Source: a virus. Taken from it: a stretch of DNA of 64,000 nt. Positions 1 through 64,000 of this stretch are shown one piece after another. Location: positions 1-64,000 of IMG/VR virus record IMGVR_UViG_3300005613_000009; one strand, given 5' to 3'. The position numbers were made by a program, and so were the translations under genes. Within the stretch, counting starts at the first letter, position 1; every line of letters starts with the position of its first letter. The notes beneath the pieces are model-generated. The model saw only the letters and a program-made list of their open reading frames with translations, did not search any database and was not told the origin of the DNA.

Positions 1-756
1 GTCTACACAGGTAGCATGGCTGGCTTCTGTGCCCTCGGCTTTTCTGGTTATGATAGTGGGGGAAGTAGCCTCTGTGTCGTGGTAGGCCGATATAGTAGCC
101 TCTGCATCGGCTGAGTCTTTGGATACTTCAAACACTTCCCCGGTGACAGTGACCGTTGTGCCGTCATCACTCACCGCCGAGTCCTCGAACCCACTGGCTC
201 CCATTTTGGGGATGTTGTTGTCGGTGACGTTGGTGGCGTCAAAAGTAGTCCCTTGCATACTTCCAGTGCTAACTATGTTTTTATTATATGACCAATTTCC
301 ACTTGAATCTATAGTCAGCGTTCCGGTTGTGCCCGCATTGCCGTCTGTGTAGTCAACCGAGCCGTCATTGACTTGAAAGACTTCGTTTGTGCCATCAGAT
401 GAGACGGTGAAGACGCCATTACCTGTGATAGCACCAGCAGTAGATGTACCAGTAGTCGTAATATTGCGCCCCTGAAAATCAACGTCTCCATCTGCGTCAA
501 CATGCAACCATGTATCCAAAGATCCAGCAATCATCTGCTGAAAATAAATATCGATATCTTCGGTCCCAGATCCTGTGTCTGTAGGATCTATATAAATTTT
601 AGCTTGGTCATCAGAATCTGTAGTGTCTGAACTTGTAAAAATGATACCGGGATCAACACCAAATAGATGTAAATCTCCCATGATAATTTCTTCACCTGCA
701 TGGCTGTTAAAGGCAACACCAAAAATCATCAAAAGTAAAAAGATATATTTTTTCAT
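1..756 (-). CDS. Distal tail/fibre-like protein with Sec signal peptide (3' end cut by window edge)
   Basis: The frame is open for 252 codons from an ATG at 756 to the window edge, so the C-terminus is missing. The first ~20 residues look like a classical Sec signal peptide: MKK, a hydrophobic core (YIFLLLMIFGVAF) and a small-residue cleavage site near SHA-GEE. The mature part is rich in Thr, Ser, Gly and Asp, as in phage beta-structured fibres. A segment around residues 180-210 (core NNIPKMGASGFE) recurs almost unchanged in the secreted-type protein at 28386-29195. The start lies 3 bases after the stop of the upstream gene, so the two are probably cotranscribed. The distal half is more GC-rich than its neighbours. 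Fibre or appendage is inferred from composition and position; no enzyme motif was seen. Confidence 0.7.
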   Translation of the reverse strand, partial: MKKYIFLLLMIFGVAFNSHAGEEIIMGDLHLFGVDPGIIFTSSDTTDSDDQAKIYIDPTDTGSGTEDIDIYFQQMIAGSLDTWLHVDADGDVDFQGRNITTTGTSTAGAITGNGVFTVSSDGTNEVFQVNDGSVDYTDGNAGTTGTLTIDSSGNWSYNKNIVSTGSMQGTTFDATNVTDNNIPKMGASGFEDSAVSDDGTTVTVTGEVFEVSKDSADAEATISAYHDTEATSPTIITRKAEGTEASHATCVD

Positions 757-758
757 TA

Positions 759-1325
759 TTAAACTCCTAAAAGTTTACGACTTACATAACAAGACCAATC
801 ATCACTTGTTGTTGTACACCGTAACCGGACAGTATTCGTAGATTTATCAACCGAGAAAGAAACAACTCCAAGTGTTGTTCCTATATCTGCTGTTGCTGAC
901 TCTCTGTATTTAGGTGTTGAATCAGCGACCGTATCCCAACAGGCCACAATAGTTCCTGCTCTCATATTAGTTCTGCTTCCATTATCAAGAACATAATGCC
1001 AAACAGCACCAAAAGCTAAATCGTCAGCAAAACTATCAACCGTTTCTGTTCCTGTATCAATGTCTGTGTTTTCAGCGGCAGCGTCCGTTGAATTTGTAAC
1101 GCCTTGTAATATCCAATTTTTAGTCCCAGGATTTGTATCGGGAACGATAATATCAGGAGAAGATTCGGCAGCACCATTTGATGCATCAAGTCTATACTCA
1201 TATTTAATATTAGATACATAGCATAGTCCAATATCGCCTTCGATCAGATCATCCCCATTTACTCCATCTAATGCTGTTGATGCTCCACCAGTCAAACTGT
1301 CTTTGATATATACTGTTCTTGCCAT
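759..1325 (-). CDS. Putative tail appendage protein
   Basis: 188 residues from an ATG at 1325, chosen over an in-frame start 18 bases upstream because GGAGG lies 9 bases before it. The N-terminal ~80 residues (ARTVYIKDSLTGGAS, then a GD-rich stretch and SSPDIIVPDTNPGTKNW) match a pattern I associate with N-terminal modules of phage tail fibre and appendage proteins. The C-terminal part is beta-rich with three cysteines. The stop of the preceding gene is one base upstream. Function is inferred from position at the distal end of the tail module. Confidence 0.65.
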   Translation of the reverse strand: MARTVYIKDSLTGGASTALDGVNGDDLIEGDIGLCYVSNIKYEYRLDASNGAAESSPDIIVPDTNPGTKNWILQGVTNSTDAAAENTDIDTGTETVDSFADDLAFGAVWHYVLDNGSRTNMRAGTIVACWDTVADSTPKYRESATADIGTTLGVVSFSVDKSTNTVRLRCTTTSDDWSCYVSRKLLGV

Positions 1326-1326
1326 T

Positions 1327-2208
1327 CTAAATTGCCTCCACAATAGATAATGAAACTTCTGAGTCTAATGGGAATAAATGTGAACCAGAAAATCCGCCAG
1401 AAGGAATATAGCCCAATACCACCCAATATTCTGTTGATAGACTTTCCGCTAAATACCAAGCAAGCGGTTCGCCCTTTGCTTGAACGATAATATTATGCAA
1501 TAATGTATAAAAATCAGAATTTCGAGTAATGTCTAACCTACATTCAAAGTTTTTAATGTTTTGGATTGCATTGTTTATATAAATGTAGCCATAAGATAAA
1601 TCATTAATTATACTTGTGGATGTTCTGCTTTCAGTAACCCCTGGACGAATATCATTAAATGAGTAAGCATATCCAGCTCTAATAGCCCCTACTTGTACAA
1701 CTTCCCCAACAGGAGCTTCAAGATATAGGGTAAGATCAATTGGAATTGATTGCAATCCATAATTTATCCATACAGTTAAAGGATTAACTAAATAGTTAGC
1801 TCTAATTGATGTCTCATGATCTTGATCCCATTGAGCATTTGAAAAAACTCTTGCGTCGTCTTCCCAGATTATATTTGAGGCTTCCATAGTACCGTTATTT
1901 GCTTCGCTTGGGATATAAATTTGCCCCCATTGAATTTCTGAAAACCAATCATTCCCAGACGCCCAAATAATTTCAGGAGTAGTACTTCCATTAACTGTTA
2001 GAAACTGTATCCCAATGATTTCTGCATTTGTGTTAAATAAAGCAAAAGCATTTGATCCAGAGTTTACTTGGCAAATTAATGTCGCATATTGCCCGGTACT
2101 TTTCCATACATCAGTTGTATGTTTGCTGTAAAGATTGCTTACCGGATAATCACTATCTTCGTCTGAAGCAGAAATTGAATTAATTTTATCTGGATAAATT
2201 ACTTTCAT
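1327..2208 (-). CDS. Distal tail protein, paralogue A of a tandem pair
   Basis: 293 residues. It begins MKVIYPDKINSISAS and aligns from its first residue with the next gene upstream (2210-2923), sharing IYPD, YP-SN, VWK and FNTNA. The two are therefore duplicated copies of one domain; this copy is longer by an insertion after residue ~80. The fold looks beta-rich, with Trp and Tyr residues suited to carbohydrate contact, but no catalytic motif is visible. It lies between the giant fibre gene and the terminal appendage genes. A tail-tip structural or binding role is inferred. Confidence 0.65.
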   Translation of the reverse strand: MKVIYPDKINSISASDEDSDYPVSNLYSKHTTDVWKSTGQYATLICQVNSGSNAFALFNTNAEIIGIQFLTVNGSTTPEIIWASGNDWFSEIQWGQIYIPSEANNGTMEASNIIWEDDARVFSNAQWDQDHETSIRANYLVNPLTVWINYGLQSIPIDLTLYLEAPVGEVVQVGAIRAGYAYSFNDIRPGVTESRTSTSIINDLSYGYIYINNAIQNIKNFECRLDITRNSDFYTLLHNIIVQAKGEPLAWYLAESLSTEYWVVLGYIPSGGFSGSHLFPLDSEVSLSIVEAI

Positions 2209-2209
2209 T

Positions 2210-2923
2210 TTAGGGTACTTCCTCTATTCTAAAAGATACAATGCTATGATTTGGATAATCATGTGACCCGCTTGGTATTTCTCGGAACCAGCCCAATATA
2301 GTCCAGTAAACATTATCAAGATCTGAGATTAAAAAAGCATAAATTCTATCCCCGGCAATATCAATGAAGTCATGGGTAATATCGTGGAACTGAGATTCTC
2401 GTTCAATTAAAATCTGTCCACTAAAAGTTCTTAATAATGGTTTTGGAATAATATCAATTGTATTGTTGTTTAAAGGTTTTACTATTGAAAAATCAAGTAT
2501 ACCCTCTGAAACTCCAAAATCAGGATTAACAAATAAACTTTCGACAGCACCAACATGAATGGCACCCACTTCGACTACAGTATTGTCTGGAGAAGTGAAA
2601 TCAATAACTATTTTGTGCGCTATTGTTTGCTGAGTATAATCCTGCCAAAAATTTCTAATTGTATATATAGATAAATCTTTGGTATAACTTTCAATTAGAA
2701 CGTCCCCTGCTGTTTTGATTGATATTGTAACACTATCTGCATTGGTATTAAAAATTGCGACAGCTTTAGAATAAGCATCTACAACAATGGTAAGTGTTGC
2801 TGTAGATGCCGTTGCTTTCCAAACCTTTTTCTGCATATTATTCTGGACATTAGAAGCAGGATATTCAGCGTTCTCTGTGTCTGCTGATACAGAACTTATT
2901 CGGTCTGGATAAATTGCTTTCAT
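2210..2923 (-). CDS. Distal tail protein, paralogue B of a tandem pair
   Basis: 237 residues, beginning MKAIYPDRISSVSAD, homologous to the product of 1327-2208 along its length. The start overlaps the stop of the upstream gene by one base (TAATG), which implies translational coupling. The C-terminal ~60 residues (DNVYWTILGWF and SGSHDYPNHSIVSF) correspond to a similar end in paralogue A. Likely a tail-tip or adhesin-like structural protein. No recognised enzyme domain. Confidence 0.65.
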   Translation of the reverse strand: MKAIYPDRISSVSADTENAEYPASNVQNNMQKKVWKATASTATLTIVVDAYSKAVAIFNTNADSVTISIKTAGDVLIESYTKDLSIYTIRNFWQDYTQQTIAHKIVIDFTSPDNTVVEVGAIHVGAVESLFVNPDFGVSEGILDFSIVKPLNNNTIDIIPKPLLRTFSGQILIERESQFHDITHDFIDIAGDRIYAFLISDLDNVYWTILGWFREIPSGSHDYPNHSIVSFRIEEVP

Positions 2924-3360
2924 TACTCAACCTTTAAAAATGGTAACAAGAAATCTGTTACCTTTACTGGACATTTATTACTACCAAGTTTGTCTAAGTC
3001 AATTTTAATTTTTGATGTGTTTAACTTTACTTCGATTTCAAACAACTCTTCCATTTCTTTTGTGAACTTTGGTACGTCTGTGATTTTAACAACTTGAGTT
3101 GCTTGATCAATTGCTGGTTTTCCGTCTGGACCTTTCTCAGCATACTTTGCGGCAAGTTTTGATCTTGCTTCTGTAAATAAAGCCATTTTATCTCTGACTT
3201 CAGCCATTACAGAACTCAGCATATAACTATCTCTGACTGATCCAAGTTCAAGATTTTTAATTGCTTGATCCGTATCCGGTGTAAACATGGTTAAATGACT
3301 GTTTTTGAACACGATAGTCTCTTTTTCCCTTTTGGTTTTATTTCTTTCTCCCTTTCCCAT
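2923..3360 (-). CDS. Hypothetical tail-module protein
   Basis: 145 residues, not recognised. The N-terminus is strongly basic (MGKGERNKTKREKE). The middle is charged and probably helical, and the C-terminus ends FLLPFLKVE. It is coupled to the following gene by a TAATG overlap and sits directly after the giant fibre gene. Small genes in this position can be fibre assembly factors or minor tail-tip proteins, but nothing in the sequence decides between them. Confidence 0.6.
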   Translation of the reverse strand: MGKGERNKTKREKETIVFKNSHLTMFTPDTDQAIKNLELGSVRDSYMLSSVMAEVRDKMALFTEARSKLAAKYAEKGPDGKPAIDQATQVVKITDVPKFTKEMEELFEIEVKLNTSKIKIDLDKLGSNKCPVKVTDFLLPFLKVE

Positions 3361-3425
3361 TTTAATTCCTCCCCGTTCTGTTAAAGGTTTATTGGTTATT
3401 TTTGTGTAAAAGCCATTCTGTTCTC

Positions 3426-6400
3426 CTACGATAAAGTATAAATGGGGATAAAGTAATCCGCGTCTGCGATCTGATTGCCGTCATCCTGTACGTTTATTTT
3501 TAACCAACCTGCCCTTGTTTCACCACCTTGATCCCCTTCATCTACAATAGACCGATCAATATTTCCTGATGTTGCTGTTCCAACAAATTTGATAAAGTCT
3601 TCATCGATGTCTGCCTGGTCTAACAGAAGAACAGGCTGTGCACCAGTGGTGGAGGTTTGGTCTATATGGAGCTGAGCGGCGGGTGCAGCCGTGCCAATCC
3701 CGACATCACCGCCGCCGATCTGGAAATAACTGTTGGCCCCATCAACCCCAATTTGCGCATGCACAGTATTAGTCCCATCACCTTTAAGAAGCTTTAATAA
3801 CTTTGTTCCAGATGTGTCCGTAGTCCGAAATAAAGTGCAGGTTGCGTCGCCTGTATTGTCCTCTGGGTTTGGATGAATGCCGATTACTGCTTCTCCTGAA
3901 TTGACTGTTTGAATAAGGTTAGTTTGTGATCCTGTGGCTGCATCAATCTCAAAATAACTGCTGCCATCGTCGTCATCCTGTATTTTCAGCCGTGCATCTG
4001 ATCCGTATAAATGCAACAAAGCCGAAGGCGTAACGGTACCCAACCCAACCTGCCCACCATCCTCTACAAATATACCGTTTTCGTCATCGTCATAGAGTTT
4101 TAATCCGTCACCATCTATTGCCCGTACTTGGTCTGTAGCGATGTACTTGGCGTCACCTTGGATTAAATTATCGTCTAAAGTGAGAATTCCGGTGAATCTC
4201 CCAGTACCATTTACATCTAATTTATGTGTAGGAGTTGAATCATTAATGCCAACATTACAATCTAAGAAATTGATTTCATCAGGTGTTTGGTTGTCAAATT
4301 CTATTCTTGCGGCAGCAGCACCAAGGCCAATCCAAAAATCGTCAGTGACAATGAGACGTGGGGAAATTCCGATATAAGAATCATCACTATTAGATTCATC
4401 ACTCCATAAATCGATATAAACTGAGCCACCCGTTGTATTAAACGCTCCTATCCCTGCTCTAAATGCAACACTATCATAATGACTGCACCATACTGTTGAA
4501 TAACAACCACTGGATATTAAACCTGTTTCATATGTGATATCTTGTGCAGCATATCCTCTTATTCCACTAAAACGATTTGAGCAACCAAGCCCATAAGCTG
4601 CACCAACAGCATAAATACCAATATCGTCGTCACTCGGATAAATAACTAATTCCTTGCCTTCATAATCACTAGTTATTTGTAGCGTATCGTCATCATCAAC
4701 TCCGAAAACTATCATTGATCGATTGCTATCTGATGATCCAGATTCTGCTTGCATAAAAATGTCACCACCAGGTGAAAAAGTAATATCACCACCACTATAA
4801 ACATTAAGCGCACCATATAAATCAAAGGCTTCCCCGCTTGCCATTTTAATACTTAAAGCAGATCCATCCCATTTAAAATATGAATCAGCATCCCCAGCAT
4901 TTAATTTATAAGCACCGGAATGATATCCAAGCCAAATACCTGCATCTGTATCATCATAAGTTGTTTTGCCATCCGTATAAAGAGATCCAGAAGAATCAAT
5001 AACGAACGTGCCGCCTGTAATCGTAGCAGTTGAAGTGAATGCACCTGTCATTGTAACATTGCCGGAAGTATCCCAGATAAAATTGCCAGAAGCAAGTTTA
5101 CCAGATCCGTCAACATTAAGATAATTCTTTGAATCCCCAACAGCAGTTGCACCAGTCCAAATCCCTACTGCGGCTTTCATTTGAACTCTTGTTACTCCTG
5201 TTCCAGCATACAAGCCTTCTGTGGTATCAACGGTAAACCCGCCAATGGTTCCACCAGTAGCTGTTAGATTGCCTGATGTAACTGTTCCTGTAATAGTAGC
5301 AGAAGTAGCATCCAGAGCTCCGGCTTCTGATACCCTAAATGGCGCATCTCCGAAAGCCGTGGCCCCAGCCCAGAATCCAGCTCCTGGTTTCATCTGAACT
5401 CTGGTTGCTCCGGTACCGGCATACAAGCCTTCAGTTCCATCAATGGTAAACCCGGCCACAGTGCCAGAAGAGGCTGTCAATGCTCCAGCTTTAGTTACAC
5501 TAAATGGAGCAGAAGCGTATGTGGCGTGGCCTATGGCTAATCGATATGTAGCGTCTGCGGCATCTATGGCAATAATATCATTTGATGTACCAGCTGTTAT
5601 TTTCGTATTTCCTGAATCTAAGGTTAAATTTCCACCAGTTAAAGTTGTTGCGCCAATAGTCCAACCGCCGATAGTTCCAAGCTCAGAAGTTAACGTTCCA
5701 TTTTCAACCTTGAACTTTTCTCCAACTGACATCTTATTATTAGGGCCATCAATGTAAATTCTATTGGCTGTAGCGTATGAATCAGTTCCAGTCCCAAGAC
5801 TCAATACTCCAGATGATTTTAAAATAGAATTAGTACCTGTTAATGCTGTAGAACTTACCGTCCAATTTGCAAGCATTATTTTAGTATCAGAAATTTCAAA
5901 TACTTCTGTCGTTCCATCATCTGCGTAACCCTTAATTCCATAAACACCAGAAGATAAATAGCCAACTTCTACTCTTTTTTCTGTATTTTCATAAACAACA
6001 AGAGCAGCTGTAGATCCTGATCTTAGAACGATGCCATCAGAAGGTGAAGCAGAAGGAGTGCCAGAAACAAGGCTGTACAGATATCCAGAAATAATAGTCC
6101 ACCCGCCGATAGCCCCTGTTGTAGCCGTTATTTCTCCAGTAAGGAAAACATTTTCGCTCCAAAGACCATAACCGCTACATCCACCGACACCGGCAAGGTT
6201 CCCTAACCGAGCCTTTTCATCACCGCTATCATCTACAATAGAAATATATGGAGAATTTGTTTCTTCGGATGTGAGAAGGATACGCTGATCCCATTGGACA
6301 ACAGTTGCACCCGCAGTCCAAGAATTTGTTAAGTTTTCTGTAACCGTTATGGTATTACTGGCTATGCTATCAATAACGGCATCTTCGGTTGTACCACCTT

Positions 6401-9300
6401 CTGATAATCTAATATTGTCTGTTGCGGAAAATTGGCTGGCGTCTTCAACGACTAAATCTTTTTGCCCGCTTGCTGCATCAGAATCTAATTTTGATGCAAT
6501 TGCTACAATAAAATTACCACCAACTGCAGCGACTTCTTGATAATTAAATACCGCTCCACTTATTGATCCACGTAGTGTGAGATTGCCAAACTCTGCTGTA
6601 TCTTCAGTTATTTGAAATCCTGCTGAACCTGCGACAAAAGTGCTACTTTCAATTTTTGGGGTTGCACCATCAAGCGTAATTCCACCAACTGTTATTTTAT
6701 CATTTCCTGAATCAAGATCAATGTTTGTTGAAGATAACTTGCTTGCGGTTATTTCCCAATCTCCGATACTAACCACCCCGGCAGTTGTCCATTCTAAAGC
6801 ACGTGTTCCGGTTAACCCAACCCAGCCCGAACCATCAGAATTTAGATCAACGGTTTGAACTGTATCATTATGAATTTGAAGTCCTGATGAACTAAGAACA
6901 GAACGAGCACCAGAACCGGCTGTTTGTATTGTTCCTCCTGTGATAGTTGCTGTTGAGGTGAATGTTCCTGTCATTGTTACATCACCAGAGGCATCCCATA
7001 AGATACTCCCATCTGCTAATTTTCCAGATCCATCATTCTTAAATCCTATTTTTGCATCAGCGTAGGTTGTGGCATGACCAAGAAGAATTTCAGCGTTAGC
7101 CCCTGAATGAAGTCCAATATTGGTAGATGTAAGACTTGTCGCACCAATCGTCCAACCGCCGATAGCTCCTGTTGTAGCTGTTACCTCACCAGTGATAGTA
7201 GCAGAAGTAGCGACTAAAACTCCCGCTTCTGATACCCTAAATGGAGCATCTCCAAAAGCCGTGGCCCCAGCCCAAAACCCAGCTCCTGGTTTCATCTGAA
7301 CTCTGGTTGCGCCAGTTCCAGCATATATACCTTCAGTTCCATCAATGGTAAAACCAGCGACTGTGCCAGAGGAAGCAGTTAACTCACCAGCTTCCGTAAC
7401 TCTGAATGGGGCAGAGGCCATTGTAGCATGTCCTGCCCAGAATCTGATATCGTCTCCGCCTGTAATGGCTGACGACATACCAACTTCGCCAGCACCATCT
7501 TTGATATAATCTGTTCCAATATCCCAACCACCAATAGCGCCTGTTGTAGCCGTTACTTCTCCAGTAATAGTAGCAGATGTTGCCACCAATACTCCTGCAG
7601 CTGAAACAGTAAATACATTATTGCCAAACCCTATTCCATCAGTTCCAAGATGAACACCTGCATTGGCATCATTGTAAGCTGTTTTAGAACCTGTGTATAA
7701 ATGATTTGTATTCAGGGTAAATCCGCCAATAGCTCCACCTGTTGCAGTTATATTATCTGATGTAATTGTTCCTGTAATATCGGCAGAAGTCGCAACTAAA
7801 ACTCCTGCGGCTGAAACAGTAAATACATTATCTCCGATACCAATTCCATCGGAACCTAAATGAATACCTGCATTGGCATCATCATAAGCTGTTTTTGATT
7901 CCGTATAAAGATATGTTCCAATGGTAAAAGATCCAATAGTTCCAGATGTTGCTGTTATTTCGCCTGTTATATTAGCATCAGAAGCAGTTAACTCACCAGC
8001 TTCCGTAACTCTGAATGGAGCAGAAGCCATTGTAGCATGTCCCGCCCAGAATCGAATGTCGTCTCCACCAGTAATGGCCGATGACATTCCAACTTCAGCA
8101 CCACCATCTCTGATATAATCAGTTCCAATATCCCAGCCACCAATGGCTCCAGTTATAGCCGTTACTTCTCCCGTGATAGTAGCAGAAGATGCGACTAAGA
8201 CTCCTGCTTCTGATACCCTGAATGGCGCACTACCAAATGCAGTAGCTCCAGCCCAAAACCCAGCTCCGGGTTTCATTTGAACTCTGGTTGCATCTGTACC
8301 GGCATAGATGCCTTCAGTCCCATCGATAGTAAATCCAGCGACTGTTCCAGAGGAAGCAGTTAATGCCCCTGCTTTTGTTACTCTGAATGGAGCAGAGGCA
8401 TACGTTGCATGACCTATCGCAAGCCTATATGTTGCGTCTGCTGCATCAATCGTAATAATATCATTTGATGTTCCAGCTGTTATTTTTGTATTTCCTGAAT
8501 CTAATGTCAGATTGCCACCGGTTAGGGTAGTCGCACCGATAGTCCATCCACCAATAGCGCCTGTTGTAGCTGTTACCTCACCAGTGATAGTAGCTGATGT
8601 TGCAACCAATTCACCAGCTTCTGATACACTGAATGGGGCATCTCCGAAAGCTGTAGCTCCAGCCCAAATGCCTGTGCCCGATTTTAATTGAATTCTGGTT
8701 ACGCCAGTTCCAACATATAACCCTTCTGTAGCATCAATCGTAAATCCAGCAATAGTTCCTCCAGTGGCTAATATATTTGAAACACTCAATTGACCAGCAG
8801 CAGTTAATTCTGTATTCGTTCCTTTCCATGAGATTGCTGAACCATTGAAATTAAAATACTGATTAGCCCCATCACCAATATAAGCTCGCGGAGTTCCATC
8901 ATTATAATCAAGTTGAATGCCTTCGTTACCAAAAGTAGGATCATTAATTGATATTTTTTTAGCACTCGAATCCAGTTTGATATTATTACCATCTGAAAAT
9001 GAATTATCATCAAGAGTAAATCCGGCAATCATTTTTTGAGTATCTGAAATCTCCATTAAGAGATCTGAGCCATTGTCAGCATAAAGCTTAATACCATATA
9101 CACCAGCATCAAGATAACCAAGTTCAACTCGTTTGTCAGTATTTTCATAAATTGTAATGACAGACTCAGAACCAGATTTGAGGACAATACCATCCGCAGG
9201 TGTAACGATTGCTGTACCTGAAGCAAGAGAATAAAGATATCCGTCGATAATAACCCATCCACCGATAAATCCAGATGTAGTTGTGATTGAACCAGAAAGA
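3426..9300 (-). repeat. Dispersed and tandem modules inside the fibre gene
   Basis: Near-identical blocks recur within the fibre gene. The stretch at ~7430-7520 reappears at ~8030-8120, and the block at ~8466-8510 reappears at ~5581-5625. At protein level the repeated unit is about 45-50 residues, with TGAIGGW as its most constant core, in at least ten recognisable copies including variants with GGF or GSF. Differences are largely at third codon positions, so units are kept under protein-level constraint or were copied at different times. Confidence 0.75.
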
Positions 9301-9812
9301 ATAGCAGAACTCGCTGTAAGAACACCGGCATCGGATAACTCTGTACTTTGAGCCTTCCAAGAAATATTTGTTCCATCAAATTGAAAATATTTGTTTTCAC
9401 CGTCTCCAGCATAAAATTTTGCTGCGTCTGAAATCCAACCAATTTGTATGCCAGTATTTCCAAAAGTGCTGTCTTTGATAGCGATTAATTCGTTGTCCAG
9501 ATCCAATTTTGTCCCGCTCACTCCATCAGACCAATTATTACTTTTGATAGCCCCTGTTACAATTTGATTTCCATCCCATACTTCAGGTCCAAATCCGACA
9601 TCTTCGATCCAAACCCCAGTAGTATTAAAATCATCAGGTCTTATTTTATATGGATGATTGGTTGTATCATTTTCATCAACCGCTGAACTATCATAAACCA
9701 TTTTACGGGCAAGAGATCCGTGCCAGATATAGGCAATGTCTTCATCAGAAATATTTACTCTTGAAATAGCTGCAAGTGTGGCATCAGTACCAAAATGAAT
9801 TACATCTCCCAT
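3426..9812 (-). CDS. Giant modular tail fibre protein
   Basis: 2128 residues of Gly/Thr/Ala/Asp-rich, low-cysteine, beta-prone sequence typical of trimeric phage fibres. The N-terminal ~150 residues are less repetitive and may attach to the tail. The middle consists of many copies of a ~45-50-residue module around TGAIGGW-IG, SAPFRV(S/T)(E/K)AG and TASSGTVAGFTIDGTEG. A larger block beginning GYLYSL occurs twice (DNA ~9010-9250 and ~5870-6070). The last ~350 residues carry three VGIG-TxP-L type motifs, common in fibre shafts and tips. No peptidase S74 or other autoproteolytic C-terminal chaperone motif was seen. The start overlaps the stop of the upstream gene by one base (TAATG). Likely the host-binding fibre. 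Confidence 0.85.
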   Translation of the reverse strand: MGDVIHFGTDATLAAISRVNISDEDIAYIWHGSLARKMVYDSSAVDENDTTNHPYKIRPDDFNTTGVWIEDVGFGPEVWDGNQIVTGAIKSNNWSDGVSGTKLDLDNELIAIKDSTFGNTGIQIGWISDAAKFYAGDGENKYFQFDGTNISWKAQSTELSDAGVLTASSAILSGSITTTSGFIGGWVIIDGYLYSLASGTAIVTPADGIVLKSGSESVITIYENTDKRVELGYLDAGVYGIKLYADNGSDLLMEISDTQKMIAGFTLDDNSFSDGNNIKLDSSAKKISINDPTFGNEGIQLDYNDGTPRAYIGDGANQYFNFNGSAISWKGTNTELTAAGQLSVSNILATGGTIAGFTIDATEGLYVGTGVTRIQLKSGTGIWAGATAFGDAPFSVSEAGELVATSATITGEVTATTGAIGGWTIGATTLTGGNLTLDSGNTKITAGTSNDIITIDAADATYRLAIGHATYASAPFRVTKAGALTASSGTVAGFTIDGTEGIYAGTDATRVQMKPGAGFWAGATAFGSAPFRVSEAGVLVASSATITGEVTAITGAIGGWDIGTDYIRDGGAEVGMSSAITGGDDIRFWAGHATMASAPFRVTEAGELTASDANITGEITATSGTIGSFTIGTYLYTESKTAYDDANAGIHLGSDGIGIGDNVFTVSAAGVLVATSADITGTITSDNITATGGAIGGFTLNTNHLYTGSKTAYNDANAGVHLGTDGIGFGNNVFTVSAAGVLVATSATITGEVTATTGAIGGWDIGTDYIKDGAGEVGMSSAITGGDDIRFWAGHATMASAPFRVTEAGELTASSGTVAGFTIDGTEGIYAGTGATRVQMKPGAGFWAGATAFGDAPFRVSEAGVLVATSATITGEVTATTGAIGGWTIGATSLTSTNIGLHSGANAEILLGHATTYADAKIGFKNDGSGKLADGSILWDASGDVTMTGTFTSTATITGGTIQTAGSGARSVLSSSGLQIHNDTVQTVDLNSDGSGWVGLTGTRALEWTTAGVVSIGDWEITASKLSSTNIDLDSGNDKITVGGITLDGATPKIESSTFVAGSAGFQITEDTAEFGNLTLRGSISGAVFNYQEVAAVGGNFIVAIASKLDSDAASGQKDLVVEDASQFSATDNIRLSEGGTTEDAVIDSIASNTITVTENLTNSWTAGATVVQWDQRILLTSEETNSPYISIVDDSGDEKARLGNLAGVGGCSGYGLWSENVFLTGEITATTGAIGGWTIISGYLYSLVSGTPSASPSDGIVLRSGSTAALVVYENTEKRVEVGYLSSGVYGIKGYADDGTTEVFEISDTKIMLANWTVSSTALTGTNSILKSSGVLSLGTGTDSYATANRIYIDGPNNKMSVGEKFKVENGTLTSELGTIGGWTIGATTLTGGNLTLDSGNTKITAGTSNDIIAIDAADATYRLAIGHATYASAPFSVTKAGALTASSGTVAGFTIDGTEGLYAGTGATRVQMKPGAGFWAGATAFGDAPFRVSEAGALDATSATITGTVTSGNLTATGGTIGGFTVDTTEGLYAGTGVTRVQMKAAVGIWTGATAVGDSKNYLNVDGSGKLASGNFIWDTSGNVTMTGAFTSTATITGGTFVIDSSGSLYTDGKTTYDDTDAGIWLGYHSGAYKLNAGDADSYFKWDGSALSIKMASGEAFDLYGALNVYSGGDITFSPGGDIFMQAESGSSDSNRSMIVFGVDDDDTLQITSDYEGKELVIYPSDDDIGIYAVGAAYGLGCSNRFSGIRGYAAQDITYETGLISSGCYSTVWCSHYDSVAFRAGIGAFNTTGGSVYIDLWSDESNSDDSYIGISPRLIVTDDFWIGLGAAAARIEFDNQTPDEINFLDCNVGINDSTPTHKLDVNGTGRFTGILTLDDNLIQGDAKYIATDQVRAIDGDGLKLYDDDENGIFVEDGGQVGLGTVTPSALLHLYGSDARLKIQDDDDGSSYFEIDAATGSQTNLIQTVNSGEAVIGIHPNPEDNTGDATCTLFRTTDTSGTKLLKLLKGDGTNTVHAQIGVDGANSYFQIGGGDVGIGTAAPAAQLHIDQTSTTGAQPVLLLDQADIDEDFIKFVGTATSGNIDRSIVDEGDQGGETRAGWLKINVQDDGNQIADADYFIPIYTLS

Positions 9813-11545
9813 TATGACATCTCTCCTTCCCCTGAAATAATTACCTCATGATTTAGAAAATCATAAGAGAGTGTTCTAACTCTTATGTACATGGTTGAAT
9901 CTGTTTGTAACGAAGTATCTGGCCAAGTAAACTTTTGCCCAGGAATAGGTAAATTTTCGCTGATAGGGACTCTTACTTCTCCAACATCTTTATTCATAAT
10001 ATTCAAAATATTTTGGAGAGCAGTAGAAATATTTGTTTTATTGTCGTGGTAAGGTTCAATAGACAGTTCTTGACCATAAGGAAATGATGGACCTACTATA
10101 TATGTTTCACCAGATACAAAAATATCATCTTCCAGTGTAAGTTGGATTGTTGTTACAGTAGTAACGACTGATGAAGTATCATCCTTTGTATTTTGAGCTA
10201 CCATGCCAACTGTAATTCCATCGCTGATAAAATTAGCTCCAGAATCAGAAAGTTTGTTTGTTACTGTTCCGTCGGCAGTCCCGGAAGATATTGTATATAA
10301 AGATTCAATCCAGTTGTTTGTTGTTTCTTTTATATATCTTGATGCATCGGTTTCGTTTACAAATCCATTTTCTGCCGTGTGTGTGACCCAAGTAGATTTT
10401 ATTTGGCTGATTACCTGTTGTCTGGTATATGAAGCAGTAAAAAAATCAAACTCGGTCAATATTCCTGTTGTATTATCAAGTAGCATGTCAACTAAATGAA
10501 GTATGTCGTTTTTGATATAAAAAAGATGGGTGAAAAAAGCACATAAATCTGATAAGAAATCAATTATTGGCATTTGAGAATCCGCCCAAAAGGATATTTC
10601 CGGCGAAGAAGCTCTAGCGTAAGTGGAGTCGATAGATCCGATCCCTAGCTGAGACTGTCCCCAAGTGACGGTTGATAATAAAGTAGTTTGTGATGCAGTA
10701 CCTGTCATGGTGACTGTTCCTACAGGCGAACTACTCAATGAAAAAGTTTCAGTTCCATCATCATTAATTGCTACATTTTCAATAATTGGAACACCATCAT
10801 CAAATATTGCCAAATCACCAGCAGCAGAAGCAGAGGCATGGATTGGGACTGTTTCTGAATCGTCATTTGGAAAAGCTACTGGAATTGTGAACACAGAACC
10901 AGAAGCCGAACTAATGACATGGGTTCCCGAAAAATTGACTGAACCATAAATTGTGATACTGTCCCCATTTGAAAATCCATGATCAGATGTTGTTCTTATT
11001 TGCGTTGCTACTCCGGCAGTAGCAGAACTAAAACCGATAATTCGTACCGATAAAGACGAAGAACCTAACCCCGCAAGATGATAAGTAGGTTTGCCTCCTA
11101 TGTCTTCAACTTTCAATGGTTCAACGTGGGTGACTGTGCCAAATGCTCTTGGGTATGGTACGGTATCACCCTCGTAATTAGGTCCTTCAGCCAATAACTT
11201 TTTAGTATATTTTGGGGCAAATATATCATAAGTGATCCCGATTTTATCTACATTTGTAAGATATAAATCGCCGCCAAACAATGTAACCGCCACTTCTTCT
11301 GTGTCATAGGTATATTTTATTACAGCAGAACATTGTTTGGGCGGAGGCCAATCTCCTGAAAATAGATCAGGACTAAGTACAATAGAGCCAAAACTTAATG
11401 ATGTATACCCACCATATTCTTGTGCTGTTTGGTATTGAGGTGCTGAGAATGAAACAACGTAGGGGTCATACCAATGGGTCAAGGCCAACCCCTCATCACT
11501 AATGTAATGTAATGTTCCATCAATTGTCATTTCGATTAATAACAT
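9812..11545 (-). CDS. Putative tail-tip/hub protein
   Basis: 577 residues, encoded directly after the tape measure gene and before the fibre, the usual place for distal tail or tail-hub proteins. The N-terminal ~150 residues contain several aromatic-rich strands (YDPYVVSFSAP, YGGYTSLSFGSIVL). The centre has SSATAGVATQIRTTSDHGFSNGD, which resembles a beta-rich module found in other tail proteins. The C-terminal ~150 residues end in a strand-rich region. Start and stop overlap neighbours by one base on each side, indicating coupling. No lysozyme or peptidase motif seen. The role is inferred from synteny. Confidence 0.65.
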   Translation of the reverse strand: MLLIEMTIDGTLHYISDEGLALTHWYDPYVVSFSAPQYQTAQEYGGYTSLSFGSIVLSPDLFSGDWPPPKQCSAVIKYTYDTEEVAVTLFGGDLYLTNVDKIGITYDIFAPKYTKKLLAEGPNYEGDTVPYPRAFGTVTHVEPLKVEDIGGKPTYHLAGLGSSSLSVRIIGFSSATAGVATQIRTTSDHGFSNGDSITIYGSVNFSGTHVISSASGSVFTIPVAFPNDDSETVPIHASASAAGDLAIFDDGVPIIENVAINDDGTETFSLSSSPVGTVTMTGTASQTTLLSTVTWGQSQLGIGSIDSTYARASSPEISFWADSQMPIIDFLSDLCAFFTHLFYIKNDILHLVDMLLDNTTGILTEFDFFTASYTRQQVISQIKSTWVTHTAENGFVNETDASRYIKETTNNWIESLYTISSGTADGTVTNKLSDSGANFISDGITVGMVAQNTKDDTSSVVTTVTTIQLTLEDDIFVSGETYIVGPSFPYGQELSIEPYHDNKTNISTALQNILNIMNKDVGEVRVPISENLPIPGQKFTWPDTSLQTDSTMYIRVRTLSYDFLNHEVIISGEGEMS

Positions 11546-14500
11546 TATGGATATACCTTCCTGCCTTTATTATTATTAGGTCTACGTTCTACCGTGACTC
11601 GAACCTCATCAGATATCTTCTTTATTTTTGCGTCAAGTGGTTTTCCGTCAATTTCGAGAGTGATATAGATTGGACGATCCGATAATTGTTGCGGAGCCGG
11701 AGCATCGTTAACGAATTTAACCGGGATTGCTCCACCACTTAATGGAATAACTGCTTCAGTACCATGAAGTTCTACTGGATAACCAGATAAAGGACCAGAG
11801 GTAATTCCACCTTCAGCAAATTCTGGTAAACGATATTCAGCATCCTTATACCCAGTGATATCCATTTTTTTATTTAAGTTAAACGTGTTGTCATCAATAT
11901 TTTGTGAATGAGCTGCGATAATAGCAAGCCATCCCATCACCCCAAGTGTATTAATTCCAATTCTTCTGTCATATTCATCTTCCTTATATCGATTACCAAA
12001 AACGCTCCAGGAATCTCGTCTATTTGCTATCCCCATAAGCACATCAGTTGTATTATTCCCGTACCAAGATCCTTGGATATTTTCTCCGGTTAATTTATCT
12101 AGGTTAGTTAAATCGTTTGTATTTTCTTCAATGGCTCTTAAATGGGTGACATATGTAAGAATTCCACTTAATAATCCTAATACCCCAAGAGTACCAATTG
12201 GAGTGTTGTAAAGGTTTGAAGTTTCATCTTTCCATTTTTCACCCAAGCCAGTATAGTAAGCAGTTGATCCAAGCCGATCTAAATCGAAGTCTCCTGGTCC
12301 AAACGTATTAACTGATGCATCTAAAGAACCGCCAGTTACATAAACTTTCAATGCTGCATCTTTAAATTGGATCTTATCTAAAAAACCGTTTTTAAGCGTA
12401 TTTGTATTATCGTCAGCACCTTGGGTATTTGTTTCTATATCTTCTAAAATATCATTTGTTTCATCCATATCAACAGAAACAGATGCTGTCGTTTTTAAAG
12501 CATGATCCTCAAATTCAAATGATGAAAGATAAGCCCCAGTACTACCATCTCCAGTCCCAAGTTTATCTTCAATGCCTGAAAGATGCCTGGAAAAAGCCAG
12601 AATACCAGCAAGAAGACCTTCTGGTCCCAATTGTTCCATTGTTTTGGTGTATGGACTGCCAGATGAAAGCCACATATTATTCATATTTGAAAACGTAGTA
12701 TTTTCAAATTGTCTTGCTCCAGTGATGGCATTTATATCTTCATACCCTTCAGGTACTTCAAAACCGCCCCAAGATCGACTTAATTCTGCAAAATCCACAT
12801 AGTCAGATCCTAAGAAATCAGTCAAACGCCAAATGTTTTCTTCAATACCAATAAGCAAACCTGCTATGTTCCACCATAGTTTTAATTCTTGGGCGTCTTC
12901 TGCTGTTGTTGTTTCGAAAGTGATATCACTACTTTCAATATTTACGTCTAAAGTAATATCACTACTTGCAATATTTACATCTAATTCTGTTGGGAAATTT
13001 ACTGTTAAATCCCCTGAAACTTCTAAAGCACCACTATCATCAAATTTTAAAGTTTCAATTAGTCCATCGATGTCTTCTTTGAAATTATTTGTGTCTGTAA
13101 TCCAAGTATCTGAATTTATGTAATCACTTATATCAGGATAATTGAAATACCCAGCAGTAGATCCGATATCTTGGTATTGCCCAGCAATATATCCAGCAAG
13201 AACAGCCGTATTTTGAAGTATTCCTAATAACAGCCCAACAGAAGTTGCGTTCAATCTTTCGATACCTGAAAGATGGGTAACATAAGTAAGAACTCCACTC
13301 AAAAGCCCTGTGATGCCAAGTTCTTTTAGATTTCTTTCCCAGACTTCTGAACTTACATCCAACCATTCTAATCCTAACCCATACACACTAATAGGATCAC
13401 GCATATTAGGTGTAGCAGAACCGAATCCCATCCCAAGTTCATCATAAGCACCATCAGGTAGTGTAACTTTTAAATAACCATCGTTATCAAAAGTAAAATC
13501 TCCCCCAAAAGTTCCTGAAACTTCTAAAGCTCCATCGTTATCAAAAGTAAAACCTCCGGCACCTTCAATAGCATCAGGACCATTAGAAGCGGTTGGATTT
13601 ATGAAAGTCCACGCTTCACTTAGTTTGTCCCAATTAACATAATCAGCACCAAGAAATTCATTTAGTCTCCAAATATTTTCTTCTATTCCTATTAACAATC
13701 CAACTATATCACTTGTATAATCAAGGAGAGATCGCATTGCTTCCATTAAATCTCCATTGCCTTCAACAGCATCAGTGCCAGCAGAAGAAGTTGGATTTAT
13801 GAAATCCCATGCTTCACTTAATTTTTCCCAATTAACATAATCAGCACCAAGAAATTTATTTAGCCTCCAAGCATTTTCTTCTACACCTATTAATAATCCA
13901 ACCATATCATTTGTGTAATCAAGGAGTGATTGCATTACTTCCATCAGATCTTCATTCAAATGTTCAATTGCTCTAATGATATCAGTATCCAAATCTTCAG
14001 GGGGTTCTGGAGGATCAGGATCTGGTGGAGGAATGGGAGGTGGATCTGCCACTTGTTCTAATGCAGCAAGACGAGCTTCAATCCATTGTGCTACTGTTTC
14101 AAATTGAGATTCGATTGCATCCAAATTGAGGACTAAATCATCATGTATCCCTGATAATTCATCATAGATTAATTGATCGTAGTCTCCGGCTTTTAGTGCC
14201 GTACGCATTTCTTCTAAGTCAGACATTACGCCAGCATAAATATCTTGATAAGCTTGTGAGGACTTAAATTCAGCTTGGGCTTGCTCTAAATAAGTGGAAG
14301 CAAAAGAAATAAATTTTTCAATTGCTGTAGCATCACCAGCTTGAGCAGCCGCATATAATGTTGCATAATCTGATCTGGCTTCCTCAAATTTACTTCTGGG
14401 CAGGTTGACATTAAGATTGCTATATTTAATGCTTTGGATAGTGGAATCTATACTATCGACAAGAGAAGTAATCCTGTCAGCTACTTGTTGCCATAATTGT

Positions 14501-17500
14501 AGCACAGATGTTTCTTCTGCTATCCGTTCCTGTACCCATACATCAAGAAGCTCTGACATTTCAAGCAGGTCACCTGGAAGCATCATAGAAGGTACGTTGG
14601 GATCACCCTGAATATCCATAATCTTTTGCCACGTATATTCGGCCTGTGTCCCACCTGCTTTTTCAAAAGCCGCAAGATCAAATTGTTCACGAATTTTTTC
14701 TAAGTTAGCCCTAATCTGTTCAGCGGATGTCTCTAATTCTTGCCCGGCAATTTCAAATGCATCTGCGAGCCATAAAACGTCTTCTGAAATTTCTGAGACA
14801 GTAACTCCCCACCTGTTGGCATTTTCCAACATGGTGTCGTAGTCATCACTAATAAATTGTTCGACTAATGCTCTTACCCAGTCTTCTGAAAGTCCACCCC
14901 TTTCTAAACCATATTTGTCTTCAAGCCTTGCAATTTTCCCTTCTTTTTCTGTTCCTGATAATTGCCATTGCGCTTCTTCAAATGCAGCCATTTCAACATT
15001 CTTTGCTTCAAATGCATCGGCAATACTATTAATATAACCAATAAGATCAGTAACAGACATATTTAATTCATCAGCCCACGCTTGAACACTTTCTGGAGAT
15101 TCGTTAAATCTATCAATAATGTCTTTGAATGAATCCATATTCAGATCGCCTGGTTCAAGGTTTAATTGCTCTTCCAACAAAGCTAATTCGTGTTGCCAAC
15201 CTGATTTACCAGACAAATCCCATTGTGCTTGCCTGATCATATTTATTTCAGCACCTGCCTGATCAAAGGCATCAGTGAGTTCAAAAATAGCGGCAATAAG
15301 CTCATCGACTGTCATTCCTAATGATTTAGCCCATGCTTTGACTTCATCTGTATCCGATTCAAGGAATTTCTCTTTAATATTCGCAATATCATCTAAACTA
15401 ATATCCCCTGGTTGAAAACCAAGTTTTCTTTCCATAGAAGCAATTTTTTCTTGCCACGAATCGCCCATTCCAAGCAATTCATTTTGTGCATCAATAATGG
15501 ATTCAGTTTCTGCAGCAGCTTCATCAAAAGCATCGGAAAGAGCAAGAATATCATTAATAAGTTGGGTAAGAGGAACATCAAAATCGTCTGCCATCTTTTG
15601 CAAGTCGTCTTGACTCATATTAAGGAAACCTTTTTTGATTTGGTCCCAATAATCTTCATCAATCGAACCTCTCGTTAATCCGTATCTGTCCTCAATTTTA
15701 TTAATTGATTTTTGCCATTCAGGGCTATCATCATAAGTCCCACGAATTTTATCTTGAGCATCAATAAAGGCTTGAGCCTCTGCGTCGGCAGCATCAAAGG
15801 CGTCTGAAAGAGCAAGAATATCTGCTATAAGCTGGTCAATAGAAACCCCAAAATCGTCTGCCATTTTTTGTAGCTCATCTTCGTCCATATCAAGAAAACC
15901 AGCTTTGATTTGGTCCCAATAATCTTCATCAATCGAGCCTTTTGTTAATCCGTATCTACTTTCAATTTTATTGATTGATTTTTGCCAATCAGGGGTATTA
16001 TCATCTATTCCACGAATTTTATCCTTTGCATCTTCTATGCGCTGTGCTTGATCTGCCAAATCTTCAAAATATTCAATTAAAAATGCTATATCACCAACTA
16101 CATCCTGCCAGTCCAACCCAAGAGACTTTGCATAGGCTTTCAGTTCATCTAAATCCATGGTTTTAAAAGCATCTGGTAAATCTTCAAGCGTTAATCCCCA
16201 ATGCTCCATAGCATCTTTATAACGGTCTGAGATTTCATCAATTCTTAGATTCTTGCCATAATCATCGCCAAAAAGACCCATTTGTGCTTTAAGGACTTCG
16301 AGTTGTTTCCTTTCCATAGCATTGAAGGCTTCTGTTGCTGCTTCCATGTCAGCAATTTCTTTTCTTAGTTTTGCTATTTCTGCAGCAGTTCCAGTCCCTG
16401 AGTCTTCAAGATCTCTGAGTTCATCGTTAAGATACCGTATTGCTTCTTCAAAATCACCAACACCGATATCAGCCATAATATCTCTTACTCGTTGGATTTC
16501 TTCTTCAGAACCAGTACTTTGCATTAAATCAGACAATCTGTCTTCAAAAATTGTTATATTCCCCTCAAAAGTATCCAGCCATGTTAATATACTATTAAGA
16601 TATGCGACATCCTCATTTGTTAAGTTCCATTTGCTAGTAGCACCACTTAGTGTCTTATTAATTTTTTCTCTATATGTTTCTACTGCCCCAGTAATATTTC
16701 CGAGTGCGGTAACAAGTTCTTCGTTTGACATATCTGTTACTTCGGAAACAAATTCCTCTAATCTATACGCTAAACCACTTGCAGCATCCCCAACACCTTT
16801 AAGCTCGTATATAAGATAACCATATTCGTCTCTTCTTAAACCAGCAATTTGTTTGTTTATTTGAGTGATATCATTCGCAAATTGGTGTGACATATCAGCT
16901 TTTAGTAAATCAAAATCTAACTCATTGCCTTTTGGTTTTAAAAGAGCGTCAAGAATATTCTGAAAATGTTCGATTGCACTATCTGTTTTACCAGATGCCA
17001 AATCTTCAAGGATGCCATTAAGTTCTTTAGCTTCATCCGATACTTCCTTCAATGAAGCTTTGAGTTTTTTCCATGCAGTGTGCCATTCAGATGTTTCAGA
17101 TGGATCGCCAATCCAATCTTTGATCTCAAATCCTTTTGGCATTCCTTCATAATCTAATCCTGCTTCAGGTAAAAGTTCACTTATTTTTGCATATGTAAAT
17201 TGACCAGCTTCTTTGAATATTTCGTCAAAAGCTTCAAATACTTTTACAAGTTGATCTTCTAAAGATGAAGTTTTATTCAATAAACTATTTAAAGTTTTTG
17301 TTATTGTCTCAAAAAGAAAATCTACAAACTCATTGATTTGTCTCTCGATCGCATCATTACGTTTTTCTTCAAGATCTGTTATTTTTGATAAATCAACACC
17401 TTGTTCTTCAAGCATTTCCAAGTATGCATCAAATTGACCATTTATAGAAGCAATGAGTTTGTCAAGCGTTGTCATAGGAGAAGTTAGTTCATCGAGATCA

Positions 17501-20500
17501 ATGCCTTCAGAAAGGTCTTTAGTTATACTCTTCAATTTGTCAGCTATTTCTTCGTCTGTCATTTCTTTGCCAAACTCTTTCATTTTTTCAACAAAAGAAT
17601 CCAGTTGAGCTTGGGCAGTAGCTGTGACTTTTTCAAGTTGGGTGTAATCAACAGCGTCTTCCCCGTAAATAAATCTATTAAAATCATCCCATATTATTTT
17701 TGCTTTACGCATTTTCTCTGAATTTTCACCAAATGCTTCTCCAAAGGCGTCAATATCATTTATAAACGATTCGAGGTCCGCATTATTAATTGCATCTTGG
17801 ATTTCATCAGTCATAAATTCAAACATATCATGACCTTTTAATCCAGATACCGCTTCTTCTACATATTTCTCAAAATACTTTCCGATAATTTTACTAATAG
17901 CCTGAAGAGCAGTGTCGAATTCTTTAACACCAAATGAATCAACCATTTTAGTAGAGTACTGATTGGTAGGCACTGTTGCGCTTTGATAATTTAGAGAATC
18001 AAATGGATTTGGGGCAAACTTTCCAAGAGCTGCTGTTGAATATAAACGTGCTCCATCATTAGCAGTTTTCGACATAAGAAGCCTTAATTCATCAAAATCA
18101 GCAAATGTTTCTCTTAATTCTGCTTGTGATTTTTTACTAATATTTCTGAAAATTCCATTGTAAGTATCTGTAACAGCTTGTATCTGTTTTCCAATTTGCC
18201 CCGCTAATAAATTTTGGACATCAGCAGGATTCCACCCGCCATTAATCGTATATAAATCATTAAGCATAATTTCAAACAGTGCATTGGGGTCATATTCTGG
18301 TGATGAATATTCAGGAACTTTCATAGATGATCTTGTTATCAATTCTGATGGATGGTTGGCTTGACTTTCAGAAAATTTCATGTGGGTAAATAAAACAGCC
18401 ATAGCAATTGCCAATGGCGGCATTATTTCCGCTAATAATGCACCCGTAGTAAGCCCTGCTCCTTCTGCTGCAGTTGCCCCACCAGATATTGTGCTTAACG
18501 TTGATATTCCTTCTAATGTAAGAGTACCAAGCTCATCGGTTGCTACCTTTGTTATAGCTTGTTCAACAGCAATATCGGCAGCAGCTTTAGATGCCGTTGT
18601 AATTAATCCTGAGAGTAATCCACTTTCGTTATCAAAGACAATGTTGCCAAGTTCCATCATTGCCCATTCTTTTATCATTTTAGCAACAGTTTTGATAAGA
18701 TCGTCCAGCATCTCTTCAAGCATTTCATTCCATAAATCCCCAATATCGTCAAAATCCCCTTTTAATACTTTAACAACGGTTTCTTCAAATGCGTCGCCAA
18801 TCATTTCAAAGCTTTCATAACCAAGTTGACCAATATCTTCGTAAAAATGTTTAAAATCATTTTTCATTTCAGAAAGGTAGGCTGCTACACCACCAAATAA
18901 CCCACCGGATTTTTTCCAAGTGTCTTGGTCTATTTTAAGTTGCTCTTGTGCTAACCACTCATTTAAAAGTGCTAAATCTTTTTTTTGTTGTTCGTTGTAT
19001 TGTTGGTTGGCTTTAAGTTTTAACCCAAGGGCTTCTTTATATTTTTCGTATTCGTTTGCTATTATTTCTTTTTGTAATGCATAATAATCACCGGAAACTT
19101 TTGAAAGATCGGAATATAACGATTTCATAGCTTGAAGTTTGTCGTTGCGGTATTTTTTCCCTGAGTCAGCTTTCTTTTTATCCAGCTTTTTCATTGCAGC
19201 CGTAAAAGCCAATTCAAGTGCATAGATAGCTTCATATTCAGATGTGATACCTTTTTCCATCAACTCTTTTTTATCTGCTATGAACTTTTCGCTATCTTCC
19301 AACTTTTTCTTATCCAGCTCTTTCATTGCAGCTATAAAAGCCAATTCAAGTGCGTAGATAGCTTCATCTTCAGATGTGATGCCTTTCTCTATTAACTTTT
19401 TCTTATCTGTTATAAACTTTTCCCTATCTTCTAATTTTTTCTTATCCAACGCCTTCATTGCAGCCATAAAAACCAATTCAAGTGCGTAAACAGCTTTATA
19501 CTCAGCCATTATTCCTGTTTCAGTTAATTTCTTCCGATCAGCCAAGAACTTTTCTCTATCTTCTAGTTTTTTCTTATCCAATGCCTTCATTGCAGCTATA
19601 AAAGCCAACTCAAGTGCGTAGATAGCTTCATGTTCAGATGTGATGCCTTTTTCCATTAACTTTTTCTTATCTGCCGTGAATTTTTCAACATCTTTTAATT
19701 TTTTCTTATCCAATGCCTTCATTGCAGCTATAAAAGCCAACTCAAGTTCGTAAACAGCTTCATATTCAGATGTGATGCCTTTTTCCATCAACTTTTTCTT
19801 ATCTGCCGTGAATTTTTCAGCATCTTTTAATTTTTTCTTATCCAGCTCTTTCATTGCAGTTATAAAAGCCAATTCAAGTGCATAGACGGCTTCATTCTCA
19901 GATGTGATGCCTTTCTCTATTAACTTTTTCTTATTTGCTGTAAACTTCTCCCTATCTTCTAACTTTTTCTTATCCAATGCCTTCATTGCAGCCGTAAAAG
20001 CCAATTCAAGTGCATAGATAGCTTCATATTCAGATGTGATACCTTTTTCCATCAACTTTTTCTTATCTGCCGTGAATTTTTCAACATCTTCTAACTTTTT
20101 CTTATCCAATACCTTCATTGCAGCTATAAAAGCCAGCTCAAGTGCGTAAACAGCCTTATGCTCAGATGTGATACCTTTTTCCATCAACTTTTTCTTATCT
20201 GCCGTGAATTTTTCAGCATCTTTTAATTTTTTCTTATCCAGCTCTTTCATTGCTTTATCAAATTCAAGTATAAGCTTATTTACGGCTTTATCTTCTGCTG
20301 ACATACCTACTTCTAATAATTTTACAGTATCATCATATTCTTTTTTCCATAGATCAACTTTAAATTTTATATACTTTTTTGCTGCTTCTGAATCCAGATC
20401 ATAAGCTTTACCCCACAACTTCAAAAATTCTTGGGTTACTTGTTGTGTGTAATCTTCGATTTTTTTCAATCGTTTTATTTCTGGCAAATTCTGTTCTTTT

Positions 20501-23500
20501 TCTGGAAGTAACTCATACCATTTATATACATCTATTTTTTTTGTTTCTTTTTCTATTTCCTTATACATTCTTTTTAGTATTAAAAGGTATGATTTTGAAT
20601 ATTTTTCAACAAGGTCTAATCTATCAATGTAAGATTTTTTAATTTTGTCAATTTGTGATTTAAGAATTTGTTTCTCATTATTGTTATATATACTACTTAT
20701 TTTATCTTGTATTTTTTGTTCGCTTGTTACACGTAGATCATAGATTTGAGCGAATGTACTCTTTGCATGGCTTAAGTATGCATTGTACAATTCGAGATTT
20801 GCTTTTTTTAAATCTTCATGAAAACTTACCCAATTATTAGTGAATTTTTTTAAGGCCTGATATCTTACAACAAATTCATCACCAGAATATTTTATCATTA
20901 CACCAAGATTTCTAATTCGTGTTGCCTCTAAAGCCTTTATCTGATTCTCAAGATTTAAAGCCTCTTTTTGTTTTGCAAGTTCTTTTTCAATTTCTATATT
21001 AATTTCTTTGTGATCAGATAGTATATAGCCAAGTATCGTATGAAAAGCTTCTAATCCTGGAATACCATTGAGATAACCTAAGAAACTTGTTTTTTCCTTG
21101 CCCACTTTGGCATATTCTTGTAAATCAGAGAAAAAAAGAACAACTTTTGAGATTTTTTCAATGAGTTCTGCAAAAGATTTTCCTATCGCAAGAAGTCCAT
21201 CTTCATTTTCTTTGACCCACCATTTAAATTTTTCAATTGCTTCTATTATTTGTTCGTTATATGTTTCGAAAAACTCTAGATTCATATCACCGATTGTGTT
21301 TTTCAACATTTTAAGTGCATCATCTAGTGATTTGATCTTATCATGGCTTTCAGACTTTTCCCATTTTTCCTGTAACGATTCAACAGCTTCAGCAGCACTT
21401 TGTCCAGCCTTCATATAATTACGTAGTGCTTTTACTGCTTCCTGTGCTGATATAGTTGTTGTTCGGCCAAATATCCTTGAAACTTCACCAAGAGCCTTAA
21501 TTTCTTTAACAGTCAAATCGAAATGTTGTTGTAGATTATCTAGTGATCGTGCCCATCCCATAAAATGTGTTACGATTTGGGATGCCCATCTGGCTAAATA
21601 TTGGAACACAAATATTGTTGCAGCAAAACCGGACATGTAAACACTAATTTTAGCGAATGTGTTATTAAATAGCTGTTGCGCTTTGTTTGCCTTTATGATC
21701 TGGCCATGTAACCGGCCATATGCACCTTCCATATTTTTTATATTTTTCTGGTGGTTCTTTAAGTGGCGAGTGAAATCTTCAGCTTCTTTAGTGTTTAGGC
21801 CAAAAGCCGCTTTGGAAAATTTTCCCATTTTCTTGTATGAATATCCGAATTTATCCATTTCGGCTGTAGCAATACGTATTAGCTGTCCATGTTTTTCCCA
21901 TTTTTTGACAGTTTCTTTGTCAGCAATATTTTCAGCTCCGTATTTTCGCATTTGTTCCGTAAACTTTTTTAAAGAAATATTGCCTTGGTCATATTGTTTG
22001 ATGAGTTTATTGACTTTATCTGAATTTGATTGATGCGCATGCACTGTTTCTTTTTCTGCTTTTGTTTGAGCATTTAACCTTTTTGTCACTTTATCTGAAG
22101 CAGTATCTAATTCTTTTTGTCGCTGAACGATTTGACCCATTGTTGAGTCATATTCTTTTTGAGAAATTGTACCGTTTTCAAGTTGTTTAGTAAGACGAGT
22201 GATTCCACGAGATAACTCTATTCTGCCAGCTTCTGCAAATTTATTAACAGAAACAGATTCTTGCATCACTTTATTGCTACTCATCTGTTTTTCAACAAGT
22301 TGATGCACAAACGTTTTATATGATTTAGTCTGGTTTGAAAGTTTTCCAAGTTGTGTATAATTTTGTTTTAAAAGGGCGATCCGATTTTTTTCTTCTGCTT
22401 GAAGTTTGGTGCAAATAGATGTACCCTCTTTTTGAACCCGATGAAGATTCTTTGTTTGAATTAGTCCTTTTTCTTCAATCTTATTTAAATCGTTTAATGA
22501 AAGAATCCTTTTTTTATCAAGGCTGATCATTTCCTGTGTATTCGAATTTACCTGTTCTAATCCCTGTCTGTGTTTTGCAGACATTTTGCTGAATGAACTT
22601 GAAAAGCTATCCCAAGCATTACTCTGTTTGCTGATTTTATTGGCACCTTCAGCTAATTGTTTTAGATATTCCCTATTTGAAACAAGATGCTTTTTTTCAG
22701 CTCGGTTGGTATTTGTTAAAACAGTAATTCTTTTCTGGCCCGCTGTTGTCCAAGCATTAACCATTTTTTGTGTATCTACTATCGTTTCTTTAGTTGTTCG
22801 CTGTCTGTTAGTAGACATCTTACTGTATATTTTATTAAAATTTTGCCATTGATCTGCTTCTCGATTGATTGCAGACGCATTTTTAAGAGATTGAGTCCAT
22901 TCTTCTTTGCTTAATGCTTGGCTTTCTTTTTTAGTCCGATGAAGATTTTTCAGTGTAATTAATTCTTTTTCTTCTATTTTATTAGCATTGTTTAGAGAAA
23001 CAATTCGATTTTTGGCAGAAGAAGTCCAGGCCTTCTCCTGTTCTACGATATTTGCGATTGCATTTCGTGTTTTTTCTAGTTGTTGAGATTGGGCCTTTTC
23101 TGGGATCAGAACCATATCTGAAACAGATAATGATTTTTGCGGTAAGAGTAAGGTTTTTTGAGCTCTTTTAAGTTCTTCAACTTGTCTTGTTGCTACTTGA
23201 ACTTTTCTAATAAAAGAATTAAAAAACTTGTTCCATGCATTAGTTGCTCTTTCTGCTTCAGTCGCTATTGCCTTAAGCTCTAATGAAAGCTGTTGTTGCT
23301 TTGTTAGACTCATTTTACTTAGGCGTGTATATGCTTTTTCAAACGCTTTTAGTTGTTCTGTTGCATAAATGTACGACTTTCCAATTTTTTTATTGTATTC
23401 AGGTAAAAGTCCAGCTTTTACAGCGTTTGACTCAACTTGACGTAATTTTTGAAATCCACCCATTAGTTGTTGGGATGCTTCCAGTACTTCTTTCAGTTCT

Positions 23501-23664
23501 TCTTTTATTCTTTCAAAACCTTTTTTATCTTTAAAGTCAAATTTTATTTTATCAAACCCTGTTTGAATTTTTTTAACAACACCTATTGCCTTAGTTGAAA
23601 GCTTTTCTAGGTTTTCCGAGGCATCTTTTGTTTCTATAGTAATATTTAAATGTCCATCAGCCAT
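11545..23664 (-). CDS. Giant tape measure protein
   Basis: 4039 residues, directly downstream of the frameshifted chaperone, as expected for a siphovirus tape measure protein. The first ~650 residues are charged and helical. A hydrophobic segment lies at about residues 670-705 (GFAATIFVFQYLARW) and a second at ~1735-1760 (IMPPLAIAMAVLF). Eight 44-residue helical repeats occupy about 1142-1495, and a family of ~80-90-residue repeats about 2460-2990. A proline-rich linker lies near 3205-3225, then repeats around GLLIGIEEN-WRL. The C-terminus (EGGITSGPLSGYPVELHGTE) is typical of tape measure C-termini. At ~0.15 nm per helical residue the full length would span about 600 nm, though not all of it need be helical. 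No muralytic domain was recognised. Confidence 0.93.
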   Translation of the reverse strand: MADGHLNITIETKDASENLEKLSTKAIGVVKKIQTGFDKIKFDFKDKKGFERIKEELKEVLEASQQLMGGFQKLRQVESNAVKAGLLPEYNKKIGKSYIYATEQLKAFEKAYTRLSKMSLTKQQQLSLELKAIATEAERATNAWNKFFNSFIRKVQVATRQVEELKRAQKTLLLPQKSLSVSDMVLIPEKAQSQQLEKTRNAIANIVEQEKAWTSSAKNRIVSLNNANKIEEKELITLKNLHRTKKESQALSKEEWTQSLKNASAINREADQWQNFNKIYSKMSTNRQRTTKETIVDTQKMVNAWTTAGQKRITVLTNTNRAEKKHLVSNREYLKQLAEGANKISKQSNAWDSFSSSFSKMSAKHRQGLEQVNSNTQEMISLDKKRILSLNDLNKIEEKGLIQTKNLHRVQKEGTSICTKLQAEEKNRIALLKQNYTQLGKLSNQTKSYKTFVHQLVEKQMSSNKVMQESVSVNKFAEAGRIELSRGITRLTKQLENGTISQKEYDSTMGQIVQRQKELDTASDKVTKRLNAQTKAEKETVHAHQSNSDKVNKLIKQYDQGNISLKKFTEQMRKYGAENIADKETVKKWEKHGQLIRIATAEMDKFGYSYKKMGKFSKAAFGLNTKEAEDFTRHLKNHQKNIKNMEGAYGRLHGQIIKANKAQQLFNNTFAKISVYMSGFAATIFVFQYLARWASQIVTHFMGWARSLDNLQQHFDLTVKEIKALGEVSRIFGRTTTISAQEAVKALRNYMKAGQSAAEAVESLQEKWEKSESHDKIKSLDDALKMLKNTIGDMNLEFFETYNEQIIEAIEKFKWWVKENEDGLLAIGKSFAELIEKISKVVLFFSDLQEYAKVGKEKTSFLGYLNGIPGLEAFHTILGYILSDHKEINIEIEKELAKQKEALNLENQIKALEATRIRNLGVMIKYSGDEFVVRYQALKKFTNNWVSFHEDLKKANLELYNAYLSHAKSTFAQIYDLRVTSEQKIQDKISSIYNNNEKQILKSQIDKIKKSYIDRLDLVEKYSKSYLLILKRMYKEIEKETKKIDVYKWYELLPEKEQNLPEIKRLKKIEDYTQQVTQEFLKLWGKAYDLDSEAAKKYIKFKVDLWKKEYDDTVKLLEVGMSAEDKAVNKLILEFDKAMKELDKKKLKDAEKFTADKKKLMEKGITSEHKAVYALELAFIAAMKVLDKKKLEDVEKFTADKKKLMEKGITSEYEAIYALELAFTAAMKALDKKKLEDREKFTANKKKLIEKGITSENEAVYALELAFITAMKELDKKKLKDAEKFTADKKKLMEKGITSEYEAVYELELAFIAAMKALDKKKLKDVEKFTADKKKLMEKGITSEHEAIYALELAFIAAMKALDKKKLEDREKFLADRKKLTETGIMAEYKAVYALELVFMAAMKALDKKKLEDREKFITDKKKLIEKGITSEDEAIYALELAFIAAMKELDKKKLEDSEKFIADKKELMEKGITSEYEAIYALELAFTAAMKKLDKKKADSGKKYRNDKLQAMKSLYSDLSKVSGDYYALQKEIIANEYEKYKEALGLKLKANQQYNEQQKKDLALLNEWLAQEQLKIDQDTWKKSGGLFGGVAAYLSEMKNDFKHFYEDIGQLGYESFEMIGDAFEETVVKVLKGDFDDIGDLWNEMLEEMLDDLIKTVAKMIKEWAMMELGNIVFDNESGLLSGLITTASKAAADIAVEQAITKVATDELGTLTLEGISTLSTISGGATAAEGAGLTTGALLAEIMPPLAIAMAVLFTHMKFSESQANHPSELITRSSMKVPEYSSPEYDPNALFEIMLNDLYTINGGWNPADVQNLLAGQIGKQIQAVTDTYNGIFRNISKKSQAELRETFADFDELRLLMSKTANDGARLYSTAALGKFAPNPFDSLNYQSATVPTNQYSTKMVDSFGVKEFDTALQAISKIIGKYFEKYVEEAVSGLKGHDMFEFMTDEIQDAINNADLESFINDIDAFGEAFGENSEKMRKAKIIWDDFNRFIYGEDAVDYTQLEKVTATAQAQLDSFVEKMKEFGKEMTDEEIADKLKSITKDLSEGIDLDELTSPMTTLDKLIASINGQFDAYLEMLEEQGVDLSKITDLEEKRNDAIERQINEFVDFLFETITKTLNSLLNKTSSLEDQLVKVFEAFDEIFKEAGQFTYAKISELLPEAGLDYEGMPKGFEIKDWIGDPSETSEWHTAWKKLKASLKEVSDEAKELNGILEDLASGKTDSAIEHFQNILDALLKPKGNELDFDLLKADMSHQFANDITQINKQIAGLRRDEYGYLIYELKGVGDAASGLAYRLEEFVSEVTDMSNEELVTALGNITGAVETYREKINKTLSGATSKWNLTNEDVAYLNSILTWLDTFEGNITIFEDRLSDLMQSTGSEEEIQRVRDIMADIGVGDFEEAIRYLNDELRDLEDSGTGTAAEIAKLRKEIADMEAATEAFNAMERKQLEVLKAQMGLFGDDYGKNLRIDEISDRYKDAMEHWGLTLEDLPDAFKTMDLDELKAYAKSLGLDWQDVVGDIAFLIEYFEDLADQAQRIEDAKDKIRGIDDNTPDWQKSINKIESRYGLTKGSIDEDYWDQIKAGFLDMDEDELQKMADDFGVSIDQLIADILALSDAFDAADAEAQAFIDAQDKIRGTYDDSPEWQKSINKIEDRYGLTRGSIDEDYWDQIKKGFLNMSQDDLQKMADDFDVPLTQLINDILALSDAFDEAAAETESIIDAQNELLGMGDSWQEKIASMERKLGFQPGDISLDDIANIKEKFLESDTDEVKAWAKSLGMTVDELIAAIFELTDAFDQAGAEINMIRQAQWDLSGKSGWQHELALLEEQLNLEPGDLNMDSFKDIIDRFNESPESVQAWADELNMSVTDLIGYINSIADAFEAKNVEMAAFEEAQWQLSGTEKEGKIARLEDKYGLERGGLSEDWVRALVEQFISDDYDTMLENANRWGVTVSEISEDVLWLADAFEIAGQELETSAEQIRANLEKIREQFDLAAFEKAGGTQAEYTWQKIMDIQGDPNVPSMMLPGDLLEMSELLDVWVQERIAEETSVLQLWQQVADRITSLVDSIDSTIQSIKYSNLNVNLPRSKFEEARSDYATLYAAAQAGDATAIEKFISFASTYLEQAQAEFKSSQAYQDIYAGVMSDLEEMRTALKAGDYDQLIYDELSGIHDDLVLNLDAIESQFETVAQWIEARLAALEQVADPPPIPPPDPDPPEPPEDLDTDIIRAIEHLNEDLMEVMQSLLDYTNDMVGLLIGVEENAWRLNKFLGADYVNWEKLSEAWDFINPTSSAGTDAVEGNGDLMEAMRSLLDYTSDIVGLLIGIEENIWRLNEFLGADYVNWDKLSEAWTFINPTASNGPDAIEGAGGFTFDNDGALEVSGTFGGDFTFDNDGYLKVTLPDGAYDELGMGFGSATPNMRDPISVYGLGLEWLDVSSEVWERNLKELGITGLLSGVLTYVTHLSGIERLNATSVGLLLGILQNTAVLAGYIAGQYQDIGSTAGYFNYPDISDYINSDTWITDTNNFKEDIDGLIETLKFDDSGALEVSGDLTVNFPTELDVNIASSDITLDVNIESSDITFETTTAEDAQELKLWWNIAGLLIGIEENIWRLTDFLGSDYVDFAELSRSWGGFEVPEGYEDINAITGARQFENTTFSNMNNMWLSSGSPYTKTMEQLGPEGLLAGILAFSRHLSGIEDKLGTGDGSTGAYLSSFEFEDHALKTTASVSVDMDETNDILEDIETNTQGADDNTNTLKNGFLDKIQFKDAALKVYVTGGSLDASVNTFGPGDFDLDRLGSTAYYTGLGEKWKDETSNLYNTPIGTLGVLGLLSGILTYVTHLRAIEENTNDLTNLDKLTGENIQGSWYGNNTTDVLMGIANRRDSWSVFGNRYKEDEYDRRIGINTLGVMGWLAIIAAHSQNIDDNTFNLNKKMDITGYKDAEYRLPEFAEGGITSGPLSGYPVELHGTEAVIPLSGGAIPVKFVNDAPAPQQLSDRPIYITLEIDGKPLDAKIKKISDEVRVTVERRPNNNKGRKVYP
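14700..16330 (-). repeat. Second repeat family (~80-90 aa units) in the tape measure gene
   Basis: About six units recur around W-x-K/E, a run such as INKIEDRYGL, then LSDAF. The two closest units are exactly 270 bases apart: the shared anchor TTTGATTTGGTCCCAATAA starts at 15634 and 15904. Outer units are much more diverged, so this family is older than the 132-bp array, with one more recent duplication in its centre. Confidence 0.8.
19179..20240 (-). repeat. Eight 132-bp (44-aa) tandem repeats in the tape measure gene
   Basis: The anchor TATCCA recurs at 19179, 19311, 19443, 19575, 19707, 19839, 19971, 20103 and 20235, exactly 132 bases apart each time. Each unit encodes 44 residues, with a consensus around KKKLEDxEKF, KKLMEKGITSE and ALELAFIAAMK. 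Degenerate half units flank both ends. 44 residues is four 11-residue (hendecad) turns, which suits a long helix or coiled coil. High nucleotide similarity between units points to recent expansion by slippage or unequal recombination. Confidence 0.92.
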
Positions 23665-23694
23665 TTTTTATCTACCATTTGCCCCGTGAAAAGT

Positions 23695-24114
23695 TTATTT
23701 AACCGGCCTTTTTGGAGGCCGTACACCATTTGTCTTTGGCTTATCCTTTTCAGATTCTTTTTTCTGTTTGTCGTGTTGAAGCTTTACAAAATGTTCATCA
23801 ATGAACTGGATCCAGTGGATATATTCCTTGCGTTCTTCATAATTAAATATAAGTTCCTCGTTTAGATAACAGACTATTTCCGAAAAACTGATATAACCAA
23901 TCCCGAACCCCGTTGCCCTTGAATTAGAAAGGGTATGAAATGCTACATAATATGGAACAACATCTTGGAAAAGTTCTGGTTTATCTTGTAAAGCAGGCAA
24001 CAATGTAGCTGTTCTTCCACGTTTTGCTGCCTGCTCATCTCTTTCCTCCTGGAGCTTTAGAAACCATTCGTATTTATCCCCGTATCTATTTTGCCACTCC
24101 AGGAAATCAATTAG
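23695..24114 (-). CDS. Tail assembly chaperone, -1 frameshift extension (gpT-like part)
   Basis: This frame has no convincing start of its own but runs open from the slip site at 24114-24120 to a stop at 23695. It supplies 139 residues that would be fused to the 132-residue product of 24111-24509. It contains FLEWQNRYGDKYEWFLKLQ, then IGYISFSEIVCYLNEEL and EYIHWIQFIDEHF, then a basic Lys/Pro-rich tail. This resembles the T part of siphovirus gpGT-type chaperones. It ends just before the tape measure gene, the protein such chaperones coat during tail assembly. The fused product would be about 271 residues. Confidence 0.85.
   Translation of the reverse strand, partial: LIDFLEWQNRYGDKYEWFLKLQEERDEQAAKRGRTATLLPALQDKPELFQDVVPYYVAFHTLSNSRATGFGIGYISFSEIVCYLNEELIFNYEERKEYIHWIQFIDEHFVKLQHDKQKKESEKDKPKTNGVRPPKRPVK
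24048..24103 (-). other. Stem-loop downstream of the frameshift site
   Basis: On the minus strand a perfect 7-bp pair, CCTGGAG (24103-24097) with CTCCAGG (24054-24048), begins 10 bases after the slip site and closes a 42-base loop. Such stems commonly stimulate frameshifting. The spacer is slightly longer than the usual 5-9 bases. Confidence 0.5.
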
Positions 24115-24509
24115 TTTTTTTCAGTTTCCTTGTCTTCTTCAGCCCTGAATGATTCCATATCATTCGCAAAATCGCTTACATCATCACGGAAGTCGCGGTA
24201 ATCTGTGAGCAATCGAACAGCATTTTCATAAGAATAAGGGACAGGTTTACCATCTTCCTCCAGTCCGGACCAATCCAACAGGATTGATTTTGCCATAGCT
24301 TTGATCAATAGTTTATCTGCGACTTCATCGTTAAGCGATCCACGTCTAAGAGCTTGTTTATGTGGTTTGGTAATCTTCCGAAATGCTTTTTGGTATTGGG
24401 GATTCCCGATCCTCGCTACTTTGACCTTGACTTTTTCTCCAATATCTTGCCAAACACCATCGATTTCCGCGTTCTTGTTTGTGCCAAACATCTTTCTAAT
24501 ATCACCCAT
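24111..24509 (-). CDS. Tail assembly chaperone (gpG-like)
   Basis: 132 residues, highly charged, beginning MGDIRKMFGTNKNAEIDGV and ending KETEKN. It has a good ribosome binding site (AAAGGAG). The position between tail tube and tape measure, the size, and the slippery A AAA AAC at its last codons all fit a lambda gpG-type chaperone. A minority of ribosomes would shift -1 to make the gpGT-like fusion. The 284-base leader upstream holds an unusual structured RNA and a terminator. Confidence 0.88.
   Translation of the reverse strand: MGDIRKMFGTNKNAEIDGVWQDIGEKVKVKVARIGNPQYQKAFRKITKPHKQALRRGSLNDEVADKLLIKAMAKSILLDWSGLEEDGKPVPYSYENAVRLLTDYRDFRDDVSDFANDMESFRAEEDKETEKN
24114..24120 (-). other. Programmed -1 ribosomal frameshift site (A AAA AAC)
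   Basis: In the chaperone frame the last codons read GAA AAA AAC TAA. The heptamer A AAA AAC fits the X XXY YYZ rule for -1 slippage. After slipping, the next codon is CTA and the frame stays open to 23695. The two frames join at exactly the place where siphoviruses make gpG and gpGT. Confidence 0.88.
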
Positions 24510-24530
24510 TTTTTTCTCCTTTTCAGTAAT

Positions 24531-24660
24531 GCTTTAAAAAAGCGATTTATGTTAGCCCCGTTCTTGCGGGTTGGACTGTGGATCAGAATGACGGGGGAAC
24601 ATTTTGATCCAAGCTAACAGGATTTTGAAAATCACAGAGGGAACCTGTTGTCCAACCCGC
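24531..24660 (-). ncRNA. Compact pseudoknotted RNA element in the chaperone leader (unclassified)
   Basis: Minus-strand RNA. An 11-bp perfect stem (GCGGGTTGGAC 24566-24576 with GTCCAACCCGC 24650-24660) encloses two hairpins: AACAGG/CCTGTT (24616-24621 with 24644-24649) and TGGATCA/TGATCCA (24579-24585 with 24605-24611). The loop of the second hairpin holds ACGGGG (24591-24596), complementary to CCCCGT (24556-24561) outside the closing stem. TGTTAGC (24550-24556) is complementary to GCTAACA (24613-24619) inside it. Both contacts would be pseudoknots. A small GCTTT/AAAGC hairpin (24531-24543) follows, just before the chaperone ribosome binding site. The element is GC-rich against AT-rich surroundings. 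A DNA-level mobile element or repeat is an alternative. Confidence 0.6.
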
Positions 24661-24675
24661 GGATTTATTCTCTTT

Positions 24676-24735
24676 CAAAAAAAAAGGCCGAACAAAGCGA
24701 CAATTATCCATCGCATTGATCGGCCTTCATGAGGC
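24676..24735 (-). terminator. Intrinsic terminator overlapped by a small hairpin (element C)
   Basis: On the minus strand AAGGCCGA (24727-24720) pairs with TCGGCCTT (24691-24684), 8 bp, followed by a run of U (A-run 24677-24685 on the plus strand). The loop holds a further GCGA/TCGC hairpin. Immediately 5' is a small hairpin GCCT (24735-24732), loop, AGGC (24726-24723), whose 3' arm is part of the terminator's 5' arm. The two cannot form together. It lies between the tail tube gene and the chaperone/tape measure genes and may tune expression between them. Confidence 0.7.
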
Positions 24736-24793
24736 TCTATGGCCCTACTATTTATGGCCTTATTTAATTGTCAAATAAGCTACAGGTTATTGT

Positions 24794-25975
24794 TTATGCT
24801 GAAAACTTATCGATTTGTATCTGGCAATCAGTGTTTGTATCTCGTTTTGCTCGCCATCCGATATTTTCCATAACATCAGAATTTTGGCCACCTGCATTTA
24901 TAGCATCAGTTTCAATTTCTATTGCAGGAAAAGTATAGACATAACAATTTCCGAGTGAGTCCTCAACAGCAAAGCTAAGCCCGGTTGCAGTTCCAGCAAG
25001 GTATTTATCATACAATGTTGAATCCAGAAAGTAAACATTCATCGTTCCTGTAATTTCGCATGTACCTACACCGATATCCACGTTAGCGATTGAACCAATG
25101 GCTCTTAGCCCACGAACATTATTGTTCAACGAGAATGAAAGTTCAGAGATGTATAAATCCGTATCCTTCGTTGCCAATGACGAAAATGCACCTTCGAATA
25201 TTTCGCCAACATTGCTTGAAGCATTCATAACAGGATTGGAACCAGCAGCATTGTTAGCACCGGATCCACCAGTTGATTGTGCAAGTGTTGCACTTTTTCC
25301 AATAAAATCAAAACTGCCTGTTAAAACACTGTCCGCGGAAGCGGAAATATTCAATGTATTGACGACCATACCTGTGTAATCAAAGAATTGGACGGCATCA
25401 GAATGTTCGCGTTCAAATGTAAAACTTGATTCTGTAACACCATTCCGTATGTAAGATCCTGCAATTACAATAGTCTGAGTTCCAGTGGCTTCCGTAGTAG
25501 GTGGCGATGGCGCTACGGATAGACCGGTTGTAGCTGTAGATGTAATCCTGTAAAGCCGGTTGTTTCCGGAATTTGTGGCTCCTGACACAGAAATCCATTG
25601 ACCAGTTACAAGAGCTGAAAAATTTGTGCTGTTTTCAGCATAAATTCTTCCGGAAGTATTATTGAATCCAATTTCACCACTTCTTGAAATTGTAGATGCT
25701 GTAGACCAACCGCTTGACCATAAAGCCGCTGCAAGCAATGTATCATACTCACTGTATGATAATTCAAAATCAAACCCACCGGAACAACTTGCACCAGTTT
25801 GAATAATGTCTGTAACCTGACGATCATTTCTGATCTCTTCACTTTGTGTATTGGTTATATTGTAAGCAAATGATTCACCTTTGAATCGTAGTTCTGTTAA
25901 TGCAGAAGATGGAGTTTCACCCCAAGTTGTTTCTGCAAGATACGCTAAACCTGTTCTATTTGTATCAGTTGCCAT
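24794..25975 (-). CDS. Major tail tube protein
   Basis: 393 residues, beginning MATDTNRTGLAYLAETTWGE. The N-terminus (LAYLAETTWGETPSSALTEL) and the alternating beta pattern are those of siphovirus tail tube proteins, and it lies just upstream of the chaperone and tape measure genes. The middle (~residues 105-180) may be an inserted beta module (SGRIYAEN, SGNNRLYRITS). Ribosome binding site CAGGAGG lies 9 bases before the ATG. The leader carries a small conserved hairpin containing a sequence complementary to that site (element B), suggesting translational control of this abundant protein. Confidence 0.88.
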   Translation of the reverse strand: MATDTNRTGLAYLAETTWGETPSSALTELRFKGESFAYNITNTQSEEIRNDRQVTDIIQTGASCSGGFDFELSYSEYDTLLAAALWSSGWSTASTISRSGEIGFNNTSGRIYAENSTNFSALVTGQWISVSGATNSGNNRLYRITSTATTGLSVAPSPPTTEATGTQTIVIAGSYIRNGVTESSFTFEREHSDAVQFFDYTGMVVNTLNISASADSVLTGSFDFIGKSATLAQSTGGSGANNAAGSNPVMNASSNVGEIFEGAFSSLATKDTDLYISELSFSLNNNVRGLRAIGSIANVDIGVGTCEITGTMNVYFLDSTLYDKYLAGTATGLSFAVEDSLGNCYVYTFPAIEIETDAINAGGQNSDVMENIGWRAKRDTNTDCQIQIDKFSA

Positions 25976-25983
25976 TTGTTGTT

Positions 25984-26018
25984 CCTCCTGTTAATATTTT
26001 GGTCTTCACAGGAGACTC
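25984..26018 (-). promoter_or_regulatory. Tail tube leader hairpin with anti-Shine-Dalgarno (element B)
   Basis: On the minus strand GTCT (26016-26013), a 7-base loop CCTGTGA and AGAC (26005-26002) form a 4-bp hairpin. CTCCTGT (26014-26008) is exactly complementary to ACAGGAG of the tail tube ribosome binding site (25991-25985), 16 bases downstream. The hairpin and its flanks match element A in front of the capsid gene, but the stem uses U-A where A has C-G, a compensatory change that supports an RNA structure. Confidence 0.6.
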
Positions 26019-26062
26019 ATAGATTAAAAATATAAAATCGAAAGTACTCGTTTTGCGCAAAC

Positions 26063-26476
26063 TTAAAAATATTCATCATATGTGTAGGGAATAATAACAA
26101 TATGCCTAAACCATTCTCCTTCCCTCATTTGGTTCTCTAAATATCCTGCTTGACAAGTTAACCCGTTTGATTGCCAGCCTTGTCCTTTTGAATTCTTAAA
26201 TATTCCAATTGCTGTATCAGCTAAATCATCGCCAACTTTTGCGCCAGTATCGATTGTAGAAGTCATGATATTAATTTCAACAAAACCAATTGATCTAACT
26301 AATGGATGATTGCCCATAGATGCATAACTGGAATCATTAGGGGTAATCTTAAAAGTTACAAAACTTGTTCCAGATACAGGTTCATAATCGACATTTTCCC
26401 ACACAATAGGAGTCCTGGATGCCCATTGATCATTAAATCTTACTTCAAGAAGTGTTCGAATTGCTGATACTGTCAT
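26063..26476 (-). CDS. Tail terminator-like protein (DUF4128/gpU type)
   Basis: 137 residues. The N-terminus (IRTLLEVRFNDQWASRTPI) and the following VTFKITPND and SIGFVEINI strands match the DUF4128/gpU-like tail terminator family as I know it. Such proteins cap the tail tube and join it to the head. The start overlaps the stop of the upstream gp10-like gene by four bases (ATGA), and the gene lies just before the tail tube gene, the canonical order. Confidence 0.75.
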   Translation of the reverse strand: MTVSAIRTLLEVRFNDQWASRTPIVWENVDYEPVSGTSFVTFKITPNDSSYASMGNHPLVRSIGFVEINIMTSTIDTGAKVGDDLADTAIGIFKNSKGQGWQSNGLTCQAGYLENQMREGEWFRHIVIIPYTYDEYF

Positions 26477-26985
26477 AGCCTGTTTTCTCTGTATTTACGT
26501 TGTGCCCTTCGTACAATTGAAGGTAAATACCGACTGAAATACTGCTTTGTTCTTGTAAATGGATAATACCCTTCAGCCCTTGGCCAACCTGTCCCCCATT
26601 CCACATTGAAATTATGAGGCACTTCATTTGTTATAACAAATTTATCATGGACTTTGGCCTGTGATAATTTTGCCTTTAATTGTTTAAGATGAGCTGTACG
26701 TCGTGCATAATTAATCTTTTTACGGTGCATCTTAGAAACAATCGTATAAGGTTCTCTGCTTGGACCATTTATTCCTAACCGGTGACTAAGCATGTACGAC
26801 CCCAAACTATAATCTGGCCGTTTTGATCGACCTTTTGGCTTTCTGTCAGGAGCTGGTGAACAATCTGTTAAATACCTGAAAACACTTGTTGTTACAAATT
26901 TCGAGACAAAAAGAACTTCTTCACCAACCTCTTTTTTAAACTTATCGATTGCAATCTCAAAATCTCTTATGTTTGAAGTTGTCAT
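26473..26985 (-). CDS. HK97 gp10-like tail completion protein
   Basis: 170 residues, basic. The C-terminal half has ITNEVPHNFNVEWGTGWPR, resembling the N-x-VPYA-x-VEYGTG signature of HK97 gp10-like minor tail proteins, which act at the head-tail junction. The N-terminus is a probable long helix (IRDFEIAIDKFKKEVGEEV). It overlaps the genes on both sides by four bases (ATGA), so all three are probably translationally coupled. Confidence 0.8.
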   Translation of the reverse strand: MTTSNIRDFEIAIDKFKKEVGEEVLFVSKFVTTSVFRYLTDCSPAPDRKPKGRSKRPDYSLGSYMLSHRLGINGPSREPYTIVSKMHRKKINYARRTAHLKQLKAKLSQAKVHDKFVITNEVPHNFNVEWGTGWPRAEGYYPFTRTKQYFSRYLPSIVRRAQRKYRENRL

Positions 26986-27149
26986 GTTACATCAACTATC
27001 CCTGTTTTCATGTTTTTGCGTTCAACAATCTTTCGACTTGTGAATTTATTGATTTTTGCGCACCTGGGACATTTGATAACGATTTGCCCTGGATCTCCTA
27101 CACCCAACAACTTATTGCAGTTGTAACAACGATTTTGCTGGTTTAGCAT
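26982..27149 (-). CDS. com: Com-like zinc-ribbon regulator
   Basis: 55 residues from an ATG at 27149, chosen because AAAGGA lies just upstream; an in-frame ATG at 27185 has no such site and overlaps the previous gene. The sequence CYNCNKLLGVGDPG, then IKCPRCAKINKF, with Cys at 8, 11, 27 and 30, matches the Com family of phage Mu. In Mu, Com binds a hairpin in its own mRNA and opens the mom start site. No mom gene is visible in this window. Its place in the head-tail gene run, next to leaders with RNA hairpins, suggests it may act on structural gene mRNAs (inference). Confidence 0.75.
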   Translation of the reverse strand: MLNQQNRCYNCNKLLGVGDPGQIVIKCPRCAKINKFTSRKIVERKNMKTGIVDVT

Positions 27150-27157
27150 AGAATCCT

Positions 27158-27523
27158 TTATGGTTTTCTTGTTTGTAATATCCATAACGCATTAGCCGGA
27201 TCAACTTTTTTATTTACAACATTCCATCGTTTACTATCAGCTTCCATGTAATCATGGTTAGACGGTATTATTGGCAGATTTTCAACAGGGATCATTGCAA
27301 TTTGATCTGTATTTAATATCGTAACGCCATCCACATCTTCAGATTCGTATTCATCGAAAATAACTGAAACGGTATAATTTGTAGCTGATGTTGAAACAGC
27401 ACCCGTTGCAGGGTTATAACTTGCATTTGCAGTAACATGCGTATAGGTTACCGATGTTTTGATATTTCCGGAAACCTCGAATGCCATTTGCGCTGCAGCT
27501 TTAAAAACTTCCTGAAGACCCAT
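27158..27523 (-). CDS. Head-tail joining/closure protein
   Basis: 121 residues. It has a helical N-terminus (LQEVFKAAAQMAFEVSGNI) followed by beta strands and a loop. The pattern IPSNHDYMEADSKRWNVVNKK resembles phage head closure/adaptor proteins, which carry a conserved stretch leading to a W-x-V strand. It sits between the connector gene at 27786 and the gp10-like gene, as in many siphoviruses. Ribosome binding site AGGAA. Confidence 0.65.
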   Translation of the reverse strand: MGLQEVFKAAAQMAFEVSGNIKTSVTYTHVTANASYNPATGAVSTSATNYTVSVIFDEYESEDVDGVTILNTDQIAMIPVENLPIIPSNHDYMEADSKRWNVVNKKVDPANALWILQTRKP

Positions 27524-27528
27524 ATGAA

Positions 27529-27768
27529 TTATTCCTGATGATCTTTCTTGCTAAAAAAACTATATTTAGATTTTTCGATCGGCTCTTCCGGATCATTTTC
27601 AATCGAGTTCTCTTCTTCAATTTCAGGAGCTTCAACTGTATCTGAAACCTCAAATGTCGTAGTTTGAATATACGGTGTGTAAGATGCCTTTCCAGTTTTT
27701 ACTAATTTCTGGCCTTCAACCGCAGTTACTTTCTTGTAAGATCCATCTTCAAAATATACGGTAATCAT
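27529..27768 (-). CDS. Small acidic head-module protein
   Basis: 79 residues, not recognised. The first 35 residues look like a compact beta unit (MITVYFEDGSYKKVTAVEG), followed by a disordered acidic tail rich in Glu and Pro. It has a strong ribosome binding site (AAGGAG) and tight spacing with both neighbours, so it is very likely expressed with the head-tail genes. A short scaffold or accessory role is possible but not shown. Confidence 0.6.
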   Translation of the reverse strand: MITVYFEDGSYKKVTAVEGQKLVKTGKASYTPYIQTTTFEVSDTVEAPEIEEENSIENDPEEPIEKSKYSFFSKKDHQE

Positions 27769-27785
27769 TTGGTTCTCCTTCCTAA

Positions 27786-28310
27786 TTAAATTCTTTCTAG
27801 ATTTCTAGTTCGTGCATAACTTCGGGTCCCATAATCTTTGATCATTGCCCATACTGATAACGGCATCACTGGCCGTCTATCTTGTTTGTCTACCTCAAAG
27901 CTTAATGATGCAACTTTAAGTTTTTTGAATCCATATGTATCAAAATCAGATGTTCTGTCTTCAGAAAGTAGATATATAGCGTATTCAGATGTGGCCCTGA
28001 CTAAAAACTTTGGGATTAAATCTTCATCTATCTCATTTCCATCAGAATCATATATGTTTTCCCTTGGCCATCGCAAGGCCTGGTTTTCAGGACCAATACC
28101 TGTTGGATCTGATTTTGAACCATTCCAGTCCATTTGATCGTCTAACAACCTGGTTGCCCATACAAGACATGCATTTCTGTTTGCAGTTGTCGCAGAAGAC
28201 CATGTTGAATAAGTATGAATATTCTGTTCAAGAAACTCACTAGCTGAAGCTAACGTAGCATAACTGTTAGACGTTGCAGCACCTGGTGTTGTTATTAAAG
28301 TTATTGCCAT
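27786..28310 (-). CDS. Head-tail connector (DnaT-like/adaptor family)
   Basis: 174 residues. SNSYATLASASEFLEQNI followed by ANRNACLVWATRLLDDQMDW and NQALRWPRENIYDSDG is the pattern of the phage family often named putative DnaT-like ssDNA binding protein, which in structural operons is a head-tail adaptor. Helical throughout. The position after the capsid genes and before the closure protein agrees. Confidence 0.8.
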   Translation of the reverse strand: MAITLITTPGAATSNSYATLASASEFLEQNIHTYSTWSSATTANRNACLVWATRLLDDQMDWNGSKSDPTGIGPENQALRWPRENIYDSDGNEIDEDLIPKFLVRATSEYAIYLLSEDRTSDFDTYGFKKLKVASLSFEVDKQDRRPVMPLSVWAMIKDYGTRSYARTRNLERI

Positions 28311-28385
28311 TTCTAGAACCTTTTACAATTCTCTATCATTTTCAGACAAGTAACAGTTACCTCATCTTTGCTGTCAAAATCTACT

Positions 28386-29195
28386 TTAATATGTTGCAGT
28401 TGCAGTTTTGACATAATATTTGACCTGTAACCAAGATACCCCGATAAGCTGTCCATAATCATCTTCGGTGTCTGACACATCCCGGTTCAGTAAAAACCGC
28501 ACAGTTTCACCCGGCGCAAGGTCAGTAATTGTTATAACCGTCCAACCGGTTGACCACGCATCCCATTGGGCGTTTGCACCCGCATCCCCGTTCAGATCGT
28601 CTTCCTCTGTGACAACGGTGTCGCCTTCCGTGCAAGTTATTAGATCACCATCGCCATACGAGCATCCCGCAATCTGGAACGCCACTCCTTCATCAGCTGC
28701 CGGAGCGGTTAAGTTTGTTATTACACCCTTTACCCGTACTTTGATCTGATTAGCTGTGGCTTCATATAAATTTACAGGTACTTGCCACTCTATCAATACG
28801 TCCTCATCAGCATCAGAAGCGAACGTCCGATATTCGGTCTGGTCGTGGGCTGCTGCGGCGTCAGGTGCACTTGTTCCATTTTGTGCCCAACCTATGGGAA
28901 TGGAATCGATATCGACGTAATAAATTGTGGATAGTGAAGAAGATGAACCAGCACTCAAAGCACCAGTGACAGTAACCGTTGTTCCATCATCACTCATCAT
29001 TGAATTTTCAAACCCGCTTGCGCCCATTTTTGGGATATTATTATCGGTGACTCCCGTTAAATCAACAGTAACAAATCGCGGACTGCCGCCAGACTCGCTA
29101 TAATTCGAATATGGTCCATAGTCTTTAGCAAACGAAAATCCAGCCATTAAAAAGTATGTTAATAATCCTATGCCAAATACTTTTAATACCTTCAT
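28386..29195 (-). CDS. Secreted-type structural/appendage protein
   Basis: 269 residues with a clear N-terminal signal peptide: MKVLKVFG, a hydrophobic core, and SFA-KD as likely cleavage site. The mature protein is acidic and beta-rich with two or more Cys. Residues ~48-80 (VTDNNIPKMGASGFE and SDDGTTVTVTG) are nearly the same as a segment of the partial protein at 1-756. The body of the gene is visibly more GC-rich than its neighbours. Ribosome binding site GGGAGAG. The role is unknown; a surface-exposed or virion-decorating protein is possible. Confidence 0.65.
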   Translation of the reverse strand: MKVLKVFGIGLLTYFLMAGFSFAKDYGPYSNYSESGGSPRFVTVDLTGVTDNNIPKMGASGFENSMMSDDGTTVTVTGALSAGSSSSLSTIYYVDIDSIPIGWAQNGTSAPDAAAAHDQTEYRTFASDADEDVLIEWQVPVNLYEATANQIKVRVKGVITNLTAPAADEGVAFQIAGCSYGDGDLITCTEGDTVVTEEDDLNGDAGANAQWDAWSTGWTVITITDLAPGETVRFLLNRDVSDTEDDYGQLIGVSWLQVKYYVKTATATY

Positions 29196-29207
29196 GCTAC
29201 TCTCTCC

Positions 29208-29615
29208 CTATTTGTAAAACATGACCGATACTTTAGCGGCACTTTCGGAAATAATTCCGATAGTTGCTGAATCTAAATAACGAACAGACGGATTTAGCTC
29301 AGATCCTGTTCCGTCCGTAGTGTCTCCAGCAGGAATAGCTGCAACACCACCAATTTTTACCCATATATCAGCATCAGCACAAAATACTGCAAATTTCGCT
29401 CCTGTTGGAGCTGTAACTGCTTTATTCGTATTTATAGTTAAGACATATGTGTTTATATAACCTTGCTGAATAGCAAAATTTGTATCAGGAGTTGTTGCAA
29501 CATCTTCATCAATAACGGATGAAAACTTTTTGTAACTGACAAAAGGATCTAAAGCCCATACATTTCCGGCTAAGAAGAATAGACACAAAGCAAAAATGGT
29601 CAGATTTTTTTTCAT
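29208..29615 (-). CDS. Small secreted-type protein
   Basis: 135 residues with a classical signal peptide: MKKNLTIFALCLFFLAG then VWA-LD as cleavage site. The mature 114 residues are beta-prone (YINTYVLTINTN, AKFAVFCADADIWVKIGG, AAKVSVMFYK) and resemble small phage decoration or cement-type folds, but I do not recognise the family. It lies 12 bases upstream of the other signal-peptide gene at 28386-29195, suggesting an exported pair. Confidence 0.65.
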   Translation of the reverse strand: MKKNLTIFALCLFFLAGNVWALDPFVSYKKFSSVIDEDVATTPDTNFAIQQGYINTYVLTINTNKAVTAPTGAKFAVFCADADIWVKIGGVAAIPAGDTTDGTGSELNPSVRYLDSATIGIISESAAKVSVMFYK

Positions 29616-29664
29616 AATTATACCTCTTTGTGGAAAAAATTTACTAAAATCTATTCTCTATCGA

Positions 29665-29976
29665 CTAATCCTTTTTGTTATCTGTAGCTGAAGGTTTATC
29701 GATATTGTTGTTAAAAAACATTATCTCTTCCTTGGGTTTTGTTTGTGTATCCAACGATTTTTCTTCGAATGATTCTTTACGAACTTTTTTCTCTTTTACA
29801 GGTTTTTTCTCTTTTTTGATCGGTTTTATATTCTGTTTTTCGTCTGTTTTTGGTGGACGACCACGTTTTACATCAGGTAATTTTTCCGTGTATTTACCTG
29901 TAGCCAAAGCCGTTTTGATATCTACTGCATGATGTATCGTAACAGGTTGTCTGTTTTGATCGTATAGAATAGCCAT
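29665..29976 (-). CDS. Small basic protein with AT-hook-like motif
   Basis: 103 residues. Residues 1-30 form a possible small domain (MAILYDQNRQPVTIHHA). Residues 37-43 read KRGRPPK, an AT-hook-like core that binds the minor groove of AT-rich DNA in other proteins. The rest is a Lys/Glu-rich disordered tail. It has a strong AGGAGG ribosome binding site. DNA binding is inferred from the motif only; the gene could equally encode a small internal head protein. Confidence 0.6.
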   Translation of the reverse strand: MAILYDQNRQPVTIHHAVDIKTALATGKYTEKLPDVKRGRPPKTDEKQNIKPIKKEKKPVKEKKVRKESFEEKSLDTQTKPKEEIMFFNNNIDKPSATDNKKD

Positions 29977-29997
29977 GATTAAATCCTCCTGGTAAAA

Positions 29998-31329
29998 TTA
30001 TTTTCTTATAATCTTAAGTCCAATATCTTCTATGCTTTGGACTGTTTTAATAATGGATTCAGGGATGACATATTGTTTCATCTCTGGAAAACCCATTCGA
30101 TTAAAAAGACTTGTTAAATCGTTTGTTAAGCCATTTTTAAATTTAGGATTTGTTTTCGGTAGATTGTTTTTTATTTCGTTGAAAACACGTTTTAAATCAT
30201 GTAGTTGAATCAATAAATAATGAAAATGGCAAAACCCCAATGCCTCTGGGACCTGCGTAAAAATGAATTTACTACCTTTAAGAGTTGGGTCTTTTTCATA
30301 TTGTTCATATAGCTCAATAAATCGTTTGGATCCCAATATGGTTAAATCAGCCCTTCGTTGCCATACCCCATATTCTGTTAAGGCCATAGCCATATCCAAA
30401 TCATTAGGCAATGCCTTCAATCCCATATTTAACCACTCATTAGCTTTTTCAGCGTTTTCCATGGCAACATAGCAATGAAAAATACAGTAATAAATATCAA
30501 ACATAAATTGGTTGTCTTGTGTTGCTTGGTTTTTTTGCTTTATATATTTTTCACCATATTCGATTGCTTTTTCATTTTCATTGTAGAGAGCATAATGCTG
30601 TGCTAAATAAAAATATGCCAAGTGATCATCAGGATTAATTTCAATGCGTTTTTTGAGTAAACTTTCAGTTCGTTGTCGTTTTCTCTTAGATTGTTCCGGG
30701 GTAAGATCATATCCGTAATGTCGAATAAATATATCATCGACAACAAGAGTTTTGACACCTTCTACGATTGGTTGGTTGTGAACAATACCTTCATAATGAA
30801 TTTTACCTTTTCTAAATATGCGAGAAGAATTGAATTTAAGCATAGTTTGATCTTTTTGAACATCTTCAAACAAAATGGCTAATCCGTGGATCTGGGAAGG
30901 AATATTTGCAAGAGATTTTCTGAAGCCATGGCTATTTGTTTTCATGAATAATTCTTCATCAGCATCAATAATCATTAACCAGTCAGAAGATGCATGTTGG
31001 ATAGAAAGATTGCGGTATTTTGAGAAATCATCAATGATTTCGCCTTCAAATGGATAGTTGAAAACCTTAGCACCATAGGATTCGCAAACTTTTACGGTGT
31101 TGTCCGTTGATCCTGTATCAATGATAATTATTTCATCTACATTATCCTTAACGGATTTGAGACATCGATCTATATTTTTTTCCTCATTTTTGACCATCAT
31201 ACATGCAGAGATCGTAGGCTGTTTTGGCAATTGGACGATATTGTTATGCAAGTTAACGGCTTTTTTTATCCGTTTCTTATTTGTTTTCCGTTTTCTATTC
31301 GCAATAACTTTTTGTTTATTTTTTGACAT
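29998..31329 (-). CDS. GT2 glycosyltransferase with TPR-like helical domain (copy 1)
   Basis: 443 residues. After a basic N-terminal extension of ~35 residues comes a family 2 glycosyltransferase fold: ISACMMVKNEEKNIDRCLKS, VDEIIIIDTGSTDNT and a DAD motif near residue 122 (LMIIDADEE) that would bind the sugar-nucleotide metal. Residues ~230-310 are TPR-like helices (AYFYLAQHYALYNENEKAI). It is a tandem paralogue of the next gene upstream. Its place within the structural operon suggests that capsid or tail proteins could be its targets, but host surface sugars are also possible. Confidence 0.85.
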   Translation of the reverse strand: MSKNKQKVIANRKRKTNKKRIKKAVNLHNNIVQLPKQPTISACMMVKNEEKNIDRCLKSVKDNVDEIIIIDTGSTDNTVKVCESYGAKVFNYPFEGEIIDDFSKYRNLSIQHASSDWLMIIDADEELFMKTNSHGFRKSLANIPSQIHGLAILFEDVQKDQTMLKFNSSRIFRKGKIHYEGIVHNQPIVEGVKTLVVDDIFIRHYGYDLTPEQSKRKRQRTESLLKKRIEINPDDHLAYFYLAQHYALYNENEKAIEYGEKYIKQKNQATQDNQFMFDIYYCIFHCYVAMENAEKANEWLNMGLKALPNDLDMAMALTEYGVWQRRADLTILGSKRFIELYEQYEKDPTLKGSKFIFTQVPEALGFCHFHYLLIQLHDLKRVFNEIKNNLPKTNPKFKNGLTNDLTSLFNRMGFPEMKQYVIPESIIKTVQSIEDIGLKIIRK

Positions 31330-32580
31330 TTAAGCAGCTTTCTTTATGATTTCAGAAGTAGATAAATTATCTAGAATTAATTCATTGGACAACTTCTTTG
31401 GGTTAATATTTGCTCCAAAAGATTGCACAAGATCTTTCATGGAATTCAGATTTAAAACGACCTCAAGATCTTTTGTCATACCGTTTTTGAAATCAGGGTG
31501 AGTTTCGTTTAATATTTTATATAGATTGTTAACATTTACTAATGTTTGTTTTGCTAATACTGCAACAAGATTAAACAAGACAAAAGACACTGATTCAGGA
31601 GAAAGGCTATATATGAATCGGCTCCCTCTCAAATCAGGATTTGCTTGAAATCGTTCGTAAAGATTCAAGAAATTCCTTGCGCCATTTAAAACCATAAGTT
31701 CGTTTTGTTGCCATGCCCCAAACTCTACAATACATCGGGCAACATCGATGTCTGTTGGTAATTCCTCGGATCCTATTTTGAGCCATTCTTGAGTTTTTTC
31801 GACATTTCGCAAATTAATATATGAGTGAATCATTGTGTAGTAGATAGACGACATAAATTGTTTTTCTTTTATTGCCTGATCTTTATACTTAATATATTTT
31901 TCACCATAGTTGACTGCATTTATAAAGTCTCTATTGGCTGCGTAATATTGGTTTAGATAAAAATATGCCATATAATCATCTGGATTTTCCTTGATACGCT
32001 TTTCTAACAGGGTTTTGGTCCGAATGTTTTTCTTTTCTCTTTCTTCTGGCGTTAGATCATATCCGTAGTGTTTAATAAATGCTTTGTCTGTAAACTTTGT
32101 ACTATTCTCAGAAATATTAGGTTGATTATGGACCGAATCTTTATATCGAATAGCACCATTTCGAAAAAGACGAGATGATACGAATTCAACAACTTTCATA
32201 TTTTTCTGCATATCATTTACTATAATCGCAGCACCTAAATATTTACTGGAAAGATCAAAAAGATATTGTTTAAAAGCAGTCGGAGTTATATTGGATAAAT
32301 AGAATTCTTCATCAGCATCGATAATCAAAATCCATTCAGATGTGGCATAACTAATAGATTGATTTCGATGTAGGCTAAAATCGTTCATCCATGGATGTGA
32401 ATAAACTTTTGCGCCGAATTGTTTACAAATGTTTGGAGAAGTATCTTTCGAACCGGTATCAACAACAATAATTTCGTCAGCAATTTCCTTAATTGACGAC
32501 AAACATCGATGAAGGTTTTTTTCCTCATCTCGGACCATCATACAAACCGAAAGCGTATTGTTTCGAAAGGCTTCACTCAT
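31330..32580 (-). CDS. GT2 glycosyltransferase with TPR-like helical domain (copy 2)
   Basis: 416 residues from the ATG at 32580, chosen because GGAGA lies 9 bases before it; an in-frame ATG at 32589 lacks spacing. Same layout as copy 1: LSVCMMVRDEEKNLHRCLSS, DEIIVVDTGSKDTS, a DAD motif near residue 85, then TPR-like helices and a C-terminal helical region. The two genes abut. The start is only about 30 bases after a strong intrinsic terminator, so expression needs read-through or antitermination. Confidence 0.85.
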   Translation of the reverse strand: MSEAFRNNTLSVCMMVRDEEKNLHRCLSSIKEIADEIIVVDTGSKDTSPNICKQFGAKVYSHPWMNDFSLHRNQSISYATSEWILIIDADEEFYLSNITPTAFKQYLFDLSSKYLGAAIIVNDMQKNMKVVEFVSSRLFRNGAIRYKDSVHNQPNISENSTKFTDKAFIKHYGYDLTPEEREKKNIRTKTLLEKRIKENPDDYMAYFYLNQYYAANRDFINAVNYGEKYIKYKDQAIKEKQFMSSIYYTMIHSYINLRNVEKTQEWLKIGSEELPTDIDVARCIVEFGAWQQNELMVLNGARNFLNLYERFQANPDLRGSRFIYSLSPESVSFVLFNLVAVLAKQTLVNVNNLYKILNETHPDFKNGMTKDLEVVLNLNSMKDLVQSFGANINPKKLSNELILDNLSTSEIIKKAA

Positions 32581-32611
32581 TCCAAACATTCTCCATTTTT
32601 CGATGTTTTTA

Positions 32612-32655
32612 TAAAAAACTGTCTGGTTGCGGTCAAAAGACCGCAGTAACCAGAC
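32612..32655 (-). terminator. Intrinsic terminator after the cement gene
   Basis: A 14-bp stem in two blocks (GTCTGGTT with AACCAGAC, GCGGTC with GACCGC, three-base bulge) closes an AAAA loop (TTTT on the minus strand). On the minus strand it is followed by a U-run (plus-strand A-run 32613-32618). It separates the highly expressed capsid and cement genes from the glycosyltransferases and tail genes, and so may step down their transcription. Confidence 0.85.
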
Positions 32656-32673
32656 AAAATAATGGGCTAATAT

Positions 32674-33117
32674 TTATGCACGGCCTTTGGCCATTTGAGC
32701 GGTATATGTAATACCAGTACCAGTAGTTCCGGTTACAGTTGTATAGATCCGAAGATACCGATAAACAGTATCAGAGAACATATTACTCCAGAACATCTTA
32801 TAAAGTCCGGCTGCATCACTTCTGGTTGCCTTATTTGCACTTGAACCTCCAAGCTCTATAGTCGCCAGAGTAACAATAGGTGTGGCGAAAGTTGAACTTG
32901 CGGAACCCTGTAGGGAAATCTCATACAGAATGTCACCAGTGGATGAAGTTCCATCAATTGCACTTACATAAATATCAACAAGCCCAGTTGTGTATCCGCC
33001 ACCTGTATCAAAAATTTTTGCGACAGCATCTACCGAGGCCAATGCACTTGATGTAACAGCGTAAGAATCTTTCATCTCACATTCTGCATCCCAGATTATT
33101 TTTCTATTATCTAACAT
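32674..33117 (-). CDS. Putative capsid cement protein (Bbp16-like)
   Basis: 147 residues directly downstream of the capsid gene. It begins MLDNRKIIWDAECEMKDSYA and consists of Gly/Thr/Ser-rich beta strands ending in a strand-rich C-terminus (YRYLRIYTTVTG). Size, position and layout resemble Bbp16-type capsid cement proteins that decorate HK97-fold shells. Ribosome binding site AAAGGAG. The strong terminator just after it marks the end of the capsid transcription unit. Confidence 0.7.
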   Translation of the reverse strand: MLDNRKIIWDAECEMKDSYAVTSSALASVDAVAKIFDTGGGYTTGLVDIYVSAIDGTSSTGDILYEISLQGSASSTFATPIVTLATIELGGSSANKATRSDAAGLYKMFWSNMFSDTVYRYLRIYTTVTGTTGTGITYTAQMAKGRA

Positions 33118-33187
33118 ATTGGAATCTCCTTTGTTAAAAGAGTTATATAGTTAAAACAGGTTACCTGCTTTGTATATGGACCAAATC

Positions 33188-34117
33188 TTACGCAGCTACA
33201 GTACCATCAATAACACTCCATAGTCTGGCTGCTGCTTTTGGACGCATGATAGACATAGTGATATACCATTCAACCCTGGTCCGAAAAACCGGTTTTTCAT
33301 CGATTTCACCCAAATCCCTAACGTCCATTTCGCCATTTTGAAGGCCAACAACCCCTGTATCATCGAGAGATACACAATAAATCGATGTACTATTCAAATG
33401 GGAATTACTGTTGGTTTCTGTAAACGGCATAATATCGGTATTGGTATTATCTTTATCAACAATAAGAATAGGCAAATCATTGAATTTGGTAACCCTATGT
33501 CCAAAAGAATCTTGATCATAAGTGATATATCCGCCGACAGAAGCACTTCTTGAAGCAGCACTTAATCGCCGTCTCATGGTTTTATTCATAATCAAATGGG
33601 TAGGATCCTCGACCGCATCAATCAACTCATCAAGTTTAGTCAATGAAAGTACAACGCCACTACTAGCACTGGCTGCAATCAATTGATCACCTGTACAACG
33701 TACTTGAAGACCGTCAAACCCTTTTGGATCAGAAGTTACATCACCTTTAATAAACTCTTTGGTCATTGCCAGTGATATTGCTTTGATCTTCATTGATTCC
33801 TGTGTTGCTCTTTGATCAATACCGCCTGTTTTTACCAACATAACGTCAACATCAAGGTCACCACCTGCAATAGCCAGAGACTCCGTAACCCTCTCAGTCT
33901 CACCAGTTCCTTCGGTATAACTCTCGTTTACGCCACGAAACCCGGCGTTCGGCAATGTTTTTTCACGGTTGAAAGACAAAGCATTTCCATCGATGTTGTC
34001 AAAAGGCATATACTGAAGGATATCGGAATTTTTCGCATAAAGTTCCATTACCGATGCCCTAAGTGCTTCATCTCTTCCAAGAGCAATTTTTGCTGATTCT
34101 ACTAATGTTAATGCCAT
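33188..34117 (-). CDS. Major capsid protein (HK97 fold)
   Basis: 309 residues from the ATG at 34117, selected by an AGGAGG site 8 bases upstream. An in-frame start at 34174 would place the leader terminator inside the gene. The sequence has the features of HK97-fold coats: an N-terminal helix (LVESAKIALGRDEALRASV), FDNIDGNALSFNR strand, the long-helix region (QESMKIKAISLAMTKEFIKG), THLIMNKTMRRRLSAASR and a C-terminal A-domain ending near RTRVEWYITMSIMRPKAAAR. The scaffold gene lies upstream and the cement gene downstream. The leader holds element A. Confidence 0.9.
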   Translation of the reverse strand: MALTLVESAKIALGRDEALRASVMELYAKNSDILQYMPFDNIDGNALSFNREKTLPNAGFRGVNESYTEGTGETERVTESLAIAGGDLDVDVMLVKTGGIDQRATQESMKIKAISLAMTKEFIKGDVTSDPKGFDGLQVRCTGDQLIAASASSGVVLSLTKLDELIDAVEDPTHLIMNKTMRRRLSAASRSASVGGYITYDQDSFGHRVTKFNDLPILIVDKDNTNTDIMPFTETNSNSHLNSTSIYCVSLDDTGVVGLQNGEMDVRDLGEIDEKPVFRTRVEWYITMSIMRPKAAARLWSVIDGTVAA

Positions 34118-34125
34118 TGATAGTT

Positions 34126-34220
34126 CCTCCTGTTTCAGGTTAGAATCTGTTTGGACAAAAAAAAGGCCAAACAAGTTTATAAAAGATTAACTTTCTTTGG
34201 CCTTCACAGGAGGCTCGTAC
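34126..34220 (-). promoter_or_regulatory. Capsid leader: anti-Shine-Dalgarno hairpin overlapping a terminator (element A)
   Basis: On the minus strand, reading 5' to 3', a small hairpin GCCT (34214-34211), 7-base loop CCTGTGA, AGGC (34203-34200) is followed by a perfect 9-bp terminator stem (AAGGCCAAA 34204-34196 with TTTGGCCTT 34171-34163) and a U-run. The AGGC arm is shared, so the two structures exclude each other. CCTCCTGT (34213-34206) is exactly complementary to ACAGGAGG (34133-34126), the capsid ribosome binding site. Both transcription and translation of the capsid gene could be controlled here. Confidence 0.65.
34158..34204 (-). terminator. Attenuator-type terminator before the capsid gene
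   Basis: A 9-bp perfect stem AAGGCCAAA/TTTGGCCTT with a 24-base loop, itself able to fold by AAGTT/AACTT, ends in a U-run on the minus strand. It lies between the scaffold stop and the capsid start with no room for a strong promoter after it, so read-through must be regulated or partial. Confidence 0.75.
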
Positions 34221-34264
34221 TTAACTTTTTTTGGCCCAGAAAAAATCGAATGTAGATAATGCAC

Positions 34265-35086
34265 TTATGCTGCTTGTTGACGATGTAGATGTTTTAAACG
34301 TTCCGTAGGAGATAGTTTACTCAAATGGTCTCTTACCTCTTTTTGGTTTGTTGACGTATTACCACCAGCACCGGAACCTCCACCTGTCACACGCATAATT
34401 CGATCTTTCATGGGATACGCATCGATGACAACGCCCAAAGCTTCTTCAAAATCTGCGATTTCGCCTGGTTGTTCTTTGGAAAAGATTTTTTCTCCATTGA
34501 TATAACCAACGACACGCGCATTTGCACCTTCGCCTTCTACTTTAAAATTTTTCGAAAAGTAGTTTGCAGCAATATCGGATGGTAAGGTTGTCTTATCTGC
34601 AATCGTAGGAGAGCTCGCAAAACGAGAATTAACCATTAATTCATAAATAGTTTCGTCTTTGGAACCAAGTGCATTGTTTAACTGTCCCATTTTCTTTTCC
34701 CAAGACCTATTAATTTCGCCCTCTTTTTCTACAAATGCCTTATGCATTTCGGCTTTTAGTGTTTCTACCTGGCCTGCTTTGACAAGATCACCATCCTTTA
34801 AATTTGCAACTGTTTCAAGAGCTTTTTTGGCTTCGGCAGGATCTAAATCCTCAAACTCTTTCAATTTTTCATTGATTTGTTCGGGATCCATTTCACCATA
34901 AAGTTTCAGCTTCTCGCTGGCTTCTTTATAATTGGTATAGTGCCGATTTTTTTCATCAGCTAAATTAGAAATCTTACTGACTGCAGCCTGTGCGTCAAAC
35001 GGTACTTCTTGTCCATCATCATGTATATAAATTGGTTTACCTTCAACTATGACTGCATTTCCGTTCTCATCGAGTTTAAGTTCCAT
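34265..35086 (-). CDS. Scaffold-like protein
   Basis: 273 residues, directly upstream of the capsid gene. A short N-terminal beta unit (MELKLDENGNAVIVEGKPIY) is followed by ~120 residues of charged coiled-coil sequence, then a C-terminal domain and a basic end (LSPTERLKHLHRQQAA). This is the layout of siphovirus scaffolding proteins, whose basic C-terminus contacts the coat protein. No protease motif was seen. AGGAGG lies 9 bases before the start. First gene of the minus-strand structural operon. Confidence 0.82.
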   Translation of the reverse strand: MELKLDENGNAVIVEGKPIYIHDDGQEVPFDAQAAVSKISNLADEKNRHYTNYKEASEKLKLYGEMDPEQINEKLKEFEDLDPAEAKKALETVANLKDGDLVKAGQVETLKAEMHKAFVEKEGEINRSWEKKMGQLNNALGSKDETIYELMVNSRFASSPTIADKTTLPSDIAANYFSKNFKVEGEGANARVVGYINGEKIFSKEQPGEIADFEEALGVVIDAYPMKDRIMRVTGGGSGAGGNTSTNQKEVRDHLSKLSPTERLKHLHRQQAA

Positions 35087-35191
35087 GGCATCACGCCTCC
35101 TGTTTAATTTGACTCACGTCAAGTTTCAAAATTATAAAACATACCTCTTAGTTAGTATTAGTTAATAAGTTTATTAATCACTATTTCCTTT

Positions 35192-35233
35192 AGCGAACTT
35201 TTATCACAAAAGTTACTGAAATAGACTTCCTTA
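35192..35233. promoter_or_regulatory. Inverted-repeat operator candidate
   Basis: AACTTTT-ATCAC-AAAAGTT (35206-35224), perfect 7-base arms, is flanked by TATTTC on the left and GAAATA on the right. The symmetry suits a dimeric regulator controlling one or both divergent operons. The regulator is not known; several HTH proteins are encoded in the window. Confidence 0.45.
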
Positions 35234-35317
35234 ACCTTATGAAATATAATTACCTAAAGAATTTAATAGCGTTAGTTATTTTATGGTTACAATAAAAATT
35301 TAAAAAGTCAATTGCCA

Positions 35318-35356
35318 TTTTGGGATATTTTGTCCTCTTTTGGAATATTCATGTCC
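35318..35356. repeat. Two direct repeats, 20-bp period
   Basis: TTTTGGGATATTTTGTCC at 35318 and TTTTGGAATATTCATGTCC at 35338 are similar and start exactly 20 bases apart, about two helical turns. They lie just upstream of the TTGACA element of the terminase operon, a typical place for activator or repressor sites. Confidence 0.5.
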
Positions 35357-35385
35357 ATTCTACTGTTATAAAGCCATATCCAGTA

Positions 35386-35414
35386 TTGACATTAACAATA
35401 GATATCATTTATGT
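35386..35414 (+). promoter_or_regulatory. Candidate promoter of the terminase operon
   Basis: A consensus TTGACA (35386-35391) is followed after 17 bases by TTATGT (35409-35414), a weak -10. It lies upstream of the AAGGGA ribosome binding site for the start at 35450, and downstream of the 20-bp direct repeats. A weak -10 with upstream sites would fit an activated promoter. Confidence 0.4.
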
Positions 35415-35449
35415 TAGTAAAAACCCAAAATCATACAAGGGATATAGCT

Positions 35450-35971
35450 ATGCCAGAAAAATCCGAAAAAGCCCTACTTAAAACCAATAAAGACTTTCAT
35501 GTTGCAAACAAGAATAGCAAAAGTCAAAAACAGCTAAACTATAATCAAAGAATGTTTTTATTATGTTTTCCCAAAAGTGGGTTTAATATTGCAAAGACAT
35601 GCAGGATTATAGGAATTACAAGGAAGATGTTTAAGAAGTGGCTTAGGGAAAATTCTTTGTTTAAAGAAAAATTTGAGGATTCCAATGAAGAGCAACTTGA
35701 TTTTGTTGAATCGGTTTTATTTCAAAACATTCAACATCAAAATAAGTTTGTATCGAATGTTGCAACAATCTTTTACCTGAAAACAAAAGGAAAGAAACGT
35801 GGCTACATAGAACGTCCGGAATTGAATATCAATCTAAATGATAAAAGAAGCAAAGATGAGATTGACGCTATCGTTCGAGCTGCAGAACAAACAGACGATA
35901 TCGTAATTGATGCTCAAGTTGTTCAAGAAACAACACCGAATGTTCAAATTCCTGAAAACTCAGAATCTTAG
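35450..35971 (+). CDS. terS: Terminase small subunit
   Basis: 173 residues from the ATG at 35450, chosen because AAGGGA precedes it; an in-frame ATG at 35411 overlaps the candidate promoter. Residues ~44-68 (FNIAKTCRIIGITRKMFKKW) form a helix-turn-helix for recognising the packaging site, followed by the oligomerisation helix (FKEKFEDSNEEQLDFVESVL) and a disordered tail. It lies 11 bases upstream of the large terminase gene. Confidence 0.8.
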   Translation: MPEKSEKALLKTNKDFHVANKNSKSQKQLNYNQRMFLLCFPKSGFNIAKTCRIIGITRKMFKKWLRENSLFKEKFEDSNEEQLDFVESVLFQNIQHQNKFVSNVATIFYLKTKGKKRGYIERPELNINLNDKRSKDEIDAIVRAAEQTDDIVIDAQVVQETTPNVQIPENSES

Positions 35972-35982
35972 AATAGAAAAAA

Positions 35983-37371
35983 ATGGCACTAACAGAACAA
36001 GAACAATCCAATTTAGCTAATGATTTCGCTTTTTCGCGATTGTTGTCTTATACAAGACTCCAATGGCAAAACTACATAATTGGACAACATCATGCTTTGA
36101 TTGCGAAATACCTTGAAGCAGTTGAGGCCGGAATAATTACTCGTTTAATGATTTGTATGCCACCAAGACATGGCAAAACCATGTTGACATCCGAATACTT
36201 TCCTGCCTGGTATCTTGGCCGAAACCCTGATCAACAGATTATCTTTTGTACTTATTCTCAAGAAAGGAGTGCTGATGTTGGAAAAAGAGTCAGGAATCAA
36301 ATGATTGATACCAGTAGATTCCAAGCTGTTTTTCCAAGATGCAAAGTTGCAAAAGACAGCAAGAGCGTTAGCAAGGTAGGAACCACAGACGGTGGAAATT
36401 TTTTCGCTGTAGGTATTGGTAGCGCTATTACGGGTCGTGGGGCGAATGTCCTAATTTTAGATGATGTTATAAAAGGCCAAGAAGAAGCAGAATCAAATCT
36501 TTTCCGTACAAAGATGAAAGACTGGTATCAAACTACTGCATATACACGACTAATGCCTAAAAATGCAGTAATTATTATCAATACCAGATGGCATTTGGAT
36601 GATCTTAGTGGTTGGCTACTCAGAGAACATCCGGATGAAAATTGGGTTGTTTTGAGTCTGCCAGCTATTGCAGAGAATGAAAATGATTTATTGAAACGTA
36701 GAGTTGGAGAACCACTTTGGCCTGAAGCCTATGACCTTAAACGATTGTTTAGTATAAAAAGTGCAATCGGAACCCGTGCATGGAATGCATTATATCAACA
36801 AAATCCGGTAGGTCGTGAAGGAAGTATTATTCAACTGGAATGGTTGAAACATTATACAAAAACACCTGATAAATTTAAACGTATTGTTCAAAGTTGGGAT
36901 ACAGCATTTAAACCGAAACAAGTCAATGATCCGTCTGTCTGCATTACATTCGGCGAGACTAAATCAAAGACCTATGTTCTGGATGTATTCAAGAAACGAC
37001 TTAAATATCCAGATTTGAAAAAAGCGGCAATAGCACAATACGAAAAGTGGGATCCTAATGTTATTATATGTGAAGACAAAGCAAGCGGACAAAGTTTGAT
37101 TCAAGATTTACAGGATAACTCAATGGTTCCAATTATTCCTATTTTACCTGAATCTGATAAATTAACACGCATGTCTGCTCAATCCGGTAAGATAGAAGCT
37201 GGTCGTTTATATCTTCCTGAAAAAGCATCATGGCTAGTCGATTATGAATCAGAATTATGTAATTTTCCGTTCGGACAGTTTGACGACCAAGTCGACGCTA
37301 CTAGTCAATATCTAAAATATTCATCAAAACCAAAATATAAACGATCAAAGAGGGCTTCATTCTGGAAATAA
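35983..37371 (+). CDS. terL: Terminase large subunit
   Basis: 462 residues. The ATPase part has Walker A PPRHGKT (about residues 61-67), Walker B VLILDDV (near 155-161) and a coupling-type motif INTRWHLDDLSG. The C-terminal nuclease has acidic residues in SWDTAFKP (~305), EDKASG (~364) and FDDQVDA (~434). Length and domain order are normal for a packaging motor. It is on the opposite strand from the capsid and tail genes. The ribosome binding site is weak, so coupling to terS is likely. Confidence 0.95.
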   Translation: MALTEQEQSNLANDFAFSRLLSYTRLQWQNYIIGQHHALIAKYLEAVEAGIITRLMICMPPRHGKTMLTSEYFPAWYLGRNPDQQIIFCTYSQERSADVGKRVRNQMIDTSRFQAVFPRCKVAKDSKSVSKVGTTDGGNFFAVGIGSAITGRGANVLILDDVIKGQEEAESNLFRTKMKDWYQTTAYTRLMPKNAVIIINTRWHLDDLSGWLLREHPDENWVVLSLPAIAENENDLLKRRVGEPLWPEAYDLKRLFSIKSAIGTRAWNALYQQNPVGREGSIIQLEWLKHYTKTPDKFKRIVQSWDTAFKPKQVNDPSVCITFGETKSKTYVLDVFKKRLKYPDLKKAAIAQYEKWDPNVIICEDKASGQSLIQDLQDNSMVPIIPILPESDKLTRMSAQSGKIEAGRLYLPEKASWLVDYESELCNFPFGQFDDQVDATSQYLKYSSKPKYKRSKRASFWK

Positions 37372-37395
37372 TCTTTTAAGAAAAAGGGGAGTATT

Positions 37396-38889
37396 ATGGA
37401 TCTTGACGAAATTAGAGAAACTCATCAAACTTATAAAGACAATATCGAAAATTGGAAACTTTGGCAAATCGCCTACATGGGAGGAAAGAATTTTATAGAT
37501 TATGCAATTAAACGACATAGCCGTGAATCTGTTAAAAATTTCAAGGCCCGAAAAGAAGAGGGTATTGTATTTAACTATAACAGAAGCATTGTAGATTTAT
37601 TTAGTTTTTATTTGACTGAAAAAGACGCTATGCGTGATATAGGTGCTTTGTCAAATGACAAACAGTGGAATATGTTCAGAAAAGATTGTGACCTGTATGG
37701 TACGGATTTTAATATTTTTATCAATAACGCCCAAAAATCAGCATCGATTTTTGGCAGCACAGGTGTATTGGTAGACAAATCAAATTATGGTCTTGCAAAT
37801 AAAGCAGAAGAAATTATCTCTAGTGTATATCCATACTGCAATCTTTATACCCTACCAAATATCTTAGATTGGTCGTTTGAAAGGGATACAATAACTAATC
37901 GGCCAACATTGACTTACCTTAAATTAAAAAATTACGACAACCGTTATTTTATTTGGAGAAAAGATAGTTGGGAAATTTGGGAAATTCCAATTACACCAAA
38001 TGGCCAAGAAAGTGACCCGGTGCTAGAAAGATCAGGCCCTAATATATTGGGCGAAATTCCTTTTTTTTGGTTTATTAATGTTAGGAGCCCTATTGATCCA
38101 TATTTCGGACTAAGTGATATTTCAGAGATTAGTCTAATTACAGCATCCATTATCAGGGATTTATCGTCTTTACAGGAAATTATAAAATTTGCTGGCTTTC
38201 CGATGATGCGAAAACCAATGTTGAAAGAAAGTGAAAGCGAAGAAGATATCGTAGGCCCTAGAGGTGTTTTGGAATTTGATCCTCTTTTAGGTGAGAATGG
38301 AAAACCAGACTGGTTGCTTTCGCCTGTGATGGAACCTGTTAGGGGTGGTTTAGAGTTTATCGAAAGGAAAATTGATGAGATATATGAAACAAGCCATATG
38401 AGCGGAATACATTCACTTGAGAAAAGTAGTGAAGCAAGATCCGGTGTAGCACTTAGATATCAATTTAGCCAGTTGACATCCGTACTCGGTGATAAAAGCG
38501 TAAACATGGTTGAAGCAGAATACGAAATTGTGAGGCTATGGTTGAAATGGCAAAATCAATCAGAACTATTCCCTCATATCCAGATTGCTCGAAGCAAACA
38601 ATTTAGTGTAGATGATATGGCACAAGACCTTCAAAATCTGGCATTAGCTGAGAAGATAGCAGTTAGTAAAAAGCTAAAACGAGAGATTCAAAAAGCAATC
38701 TCACGAAATGTTCTTCCAGATCTTTCAGATGATACAAGAGACGAAATTGACAAAGAAATTGATGTGGCATCATTTGACGAAAATAATGCTATAACGGAAG
38801 ATGAAAAAGATGAAAATGAAGAAAACAATGAATTGAAAAAACGGGTCAGTGATGAAGCTCCTGTTCCTAGGAAAGGATTATTGATTTAA
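37396..38889 (+). CDS. Portal protein
   Basis: 497 residues directly after terL, with a good ribosome binding site (GGGGAG). The N-terminal part (YKDNIENWKLWQIAYMGG), the central ISLITASIIRDLSSLQEIIKF and the helical SGVALRYQFSQLTSVLGDKS fit SPP1/HK97-type portals. The C-terminal ~50 residues are acidic and disordered. Its stop codon overlaps, in the convergent direction, that of the next gene by three bases. No terminator is visible between them. Confidence 0.88.
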   Translation: MDLDEIRETHQTYKDNIENWKLWQIAYMGGKNFIDYAIKRHSRESVKNFKARKEEGIVFNYNRSIVDLFSFYLTEKDAMRDIGALSNDKQWNMFRKDCDLYGTDFNIFINNAQKSASIFGSTGVLVDKSNYGLANKAEEIISSVYPYCNLYTLPNILDWSFERDTITNRPTLTYLKLKNYDNRYFIWRKDSWEIWEIPITPNGQESDPVLERSGPNILGEIPFFWFINVRSPIDPYFGLSDISEISLITASIIRDLSSLQEIIKFAGFPMMRKPMLKESESEEDIVGPRGVLEFDPLLGENGKPDWLLSPVMEPVRGGLEFIERKIDEIYETSHMSGIHSLEKSSEARSGVALRYQFSQLTSVLGDKSVNMVEAEYEIVRLWLKWQNQSELFPHIQIARSKQFSVDDMAQDLQNLALAEKIAVSKKLKREIQKAISRNVLPDLSDDTRDEIDKEIDVASFDENNAITEDEKDENEENNELKKRVSDEAPVPRKGLLI

Positions 38890-39962
38890 TCCTGCAACCA
38901 TTGACTCATTGTTAATTCTTGGCAACCATAGGTAAATCCTATATTTTCCATACATGTAATCATCGGTTGATTACTGATATTAGCTCCAAGGCTAACGGCT
39001 TTTATGCCTATTTCTGAATACAGTTTTTGACGATAACTTACTAATGCTGTTCCAACCATCATATTGCGGGTTTCGGGATTTACTATTAATCCCATACCTG
39101 ATCTGAGATTAAGTTTCAAACCTGTGTTTTCATGTAGGTTTTTATCGATTGCCATGATAATTGCACCTGCAAATTGACCTTTTATCTTTGCGATAATGAT
39201 TCGTCCAAGTTTCTGTTCATATACCTGCCTGAAACGATTGGCATAAAGTGCCATAGCATGTTTTGAATCAAAACCTTTTTCCGTCACAAATCGACTTGGA
39301 AACATTGATCCCTGATAAGCTTTTTCAATATCGTCTAGATCAGATTCAACAGCATCTGTAAATTGGATATGATAATATTCGTTTTCAACATCGAAAAATG
39401 ATTTAGTATACCCAATCATATTTACAAATCCTTCTGTATATTTATAACCAAACTCTTCTGCTGCACGAATTAAACCGATATTCTCTACAGGGATATTGAT
39501 TGAAATATATTTTAGATCCATTTCTTGTCTTGCAGTTTCGTTAATTTCCATAAACATTTTTTTCCCGGATTCATAATTGACGGAAATGTTTTTATCAACA
39601 CATGATAGGTTCGTAATGCTGCCAATAGGAACATTGAAATAATCCGACAGGAAATCAACTTTAGATAAAACAGATAGGAGATAATGTTTTTCTTCATATG
39701 TAGGGATAATTATATGTTTGTTTTTACATTGAATAATCTTATCAATTTCAGTTAATTCATTGTTTCTTATTTTATTCCACATATCTTCTGGAGCCTTCAT
39801 TCCCCGATACGGCAAATAAAGATTGTTATGTGTAAGATAAAGACATAATAGATAAACATTTGCGTAATAAGAAAACATTTCCATTTCTTCAATGTCCTTT
39901 ATCATCGATTTAATAGTATTAATAATAGATTTTACCAACTTATCGATTGTCTCCGTTGCCAT
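38886..39962 (-). CDS. GNAT-family acetyltransferase
   Basis: 358 residues from the ATG at 39962; a GTG at 39974 is an alternative, and both overlap the MazG-like gene. The C-terminal ~150 residues have GNAT features: GRIIIAKIKGQFAGAIIMAI, then LIVNPETRNMMVGTALVSYR for acetyl-CoA binding and LGANISNQPMITCMENIGFT. The order resembles sugar N-acetyltransferases such as WecD. The N-terminal ~180 residues are not recognised. Placed at the head of a sugar gene cluster, so an amino-sugar substrate is plausible. Confidence 0.7.
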   Translation of the reverse strand: MATETIDKLVKSIINTIKSMIKDIEEMEMFSYYANVYLLCLYLTHNNLYLPYRGMKAPEDMWNKIRNNELTEIDKIIQCKNKHIIIPTYEEKHYLLSVLSKVDFLSDYFNVPIGSITNLSCVDKNISVNYESGKKMFMEINETARQEMDLKYISINIPVENIGLIRAAEEFGYKYTEGFVNMIGYTKSFFDVENEYYHIQFTDAVESDLDDIEKAYQGSMFPSRFVTEKGFDSKHAMALYANRFRQVYEQKLGRIIIAKIKGQFAGAIIMAIDKNLHENTGLKLNLRSGMGLIVNPETRNMMVGTALVSYRQKLYSEIGIKAVSLGANISNQPMITCMENIGFTYGCQELTMSQWLQD

Positions 39963-40269
39963 GAATTTTGTCACGTTCTTTACGGCTTATTAGTTTTTGG
40001 ATATTGGCTTCCGCGATCAGCTCTATTTTCAAATCGAGTTCTGAACAAATGGTTGCAATATACCACAATACGTCACCAATCTCTTTAGCAATTTCGGAAC
40101 GTTTTCTATGTGTTATAATCCCATCTTCATCTCGGATTACTTTTTTAACTTTTTCAGCTACTTCTCCTGCTTCGCCACAAAGTCCTAACACAGGATATAT
40201 GATATTATGTCCGATGTCTGGATAAACAGCCGTTTTCAAACACGCTTTTTGATATTCACTAAATGTCAT
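39940..40269 (-). CDS. MazG-like nucleotide pyrophosphohydrolase
   Basis: 109 residues. GEAGEVAEKVKK gives Glu 33, 36 and 39, and EIAKEIGDVLWYIA gives the paired ExxD (63-66), the metal-binding signature of MazG-type all-alpha NTP pyrophosphohydrolases. Phage members hydrolyse nucleotides or lower alarmone levels. Strong GGGGAGAT ribosome binding site. It overlaps its neighbours on both sides by a few bases, so the run is coupled. Confidence 0.88.
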   Translation of the reverse strand: MTFSEYQKACLKTAVYPDIGHNIIYPVLGLCGEAGEVAEKVKKVIRDEDGIITHRKRSEIAKEIGDVLWYIATICSELDLKIELIAEANIQKLISRKERDKIHGNGDNR

Positions 40270-40544
40270 AATGATCTCCCCATAGATCTTAAATATGTTT
40301 CAACGGTTTCGATGTCTACAGACTCTTTAAGTTGTTGAGCTAAATTGTCTACATCTTTTTGTGGCGCAAGTAGGAAAAATAGTTTGTTTGTCAAATATTT
40401 TAATGTTATTTGTAACTGATCATATTCTTCATGTGAAAAATCTATTTCATTTTTCATATTGTTGTAATGCATGTCAATGTTTTCTAAGGTCTTTTTTGAC
40501 TTATCTATTTGATACAGTAATCTTGGGATTTGGTTTGTCCCCAT
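40266..40544 (-). CDS. Small helical hypothetical protein
   Basis: 92 residues from the ATG at 40544, selected by an AGGAG site 7 bases upstream over an in-frame start at 40562. It is charged and almost entirely helical (DKSKKTLENIDMHYNNMKNE). Not recognised. Its stop overlaps the start of the MazG-like gene by four bases. Confidence 0.6.
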   Translation of the reverse strand: MGTNQIPRLLYQIDKSKKTLENIDMHYNNMKNEIDFSHEEYDQLQITLKYLTNKLFFLLAPQKDVDNLAQQLKESVDIETVETYLRSMGRSL

Positions 40545-40583
40545 TTTCAAACTCCTGACCATTCGCTCTTTTTCAATATAAAG

Positions 40584-40709
40584 TTAACAGCTACCCTTCC
40601 GACCGCCCTTTTTAGGTCCAGCACCTTTACCGGTACCACGACCTTTACCTCTACCTTCACCTGTCCGTGGGCCATTTCCTTTTGGCCCTCTCCCATCTCT
40701 ATTCGGCAT
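40584..40709 (-). CDS. Gly/Arg/Lys-rich miniprotein (DUF5320-like start)
   Basis: 41 residues beginning MPNRDGRGPKGNGPRTGEGR and ending in Cys. The opening, with alternating DG, GP and TG units, resembles the start of DUF5320-type small proteins, and the rest is a strongly basic, glycine-rich tail likely to bind nucleic acid or be disordered. An AGGAGGT ribosome binding site is well placed, which argues for translation. The start overlaps the end of the acyltransferase gene by 11 bases. Confidence 0.65.
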   Translation of the reverse strand: MPNRDGRGPKGNGPRTGEGRGKGRGTGKGAGPKKGGRKGSC

Positions 40710-41241
40710 TATTACTCACCTCCTTTCGATATCTGATTAGTCTAGCATGATCCCCTACGTAAACACCGTAAGGTTCGCAGTTTTTTGAAATAATTGCCCC
40801 AGCTCCGACGAAAGCATGTTCGCCGATTGTTACACCAGCCAATATTAAAGAATGAGAACCGATTACTGCCCCTGATTTAATAAGAACCCATTTTTCTTCA
40901 GAGACTTCATCGTTGATTGCTTTTGGAAACTTCATTCGAGTTGTTGTTACATGAGATCCAATCCATACATTGTCTTCAATTTTACATGCTTGTCCTATCA
41001 TTGTACATCGCTTGATTCTGACATTATTACCAATTTTAACATAACCGCTTGTGTTTACATAATCGTCGAGTTTAACATTATTCCCGATTACAGTACCTGG
41101 CATAAGTTTTACAAAATCCATGATGAAAACATTACTACCAATTGTTACATCATTCATGATCTTACAAAAATTACCAATAAATACATTTGTCCCAATCTTG
41201 GTTTCTGGATGGATAATTGAATATCTTGATGTGTAATTCAA
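40699..41241 (-). CDS. Hexapeptide-repeat acyltransferase (WbpD/WlbB-like candidate)
   Basis: 180 residues from a TTG at 41241, chosen because AGGAG lies 7 bases upstream; a start at 41280 would overlap the previous gene without such a site. Repeats of [IV]-G-x-x-[VA] (IGTNVFIG, IGSNVFI, IGNNV) form a left-handed beta helix. The C-terminus VTIGEHAFVGAGAIISKN is the acetyl-CoA-binding coil typical of sugar N-acetyltransferases such as WbpD. With the aminotransferase and the WbpB-like gene nearby it could acetylate a 3-amino sugar. Confidence 0.8.
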   Translation of the reverse strand: MNYTSRYSIIHPETKIGTNVFIGNFCKIMNDVTIGSNVFIMDFVKLMPGTVIGNNVKLDDYVNTSGYVKIGNNVRIKRCTMIGQACKIEDNVWIGSHVTTTRMKFPKAINDEVSEEKWVLIKSGAVIGSHSLILAGVTIGEHAFVGAGAIISKNCEPYGVYVGDHARLIRYRKEVSNNAE

Positions 41242-41261
41242 TTGTTTTCTCCTGAAAATGT

Positions 41262-42023
41262 TTACTGATACTGTAACCACAAATACGTTACTATTTTATT
41301 GATTCTTTTACGAGCTTCATCCTGACTTTCAGGAATTTTATGGAAATACTGAGGAAACTCTTTTTTTCCGAATTCGATATAATTTGTAATGGCTGGTGGG
41401 CGTGATTTTGCATCAAGAATAAAATCAGGGATAAAAGATCGATAGGCTTCACGGAGAAATTTCTTGTTTGGATTAAGATGATACCCAAGAAAATATCTCC
41501 AGTCAAGATCATAAAAAGGCGCTTTTAATTCAAGATTGAGGTATTTATGGATAATCTTAAATGTAGGCATAATATAGATAATACTGTCTGCCCATGCTTG
41601 TAAATAGCTTTTGTTATCGTAACCACCAAATATTTCATCCGATCCTTCACCGATATAAATATTTTTGCATGCATCCCTTTTTGCAGCCTCTGCCAAAAAA
41701 TACGGCCAAACATTGAATCGTGGTTTTTCAAATAGTGGTAATATTTCTTGTAGCTTATTATAAAATCCATCAATCTTTACATTTTTATGGATGGATCCGA
41801 AATAGTTAGCAATCCTTTCTGCTTGCATACATTCATCTTTTTCAATACCGAAATCAGCAGTATATGTAAATATCTTTTTTCCTACATCTCTAGCTGCTTC
41901 CGTTACATGGTAAAGAATAATTGCAGAATCCATGCCACCCGAAAGATATACCGCAGTATTTTCACCAAATGTTTGATTAAACTTTATTTGCTTTTGTATT
42001 TTGTTCTGGATTTTGGTGTTCAT
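41262..42023 (-). CDS. Asparagine-synthase-like PP-loop amidotransferase
   Basis: 253 residues. The PP-loop SGGMDS (28-33) activates a carboxylate with ATP, and IGEGSDEIFGGY is the second asparagine synthase signature. The N-terminal glutaminase domain of AsnB is absent, so ammonia must come from elsewhere. In O-antigen clusters AsnB-like enzymes (WbpS, WbmI, WbtH) convert sugar uronic acids to uronamides, and this role fits here because a uronic-acid pathway gene is nearby. tRNA or nucleobase modification is the main alternative. Confidence 0.8.
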   Translation of the reverse strand: MNTKIQNKIQKQIKFNQTFGENTAVYLSGGMDSAIILYHVTEAARDVGKKIFTYTADFGIEKDECMQAERIANYFGSIHKNVKIDGFYNKLQEILPLFEKPRFNVWPYFLAEAAKRDACKNIYIGEGSDEIFGGYDNKSYLQAWADSIIYIMPTFKIIHKYLNLELKAPFYDLDWRYFLGYHLNPNKKFLREAYRSFIPDFILDAKSRPPAITNYIEFGKKEFPQYFHKIPESQDEARKRINKIVTYLWLQYQ

Positions 42024-42044
42024 AGCACCCCCATTAAATAACTA

Positions 42045-43154
42045 TTAACATTGATTAATTGCCTGTTTGAGTAAATTAACAACAGTTTGTTGTTCTTCAT
42101 TCGTCATACCATAATAAAGTGGCAAAGCAAGACTTTGACTGTATGCTTTCCGCGAGTATTTTACAAATGTTGGAAACGTATAAAACTTAATCATATCGGT
42201 TCCAATTTGAACTTCGATACCGTTGTCCCTCATGTAAGCCATAATTTTATTGCGATTTTTTAATTGTATACAAAATGTCTGGTATGAATGTTTTCCATTT
42301 GATGTTGTCTCTTGAAATTTAACTCCTTTTATATTCTTCAGTTTTTCCCGATAGTTTTCCTGTAGCATAATACGATAATTGATAAGCCGGTCCAGGATAT
42401 CCATCTGAGCTAACCCGATACTCGCTTGGATATCACTAAGTTTGTAATTGCTACCGAACAACACATTCTCGCCAATTATACAGTCTTTGAAGTTTTTTAG
42501 TTTTGAGATCTGTTCTGCTATTTTATCTGAATTTGTTGTAATCATGCCGCCTTCTCCGGTTGTAACTATTTTTCTTGGATGAAAACTGAATACCGAAATA
42601 TCAGCAAGAGACCCAGTCATAAGGCCATTGTATTCAGAACCAAGACCACAAGCAGCATCTTCAATAATACCAATGCCAAATTTGTTCTTTATTCTGTTTA
42701 ATTCGTAATAATTAAGTGGATTGCCAAAAAGCGATACAGGAAGGATAGCGACGGTTTCTTTTGTAATAGCCTTTTCAATCTCAGCGTAATCAATTAATAA
42801 AGTCTTTGGATTAATATCAACCACTATAGGTTTACATCCTGTACCCAATATCGCTAAAATTGTAGCAGGATGTGTAAATGCAGGAACAATAATTTTTGCG
42901 TTGAAAGGATCTTTCCCCATATTTAGGCATAAGACCTTTATTGCTGTAGATAATCCAATAGTACAATTTGGAACCGATATAGCATGCTTAACGTCACAGT
43001 AACCAATAACACTTTTTTCGAATAGTTTATTAACAGGTCCTTCTGTTAAATGATAACTGTCAAGAACCTTGATAACATTGTTTTTCATATCATAACTGAC
43101 AAATGGTTTTGTCAATGGAATAGTGTATTGATTTTTATAGTTTTTTGCTTTCAT
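42045..43154 (-). CDS. DegT/DnrJ/EryC1 sugar aminotransferase (WbpE/WlbC-like candidate)
   Basis: 369 residues. The PLP-binding lysine sits in FHPRKIVTTGEGGMI (about residue 193). EDAACGLGSEYNG and the N-terminal PLTKPFVSYDMKNNVIKVLD are typical of nucleotide-sugar aminotransferases. Full length for the family. Together with the WbpB-like dehydrogenase and hexapeptide acyltransferase in the same cluster it could add the 3-amino group of a diacetamido uronic acid. Overlaps the upstream methyltransferase gene by 20 bases. Confidence 0.88.
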   Translation of the reverse strand: MKAKNYKNQYTIPLTKPFVSYDMKNNVIKVLDSYHLTEGPVNKLFEKSVIGYCDVKHAISVPNCTIGLSTAIKVLCLNMGKDPFNAKIIVPAFTHPATILAILGTGCKPIVVDINPKTLLIDYAEIEKAITKETVAILPVSLFGNPLNYYELNRIKNKFGIGIIEDAACGLGSEYNGLMTGSLADISVFSFHPRKIVTTGEGGMITTNSDKIAEQISKLKNFKDCIIGENVLFGSNYKLSDIQASIGLAQMDILDRLINYRIMLQENYREKLKNIKGVKFQETTSNGKHSYQTFCIQLKNRNKIMAYMRDNGIEVQIGTDMIKFYTFPTFVKYSRKAYSQSLALPLYYGMTNEEQQTVVNLLKQAINQC

Positions 43155-44001
43155 AAATAGTTACTCTGCTCCTGTCTTCAGAATAAGGTTGATTAGTTAG
43201 AATATCAAAGACTTCTTTTTTGAATAAACGTAAATCGTAAGGATCCAGTTTTTTATTTTTTAACAAAAATGTAATTAACATTGGAAAGATTGAAATTCCA
43301 TATGAATTGATAAATTTATATCCATTTCCTTTGAGAACAGCTTTCATGAATTTTTTTTCAATAACTTGCGGCGAATTGCATTTTTCAGATCCTACTAAAT
43401 AATCGCTTATTTTGTTAAATTTGTTTATATGTATGAAACTTTCTATATTACCATTTAATAACGCACGAATCATAGTAGCTGTTTTGTTTGGTTCGACATT
43501 CATTAAATAACCATCTTGTTTAAGATATTGCCTTATCTTATTAAGACTAAAACCTATGTTATTTGAATAGAATAAACATTCACAGGCCCAAATAATATCA
43601 CAAGTATCTGGTTTGATAGGGATCCTTGAAATATCTGAGTGGATTAATGTTATTCTATTTTTATAATTATTTCTTTTTTTGCTAATTTCTAAATATGACT
43701 GTAAATCCTGTAAATGTTTTAAAACAATATCAACCGCAATAACATGTGCATCTGTATTATTTAAAAACCATTTTGTGAATTGGCCATTACCACATCCGGC
43801 ATCGAGAATAAAATCACATTTTTTGCCTGGTAATAAATTTCGTTTAAGACAATTCTTAATTGCTTTTTGTTCGTAATCAATATATATTTTATATTTTGAA
43901 TTAACATTAAACGCATATAGATCTTTATTTATATCGTTCTCACAAAAATAAATTCCATTTTTTTGCGAGACACCATTTTTCAAAAAGTTGTGGTTTTCCA
44001 T
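43135..44001 (-). CDS. Class I SAM-dependent methyltransferase
   Basis: 288 residues from an ATG at 44001. FILDAGCGNGQFTKWFL (about residues 62-78) is the SAM-binding motif I; AHVIAVDI, then HSDISRIPIKPDTCDIIWAC complete the Rossmann signature. The C-terminal third is unique. In a sugar cluster it may O- or N-methylate a glycan, but the substrate cannot be read from the sequence. Confidence 0.82.
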   Translation of the reverse strand: MENHNFLKNGVSQKNGIYFCENDINKDLYAFNVNSKYKIYIDYEQKAIKNCLKRNLLPGKKCDFILDAGCGNGQFTKWFLNNTDAHVIAVDIVLKHLQDLQSYLEISKKRNNYKNRITLIHSDISRIPIKPDTCDIIWACECLFYSNNIGFSLNKIRQYLKQDGYLMNVEPNKTATMIRALLNGNIESFIHINKFNKISDYLVGSEKCNSPQVIEKKFMKAVLKGNGYKFINSYGISIFPMLITFLLKNKKLDPYDLRLFKKEVFDILTNQPYSEDRSRVTIYESKKL

Positions 44002-44009
44002 GGTATTAT

Positions 44010-45026
44010 TTAATATCCACCTTGAAACGCCCAATATGCCGGGATATCGTTAATATCCAGTTCTGGGTGTGTATCTAAAAAACTATCAGGTTGTAGTATA
44101 AACTTTGATAAATGATACCATTGCATTGAAACCCGTTTTGGATGAAACCATTTATTAACATACTGTTGGTTATAAATAATTGGAACAGTCAATGGGTTAT
44201 GTACGAAGTAACGGACTTCTCGTTCGATATCCTGCGGAGCAGTATTCATAATGGGTAATTTAGGATAATGAGACAGATAAAATTTATTTACATAAGATAT
44301 CGTTGGAATACCTATTGACATAGCATTTATTGCATGTTGACTAAGCACACCAGTATGTAATTGATCAATATATAAATTTGTTCTATGTAATCTATCGATA
44401 TCCTCATTGAAATCTACCGATGGATCTCTGTCACAAAATTCTTTTATGACTTTCAGGTACTTATCTAATTCAGGTTCATCCGGAGTTGAAAAATGTGAAA
44501 TAGTAAAATTTACCGGCTTTCTCCATATCTTTTGTGGCATAACCATAAGATGTGGAATAGTTGTCATACTTTGGACAAGACATCGAAAAAGACTCCAATC
44601 AGCATCTACGGATGCCCAAAAACGGATTGCCATTTGATTTCTGAAATAATTACTTGCATTATCTCTTAGATGATTACCTGAAAAAATATAGATAAAATTG
44701 CTTGACCTGGATGCCAGACGGCCACAAAAAGGACATGGCATTCTTCGTGTACGATAAGAAAGATAATCTTCGATAACCGTACCACAATAACAACATTTGC
44801 CATTAGACGTATTTAAAATCAAATGGTTAAATAAATTTTTACAATTGTTGTCACTAGAATTGATACCATTCCAAATGAAATAGAAATCACAATCTTCAAT
44901 ATTTTGATCATTATAATTTGTAACAAGTTTACATGATTCAATCGGTGTGTATTTCTCCAAACTTTCTCTTAGATATCTTACGATTTGCAAATAAGTTTTG
45001 TCTAAGCATACAATAGCTGTTTTCAT
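44010..45026 (-). CDS. GT-B-like glycosyltransferase with inserted zinc ribbon
   Basis: 338 residues. The C-terminal half (LHTGVLSQHAINAMSIGIPT) has the acidic/small-residue pattern of GT4-type glycosyltransferases and aligns loosely with the products of 45076 and 47141. The N-terminal half carries KCCYCG (C78, C79, C81) and MPCPFCGR (C98, C101), a probable zinc ribbon not usual in glycosyltransferases. The gene follows 45076-46089 and precedes the methyltransferase. The exact donor and acceptor are unknown. Confidence 0.65.
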   Translation of the reverse strand: MKTAIVCLDKTYLQIVRYLRESLEKYTPIESCKLVTNYNDQNIEDCDFYFIWNGINSSDNNCKNLFNHLILNTSNGKCCYCGTVIEDYLSYRTRRMPCPFCGRLASRSSNFIYIFSGNHLRDNASNYFRNQMAIRFWASVDADWSLFRCLVQSMTTIPHLMVMPQKIWRKPVNFTISHFSTPDEPELDKYLKVIKEFCDRDPSVDFNEDIDRLHRTNLYIDQLHTGVLSQHAINAMSIGIPTISYVNKFYLSHYPKLPIMNTAPQDIEREVRYFVHNPLTVPIIYNQQYVNKWFHPKRVSMQWYHLSKFILQPDSFLDTHPELDINDIPAYWAFQGGY

Positions 45027-45075
45027 TGTGGCCTCTTATTTATACTTTAGTGTTCTTTTGTATTTTTCTGTTAAA

Positions 45076-46089
45076 CTATGTACTTATTTGTTCCCTTTCC
45101 CAAAACTCCGGAGATGGATATTTATTATCTATCTCCGGATGCATTATAAATTCAATCAAATTAATCCACATAGGAATACGTTTTTCTGCACTAAATGTAT
45201 CGACACAATACTTTCGAGTTTTTTGCCCAATGTGGATCCGTTCTTCAGGGTGTGTGATTAACCATTCGAGGTTCTCTTTGATATTATGTTTATCAGTATT
45301 GATGATAGGAGTATCAGGATAAATCGATAGATAATAGTCGCAAAGACGATTTAAGACAGGAATACCAAAGCACATTGCTTCTACAGTATTTTGACCATGG
45401 TCAAAGAAATCGATTGAATCGATAAAAATATCCGATTTTTGTTTTTGTTCCATAACTTGATCCCATGAGATACCACCCTCACCAGAAGAAAAGCACCCGG
45501 TATAAGACCATTCGATATTATAAATTTTTGCCAAGTCGTTGATCACGGCTTCAATATATTTTGTTCCTTTGATTTTCTGATTAGTTGGTGAATGATAAAT
45601 AACTAAAGTATCCGAATCAGAATTTGTATTCGTTAATGGTTTCCATCGGTTAGTATCAATAATATGTGTATTATGGTGAACTGATTGAACTAAACAGCGT
45701 GTCATGCTAAAATCGTATGCAGTTGCAGACCAGTAATAGCCGTTTTTCAATTGGTGGCCAAAAATGGCATTTGCTATATTACGAATATCTGATCCACTAT
45801 GACGAATTAAGTGATTTTGTACATTTATTTTTTTAGAAATTATATCTGATAATTGTCTGGGGATACCTTGTGCGATACAGAAAAAATCGGCATTATCGAT
45901 AAGGCTATTAATTTCATCAATTTGTTCTTTTTTCGTCATTTCAGACAAAACGATGTCTGTATTATATCCGAATGGATGATAGTTCTCAGTAATACTTCTA
46001 GCCGTATGATTAGTATATTCGTTTACAGCTTTTGACATAAGATATTGAGCGCCACCCCAATCATTTGGTGATAAAAACAAAATATTCAT
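45076..46089 (-). CDS. GT-B-like glycosyltransferase
   Basis: 337 residues from the ATG at 46089, which overlaps the end of the radical SAM gene by stop/start proximity and has AGG upstream. N-terminus MNILFLSPNDWGGAQYLMSK is typical of GT-B enzymes. IYHSPTNQKIKGTKYIEAVI and GQNTVEAMCFGIPVLNRLCD give the donor-binding C-terminal domain. It is related to 44010 and 47141, so the cluster holds three diverged copies of one family. Confidence 0.78.
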   Translation of the reverse strand: MNILFLSPNDWGGAQYLMSKAVNEYTNHTARSITENYHPFGYNTDIVLSEMTKKEQIDEINSLIDNADFFCIAQGIPRQLSDIISKKINVQNHLIRHSGSDIRNIANAIFGHQLKNGYYWSATAYDFSMTRCLVQSVHHNTHIIDTNRWKPLTNTNSDSDTLVIYHSPTNQKIKGTKYIEAVINDLAKIYNIEWSYTGCFSSGEGGISWDQVMEQKQKSDIFIDSIDFFDHGQNTVEAMCFGIPVLNRLCDYYLSIYPDTPIINTDKHNIKENLEWLITHPEERIHIGQKTRKYCVDTFSAEKRIPMWINLIEFIMHPEIDNKYPSPEFWEREQIST

Positions 46090-46102
46090 AGTGTTATACC
46101 TG

Positions 46103-46879
46103 CTATCTATTAACAACTTCTGTTGATCCTACAGTTTTCGTACCCCATTGTTCACAGGCTGAACAAATTTCATCAGGATAATTATCCCTGATTTGCTGAT
46201 ATCCATCCCCATTCCAGACTTCTTGGATTGAATTATCTCGAACGTTCATAGGTTTGTCTGTCATCCAATTATGGCAACATCTTGATACATTACCTGTATA
46301 GTCTATTGTAATATCTGTTACCAATTTTGGACAGAACCTACGATTTTCTCTTCCACCGATTGATCCCAGTTGACCATTCGATGAATGCTTATCGTATATC
46401 CGGATAACATCTACATATTTTCTCATATCTTGTATCTTTGATTCTGTAGTTTCTCCCTTGACAACGGATATCTGGATCCGAGGTTTGCTGTTTTTTCGAT
46501 ACTTATTAAGAAGTTTAACAGCCTTTACGGCATCTTCCGTATGATAACTAATAGATACAAAATCAAACAATAAAACCATATCAAGATATTTTTCAACTAA
46601 GATACCATTAGTGGCAAACTGTATTTCTTTAAACTTATGGATAGTATATGCCAACATCGGTTTGACCATTGGATGGAGCAGACTTTCTCCCCGCCAAAAC
46701 GGAACAAGCGTAATGTTTTTATGGGCTATTTCATCAATGATCTGTTTCCATAGATAAAAATTCATAAAACCGACCGGATCTGTCATAAATCTTCGAGGAC
46801 AAACTGAACAGTTTAAATTGCATGCATTTGTAATTTCTATGGTAACACGACTTGGAAACATAGTAGTTGTATCTTTCAT
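46103..46879 (-). CDS. Radical SAM/SPASM-type enzyme
   Basis: 258 residues. C20-x3-C24-x2-C27 (ACNLNCSVC) binds the radical SAM 4Fe-4S cluster. The C-terminus has further cysteines in RFCPK, SRCCHNWMT and ICSACEQW, a SPASM/twitch-type auxiliary cluster domain, and ends IQEVWNGDGYQQIRDNYP, common in this family. These enzymes modify peptides, sugars or cofactors; in a sugar cluster, dehydrogenation or epimerisation of a sugar is possible. No precursor peptide gene was seen nearby. Confidence 0.88.
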   Translation of the reverse strand: MKDTTTMFPSRVTIEITNACNLNCSVCPRRFMTDPVGFMNFYLWKQIIDEIAHKNITLVPFWRGESLLHPMVKPMLAYTIHKFKEIQFATNGILVEKYLDMVLLFDFVSISYHTEDAVKAVKLLNKYRKNSKPRIQISVVKGETTESKIQDMRKYVDVIRIYDKHSSNGQLGSIGGRENRRFCPKLVTDITIDYTGNVSRCCHNWMTDKPMNVRDNSIQEVWNGDGYQQIRDNYPDEICSACEQWGTKTVGSTEVVNR

Positions 46880-46921
46880 GGTAATTTTAAACCTTTGAAC
46901 AAATTAAAAATGTTTTCTTTG

Positions 46922-47137
46922 TTAATCCTTAGCCAATCTTGCTTCGTTATTTCTAGCTTTAATTATTTGGTTCTGGGCCTTTCTTACACGATACTGGGCT
47001 GCAGCCTCTGAACATCCCATAACAAGACCAATTTGGTTGTAAGTGATTCCACTGATTCTTAACAATAGAGCCCTGAAACTATCTTCATGAATAACTACCC
47101 TATTTGCAGAGAACACCCTTTGTTTTTGTTTTGCCAT
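46922..47137 (-). CDS. Small HTH protein (sigma-region-4-like)
   Basis: 71 residues. ALLLRISGITYNQIGLVMGC followed by SEAAAQYRVRKAQNQI is a helix-turn-helix like that of sigma region 4 or LuxR-type regulators. The gene is tucked between glycosyltransferase genes with only 3 bases to the upstream stop. It may regulate the cluster or a late promoter. Confidence 0.65.
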   Translation of the reverse strand: MAKQKQRVFSANRVVIHEDSFRALLLRISGITYNQIGLVMGCSEAAAQYRVRKAQNQIIKARNNEARLAKD

Positions 47138-47140
47138 ATG

Positions 47141-48145
47141 TTATTTACTCTTTTGAGAAAACTTAACAATCCTATTTCCGTTAATGATATAATCGTATAA
47201 CCAAATATATTGATCAACAGCCTTAATCGGATCGCAATTTTGCCTAACCCACATTCTACCTTTCTTTCCAATTGATAAAATTTCACTACGATTTTCAAGG
47301 AAATACACGATTACGTCTTTGAGTGTTTTTTCCGTAACCGAAACAACAGGATTGTCCGGATAACAACTCATAACCAGATTGCTGACGGAACACAGGACAA
47401 CCTGTTCCATTGCCATAGATTCGATAGCAGACAATGCAAAACGGCCAACAGATATTTGATCAAACAACATATGTGCTTGTTGTTTTTGTACGAGGCATTC
47501 CTCGTTTGAAAGGCCTTCAAGTAGGATGAGTTCAATCGGATAATCTTTTTGCAAATCATCTATTATCGATAGAAACAAATCTGTTTTTTTGAAAGCTCTG
47601 TTTGTAGGTGAGTGAACTATTTTGATAGGTGTGTTAGAATCTAAAATGTTTGAAAATGATATTTCATGCCATGGACAAACTTTGTCCACATCAAACATAT
47701 CTGGGAAGTGATAAAACATAGGACCTGCATCTTCGAGCATTGTTGCATCTACCCAACTAATACCTTTAATTCCGGTCTGTTCATGCATATTTTTGATTTG
47801 AGGGCGATTATTCCTGAGATACGATCCATAATATTGAATGACACAATTCTTGGAATTCAAAATATTTTCAAATTTAACATCTCCAAAATTAATAGGTTGC
47901 CGTCCAATATGAAAAAAATCACCTTTTTTGACAACATCCTGTGCTGCTTTAATTGCTTTAGGATCTGCAATCTTTGTAGTCGCATCTTTGACTAAAACGA
48001 TATCTGTGTCATAGTTTAGATAATCCCCAACAATAATAATACACCTGGCTTTATGAATCGTATATTCATTAATTAACCTGGCAAGCATTGTTAAATTACC
48101 TGCAATATCATAATCACTGCATATAACAATATTCATAGGGTGCAT
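47141..48145 (-). CDS. GT-B-like glycosyltransferase
   Basis: 334 residues. MNIVICSDYDIAGNLTMLAR is a GT-B-like N-terminus; IKIVHSPTNRAFKKTDLFLS and FALSAIESMAMEQVVLCSVS match the donor domain of the paralogue at 45076-46089. Start at 48145 follows AAAGG; an in-frame ATG lies 9 bases in. Target unknown. Confidence 0.72.
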   Translation of the reverse strand: MHPMNIVICSDYDIAGNLTMLARLINEYTIHKARCIIIVGDYLNYDTDIVLVKDATTKIADPKAIKAAQDVVKKGDFFHIGRQPINFGDVKFENILNSKNCVIQYYGSYLRNNRPQIKNMHEQTGIKGISWVDATMLEDAGPMFYHFPDMFDVDKVCPWHEISFSNILDSNTPIKIVHSPTNRAFKKTDLFLSIIDDLQKDYPIELILLEGLSNEECLVQKQQAHMLFDQISVGRFALSAIESMAMEQVVLCSVSNLVMSCYPDNPVVSVTEKTLKDVIVYFLENRSEILSIGKKGRMWVRQNCDPIKAVDQYIWLYDYIINGNRIVKFSQKSK

Positions 48146-48147
48146 AT

Positions 48148-48543
48148 CTAATTTTTACCTTTCAAATGTTTTATATTTTTCTCTCTTAAATAATTGCGGA
48201 TTGTTGTTTCGCTGACACCCAATACCCTATGCATTTTTTTTATAGTCATTTTATTGATTTGTTCTTTTGATAAAGTACGACAAAGATCTCGTTTAGGTGT
48301 TCTTATATTATTGGCACCACCATGTTTATGTGATCTTTTTATGTTATAGCCATCCAAGCGGCGGTATATATATATCCTGGAAACACCTAGTTGGTTTGCT
48401 ATTTGACTTGCGGTAAATTTTTTTATCAAAGTAGACAACATTTCTTGTTCGCTTTGAAAATTAGTATTGTACATATTGTTATACATAACAATATATTCTT
48501 CCCAGTTAATTATAGTTGGATATTTGTTTTCCCTCGATACCAT
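48148..48543 (-). CDS. HTH DNA-binding protein with two HTH units
   Basis: 131 residues. FTASQIANQLGVSRIYIYRR and TIKKMHRVLGVSETTIRNYL are two well-formed helix-turn-helix segments joined by a basic linker. It may be a regulator or a site-specific binding protein. The ribosome binding site is weak. It lies between the WbpB-like and glycosyltransferase genes. Confidence 0.68.
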   Translation of the reverse strand: MVSRENKYPTIINWEEYIVMYNNMYNTNFQSEQEMLSTLIKKFTASQIANQLGVSRIYIYRRLDGYNIKRSHKHGGANNIRTPKRDLCRTLSKEQINKMTIKKMHRVLGVSETTIRNYLREKNIKHLKGKN

Positions 48544-48562
48544 TTAACCATTACTTTTTTTA

Positions 48563-49438
48563 TCAAGTTGGGTCATTAGCTTGATGAGTCCCTATATGTC
48601 TTAGTTGTGAACACAACGTAACGGCAGGTAGTACTTCATCTATGCCAAATCCATTACCATCTATAATTTTTTGGTAACTAAGAGTATGGAGATCTTTAAA
48701 ACCTTTAGACAACTCAAATTCTTTTCCGTTTAGGGTTAATAAACGTTTCGGAAGATAATTTTTTTCGATGCTCAATATAACCTTTATTACAAACATACCG
48801 ATTCTGAATTGTCCTATGGCTTTTCTTGGTTCTGTATACCATGATAAGACAGAACAAGAACCACCAAATAACCATAGTAGCAAATCAAACAAATGAATCC
48901 CTATATTGGTAGCAATTCCACCTGATTTTTCTATATTTGTTTTCCATGAATAATCGTACCAACAACCACGTGGCGTATAATATTCAAGTGATGCTACTTT
49001 TGCCAAACAATCAATATTGTCTGATATTTCTTGTTTTACCTGTAAAGCGGTTTCACTCAAACGAAGCTGTAAAATATTCCAAACTTTGCGACCACTTGAT
49101 AATTCAAGCTCTTTTAATTTGTCTATATTCTTTGGATTTAGTGTTAGAGGCTTTTCACAAATGGCATTAGCCCCAATTCGTAATGCAAACCTGCAATGTG
49201 CGTTATGGAGATAATTAGGTGAACAAATCGAGACATAATCGATTTTTTGATCCGAACAAAATCTATCAAACCGTTCAAACTCACGAAAATATAAAGCATC
49301 TGGAAAATATGAATCAAGGATGCCTACATTGTCATGAGGATCTATGCAGGCAATCAATTCACCGCCTACATCTTTGATGGCTTTCATATGTCGTTTTGCG
49401 ACAAATCCAGCAGCACCAATTAAAACAAATTTTTTCAC
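48563..49438 (-). CDS. wbpB: UDP-GlcNAc-uronate 3-dehydrogenase-like oxidoreductase (WbpB/WlbA)
   Basis: 291 residues from a GTG at 49438, set by AAGGAG upstream. FVLIGAAGFVAKRHMKAIKD and DYVSICSPNYLHNAHCRFAL, then EKP near residue 95, NILQLR and GGIATNIGIHLFDLLLWLFG track the WbpB/WlbA family closely (my recollection of the family, not a search). That enzyme oxidises UDP-N-acetylglucosaminuronic acid at C3 before transamination. The Gfo/Idh/MocA fold is certain; the exact substrate is probable. It is the last gene (3' to the RHH gene) of a run likely controlled by the RHH operator. Confidence 0.85.
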   Translation of the reverse strand: MKKFVLIGAAGFVAKRHMKAIKDVGGELIACIDPHDNVGILDSYFPDALYFREFERFDRFCSDQKIDYVSICSPNYLHNAHCRFALRIGANAICEKPLTLNPKNIDKLKELELSSGRKVWNILQLRLSETALQVKQEISDNIDCLAKVASLEYYTPRGCWYDYSWKTNIEKSGGIATNIGIHLFDLLLWLFGGSCSVLSWYTEPRKAIGQFRIGMFVIKVILSIEKNYLPKRLLTLNGKEFELSKGFKDLHTLSYQKIIDGNGFGIDEVLPAVTLCSQLRHIGTHQANDPT

Positions 49439-49450
49439 TTAAATATCTCC

Positions 49451-49618
49451 TTACATTTTTTTATTTAAAGATGTGGTAGATGCATTTTTGAAATAAAATA
49501 TCACCGTTTTTTTAAGGAATTCAGGAACCGTTATTTCTGCGTCTACCGCTGCTTTGCGTATTAGCTTATGCAGATCCATCGGCACATTTTTCCATAAAAT
49601 TGATTTCGTGTGAGTCAT
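49451..49618 (-). CDS. Small ribbon-helix-helix DNA-binding protein
   Basis: 55 residues, ATG at 49618. The layout KNVPMDLHKLIRKAAVDAEI then VPEFLKKTV is that of RHH (Arc/CopG-type) regulators: a short strand, then two helices. A 15-bp inverted repeat overlapping its promoter lies 6 bases upstream of the start, so autorepression is likely. The ribosome binding site is weak (GGGTGATT) and lies inside the operator arm. Confidence 0.7.
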   Translation of the reverse strand: MTHTKSILWKNVPMDLHKLIRKAAVDAEITVPEFLKKTVIFYFKNASTTSLNKKM

Positions 49619-49624
49619 GATTTA

Positions 49625-49671
49625 ATCACCCATAGCGTAAATTTGAAGTCACTTTATACGCTATGAGTGAT
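49625..49671. promoter_or_regulatory. Operator: 15-bp inverted repeat upstream of the RHH gene
   Basis: ATCACCCATAGCGTA (49625-49639) and TACGCTATGAGTGAT (49657-49671) are reverse complements except for one base, separated by 17 bases. The centres are 32 bases apart, about three helical turns, so dimers would sit on one face. The distal arm lies between -35 and -10 of the promoter, the proximal arm just before the RHH start. Confidence 0.75.
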
Positions 49672-49679
49672 TTTGTCAA
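49653..49679 (-). promoter_or_regulatory. Candidate promoter of the RHH gene
   Basis: On the minus strand a perfect TTGACA (49679-49674) and TATAAA (49658-49653) are separated by 15 bases, a little short. The operator arm lies between them, which fits a repressible promoter driving the RHH gene and probably the WbpB-like gene and sugar cluster. Confidence 0.55.
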
Positions 49680-49728
49680 GCACTTTTTTAAGATTGTAAG
49701 AATTCTTAGAAGTGTAAAGTGGTAGGGA

Positions 49729-50649
49729 TTATGCAGCTTTTTTCATTTTGATAATTCGTTTGGCTTGACCATCTTCGCTTAGACCTGAAAGGTCACCAAT
49801 ATCTTCACCAATTGTCTTAACAGCATATGCAAAATCTTCAGCAACTACCGCCGAAGACTTTAACTCTTTTGCAGTAACTTCGTTCATAACATCTTTTAGT
49901 TCTTCGACTTTTTCTTTGATTTCGTCGATATCAAATAATGACGCAATAGCCTCATATTCATCGATAAGCTTAAACGGTTTCTTCAGTGTAGCCGATGTAA
50001 TTTTTCCGGAACCATCAATGATACGAGATGAAATTTCTTTACAATTTTCAATGATTGCATTTTGCGCGTCTTTGATATAGACCTCTTTCAACTCTTCAAT
50101 GCTTTTTTTGTAATCATTAACACACTCATTTTTGATATCAATTAATTCATCAGGGTCGGCCTGATTAACTTTTGTAGTACCGATTTCAAACACAACGACC
50201 TTTATCTTGAAAGCTTTTCGGATTTTTTCAGGTGTCGGCCAATCAGCGTTTCTCAGCTCCGGATACAACATTTCCCGTTCTTTACGGATATTGTCATATT
50301 CTCCAAGAAAGTTTTCAACATTTTGTTTCATTTCATCGATATATCCATCTACACCTACTTTAGTCATAGCAAGATTTTTATTAGGAATTGCTCGAACACC
50401 ACGAAGGATAAACGGTTTTCCCATTTTTTTCAGAAAACCTGTAAGTTTAGTCCTGGGGCGATTTAATATGACCCTTTGTTCATAAGGTAACATCTCCTTA
50501 GTTCCAAGTTTAAAAATAGATGATATCTCATCCTCTGTTTTCCCTATATCTTCAGGCCTAAGCTTGTCCTTTCCAGACCAACCAGATGAAGATATGGCCC
50601 AAAGTGTGCAATTTTCCATTAAGGTTTGTTCGGTATTTATTTCTGGCAT
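49729..50649 (-). CDS. DUF3150-family protein
   Basis: 306 residues. MENCTLWAISSSGWSGKDKL and the following KLGTKEMLPYEQRVILNRPR track the DUF3150 family of phages and integrative elements. The middle is a long charged helical region. Function unknown; the family is often encoded next to AAA ATPases, as here (51145-52713). Strong AAGGAG ribosome binding site. Confidence 0.72.
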   Translation of the reverse strand: MPEINTEQTLMENCTLWAISSSGWSGKDKLRPEDIGKTEDEISSIFKLGTKEMLPYEQRVILNRPRTKLTGFLKKMGKPFILRGVRAIPNKNLAMTKVGVDGYIDEMKQNVENFLGEYDNIRKEREMLYPELRNADWPTPEKIRKAFKIKVVVFEIGTTKVNQADPDELIDIKNECVNDYKKSIEELKEVYIKDAQNAIIENCKEISSRIIDGSGKITSATLKKPFKLIDEYEAIASLFDIDEIKEKVEELKDVMNEVTAKELKSSAVVAEDFAYAVKTIGEDIGDLSGLSEDGQAKRIIKMKKAA

Positions 50650-50687
50650 ATTATTTCTCCTTTCCTTTTCTGTATAATATTTATAAT

Positions 50688-51056
50688 TTAAGTCTTATTT
50701 TTGATTTTAGACATCATTTTTTCAAGATCATTTAATACACCCATTTTTTCCTGTATTTGATTAACTAATGAATCTTTTGTTTTAATGTTTTGAAACATTT
50801 GCAAACCAACATCTGACAACCATTCAGAAGCAACTTCACCAACCGATGTATCAGTGTCTCTTGCGCAACCATAAAGGATTTTCCAGACAAGTCTTGGGAT
50901 GGATATATAAACCGGGATAGTATCTTCATATAAAAAATCACTTTCATCGACTGTGATTTGAAAATTAACTTTTGTTGTTGGTTTCATAAACCGTTTCATA
51001 AAATCTTGCTGTGTATACTTATGGCTTTTAACCTTTAACTTTTTAAGATCTTCCAT
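50688..51056 (-). CDS. Hypothetical protein
   Basis: 122 residues, not recognised. Basic N-terminus (MEDLKKLKVKSHKYTQQDFM), a central hydrophobic strand set (TIPVYISIPRLVWKILYGCA) and a coiled C-terminus (LVNQIQEKMGVLNDLEKMMS). AAAGGA precedes the start. It lies between the DUF3150 and AAA genes and may work with them. Confidence 0.6.
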   Translation of the reverse strand: MEDLKKLKVKSHKYTQQDFMKRFMKPTTKVNFQITVDESDFLYEDTIPVYISIPRLVWKILYGCARDTDTSVGEVASEWLSDVGLQMFQNIKTKDSLVNQIQEKMGVLNDLEKMMSKIKNKT

Positions 51057-51107
51057 AAATGTCCTTTCAAGAAAAAGTAAAAAAAATATATATCTTATTT
51101 ACAAAAC

Positions 51108-51123
51108 AACAGATAAAAAAAAT
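51108..51123. repeat. Recurrent AACAGATAAAAAAAA motif, copy 1
   Basis: AACAGAT followed by an A-run in the gap between the AAA gene and the next gene; on the transcribed strand it reads TTTTTTTTATCTGTT, 52 bases before a start. One of five copies in gaps of this region. Confidence 0.55.
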
Positions 51124-51144
51124 AAAAAAATAAGTCTGTTAAAT

Positions 51145-52713
51145 CTAAGCAAATTCGCCAAGGCTTGGTTTGGTTTTCCATCCTTTGTTTACCTTACGCA
51201 TAGCAGTTACATGCTGAAGTTCCTCTTGTTGTTCTTCACTGGCCCAAACACAAATACTTTTAGCCTTGCTTCGAATTTTGCTAATCTGTTTTCCAATAGC
51301 CTCATTTGATGGAATAAGATATTTTCTAGCTTTGTCTACATCGCAGTTCAACATAGCCATATTTCTTGCAAGCTTCGCGATGTCAGCACCGGAAAATCCA
51401 GTAAAATCGTAACCATTGGGAATTTTTACTTCATATTGTTTACTCCAAATTTTAGCAATGTCTTCAGCCTCTTTCTGGCTTGGCAAATCTACAAAGAATA
51501 TGATATCCATTCTTCGAACAAGTGCTCCACCAGTAACATGCACAAAATCATCAAGGTTGTTTAAGGTTAGATAATAAAACGGTTTAATCTTTTTTTCTTC
51601 TCTTTTGTCCCATTCGATTAAAAATGTTTGAACAATTCGTTGTCCAACACCACTGTCAAGGTCGCCTGATCCGCTACCTGAAATACATTTGTCAAACTCA
51701 TCCAAGATAACAAATGGATTTCCCATGGCATTAACAATTTTGAACATCTCTGAAAGGCGTTTTTCAGCATCTCCTTGGTATTGGCCTCTAACCCCATTGA
51801 GGTTGGCAAACAAACATGCTAAATTCATTTCGTTGGCAATAACTTTACCTGCCAGTGTTTTCCCACATCCTGGAACACCGTATGTTGCAACAGCCATAGA
51901 CAACGGATCGTTAATAGTATCCTTAAGCCATTTAAGAACTTTTTCATTTCCGGCGATATGCTCACTAGTTTCTTTTGGAGTAATATATGTTAAAATAGAT
52001 GAGCTATTTAACTTCGATGCCTTTTCATTTAGAATGATTTTATTTTCAATTTCTGCTTTTTCCGCCAAGCTGTAACCGATTGCATTTTTTGCACCTTCTT
52101 CTGTTAGGCCTAACATCGATTTCACAACTGTTTCTGAATCTTCTGGGACATCTATATTATTGTCCTTACACATAATCCTTAATATATTTTTTAACTCTTT
52201 AGTGTTAGGCATATCAAATTCAATCGGTTTGATATCATTTGAGAGTGCAAACGGAATAAATTGCTTAGCAGACAAAAACACAACCATTTGTTCCGATTTA
52301 ATTAATTGCTCCTTAATATTGATAGCACTTCTAACGACCTCAACTTTTTCAAAGAATTCGTGGAAATCATGCATAAAAATGATAGAAGATACTGGCATAA
52401 GCTTCAAAACATTAAATGCTACAACAGGATCTTGGACCTTTTCAGCATTAGGTGGAGCTGGAATCTGAAGATTAATGGAAGAAATTTCACCGGTTTCTAG
52501 GTAATCAGCAAAGCCGTTGATAGCAACATTATACCAAACCCATTCTTTTTTATCACCATTCGGATTTTGAATCGTTCGAAATCCTTCAACAATATCCCAT
52601 CTAAAAAAATGAATTTCTTTACTGATCTTTTCCCTGTAAAATCTGATACACCGTTCTTCTTCTGTAGTAGAACAATATAAGAACGGGTATCTTGCTGCAT
52701 GATATGATTCCAT
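51145..52713 (-). CDS. Ycf46-like AAA ATPase
   Basis: 522 residues. The N-terminal ~240 residues form a helical/Rossmann-like region. The AAA core has Walker A GVPGCGKT (near 278), Walker B FVILDEFDK (near 331) and an arginine-finger-type GGALVRRMDIIFFVDLP. The C-terminal lid follows (FSGADIAKLARNMAMLN). The layout resembles Ycf46-type AAA proteins of cyanobacteria and phages. DUF1257 (Ycf35-like) and DUF2997 proteins are also encoded here, the same trio seen in plastid-type gene sets. Substrate unknown. Confidence 0.82.
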   Translation of the reverse strand: MESYHAARYPFLYCSTTEEERCIRFYREKISKEIHFFRWDIVEGFRTIQNPNGDKKEWVWYNVAINGFADYLETGEISSINLQIPAPPNAEKVQDPVVAFNVLKLMPVSSIIFMHDFHEFFEKVEVVRSAINIKEQLIKSEQMVVFLSAKQFIPFALSNDIKPIEFDMPNTKELKNILRIMCKDNNIDVPEDSETVVKSMLGLTEEGAKNAIGYSLAEKAEIENKIILNEKASKLNSSSILTYITPKETSEHIAGNEKVLKWLKDTINDPLSMAVATYGVPGCGKTLAGKVIANEMNLACLFANLNGVRGQYQGDAEKRLSEMFKIVNAMGNPFVILDEFDKCISGSGSGDLDSGVGQRIVQTFLIEWDKREEKKIKPFYYLTLNNLDDFVHVTGGALVRRMDIIFFVDLPSQKEAEDIAKIWSKQYEVKIPNGYDFTGFSGADIAKLARNMAMLNCDVDKARKYLIPSNEAIGKQISKIRSKAKSICVWASEEQQEELQHVTAMRKVNKGWKTKPSLGEFA

Positions 52714-52750
52714 GATCTCCTCCTGACAAATTTATTTAGTTTTTAAAAAA

Positions 52751-52765
52751 AACAGATAAAAAAAA
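52751..52765. repeat. Recurrent AACAGATAAAAAAAA motif, copy 2
   Basis: Lies in the 62-base gap before the AAA ATPase gene, 38 bases before its start. The gap is otherwise AT-rich with an AGGAGG ribosome binding site. Confidence 0.55.
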
Positions 52766-52775
52766 TATACCCATT

Positions 52776-52949
52776 CTACTTTTTTAATATTTTATTGGCG
52801 ACATCCACACCGCTATTATATACCGTAACCCATGCATAATTTCTTTCATTGATCCTGTTAAATGATCGTTTGTAAACAAAGACCTCGTAAAAACCCAAGA
52901 CAAATGCAAAGAATAAACTATTTTGAATTTGATAGAATATCTTACTCAT
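52776..52949 (-). CDS. Small protein with hydrophobic segment
   Basis: 57 residues from the ATG at 52949. MSKIFYQIQNSLFFAFVLGF includes a short hydrophobic stretch that might be one membrane segment, followed by a basic region. Overlaps the stop of the DnaC-like gene by 8 bases. Not recognised. Confidence 0.5.
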   Translation of the reverse strand: MSKIFYQIQNSLFFAFVLGFYEVFVYKRSFNRINERNYAWVTVYNSGVDVANKILKK

Positions 52950-53826
52950 TGTTTTTTCTCTTTCGATAATCTGTACCATTAAAGTAAATTACATCTGTCA
53001 TATCGGCAAGACGTGATGCTGTTCGTTCATCAATCTTCTGAGCAATTTCCATGAGACTAAGATTTGTAGTTATAATTACTGGGGATAGATTGTTATCGCG
53101 TTCACTAATAATATAGTTGACAATTTGACGATTCCATTCAGTGGTTTTCTCTATTCCAAAATCGTCTAATACTAGAAAAGGATGTGTTGCATATTCTTTA
53201 AGGTAATATTCCTCTGTTTCATGTTTATTAGCTCCATTGCTAAATGCACGTCTAATTTTCAAGAAGAGGTCAGGCATCGAAGTAAACAACCCTTGATTAC
53301 CTTTTAGAATATTTTCTCTTAATATTGAAACAGCAAGATGTGTTTTCCCAGTTCCGCATGGCCCATAGAGATATAGTCCCTTATCGAAATACTCTTTAAG
53401 CGTATAATTATAGCAAAAATCAACATTTGATCTATTACCTCTATAAACTTGAAAGTTTGCAAAAGAGCATGCCAAATACTTTATTGGAACCCCTGCCTTT
53501 TTAAGATATTTTTCAGTATTTATTCGAATATCGTTTATGTGATCACACCTACTGCAGCATTTTGTTTCATTATTGTAATTAATAAACTGCCATTTTTTAT
53601 CGGTTGGATTCCACTCGCTTGAAATAACTTTTCGGCATTGTTTACATAATATATCTGATGGTTGTAAACCTCTAGTTCCTTGTTGTTTTTCTTTAATTCT
53701 ATCTACAATTCGACGATAATATGTGCTTTGTCCATCTTTATTTGGTTTTGATACAGGTAGACTCCTTTTGATTAATGATATGCTTGGTTTATTAATTAAA
53801 TTTCGGTAAAAATATAATTCATTCAT
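52942..53826 (-). CDS. DnaC-like helicase loader/AAA ATPase
   Basis: 294 residues. An N-terminal zinc finger (C61, C64, C90 or C91, C94) precedes a DnaC/IstB-type AAA domain: Walker A GPCGTGKT (155-162), Walker B VLDDFG (~204-209) and TTNLSLMEIAQKIDERTASR as sensor and arginine finger. This is the layout of DnaC-type helicase loaders. IstB of insertion sequences is similar, but there is no transposase nearby. Start overlaps the stop of the upstream gene (ATGA). Confidence 0.85.
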   Translation of the reverse strand: MNELYFYRNLINKPSISLIKRSLPVSKPNKDGQSTYYRRIVDRIKEKQQGTRGLQPSDILCKQCRKVISSEWNPTDKKWQFINYNNETKCCSRCDHINDIRINTEKYLKKAGVPIKYLACSFANFQVYRGNRSNVDFCYNYTLKEYFDKGLYLYGPCGTGKTHLAVSILRENILKGNQGLFTSMPDLFLKIRRAFSNGANKHETEEYYLKEYATHPFLVLDDFGIEKTTEWNRQIVNYIISERDNNLSPVIITTNLSLMEIAQKIDERTASRLADMTDVIYFNGTDYRKRKNNE

Positions 53827-54134
53827 GAATAAACCTTATCTTTAAGTGGATTAGAGTCTAAAATATCTTCAGGCGTCCATCCGTTTTGATGAAAAAATTT
53901 CCTAACTGCCTCACACTTTACCATAACTAATGTCTTTTTTTCTGATGCGATATAAACAATGTTTTCTGCATAAAGATCAACACCATTCATGCCTGTAAGC
54001 AATGTAATAACCTGCTCTTTCTTTTTGCTTTTTAGTTTCAATACAAATCTTGGATCAAGTGGTATATCTTCTATTGCATAGTTCATCTCAGCGTTAACAC
54101 ATACTGTAGCTAAATCTTTTAATTTAAAACTCAT
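53823..54134 (-). CDS. Hypothetical protein in the replication module
   Basis: 103 residues from the ATG at 54134, chosen because AAAGGAG lies just upstream; a longer form to 54203 would overlap the annealing-protein gene. A compact alpha/beta sequence (VLKLKSKKKEQVITLLTGMN, NIVYIASEKKTLVMVKC) ends NGWTPEDILDSNPLKDKVYS. Not recognised. Coupled to the DnaC-like gene. Confidence 0.65.
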   Translation of the reverse strand: MSFKLKDLATVCVNAEMNYAIEDIPLDPRFVLKLKSKKKEQVITLLTGMNGVDLYAENIVYIASEKKTLVMVKCEAVRKFFHQNGWTPEDILDSNPLKDKVYS

Positions 54135-54153
54135 TGAATTTAAGCTCCTTTGA

Positions 54154-55074
54154 CTAGTTTGTAGCTGATTTAAGTGTTTTTTGTTTATTTCGTTCACCTT
54201 CATTAATTTTATAGATTATTGACCGATACAGGATTTCAACAGATTCCCTGTCTAAAAGATTTAATCTGTCTGGGTCCTTCCAGTCAATAGATTTATTAGT
54301 TAAAAGCTGTTGATAGAATTCATCACCAACTTGAAACCTGAAGACATTATTTATCATCGCAACCATAGAAGCCTGCGTATCCTGATCTGTGTAAGATCGC
54401 AATGTCCTATAAAAAGCAGTCTTATCATGATCTTCAATTATATCATTTACGGAATTGAAATTATATATTTTAAGCGTTGCATCGAATACCCCAGGACTGA
54501 CAATTTTCTGAAGATCAGCGATTGCATCTTGAAATTTCAAGTTTTTCTGCTTTGCTGAAGTTAATACATGAACATTGTTCGGAGGATTTTTAGGTTGTAA
54601 TTCGCTTTTTGTGTTATCAGTAAAATATTCACGCATTTGTGCGATATATTTATTGTCGTCAAACTTTCCCATGAAAACATCTGCATTGAATCCAAGTTTC
54701 GAAATTTCTTTAGTAAACGCATCAGTTCGAACCTTTTTTACGCAGTCTTCATCTATGCCATTTTTATCCTTTATTCGAGCAGCGGATGCCATGGGAATTT
54801 CAAAACGATTATTGTCTCGTTTATACCATAATATTGCAGAATAGAACAATAAATTTATATTATCAAGAAATTGATATTGTTCATGATCAATTCCCCATGA
54901 TATACCGTACATGCCAAATTCTTTTGTTACGTTTTTTAATTGAACCTGGGCATCAATTGCTGTAAATTTACGACTTCCATACTCTACTTTCTTTGTTGTA
55001 TTAGGATCCGTTTTTTCGACTTTATTCCAAAACGCGATATTTTGGGCATTTTTATCTGTTTCATCTAATGGCAT
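54154..55074 (-). CDS. Phage annealing protein (Rad52-superfamily Sak/ERF-like)
   Basis: 306 residues. KFTAIDAQVQLKNVTKEFG, then VRTDAFTKEISKLGFNADVF and MGKFDDNKYI resemble the conserved region of ERF/Sak3-type single-strand annealing proteins of the Rad52 superfamily. The helical C-terminal ~120 residues are less conserved. It is next to a Cas4/RecB-like nuclease, as expected for a phage exonuclease/annealing pair. Confidence 0.72.
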   Translation of the reverse strand: MPLDETDKNAQNIAFWNKVEKTDPNTTKKVEYGSRKFTAIDAQVQLKNVTKEFGMYGISWGIDHEQYQFLDNINLLFYSAILWYKRDNNRFEIPMASAARIKDKNGIDEDCVKKVRTDAFTKEISKLGFNADVFMGKFDDNKYIAQMREYFTDNTKSELQPKNPPNNVHVLTSAKQKNLKFQDAIADLQKIVSPGVFDATLKIYNFNSVNDIIEDHDKTAFYRTLRSYTDQDTQASMVAMINNVFRFQVGDEFYQQLLTNKSIDWKDPDRLNLLDRESVEILYRSIIYKINEGERNKQKTLKSATN

Positions 55075-55100
55075 TTTCCTGCTCCTTTCTTTTGTGATAC

Positions 55101-56075
55101 CTATGCTACTTTTTTCATAACATATTTTTCTCTGGCACGTAGATCCATTTGCCTACAGCTATCTGATACCTCACAGTATTGTTTACATCTTTGACCATTC
55201 CATGATTCCCAGGCATTGCATTCTCTGACCCAATTATCCCTAAATGCCTGATCAACTTCTGCCTGAAGTTTATTGTAAAAATTTAAAACTTCTTCATCAG
55301 GCAAGATAGGGATAGGAATGATATAAAGATTTTTATCAATACCACGACTTTTGGCTATGTATGTATTACCATCTCTGACAACTGCCTGAACCTGGATTCT
55401 GGATATCTTAAAACCTATCCTTTCGAAAAAGATCCTGTATCTATTGAGCTGTAACGATACTTCTTTTAAATCGGCTTTTTCAGGATTACATTCATATCGT
55501 GACAACATCTTGGGTTTGCCCTTGTTCTTGCCTGTTTTGAGTAAAACTGGTTTATTGTTGATGTCTAACATCGGCCTTTGTGTTTTAACAATGCCAAGAC
55601 TGGATGCAACCTTAAAACTACCCCATGTTTTATAGTCTGTTAGTATGTATTTATCGTTGCTTGCTTCGTCTAATTCGAGTACATCTGCAATACCACGCAT
55701 TTGTTCATCACTAAGTTTTTCTTCTGACAAAACATTATGTGTATACTGGTGGATTGAAAGCTTTTCGTGTGTAGACGTACCAAAGGCTGCAAAAGTTCGA
55801 TCGTTTGGATCAATTGCGTAATCCGTTGTTGCTTTAAGGTACAACAATCGAGGACCAGTGCCTGCTGCTGATGGTGAAACACCATTCCATTTGCGATCAT
55901 AACCTATAAGCCTGAGATACGGCAAAGTTGCACAACGCTCAATCATTTGACATCCATTAGGCTTCAAGCAGTCATTGATCGGAATTTGATGCTTTTCGTC
56001 TTGCCAGACAAAATTCTTAGCACGATAACTGGCTTTATACCATCCAGGTTGACATATAAACCATTTTGCTGGCAT
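55101..56075 (-). CDS. Cas4/RecB-like PD-(D/E)XK nuclease with Cys cluster
   Basis: 324 residues. H103, D131 and TDYKT (D147, K149) give the RecB/Cas4 nuclease signature. Cys 286, 297, 301 and 307 (CKQYC then C) form a probable iron-sulfur cluster, with an N-terminal Cys (42 or 48) as partner. The pattern is of a 5'-3' exonuclease as in Cas4 and AddB. Paired with the annealing protein it would form a recombination unit. No cas genes were seen. Confidence 0.8.
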   Translation of the reverse strand: MPAKWFICQPGWYKASYRAKNFVWQDEKHQIPINDCLKPNGCQMIERCATLPYLRLIGYDRKWNGVSPSAAGTGPRLLYLKATTDYAIDPNDRTFAAFGTSTHEKLSIHQYTHNVLSEEKLSDEQMRGIADVLELDEASNDKYILTDYKTWGSFKVASSLGIVKTQRPMLDINNKPVLLKTGKNKGKPKMLSRYECNPEKADLKEVSLQLNRYRIFFERIGFKISRIQVQAVVRDGNTYIAKSRGIDKNLYIIPIPILPDEEVLNFYNKLQAEVDQAFRDNWVRECNAWESWNGQRCKQYCEVSDSCRQMDLRAREKYVMKKVA

Positions 56076-56133
56076 GTTAATTCTCCACTAAAGATATTTA
56101 CAATTTCTATTGTTAATAATAAATTCATAAAAA

Positions 56134-56147
56134 AACAGATGAAAAAA
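56134..56147. repeat. Recurrent AACAGATGAAAAAA motif, copy 3
   Basis: In the gap between the 53-residue gene and the nuclease gene, 59 bases before the nuclease start. One base differs from the other copies. Confidence 0.5.
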
Positions 56148-56162
56148 TGAACAGACAAACTT

Positions 56163-56324
56163 TTATTCATTTTTGTTTGGTTTATCACATTCAACAACTT
56201 CATAATGATTTTCAGGATGCATCTCGCACATTTGATCGTATTCAATATTTGCTTCATGTAGATTTTTGAAAATATCAGGTTCATCAGGTTCAACAGGAAT
56301 ATAGCAATCTAATCGATAAAACAT
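56163..56324 (-). CDS. Small acidic protein
   Basis: 53 residues. MFYRLDCYIPVEPDEPDIFK then HEANIEYDQMCEMHPENHYE. It has an AGAGGT ribosome binding site and no overlap with neighbours. Not recognised. Confidence 0.6.
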   Translation of the reverse strand: MFYRLDCYIPVEPDEPDIFKNLHEANIEYDQMCEMHPENHYEVVECDKPNKNE

Positions 56325-56403
56325 TTTTTATACCTCTTTTATATTATAAATATATCAACAACACTGGGCCGAATACCTGTCAAAATAATTACTTTATTTA
56401 GCT

Positions 56404-56841
56404 CTAAGCTGGCATATTGATTGTTATTTTTTTCCATCCAGGCTTACTTTTCAACGTTTCTTTTGTCCATGTTCGGTTTTTGGATTTACATGTTAATTCT
56501 GTTTTTGCAATTCCATATGCCTGTTTCAAGAGACCACCGCTCTCACCAACCTTTTCGTTCAATCGACCACCTTTCCAGAAATCGTATAACAATTTCCATT
56601 TATTGTTCTTTTTAACAACACCTATTTCATAACTATATCCGGGAATATGGATTGCGTGGGAACAATGACCCATATCCTCCTCTGTAAATCCTTCGGGTAA
56701 TGGGTAATCACCAACATAACTACCAAACCATCCGAAATGTTTTTGTCCTTGTCGAAACTCCCATTTTTGATTTTTGCACATATGTTTGAGAGCATCGATA
56801 TCGTAATTTTCATTTGGATCTATTGTCATCACATGGCTCAT
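56404..56841 (-). CDS. DUF1257-like protein (Ycf35-type)
   Basis: 145 residues. It starts MSHVMTIDPN, like the MSHF opening of DUF1257/Ycf35 proteins, then IDALKHMCKNQKWEF and a beta-rich middle (GYSYEIGVVKKNNKWKLLYD). The C-terminus is basic (KSKPGWKKITINMPA). GGAGGAG ribosome binding site. Linked by memory of the family to DUF2997 and Ycf46-like AAA genes, both present here. Confidence 0.7.
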   Translation of the reverse strand: MSHVMTIDPNENYDIDALKHMCKNQKWEFRQGQKHFGWFGSYVGDYPLPEGFTEEDMGHCSHAIHIPGYSYEIGVVKKNNKWKLLYDFWKGGRLNEKVGESGGLLKQAYGIAKTELTCKSKNRTWTKETLKSKPGWKKITINMPA

Positions 56842-56911
56842 CGGGCTCCTCCATTTTGTATTATTAATATTTTATGGTTTATCTGCGTTAGATGATTTTG
56901 CCCTATTTTTT

Positions 56912-57130
56912 TTATCCACATAGCATAGAAGCATTAACTCCGAATTTAGCTGCTTTTTGATTGGCTTCAGCGTTTCTCATGAACCATTCAATTTTATGTT
57001 TTGTATCTTTTTCAGTTCCAAGAGCCTCAGCTAAAAACTTTGTTGCATCCTCGCAACTCTTCCCTTTATATCCATGAGCTTCTATCTGAATTTGGCCTTC
57101 TGGACCAAACATTACAGTAATTTTTTTCAT
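56912..57130 (-). CDS. DUF2997-like protein
   Basis: 72 residues. MKKITVMFGPEGQIQIEAHG then KGKSCEDATKFLAEALG matches the DUF2997 family pattern (strand-strand-helix with a G-x-x-C-x-x-A-T core). It lies 70 bases upstream of the DUF1257-like gene. GGGAGGG ribosome binding site. The function of the family is not established. Confidence 0.78.
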   Translation of the reverse strand: MKKITVMFGPEGQIQIEAHGYKGKSCEDATKFLAEALGTEKDTKHKIEWFMRNAEANQKAAKFGVNASMLCG

Positions 57131-57171
57131 ATTCCCTCCCGTTATAATATTTGATTATAGTTAAAGCATAA

Positions 57172-57381
57172 TTATTTACCTTTCTTCTCAGATTCATTTT
57201 TAATCTGTGGATAACGATGAATCTGTGTTTTATGCAGACGTTTAATTTTGCCATTGGCAATTTGGATTTTGATGTAATTTTTGTATTTACCTTTTGGAAT
57301 GATGGTATACTTGACAAAATATATCCACCTGTCTCCATCCCAAGCAAACCCTGGTTCTATTTTTTGCTTTTTTTTTCTCAT
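57172..57381 (-). CDS. Small basic protein
   Basis: 69 residues, strongly basic at both ends (MRKKKQKIEPGF and KNESEKKGK), with a beta-rich centre (RWIYFVKYTIIPKGKYKNYI). GGGAGAGGG ribosome binding site. Not recognised; nucleic acid binding is possible from charge only. Confidence 0.6.
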   Translation of the reverse strand: MRKKKQKIEPGFAWDGDRWIYFVKYTIIPKGKYKNYIKIQIANGKIKRLHKTQIHRYPQIKNESEKKGK

Positions 57382-57425
57382 CCCTCTCCCTTGTTAATAA
57401 ATAAACAGTTGAAGAATCACAGAAA

Positions 57426-57439
57426 AACAAATAAAAAAA
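57426..57439. repeat. Recurrent AACAAATAAAAAAA motif, copy 4 (variant)
   Basis: Directly after the helicase stop and 45 bases before the next start. AACAAAT replaces AACAGAT. Confidence 0.45.
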
Positions 57440-57446
57440 TCAAAAA

Positions 57447-59723
57447 TCAGAAAAGCGAAAGTTGAGCAACAACTGGTCTTTTTGCCTCCGTTATCATTTT
57501 GTCCAACTCGTCTTGCGTAACTTCGACATGTGTAACTTTCTTTTTTCGTTTACCTACATACTCAGTAAATCTGACCTTGACGATACAATTTCCAATCTGT
57601 TCCATGCTAGATTCCATTTTAAGGACTTTATCTTCATTTGGAATCTCACAATTTTCAATATTTAGAGTGTTTCCTGTTTGACATACCGGTTTTCCATTTA
57701 TTTCACCATTGCTCAACAATTGCTCTGACTTAACTTCGCTTTTTCGATAACTAATCCATAAATCTTTTAGTGATCCATCTTTATATTTAACGTTTTCAAT
57801 AAGCATTTTTGCAAGTTCTTTAGCGAGGTTATTCCCTCCGATATTTGCCATAGCATTTAAACCTTGATCGCTAAGATCTCCCTCAACGCTCATACTTGAC
57901 ATTAATTTATTTGCCATGAGTTGCAATAATTTTGACTGCATAGTCCCAGTATAAACAAAAAAGTATACGTGGACCGGATTTTTCTGTGGAATACGCCAAG
58001 ACCTTCTTGATGCTTGTCGTAAAGTATAAGTACTTAGTGGAATTTGGTAAAAAATAATGGTAGGGAAATCCATAAGATCCATGCCGACTTCAACCTTGCG
58101 AGGATTAGTTAAAACTACATCAACACCTTGATTCACCCACCCTTGAATGATTTCAGCTCGTTTTTCTGTGTTACCACTTTTCAAAACCTTAATTCTAACC
58201 CCTTTTTCTTCGAGGATTTCAATTAATCGATCACTAATATCGGTTTCGCCCGAACTTTCATAATAAAGAAGAACCCTGCGACCGATTTGTTTTTCATTTA
58301 AAACAATTTCTGCAAGTTGTTCTTCTTTTGGCATAATACCATCCACTGGTTTCCCGGTTGCAACCACCTCATTAGTATATGGATGAGTAACAATAATACC
58401 ATTTTGGATACGTTCTGTATATGTAAGAAGAGAATTTATATAGCTCCCTAATAAAGAATTGTCTCCTGTCGCCAAAGCATTAAGTAACGCTTTTTTAAGT
58501 TCATCCTCAAAATTTTTGTATGCTTTTGCCATCATCGGATCCATTTCTAATTCGATGATTTTTTCGTCATACGTTTGAAGACTGTTTATACAATCTGAAA
58601 GCTGCATAAATACGCAGTGCGGTAACAGCATATTGGTGATCATTACAGGATTAATACCGGGTTTTTCTTTAATATACGTTCTTTTCTTTGACTGAACAAC
58701 AAGGCCATCTTCCTGCTCTGCAAGTTTGATTTTCTCCAATGTACCGTAACGCTCAATGAATTTTCTTGGGGAACCCCATTTGTTGCCGTCCTGATTCATT
58801 ACCTTTGGATGTGTTCTGTATAGTAAATTGTAGACATCTGATGCATAACCACCAACAAGTGTTCCTGTAAGACAAAGAGTATATTTACAGGCCGATGCCA
58901 AAGCACCAAATGCGTATCCTTGCCCTGAATGATTTTTGAATTGATGAACTTCATCTGCGATTAGTAAGTCAAAAAATCCATTCATACGATTATTGATAAA
59001 TTTTGCAGGAATAACACGCCTAAAGCCTGGCTTGGAATTATCAGGTTGCCACAGTTGCTCACCACATCTGACACATCTGTATTTTCGTTTAAATCGTTTT
59101 TGTTTATTACGCTGCCATATGTCAACAGGTACATCATCTTGGTCCAAAACAATTTTGTTGCATCTCGGACAATGCCATGTTTGAAAACCATGCTTATTTA
59201 CCTTAATGACTGCAGCAGGCCGCCATGGGGCACCTATCTTAGCCCTTTCCCGACCAATGACATAAAACTCAAGGGTCGTGGGTTGCTTTGTTTTTGATAT
59301 CCGAATCAATTCTTTTGTGACATTTTTGGTGTTTAAATTGACAACTTTTACATTCGAGATAGTCTCACGGATTTCTGTAATCCACTTTTTTACAATTGTT
59401 GGCGGACATAAAACCAATACCCTTTTTACACCCATAGTACGATTCATTAACTTTGCAACACCGATAGACATTATAGTTTTACCGGTTCCACATTCTGCAA
59501 CCATATACAAACCATGATTGTTTATTGAAAATGACTTGTAACATGCTTTTATGATTTCAGCCTGTGGAGGAAAAGGTCGTTTTTTCATCTGACTGATTTG
59601 GATGTCGAGTTCCGGATCATTATCTTTCAATGGATCATGAACAACTTTAAGCGTTTTTACAACTTTGTTAGCCAAACTTTCGCCATAATCAACCAAAAAC
59701 TCTTTGAGTGCCAATTCCGGCAT
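57447..59723 (-). CDS. SNF2/DEAD-type DNA helicase with zinc ribbon
   Basis: 758 residues. Walker A ECGTGKT (77-83), DEVH motif II (~254-257) and the C-terminal helicase motifs (NPRKVEVGMDLMDFPTII, QASRRSWRI near residue 568) define a superfamily 2 helicase. Two CxxC pairs (~186 and ~218) form an inserted zinc ribbon. The SNF2-like C-terminal layout suggests a translocase in replication or recombination. Good ribosome binding site. Ends 66 bases before the next start. Confidence 0.9.
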   Translation of the reverse strand: MPELALKEFLVDYGESLANKVVKTLKVVHDPLKDNDPELDIQISQMKKRPFPPQAEIIKACYKSFSINNHGLYMVAECGTGKTIMSIGVAKLMNRTMGVKRVLVLCPPTIVKKWITEIRETISNVKVVNLNTKNVTKELIRISKTKQPTTLEFYVIGRERAKIGAPWRPAAVIKVNKHGFQTWHCPRCNKIVLDQDDVPVDIWQRNKQKRFKRKYRCVRCGEQLWQPDNSKPGFRRVIPAKFINNRMNGFFDLLIADEVHQFKNHSGQGYAFGALASACKYTLCLTGTLVGGYASDVYNLLYRTHPKVMNQDGNKWGSPRKFIERYGTLEKIKLAEQEDGLVVQSKKRTYIKEKPGINPVMITNMLLPHCVFMQLSDCINSLQTYDEKIIELEMDPMMAKAYKNFEDELKKALLNALATGDNSLLGSYINSLLTYTERIQNGIIVTHPYTNEVVATGKPVDGIMPKEEQLAEIVLNEKQIGRRVLLYYESSGETDISDRLIEILEEKGVRIKVLKSGNTEKRAEIIQGWVNQGVDVVLTNPRKVEVGMDLMDFPTIIFYQIPLSTYTLRQASRRSWRIPQKNPVHVYFFVYTGTMQSKLLQLMANKLMSSMSVEGDLSDQGLNAMANIGGNNLAKELAKMLIENVKYKDGSLKDLWISYRKSEVKSEQLLSNGEINGKPVCQTGNTLNIENCEIPNEDKVLKMESSMEQIGNCIVKVRFTEYVGKRKKKVTHVEVTQDELDKMITEAKRPVVAQLSLF

Positions 59724-59734
59724 AACAATAACTC

Positions 59735-60226
59735 CTAATGGAAATAAATTTCACCTTCAAAATTGTCCGTTTTAATCATTTCTGTCAACGTGGAGATAAA
59801 TTGTTTGAAATTCAAATATTCTTCAGGAATAGATGTTTCATTCAATTTAATAAAATCATCGGAATAGATAACGAATGAAGAATCATGTGGATTTACGTCT
59901 ATATCAATCTCTTTTGAATCAAGAAATTTTCTAAGTTTTTCTGTGATAACATAATGAGGTAAATAAACATCTAAAGTTGTTTTATATGATGTTTTAAAAT
60001 CTATTTTGGTACAAAGATGAATTTCGGCGATATGTTTATGCATTAGATTTAGATCTTCTTGTGTAGCTGTTACTTTAAGCCATTTTTCAAATTTTGAAGA
60101 TGTAAAAATATCATATTCACCGGTGTGAGGAAGACAATCACGCCACATTCCAAGCAAAACACCTTTTTGGGATTCAGATAATGTTTCTATACCATTTTTT
60201 ATTAACAGATAAGATATGTTATACAT
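59735..60226 (-). CDS. Hypothetical protein
   Basis: 163 residues, not recognised. A helical N-terminus (LSESQKGVLLGMWRDCLPHT) is followed by a charged alpha/beta region. AGGAGGAG ribosome binding site is strong. It lies 11 bases upstream of the helicase gene, so it is probably cotranscribed with it. Confidence 0.6.
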   Translation of the reverse strand: MYNISYLLIKNGIETLSESQKGVLLGMWRDCLPHTGEYDIFTSSKFEKWLKVTATQEDLNLMHKHIAEIHLCTKIDFKTSYKTTLDVYLPHYVITEKLRKFLDSKEIDIDVNPHDSSFVIYSDDFIKLNETSIPEEYLNFKQFISTLTEMIKTDNFEGEIYFH

Positions 60227-60251
60227 AGTAATTCTCCTCCTTTATTTATTT

Positions 60252-60701
60252 TCATTCAATATAGTTTTTTGCTTTAGTTCTTTGTGCAATACTAATTTTT
60301 ATATCCGGATCAAGATCAGCAAAATTATATTCAATGCCGTCCTTATAAACCCGAGCCTTAATACAACATCCGACATTAAACCCCATTACCTCTTCAACAA
60401 CTTTTTTATCTATTCGGGCCTGTTCGATAAAATATTTCGATAAACCACAAATAGCCTTGTTTCCTTCGAAGTAAAGACCTGGGCATAACTTATATTTGTC
60501 AATATCGTAAATTTTCATCCCAACTGGACAAGTTTCGACTAAGCAACACATCCCACATCGACAACATTTTTGTGGATATTTCTGGTTATGTGATGTTGGT
60601 TTTTCTTTTGAAACATTGTATGAATTCGGTGCTATTTGCATGAATCTTATCTGTGATAATTTCATTGAGTCTTCCATCGTTAAATCTAACAATGTATCCA
60701 T
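60252..60701 (-). CDS. Cys-rich YkgJ-like protein
   Basis: 149 residues from an ATG at 60701, chosen because AGGAGA is placed 7 bases before it; the start overlaps the 3' end of the upstream gene by 116 bases. KCCRCGMCCLVETCPVGM (C46, C47, C49, C52, C53, C58) resembles the YkgJ-type metal or iron-sulfur binding cluster; further Cys at CPGLYF, CGLSK and GCCIKA. Function unknown. Confidence 0.68.
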   Translation of the reverse strand: MDTLLDLTMEDSMKLSQIRFMQIAPNSYNVSKEKPTSHNQKYPQKCCRCGMCCLVETCPVGMKIYDIDKYKLCPGLYFEGNKAICGLSKYFIEQARIDKKVVEEVMGFNVGCCIKARVYKDGIEYNFADLDPDIKISIAQRTKAKNYIE

Positions 60702-61212
60702 GGACATCTCCTATTATAGTATCTAAAGGTGATAAAAAATCATCGTCATGCTTAAATATATTCCATAATGGAACAGCCCAACTGGAATCAAGTGGGAGTT
60801 CGGTGTTTTGCATATAATAAGATAAAAATAGATTTGCTACGTCCGATTCTTCTGTTATTTCATTTGATATTTTGATAAAAAAACACGATTTATCACTTAT
60901 TTCATCTTTATTCTGTTGTTCAACAATATATTTAGGATAAATAATAGACTGAAACAATCCTGAAGGAAGTTTTTTATGCTGGAAAGTGTAATTAAAATAC
61001 CCTTTGTAAAGTTCATAAGTTTTGTTATCGTTTTTTTTGATCCAGACCATAGATCTTTGTATGAATTTGGCAACTATTGCTTTCACAGCAACCTGGAACC
61101 CGGCAATAGCAATAAAATACACAATTCCATCGTATGGGTTTAAAACACAATGTGTGCAATATGCATTTATATCAGATGAAATCACTTTGCATATTTCATT
61201 ATTTTCCATCAT
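60586..61212 (-). CDS. Hypothetical protein
   Basis: 208 residues (start at 61212, or the adjacent ATG at 61209, both after AAGGTG). It has a hydrophobic stretch near residue 30 (VYFIAIAGFQVAVKAIVAKF) and a charged C-terminus that overlaps the Cys-rich gene in another frame. Two Cys near residue 20 (CTHCV). Not recognised. Confidence 0.58.
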   Translation of the reverse strand: MMENNEICKVISSDINAYCTHCVLNPYDGIVYFIAIAGFQVAVKAIVAKFIQRSMVWIKKNDNKTYELYKGYFNYTFQHKKLPSGLFQSIIYPKYIVEQQNKDEISDKSCFFIKISNEITEESDVANLFLSYYMQNTELPLDSSWAVPLWNIFKHDDDFLSPLDTIIGDVHGYIVRFNDGRLNEIITDKIHANSTEFIQCFKRKTNIT

Positions 61213-61222
61213 AAGACACCTT

Positions 61223-61747
61223 TTAAATATTGTTTACTAAAAAATGTTTAAAAATATTTGCAGTATCTTTTTTTATCTTACTTAAATCACCATTGTCTGA
61301 GAAGCTATAATATTTATCATTACCTATAATAATATGATCAAATAACTGAGCATCTACAATTTTTCCTGCTACAAAAATTGTTCTTGTAGTTTCGATATCT
61401 TCATGTGATGGTTCTACATCGCCTGAAGGATGGTTATGTGTGAGAACAAATGCAGCTGCTTTAGCAGCTAATATCTTTTTTATGATTTCTCTCATGTGGA
61501 TAATACTCCTCATGAGTGTTCCAGATGACAAAATTTCTATTGCAAGTATTTGATTCGCTGAATTTAGAAAAATCGCATACATTTTTTCCACATCATCCTC
61601 TTGTGCAAAAATTGGTTTCATAATTGAAAAAACCATTTTAGAGCATGAGATTTTTTTCCCAGGAACAGATTCTTTAATCATTTCTGCAATTTCCCCAGAT
61701 CGCAATTTTTTCCAAAAACTTGTTTGGTCGTATGTTATTGAATCCAT
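61223..61747 (-). CDS. radC: RadC-type JAB-domain protein
   Basis: 174 residues. H104-x-H106 and D117 in HNHPSGDVEPSHED give the JAB/MPN metal site of RadC proteins, preceded by the MYAIFLNSANQILAI strand. The N-terminal helix-hairpin-helix seen in longer RadC proteins is absent. Members of this family are common on mobile elements and phages; the biochemical role is not settled. Good ribosome binding site (AGGAG). Confidence 0.88.
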   Translation of the reverse strand: MDSITYDQTSFWKKLRSGEIAEMIKESVPGKKISCSKMVFSIMKPIFAQEDDVEKMYAIFLNSANQILAIEILSSGTLMRSIIHMREIIKKILAAKAAAFVLTHNHPSGDVEPSHEDIETTRTIFVAGKIVDAQLFDHIIIGNDKYYSFSDNGDLSKIKKDTANIFKHFLVNNI

Positions 61748-61774
61748 TCTAATACTCCTGTGTAAATATATTCT

Positions 61775-62857
61775 TTATTCGATTGTCAATAATTCACCTT
61801 CTTGGTTGTAAGCATTTACTCGAATTTTGACTCTATGAGTTTCAACTGTTTTAGCATTTTCACCTATGCCAGTTGTTTGAGTATCTATAACTTTTCGAGT
61901 AGAGCCCCTAACAAGTAATGGATTTTCGCCGTTTTTGTCTGTAACAACTCCATTCATCAAACCACTAGCCAGTGCTTGAGCTAAATGTCCATATTTCATG
62001 GGCATAATTGGTCTTGTATTTACCTTATCAATTGTTTTCATGTTAAATTTGTTAACAAAATCTTCAATTAATCCATATTGTTTTATTTCATTAACAAGTT
62101 CGTTTGGATTAATTACGGTTGTGGAAAATAATATTTTTAATTTTCTTTGTTTATTTGATAAAATAGGAATATCATAATTGTTGTTTAACCACGATGTAAT
62201 GATATTTGGTGTAACCACTTCGTTTCGGCCACACTTAATTAAATATTGTTCAGATGATAAATTTCTTTCGATTTTTTGTTTAAGCTTTGCAAAAATTACA
62301 ACCTGTTTAAAACGATCATACAAGTCTGATGGAAACTGAAAAATTTTAATATTTTTGAAATTGTGAGAAAGAATACGTGCAATTCTTACAGAAATACGTA
62401 CCCGTGGAATAATATAGACCAATATTCCATCTGGTTTCAAATATCGGATTGAATCCTTAAGAAACGAAAGTTCGTAACGTTTAGATTGTTGGATATCCAT
62501 GTCTAAAGACATTGTTTGATCATCGTAAGGCGGATTTAGATACAAAAGATTAAATACACGATTGCTAATTCGAGTTTTCTTGTAATCCGTAATTAAACAA
62601 TGATCAATTATCTTTTTGGCGAGTTTACCGCGTTCAGGGCTAATTTCAATACCATAAGTCTCAATTTTCGCTATTGTTTTATCACGCAATAATTTTGCTA
62701 TATATGCTAATGGCTCACCATCTCCTACACATGGGTCTATTACCCGAATTAATCCATTAGAATCATTGAATTGACACTTAAGATATTTAGATATGGCTTC
62801 ATATATCGGTTTTGGTGTAGGATAAAAACCAGCTTTTGCTTGTGCTGCAAGCCTCAT
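61775..62857 (-). CDS. N6-adenine DNA methyltransferase (DUF6094-like)
   Basis: 360 residues from the ATG at 62857, just after AGGTG; a GTG at 62866 is an alternative. MRLAAQAKAGFYPTP is the DUF6094 opening. DPCVGDGE (41-48) is the SAM motif and NPPY (108-111) the catalytic motif of N6-adenine methylases. No restriction enzyme gene was seen, so self-protection or regulation is likely. A long leader with a hairpin and a candidate promoter lies upstream. Confidence 0.88.
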   Translation of the reverse strand: MRLAAQAKAGFYPTPKPIYEAISKYLKCQFNDSNGLIRVIDPCVGDGEPLAYIAKLLRDKTIAKIETYGIEISPERGKLAKKIIDHCLITDYKKTRISNRVFNLLYLNPPYDDQTMSLDMDIQQSKRYELSFLKDSIRYLKPDGILVYIIPRVRISVRIARILSHNFKNIKIFQFPSDLYDRFKQVVIFAKLKQKIERNLSSEQYLIKCGRNEVVTPNIITSWLNNNYDIPILSNKQRKLKILFSTTVINPNELVNEIKQYGLIEDFVNKFNMKTIDKVNTRPIMPMKYGHLAQALASGLMNGVVTDKNGENPLLVRGSTRKVIDTQTTGIGENAKTVETHRVKIRVNAYNQEGELLTIE

Positions 62858-62888
62858 TATATGCACCTATTTTAATGACTATTTTTTT

Positions 62889-62923
62889 TATTGGGATCAC
62901 CTACTTTTCAGTAGGCAATCCCT
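62889..62923. repeat. Imperfect palindrome upstream of the DNA methylase gene
   Basis: GGGAT..CCTAC-TTTTCA-GTAGG..ATCCC forms a two-part hairpin on either strand, 32 bases before the methylase start. It has no U-run after it, so it is not a terminator; an operator or mRNA leader hairpin is likely. Confidence 0.5.
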
Positions 62924-62947
62924 ATTGAAGGAGGATTTCACAAAAAA

Positions 62948-62962
62948 AACAGATAAAAAAAA
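62948..62962. repeat. Recurrent AACAGATAAAAAAAA motif, copy 5
   Basis: In the methylase leader, 91 bases before the start, identical to copies 1 and 2 through 15 bases. Confidence 0.55.
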
Positions 62963-63075
62963 GAAAAAATACCATTTTACTGCTTGACTTTAGCGATTGC
63001 ATTATACATAATAAATCATCCTTTTTTTTGTTGTGTTTTTCATCGTCAATGTTCTTTTTCAACCTTCTTCTACAT

Positions 63076-63112
63076 GAAAAAACCTCTTTGGCATTAACTT
63101 GTCAAAGAGGTT
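63076..63112 (-). terminator. Intrinsic terminator (probably bidirectional)
   Basis: AACCTCTTTG (63081-63090) pairs with CAAAGAGGTT (63103-63112), a perfect 10-bp stem with a 12-base loop. On the minus strand it is followed by a run of U (A-run at 63077-63082). On the plus strand TTCTTTTATT follows. It lies 8 bases after the stop of 63120-63518. Confidence 0.85.
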
Positions 63113-63119
63113 CTTTTAT

Positions 63120-63518
63120 TCAACTTATCGTTTTATTTGTAAATATTTTTTTTTCATATGGCATAAGTTCTGGTAGAAATGTTGATTTTGTGATATCTAC
63201 TTTGTAAAACCAATGAGTTACAAATAGTGTTTGGTTCAGGATTTCCCATGCTTTTAAAGTTTTTATTGCATTTGTATTTTCTCCTGTTTTTAATGCCTGA
63301 ATGGCCCTACCCTTGGCAATCTGACGTCCTTTACGTTTACATGGCTGATCCATATTGCTGCAAACAGCAATACCACGACTGTATGCTTGTCCGGATGACA
63401 ATAAACAAACTGTTACAATCGGACGATTTTTATTGTCTTTTAGATAATAGTAGATCTCATCGTCTATCTTAATATTATGATTATTGCCATTGTCTTTATA
63501 CCCTACGCCTTTTGCCAT
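63120..63518 (-). CDS. Hypothetical protein
   Basis: 132 residues. N-terminal ~60 residues are beta-rich (HNIKIDDEIYYYLKDNKNRP, IVTVCLLSSG). The centre is basic (KRKGRQIAKGRAIQALKTG). Not recognised. AAGGAG ribosome binding site; followed by a strong terminator, so it ends a transcription unit. Confidence 0.62.
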   Translation of the reverse strand: MAKGVGYKDNGNNHNIKIDDEIYYYLKDNKNRPIVTVCLLSSGQAYSRGIAVCSNMDQPCKRKGRQIAKGRAIQALKTGENTNAIKTLKAWEILNQTLFVTHWFYKVDITKSTFLPELMPYEKKIFTNKTIS

Positions 63519-63536
63519 TGTTTGTTCTCCTTTTTT

Positions 63537-63842
63537 TTAAGTATGTAACGACCAATGTGGAAAAGCAGGTGCATTTAATTCTACCGAAAAAGTTTCTTCG
63601 AACCCATGCAATATCATTCCACCGCTCAACACCAAGCTTTCACCGTTTCTGATAGTAAAGACAAAACTATTTTGTACGAAATCTTTTCCAAGAAACAATG
63701 TGCCATTGAGGTTCCTTCTGATATTGTTTAGACTTTTTAAACAATGAAAAAATGATTCCTTTGTGTCTCCACCAATTTTCCTTGCTAAATTCAAAGCTTC
63801 TTTAAAATGTTTCATGTCATGTATTACTGTTTTTTCATGCAT
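63537..63842 (-). CDS. DUF4120-like protein
   Basis: 101 residues. FHCLKSLNNIRRNLNGTLFL then FVQNSFVFTIRNGE, LSGGMILHG and FPHWSLHT at the end resemble the DUF4120 family as I recall it (a helix, then strands with a GGLIYHG core and a W-x-IHT end). AAGGGG ribosome binding site. Function unknown. Confidence 0.65.
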   Translation of the reverse strand: MHEKTVIHDMKHFKEALNLARKIGGDTKESFFHCLKSLNNIRRNLNGTLFLGKDFVQNSFVFTIRNGESLVLSGGMILHGFEETFSVELNAPAFPHWSLHT

Positions 63843-63886
63843 TTTTTAGACCCCTTTTTTTTGGAATAATAATGTTTATAGATTTA

Positions 63887-64000
63887 CTACCAATTAATTT
63901 GACGCATAACACTTTCAACTCGTTCTGGATTGATTTCGTTCGGGAATTTGGAAATAACATAATATAGTTTTTTACCTTCTGATGGAAATAACTCGATCAA
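63887..64000 (-). CDS. Partial hypothetical protein (5' end beyond window)
   Basis: The frame is open from the window edge to a TAG at 63887, 37 residues: LIELFPSEGKKLYYVISKFP then EINPERVESVMRQINW. Only the C-terminus is visible; too short to assign. Confidence 0.5.
   Translation of the reverse strand: MIELFPSEGKKLYYVISKFPNEINPERVESVMRQINW

Follow-up and report, generated by a model that had tools for sequence, protein, structure and literature searches.

Hairpins before the capsid and tail tube genes of a phage as candidate RNA operators for its own Com-type zinc-ribbon protein

The closest described system is that of phage Mu, where the zinc-ribbon protein Com binds a hairpin (native site GAAUGCCUGCGAGCAUCC) and activates the translation of mom (PMC6483171); the motif selected by this protein in SELEX is GAGNNCC-N2-3-GAGNNCC (PMC6483171). 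So far, Com is known as an activator of Mu's DNA-modification gene. A repeated element of a similar kind is present in the window, i.e., the whole analyzed stretch of 64,000 nucleotides (positions 1 to 64,000 of the IMG/VR virus record IMGVR_UViG_3300005613_000009). Since its hairpins match the Com site and a com gene lies nearby, it looks as though a known on-switch has been put to new use in particle building. Probably (at roughly 80%), the repeated element serves as an RNA operator at which the Com-type zinc ribbon encoded by the phage itself acts, a reading drawn from sequence-based support: the operator layout, the Com homologue, its co-occurrence with the hairpin, the tuned anti-Shine-Dalgarno (anti-SD) pairing and the overlap with terminators.

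The hairpins and the genes flanking them

The window harbors three hairpins on the minus strand, all of the layout GA-[4 bp]-C-N2..4-GA-[4 bp]-C. The first, GAGCCTCCTGTGAAGGCC (34216-34199; GA-GCCT-C-CTGT-GA-AGGC-C), is situated ~65 nt upstream of the SD of the gene encoding the 309-aa major capsid protein (33188..34117, minus strand, ATG at 34117; PF20911 GP7, 1.7e-12; PHROG 212, major head protein). The second, GAGTCTCCTGTGAAGACC (26018-26001; GA-GTCT-C-CTGT-GA-AGAC-C), precedes by ~10 nt the SD of the gene encoding the 393-aa tail tube protein (24794..25975, minus strand, ATG at 25975; PF18906 Phage_tube_2, 2.4e-45). The third, GAGCCTCATGAAGGCC (24737-24722; GA-GCCT-C-AT-GA-AGGC-C), falls in the gap between the tail tube gene and the tail assembly chaperone gene downstream of it (24111..24509, minus strand; PHROG 313, 5.3e-32) and has syntenic GCTT/AAGC versions in loci L052/L006 and L055. 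The first-pass annotation had reported these sequences at the same places on the minus strand and had named the three genes; the sequences were found there, and the identities were confirmed by the PF20911, PF18906 and PHROG matches. It had also placed the third copy before the chaperone: the copy is present, but its end lies 213 nt short of the chaperone start, and it is therefore viewed as a post-tube attenuator rather than a leader of the chaperone ribosome-binding site (RBS). A search for a T7-type RNA polymerase and late promoters belonging to it returned no match, but the control was also unmatched in the same search, so this result does not speak for their absence.

In the 120 kb record alone, the hairpin pattern is matched 4 times vs. 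1.5 ± 1.0 expected, which is not significant; the significance of the pattern rests on the relatives, not on this record alone. The fourth match (GAGGATCGGGAATCCC at 24414), located inside the chaperone gene and also present in L052, was rejected as coding conservation, since L055 retains the protein without the hairpin. At the gathering score, neither the element nor any other part of the window matched a family of Rfam (release 15), and the post-tube region gave no relevant Rfam match at E<=10.

Com and its hairpin across phages

The proposed trans-acting factor is a Com homologue, a C4 zinc ribbon of 67 aa encoded between the capsid and tail tube genes (26982..27185, minus strand; PF10122; PHROG translational regulator/gpCom). 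It scores 26.7 bits against PF10122, above the curated cut-off of 22.9, and carries the family pattern R-C-x-x-C-N-K-L-L ... C-P-R-C. Its residues R19, C20, C23, N24, K25, L26, L27, C39, P40, R41 and C42 align with Mu Com; the four cysteines are retained, as are the R/N/K/R positions suggested to contact RNA.

Among 55 non-redundant tail tube homologues, the tube-leader hairpin accompanies com in 11 of the 12 com-positive loci and is found in none of the 43 com-negative ones (Fisher 1e-10); counting all com-positive tube loci, it occupies the same site in 20 of 23. The capsid-leader hairpin is also present, at the same site, in L006 and L148; the element of the window recurs in other phages before both genes. 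In L008 and L013, both com-positive, the capsid gene is not preceded by a hairpin, loci L232-234 possess com with a tube leader devoid of the strict hairpin, and L080 and L104 display the hairpin on short contigs in which com was not found. GC-rich phages whose tube gene is preceded by the hairpin also have a Com-like zinc-ribbon ORF directly upstream, detected solely with a custom Com profile (E 7e-5 to 0.26) and below the PF10122 threshold; on the L129 record this profile gave no match at E<=10, and the ORF there was read by eye. As positive controls, Mu, SuMu, AP3, B3, UMP151 and KS5 have the hairpin shortly before the MTase/mom gene that com controls, and in L175, Mu and the Clostridia-type com genes it falls in the end of the com coding sequence. 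Its orientation to the gene is always the same.

Within the tube set, com and the hairpin could be co-inherited; as the whole account of the association, co-inheritance is argued against by the GC-rich, MTase and Clostridia lineages. The element is absent from the leaders of phiCbK-like, Ruegeria, Mesorhizobium and Nanhaivirus phages, in which other structures occur, and bacterial genomes scanned for exact matches to the GC-rich hairpin version yielded none. The match in L189 and most of the hits from three pattern scans were rejected as sited in unrelated coding sequence.

The compensatory change noticed earlier between the two window leaders extends to homologous leaders: every one of the four stem pairs shows two-sided changes among family members, U-G pairs are seen in the stems, and the C..GA of the loop is invariant; the loop-closing pair is U-A in window-type sites and C-G in MTase/mom sites. 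For the hairpin alignment, loops were padded with N, as MAFFT misaligned the unpadded hairpins. This covariation count alone is biased, because a paired stem was a criterion in gathering most of the members; in a fairer test on matches obtained from sequence only, the stems pair in 11 of 12 com-positive leaders vs. a background of 4.4%.

Alternative folds of the leaders

The capsid hairpin contains the stretch CCTCCTGT (34206..34213, minus strand), the 8 nt of which are complementary to positions 34133-34126, i.e., to the capsid SD ACAGGAGG (34126..34133, minus strand; duplex -14.5 kcal/mol). In the tube hairpin, CTCCTGT (26008..26014, minus strand) is complementary to ACAGGAG (25991-25985; duplex -11.7 kcal/mol) of the tail tube SD, which reads ACAGGAGG as well (25984..25991, minus strand). 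Both complementarities are as the first-pass annotation had given them. The initial reading that the anti-SD is not conserved came from L055, where the tube hairpin is kept with weak SD pairing (-4.7 kcal/mol), and L148, where the capsid element pairs with the start-codon region instead of the SD; it was overturned by a swap test of 17 leaders, in which pairing with the own RBS totals -189.0 vs. -170.0 ± 4.9 for swapped ones (p<5e-5). The 5' half of the hairpin matches the SD of its own gene better than those of other genes. Owing to this tuning the anti-SD idea holds, and the relatives' leaders together with the swap test lend good support to a putative switch shared by capsid and tube genes.

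The 3' arm AAGGCC of the capsid and post-tube hairpins is also the start of a predicted U-tailed intrinsic terminator. Before the capsid gene, the predicted terminator (34157..34205, minus strand; 8-U tail) has a 5' arm, AAGGCCAAA, including the 3' arm of the hairpin, and the predicted energy of the leader is -15.6 kcal/mol when folded as the terminator, compared with -8.8 when the Com hairpin is imposed. After the tube gene, a predicted terminator with a 9-U tail (24677..24728, minus strand) extends over the 3' arm of the third hairpin (-25.1 kcal/mol vs. -19.1 with the hairpin forced). Two mutually exclusive folds are predicted for ten leaders of differing sequence, the terminator being favored by 6-13 kcal/mol; by prediction, these are the exclusive structures, one of them an intrinsic terminator, by which a transcription attenuator is defined. 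The overlap was found again beside the com genes of Clostridia-type phages. Two of the three hairpin copies overlap intrinsic terminators, so that regulation probably takes place partly at the level of transcription. The purely translational switch proposed at first, sound in its anti-SD part, is hence incomplete, having left out both the Com factor and these overlaps.

The proposed switch, its rivals and known counterparts

In the proposed mechanism, Com would bind the C-N2..4-GA loop and trap the 4-bp hairpin in the nascent late mRNA. Without Com, the SD of the capsid and tube genes would be sequestered by the element's 5' half and, where present (before capsid, after tube), the 3' arm would form the intrinsic terminator, leaving the genes OFF. 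With Com bound, neither alternative would form, so capsid and tube would be translated and polymerase would read through into the capsid and chaperone region (ON). The com gene is on the same strand and follows the capsid leader, so read-through there could increase Com as well, a positive feedback acting late in infection.

Com could conversely act as a repressor, keeping ribosomes off by sitting ~10 nt before the SD and thereby limiting capsid and tube synthesis. The short hairpin-to-SD spacing of the tube leaders and the established binding of phage coat and RegA-type repressors to hairpins near RBSs speak for it; it is nevertheless unlikely, considering that the characterized Com activates mom (PMC6483171), that ~65 nt separate the capsid hairpin from its SD, and that Com binding should release both OFF structures because the hairpin excludes SD pairing and the terminator alike. 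Tuning of the anti-SD to each RBS and the predicted stability of the terminators on their own would equally be expected of a protein-independent cis switch (thermosensor or attenuator), refolding on the SD or terminator with Com unrelated. Such a switch is quite improbable in view of the invariant loop C and GA, unneeded for either pairing, the co-occurrence with com and a layout identical to that of Com SELEX.

As an inverted repeat upstream of late genes, the element might also work in DNA, as an operator or promoter part for late transcription. Its asymmetry (5' GA, loop C..GA, 3' C) and constant orientation to the gene, its location in the com coding end in L175, Mu and Clostridia-type com genes, the U-G stem pairs and the pairing of the 3' arm into terminators render this very improbable. 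That short GC-rich hairpins are alike by chance agrees with the non-significant count in one genome and is scarcely credible given the association with com and the syntenic covarying copies in relatives.

Beyond the Com operator itself, it seems somewhat favored that Com-type zinc ribbons form a broader class of RNA-switching phage proteins, in which one Com would govern several virion genes via two outputs (SD release and blocked intrinsic termination) and set the timing and dose of capsid and tube with com feedback, acting in Clostridia-type phages as an antiterminator beside com itself. If true, the two most abundant virion proteins would be under Com control, and a one-off curiosity would become a general mechanism of late-gene dosage in several unrelated phage groups. 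The zinc-ribbon family would join the proteins controlling intrinsic terminators, small zinc-ribbon ORFs of phage tail modules would gain a function, and the switch would be a compact one of two parts, a ~67-aa protein and an 18-nt hairpin.

In the BglG/LicT systems, the protein-binding RAT hairpin has a 3' arm that serves as the 5' arm of an intrinsic terminator, the same arrangement as here; the factor there is a CAT-PRD protein, here it would be the Com zinc ribbon, and no RAT sequence was recognized here; the likeness lies in the working principle rather than in family membership. For the MS2 coat hairpin and T4 RegA/gp32, as (putatively) for this locus, a phage protein recognizes a short hairpin close to the RBS of a virion or late gene; those systems repress, whereas activation is expected here, with Com as the factor. 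Int-alpA RNA (Rfam RF02996) is likewise a structured RNA directly 3' of the tail tube gene in the GC-rich L109 and L129, but its fold differs from the window element. With Mu com/mom, the likeness comprises the zinc-ribbon Com, the GA-4bp-C-N2..4-GA-4bp-C hairpin upstream of the start, the SD concealed in an alternative structure and, in L175 and the GC-rich group, com directly upstream of the controlled gene. In contrast to Mu, the presumed targets in the window comprise the capsid gene, the tail tube gene and the post-tube region, not a mom/DNA methyltransferase gene overlapping com, and each phage has several of them; the anti-SD is inside the hairpin itself, whereas Mu has a separate TIS; the loop is closed by U-A instead of the C-G of SELEX; and the terminator overlap is not a part of the published Mu model. 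Judged from sequence, the kind of protein and RNA is thus already known, while the targets and the antitermination output are apparently new.

Com-type hairpins in the window and in related phages

The first-pass annotation had proposed a hairpin, situated before the capsid and tail tube genes, able to pair with their own ribosome binding sites (RBSs). The gene identities were upheld (capsid, PF20911; tube, PF18906; tail assembly chaperone, PHROG 313), and the claimed complementarities of the 5' half of the hairpin (anti-SD) to the Shine-Dalgarno (SD) are exact. The element is of the type associated with Com, a small C4 zinc-ribbon protein (PF10122), and is found on the minus strand in the capsid leader (34216-34199, GAGCCTCCTGTGAAGGCC), in the tube leader (26018-26001, GAGTCTCCTGTGAAGACC) and in the gap after the tube gene (24737-24722, GAGCCTCATGAAGGCC). 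Scanning the 120-kb record with the Com-hairpin pattern returned these three elements and a fourth match, located in coding sequence and not conserved. Two glycosyltransferase family 2 genes (29998-32589) reside between the capsid and tail genes, and further downstream, beyond the tail chaperone region, there is an ORF of 4039 aa (11545-23664).

In the closest relative (contigs L006/L052; 77% identity for the capsid and 65% for the tube), the hairpins are retained before the capsid, before the tube and after the tube. They are also retained, with different loops, in two contigs from one sample, L055 (tube) and L148 (capsid); L055 has the post-tube copy as well. Pattern scans of viral contigs carried out without any protein information, considering matches within leaders, led to further tail tube genes, i.e., those of a GC-rich group (L030, L109, L115, L129, L142, L151) and of L175. 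They also returned L080 (1202) and L104 (1075), where the hairpin precedes two genes similar by eye; com was not found within these short contigs, and the L104 protein behind the hairpin had no match in the named-phage collection. Across 33 hairpins compared, the C and GA of the loop are invariant and each of the four stem pairs changes on both sides somewhere, a descriptive count since pairing was one of the collection criteria for most of them.

In com-positive phages, further candidate hairpins matching the Com pattern (GATTCTC..GAAGAAC) were seen beyond the tube gene, at comparable positions within what seems to be coding sequence (L226:6335, L228:3681, L236:5350, L243:5915), with a terminator ~130 nt after them. 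In the GC-rich relatives, the Rfam int-alpA RNA (RF02996) directly follows the tube gene (minus strand; L109:5139-5074, L129:6178-6113); the equivalent gap of the window harbors the third Com hairpin and a terminator. The tube-chaperone gap of phiCbK-like, Ruegeria, Mesorhizobium and Nanhaivirus phages contains another structured RNA (L156:2405-2575, L160:2050-2215, L161:2410-2575, L154:1775-1940, L155:1780-1870) with repeated CCCGAC / GTCGGG / CCCGAC segments, of which the final one is close to the start of the chaperone gene in several of these phages; this RNA has the appearance of a distinct RNA switch family occupying the same position. Capsid relatives without clear com (L031, L048) carry before the capsid, just upstream of 10001, another kind of small hairpin (AATCCCGG..CGGGAT) that overlaps with a terminator (..CCGGGATTTTTT) and may be an analogous attenuator using another factor.

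Co-occurrence of the hairpin with com

A clue to the identity of the element comes from L175, where a small ORF for a zinc ribbon like that of phage Mu Com immediately precedes the tube gene and contains the hairpin in its 3' end. Com homologues above the Pfam cut-off are encoded in the window record (27185-26982) and in L006, L052, L055 and L175; weaker matches were found in L008, L009 and L013. In the GC-rich group, a Com-like zinc-ribbon ORF is directly upstream of the tube leader in 6/6 contigs, and 5/6 score with our own-built Com profile.

The association was assessed on 75 tail tube homologues collected by protein similarity, 23 of them with com in the available DNA, a hairpin being scored if the tube start followed within 160 nt. 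It was present in 20/23 com-positive vs. 0/52 com-negative loci, and in 11/12 vs. 0/43 upon removal of near-duplicates (Fisher p = 1e-10), while sequence-only matches in com-positive leaders were paired in 11/12 cases (background rate 4.4%), all these figures being inflated by relatedness. In the similarity ranking, com-positive L242-L244 and L255 come below com-negative L240 and L241, so the split is not explained by distance alone. Independent support is provided by the GC-rich group, the Clostridia-type phages and the methyltransferase phages: in SuMu, AP3, B3, UMP151 and KS5, where com precedes a DNA methyltransferase gene, the hairpin is just before the methyltransferase start, and phage Chuche possesses a version with one mismatch, which fits the Com SELEX motif.

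Pairing with the RBS and overlap with terminators

The proposed pairing of the 5' half of the hairpin with its own RBS was evaluated over 17 capsid and tube leaders together: the summed energy was -189.0 kcal/mol vs. -170.0 ± 4.9 kcal/mol with RBSs permuted among the leaders (own pairing reached by 0/20,000 permutations) and about -104 kcal/mol for shuffled 5' halves. Anti-SD/SD pairs are, e.g., CCTCCTGT/ACAGGAGG (window capsid), AGCCTCCTTTG/CAAAGGAGGCT (L175) and ACCTCCTT/AAGGAGGT (L235); the pairing is weak at the L055 tube (-4.7 kcal/mol).

In the window, the 3' arm of two of the three hairpins is common to a predicted U-tailed intrinsic terminator on the minus strand, before the capsid (AAGGCCAAA...TTTGGCCTTTTTTTT) and after the tube (AAGGCCGA...TCGGCCTTTTTTTTT). 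Overall, ten leaders have a 3' arm that doubles as the 5' arm of a predicted terminator: the capsid and post-tube leaders of the window, the post-tube leaders of L052 and L055, and the com-end leaders of L223, L311, L307, L312, L299 and L300, the last two located in Caloranaerobacter and Anaerosalibacter genomes. The terminator arms vary together (AGGCC/GGCCT, AAGCCCGGG/CCCGGGCTT, AGTCC/GGACT, AGCCC/GGGCT, AGCGCC/GGCGCT) and, with the protein absent, the terminator is predicted to prevail over the Com hairpin by 6-13 kcal/mol.

A putative Com switch and its relation to the Mu system

The simplest reading is that Com binding would hold the hairpin against two OFF structures, i.e., SD pairing at the capsid and tube, and termination before the capsid and after the tube. 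Judging from the sequences, Com would bind the window hairpins and exert both activation and antitermination. As com follows the capsid leader in the same orientation, read-through past this leader could raise Com, resulting in positive feedback.

The Com family and its operator type are already known; a search of mostly open-access literature found no paper linking Com to virion genes or terminators. Characterised Com activates translation through binding of a hairpin, that of the mom leader in Mu (mapped 19-mer GAAUGCCUGCGAGCAUCCC); the SELEX motif is GAGNNCC(N)2-3GAGNNCC, and the GA of the loop is crucial (PMC6483171). The pattern used to scan the 120-kb record, applied to the 1.7-kb Mu region, returned exactly the known site and nothing else. 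The window element shares the layout of the Mu site, GA-[4 bp]-C-N2..4-GA-[4 bp]-C, the sole departure being the loop-closing pair, U-A in the window and C-G in Mu.
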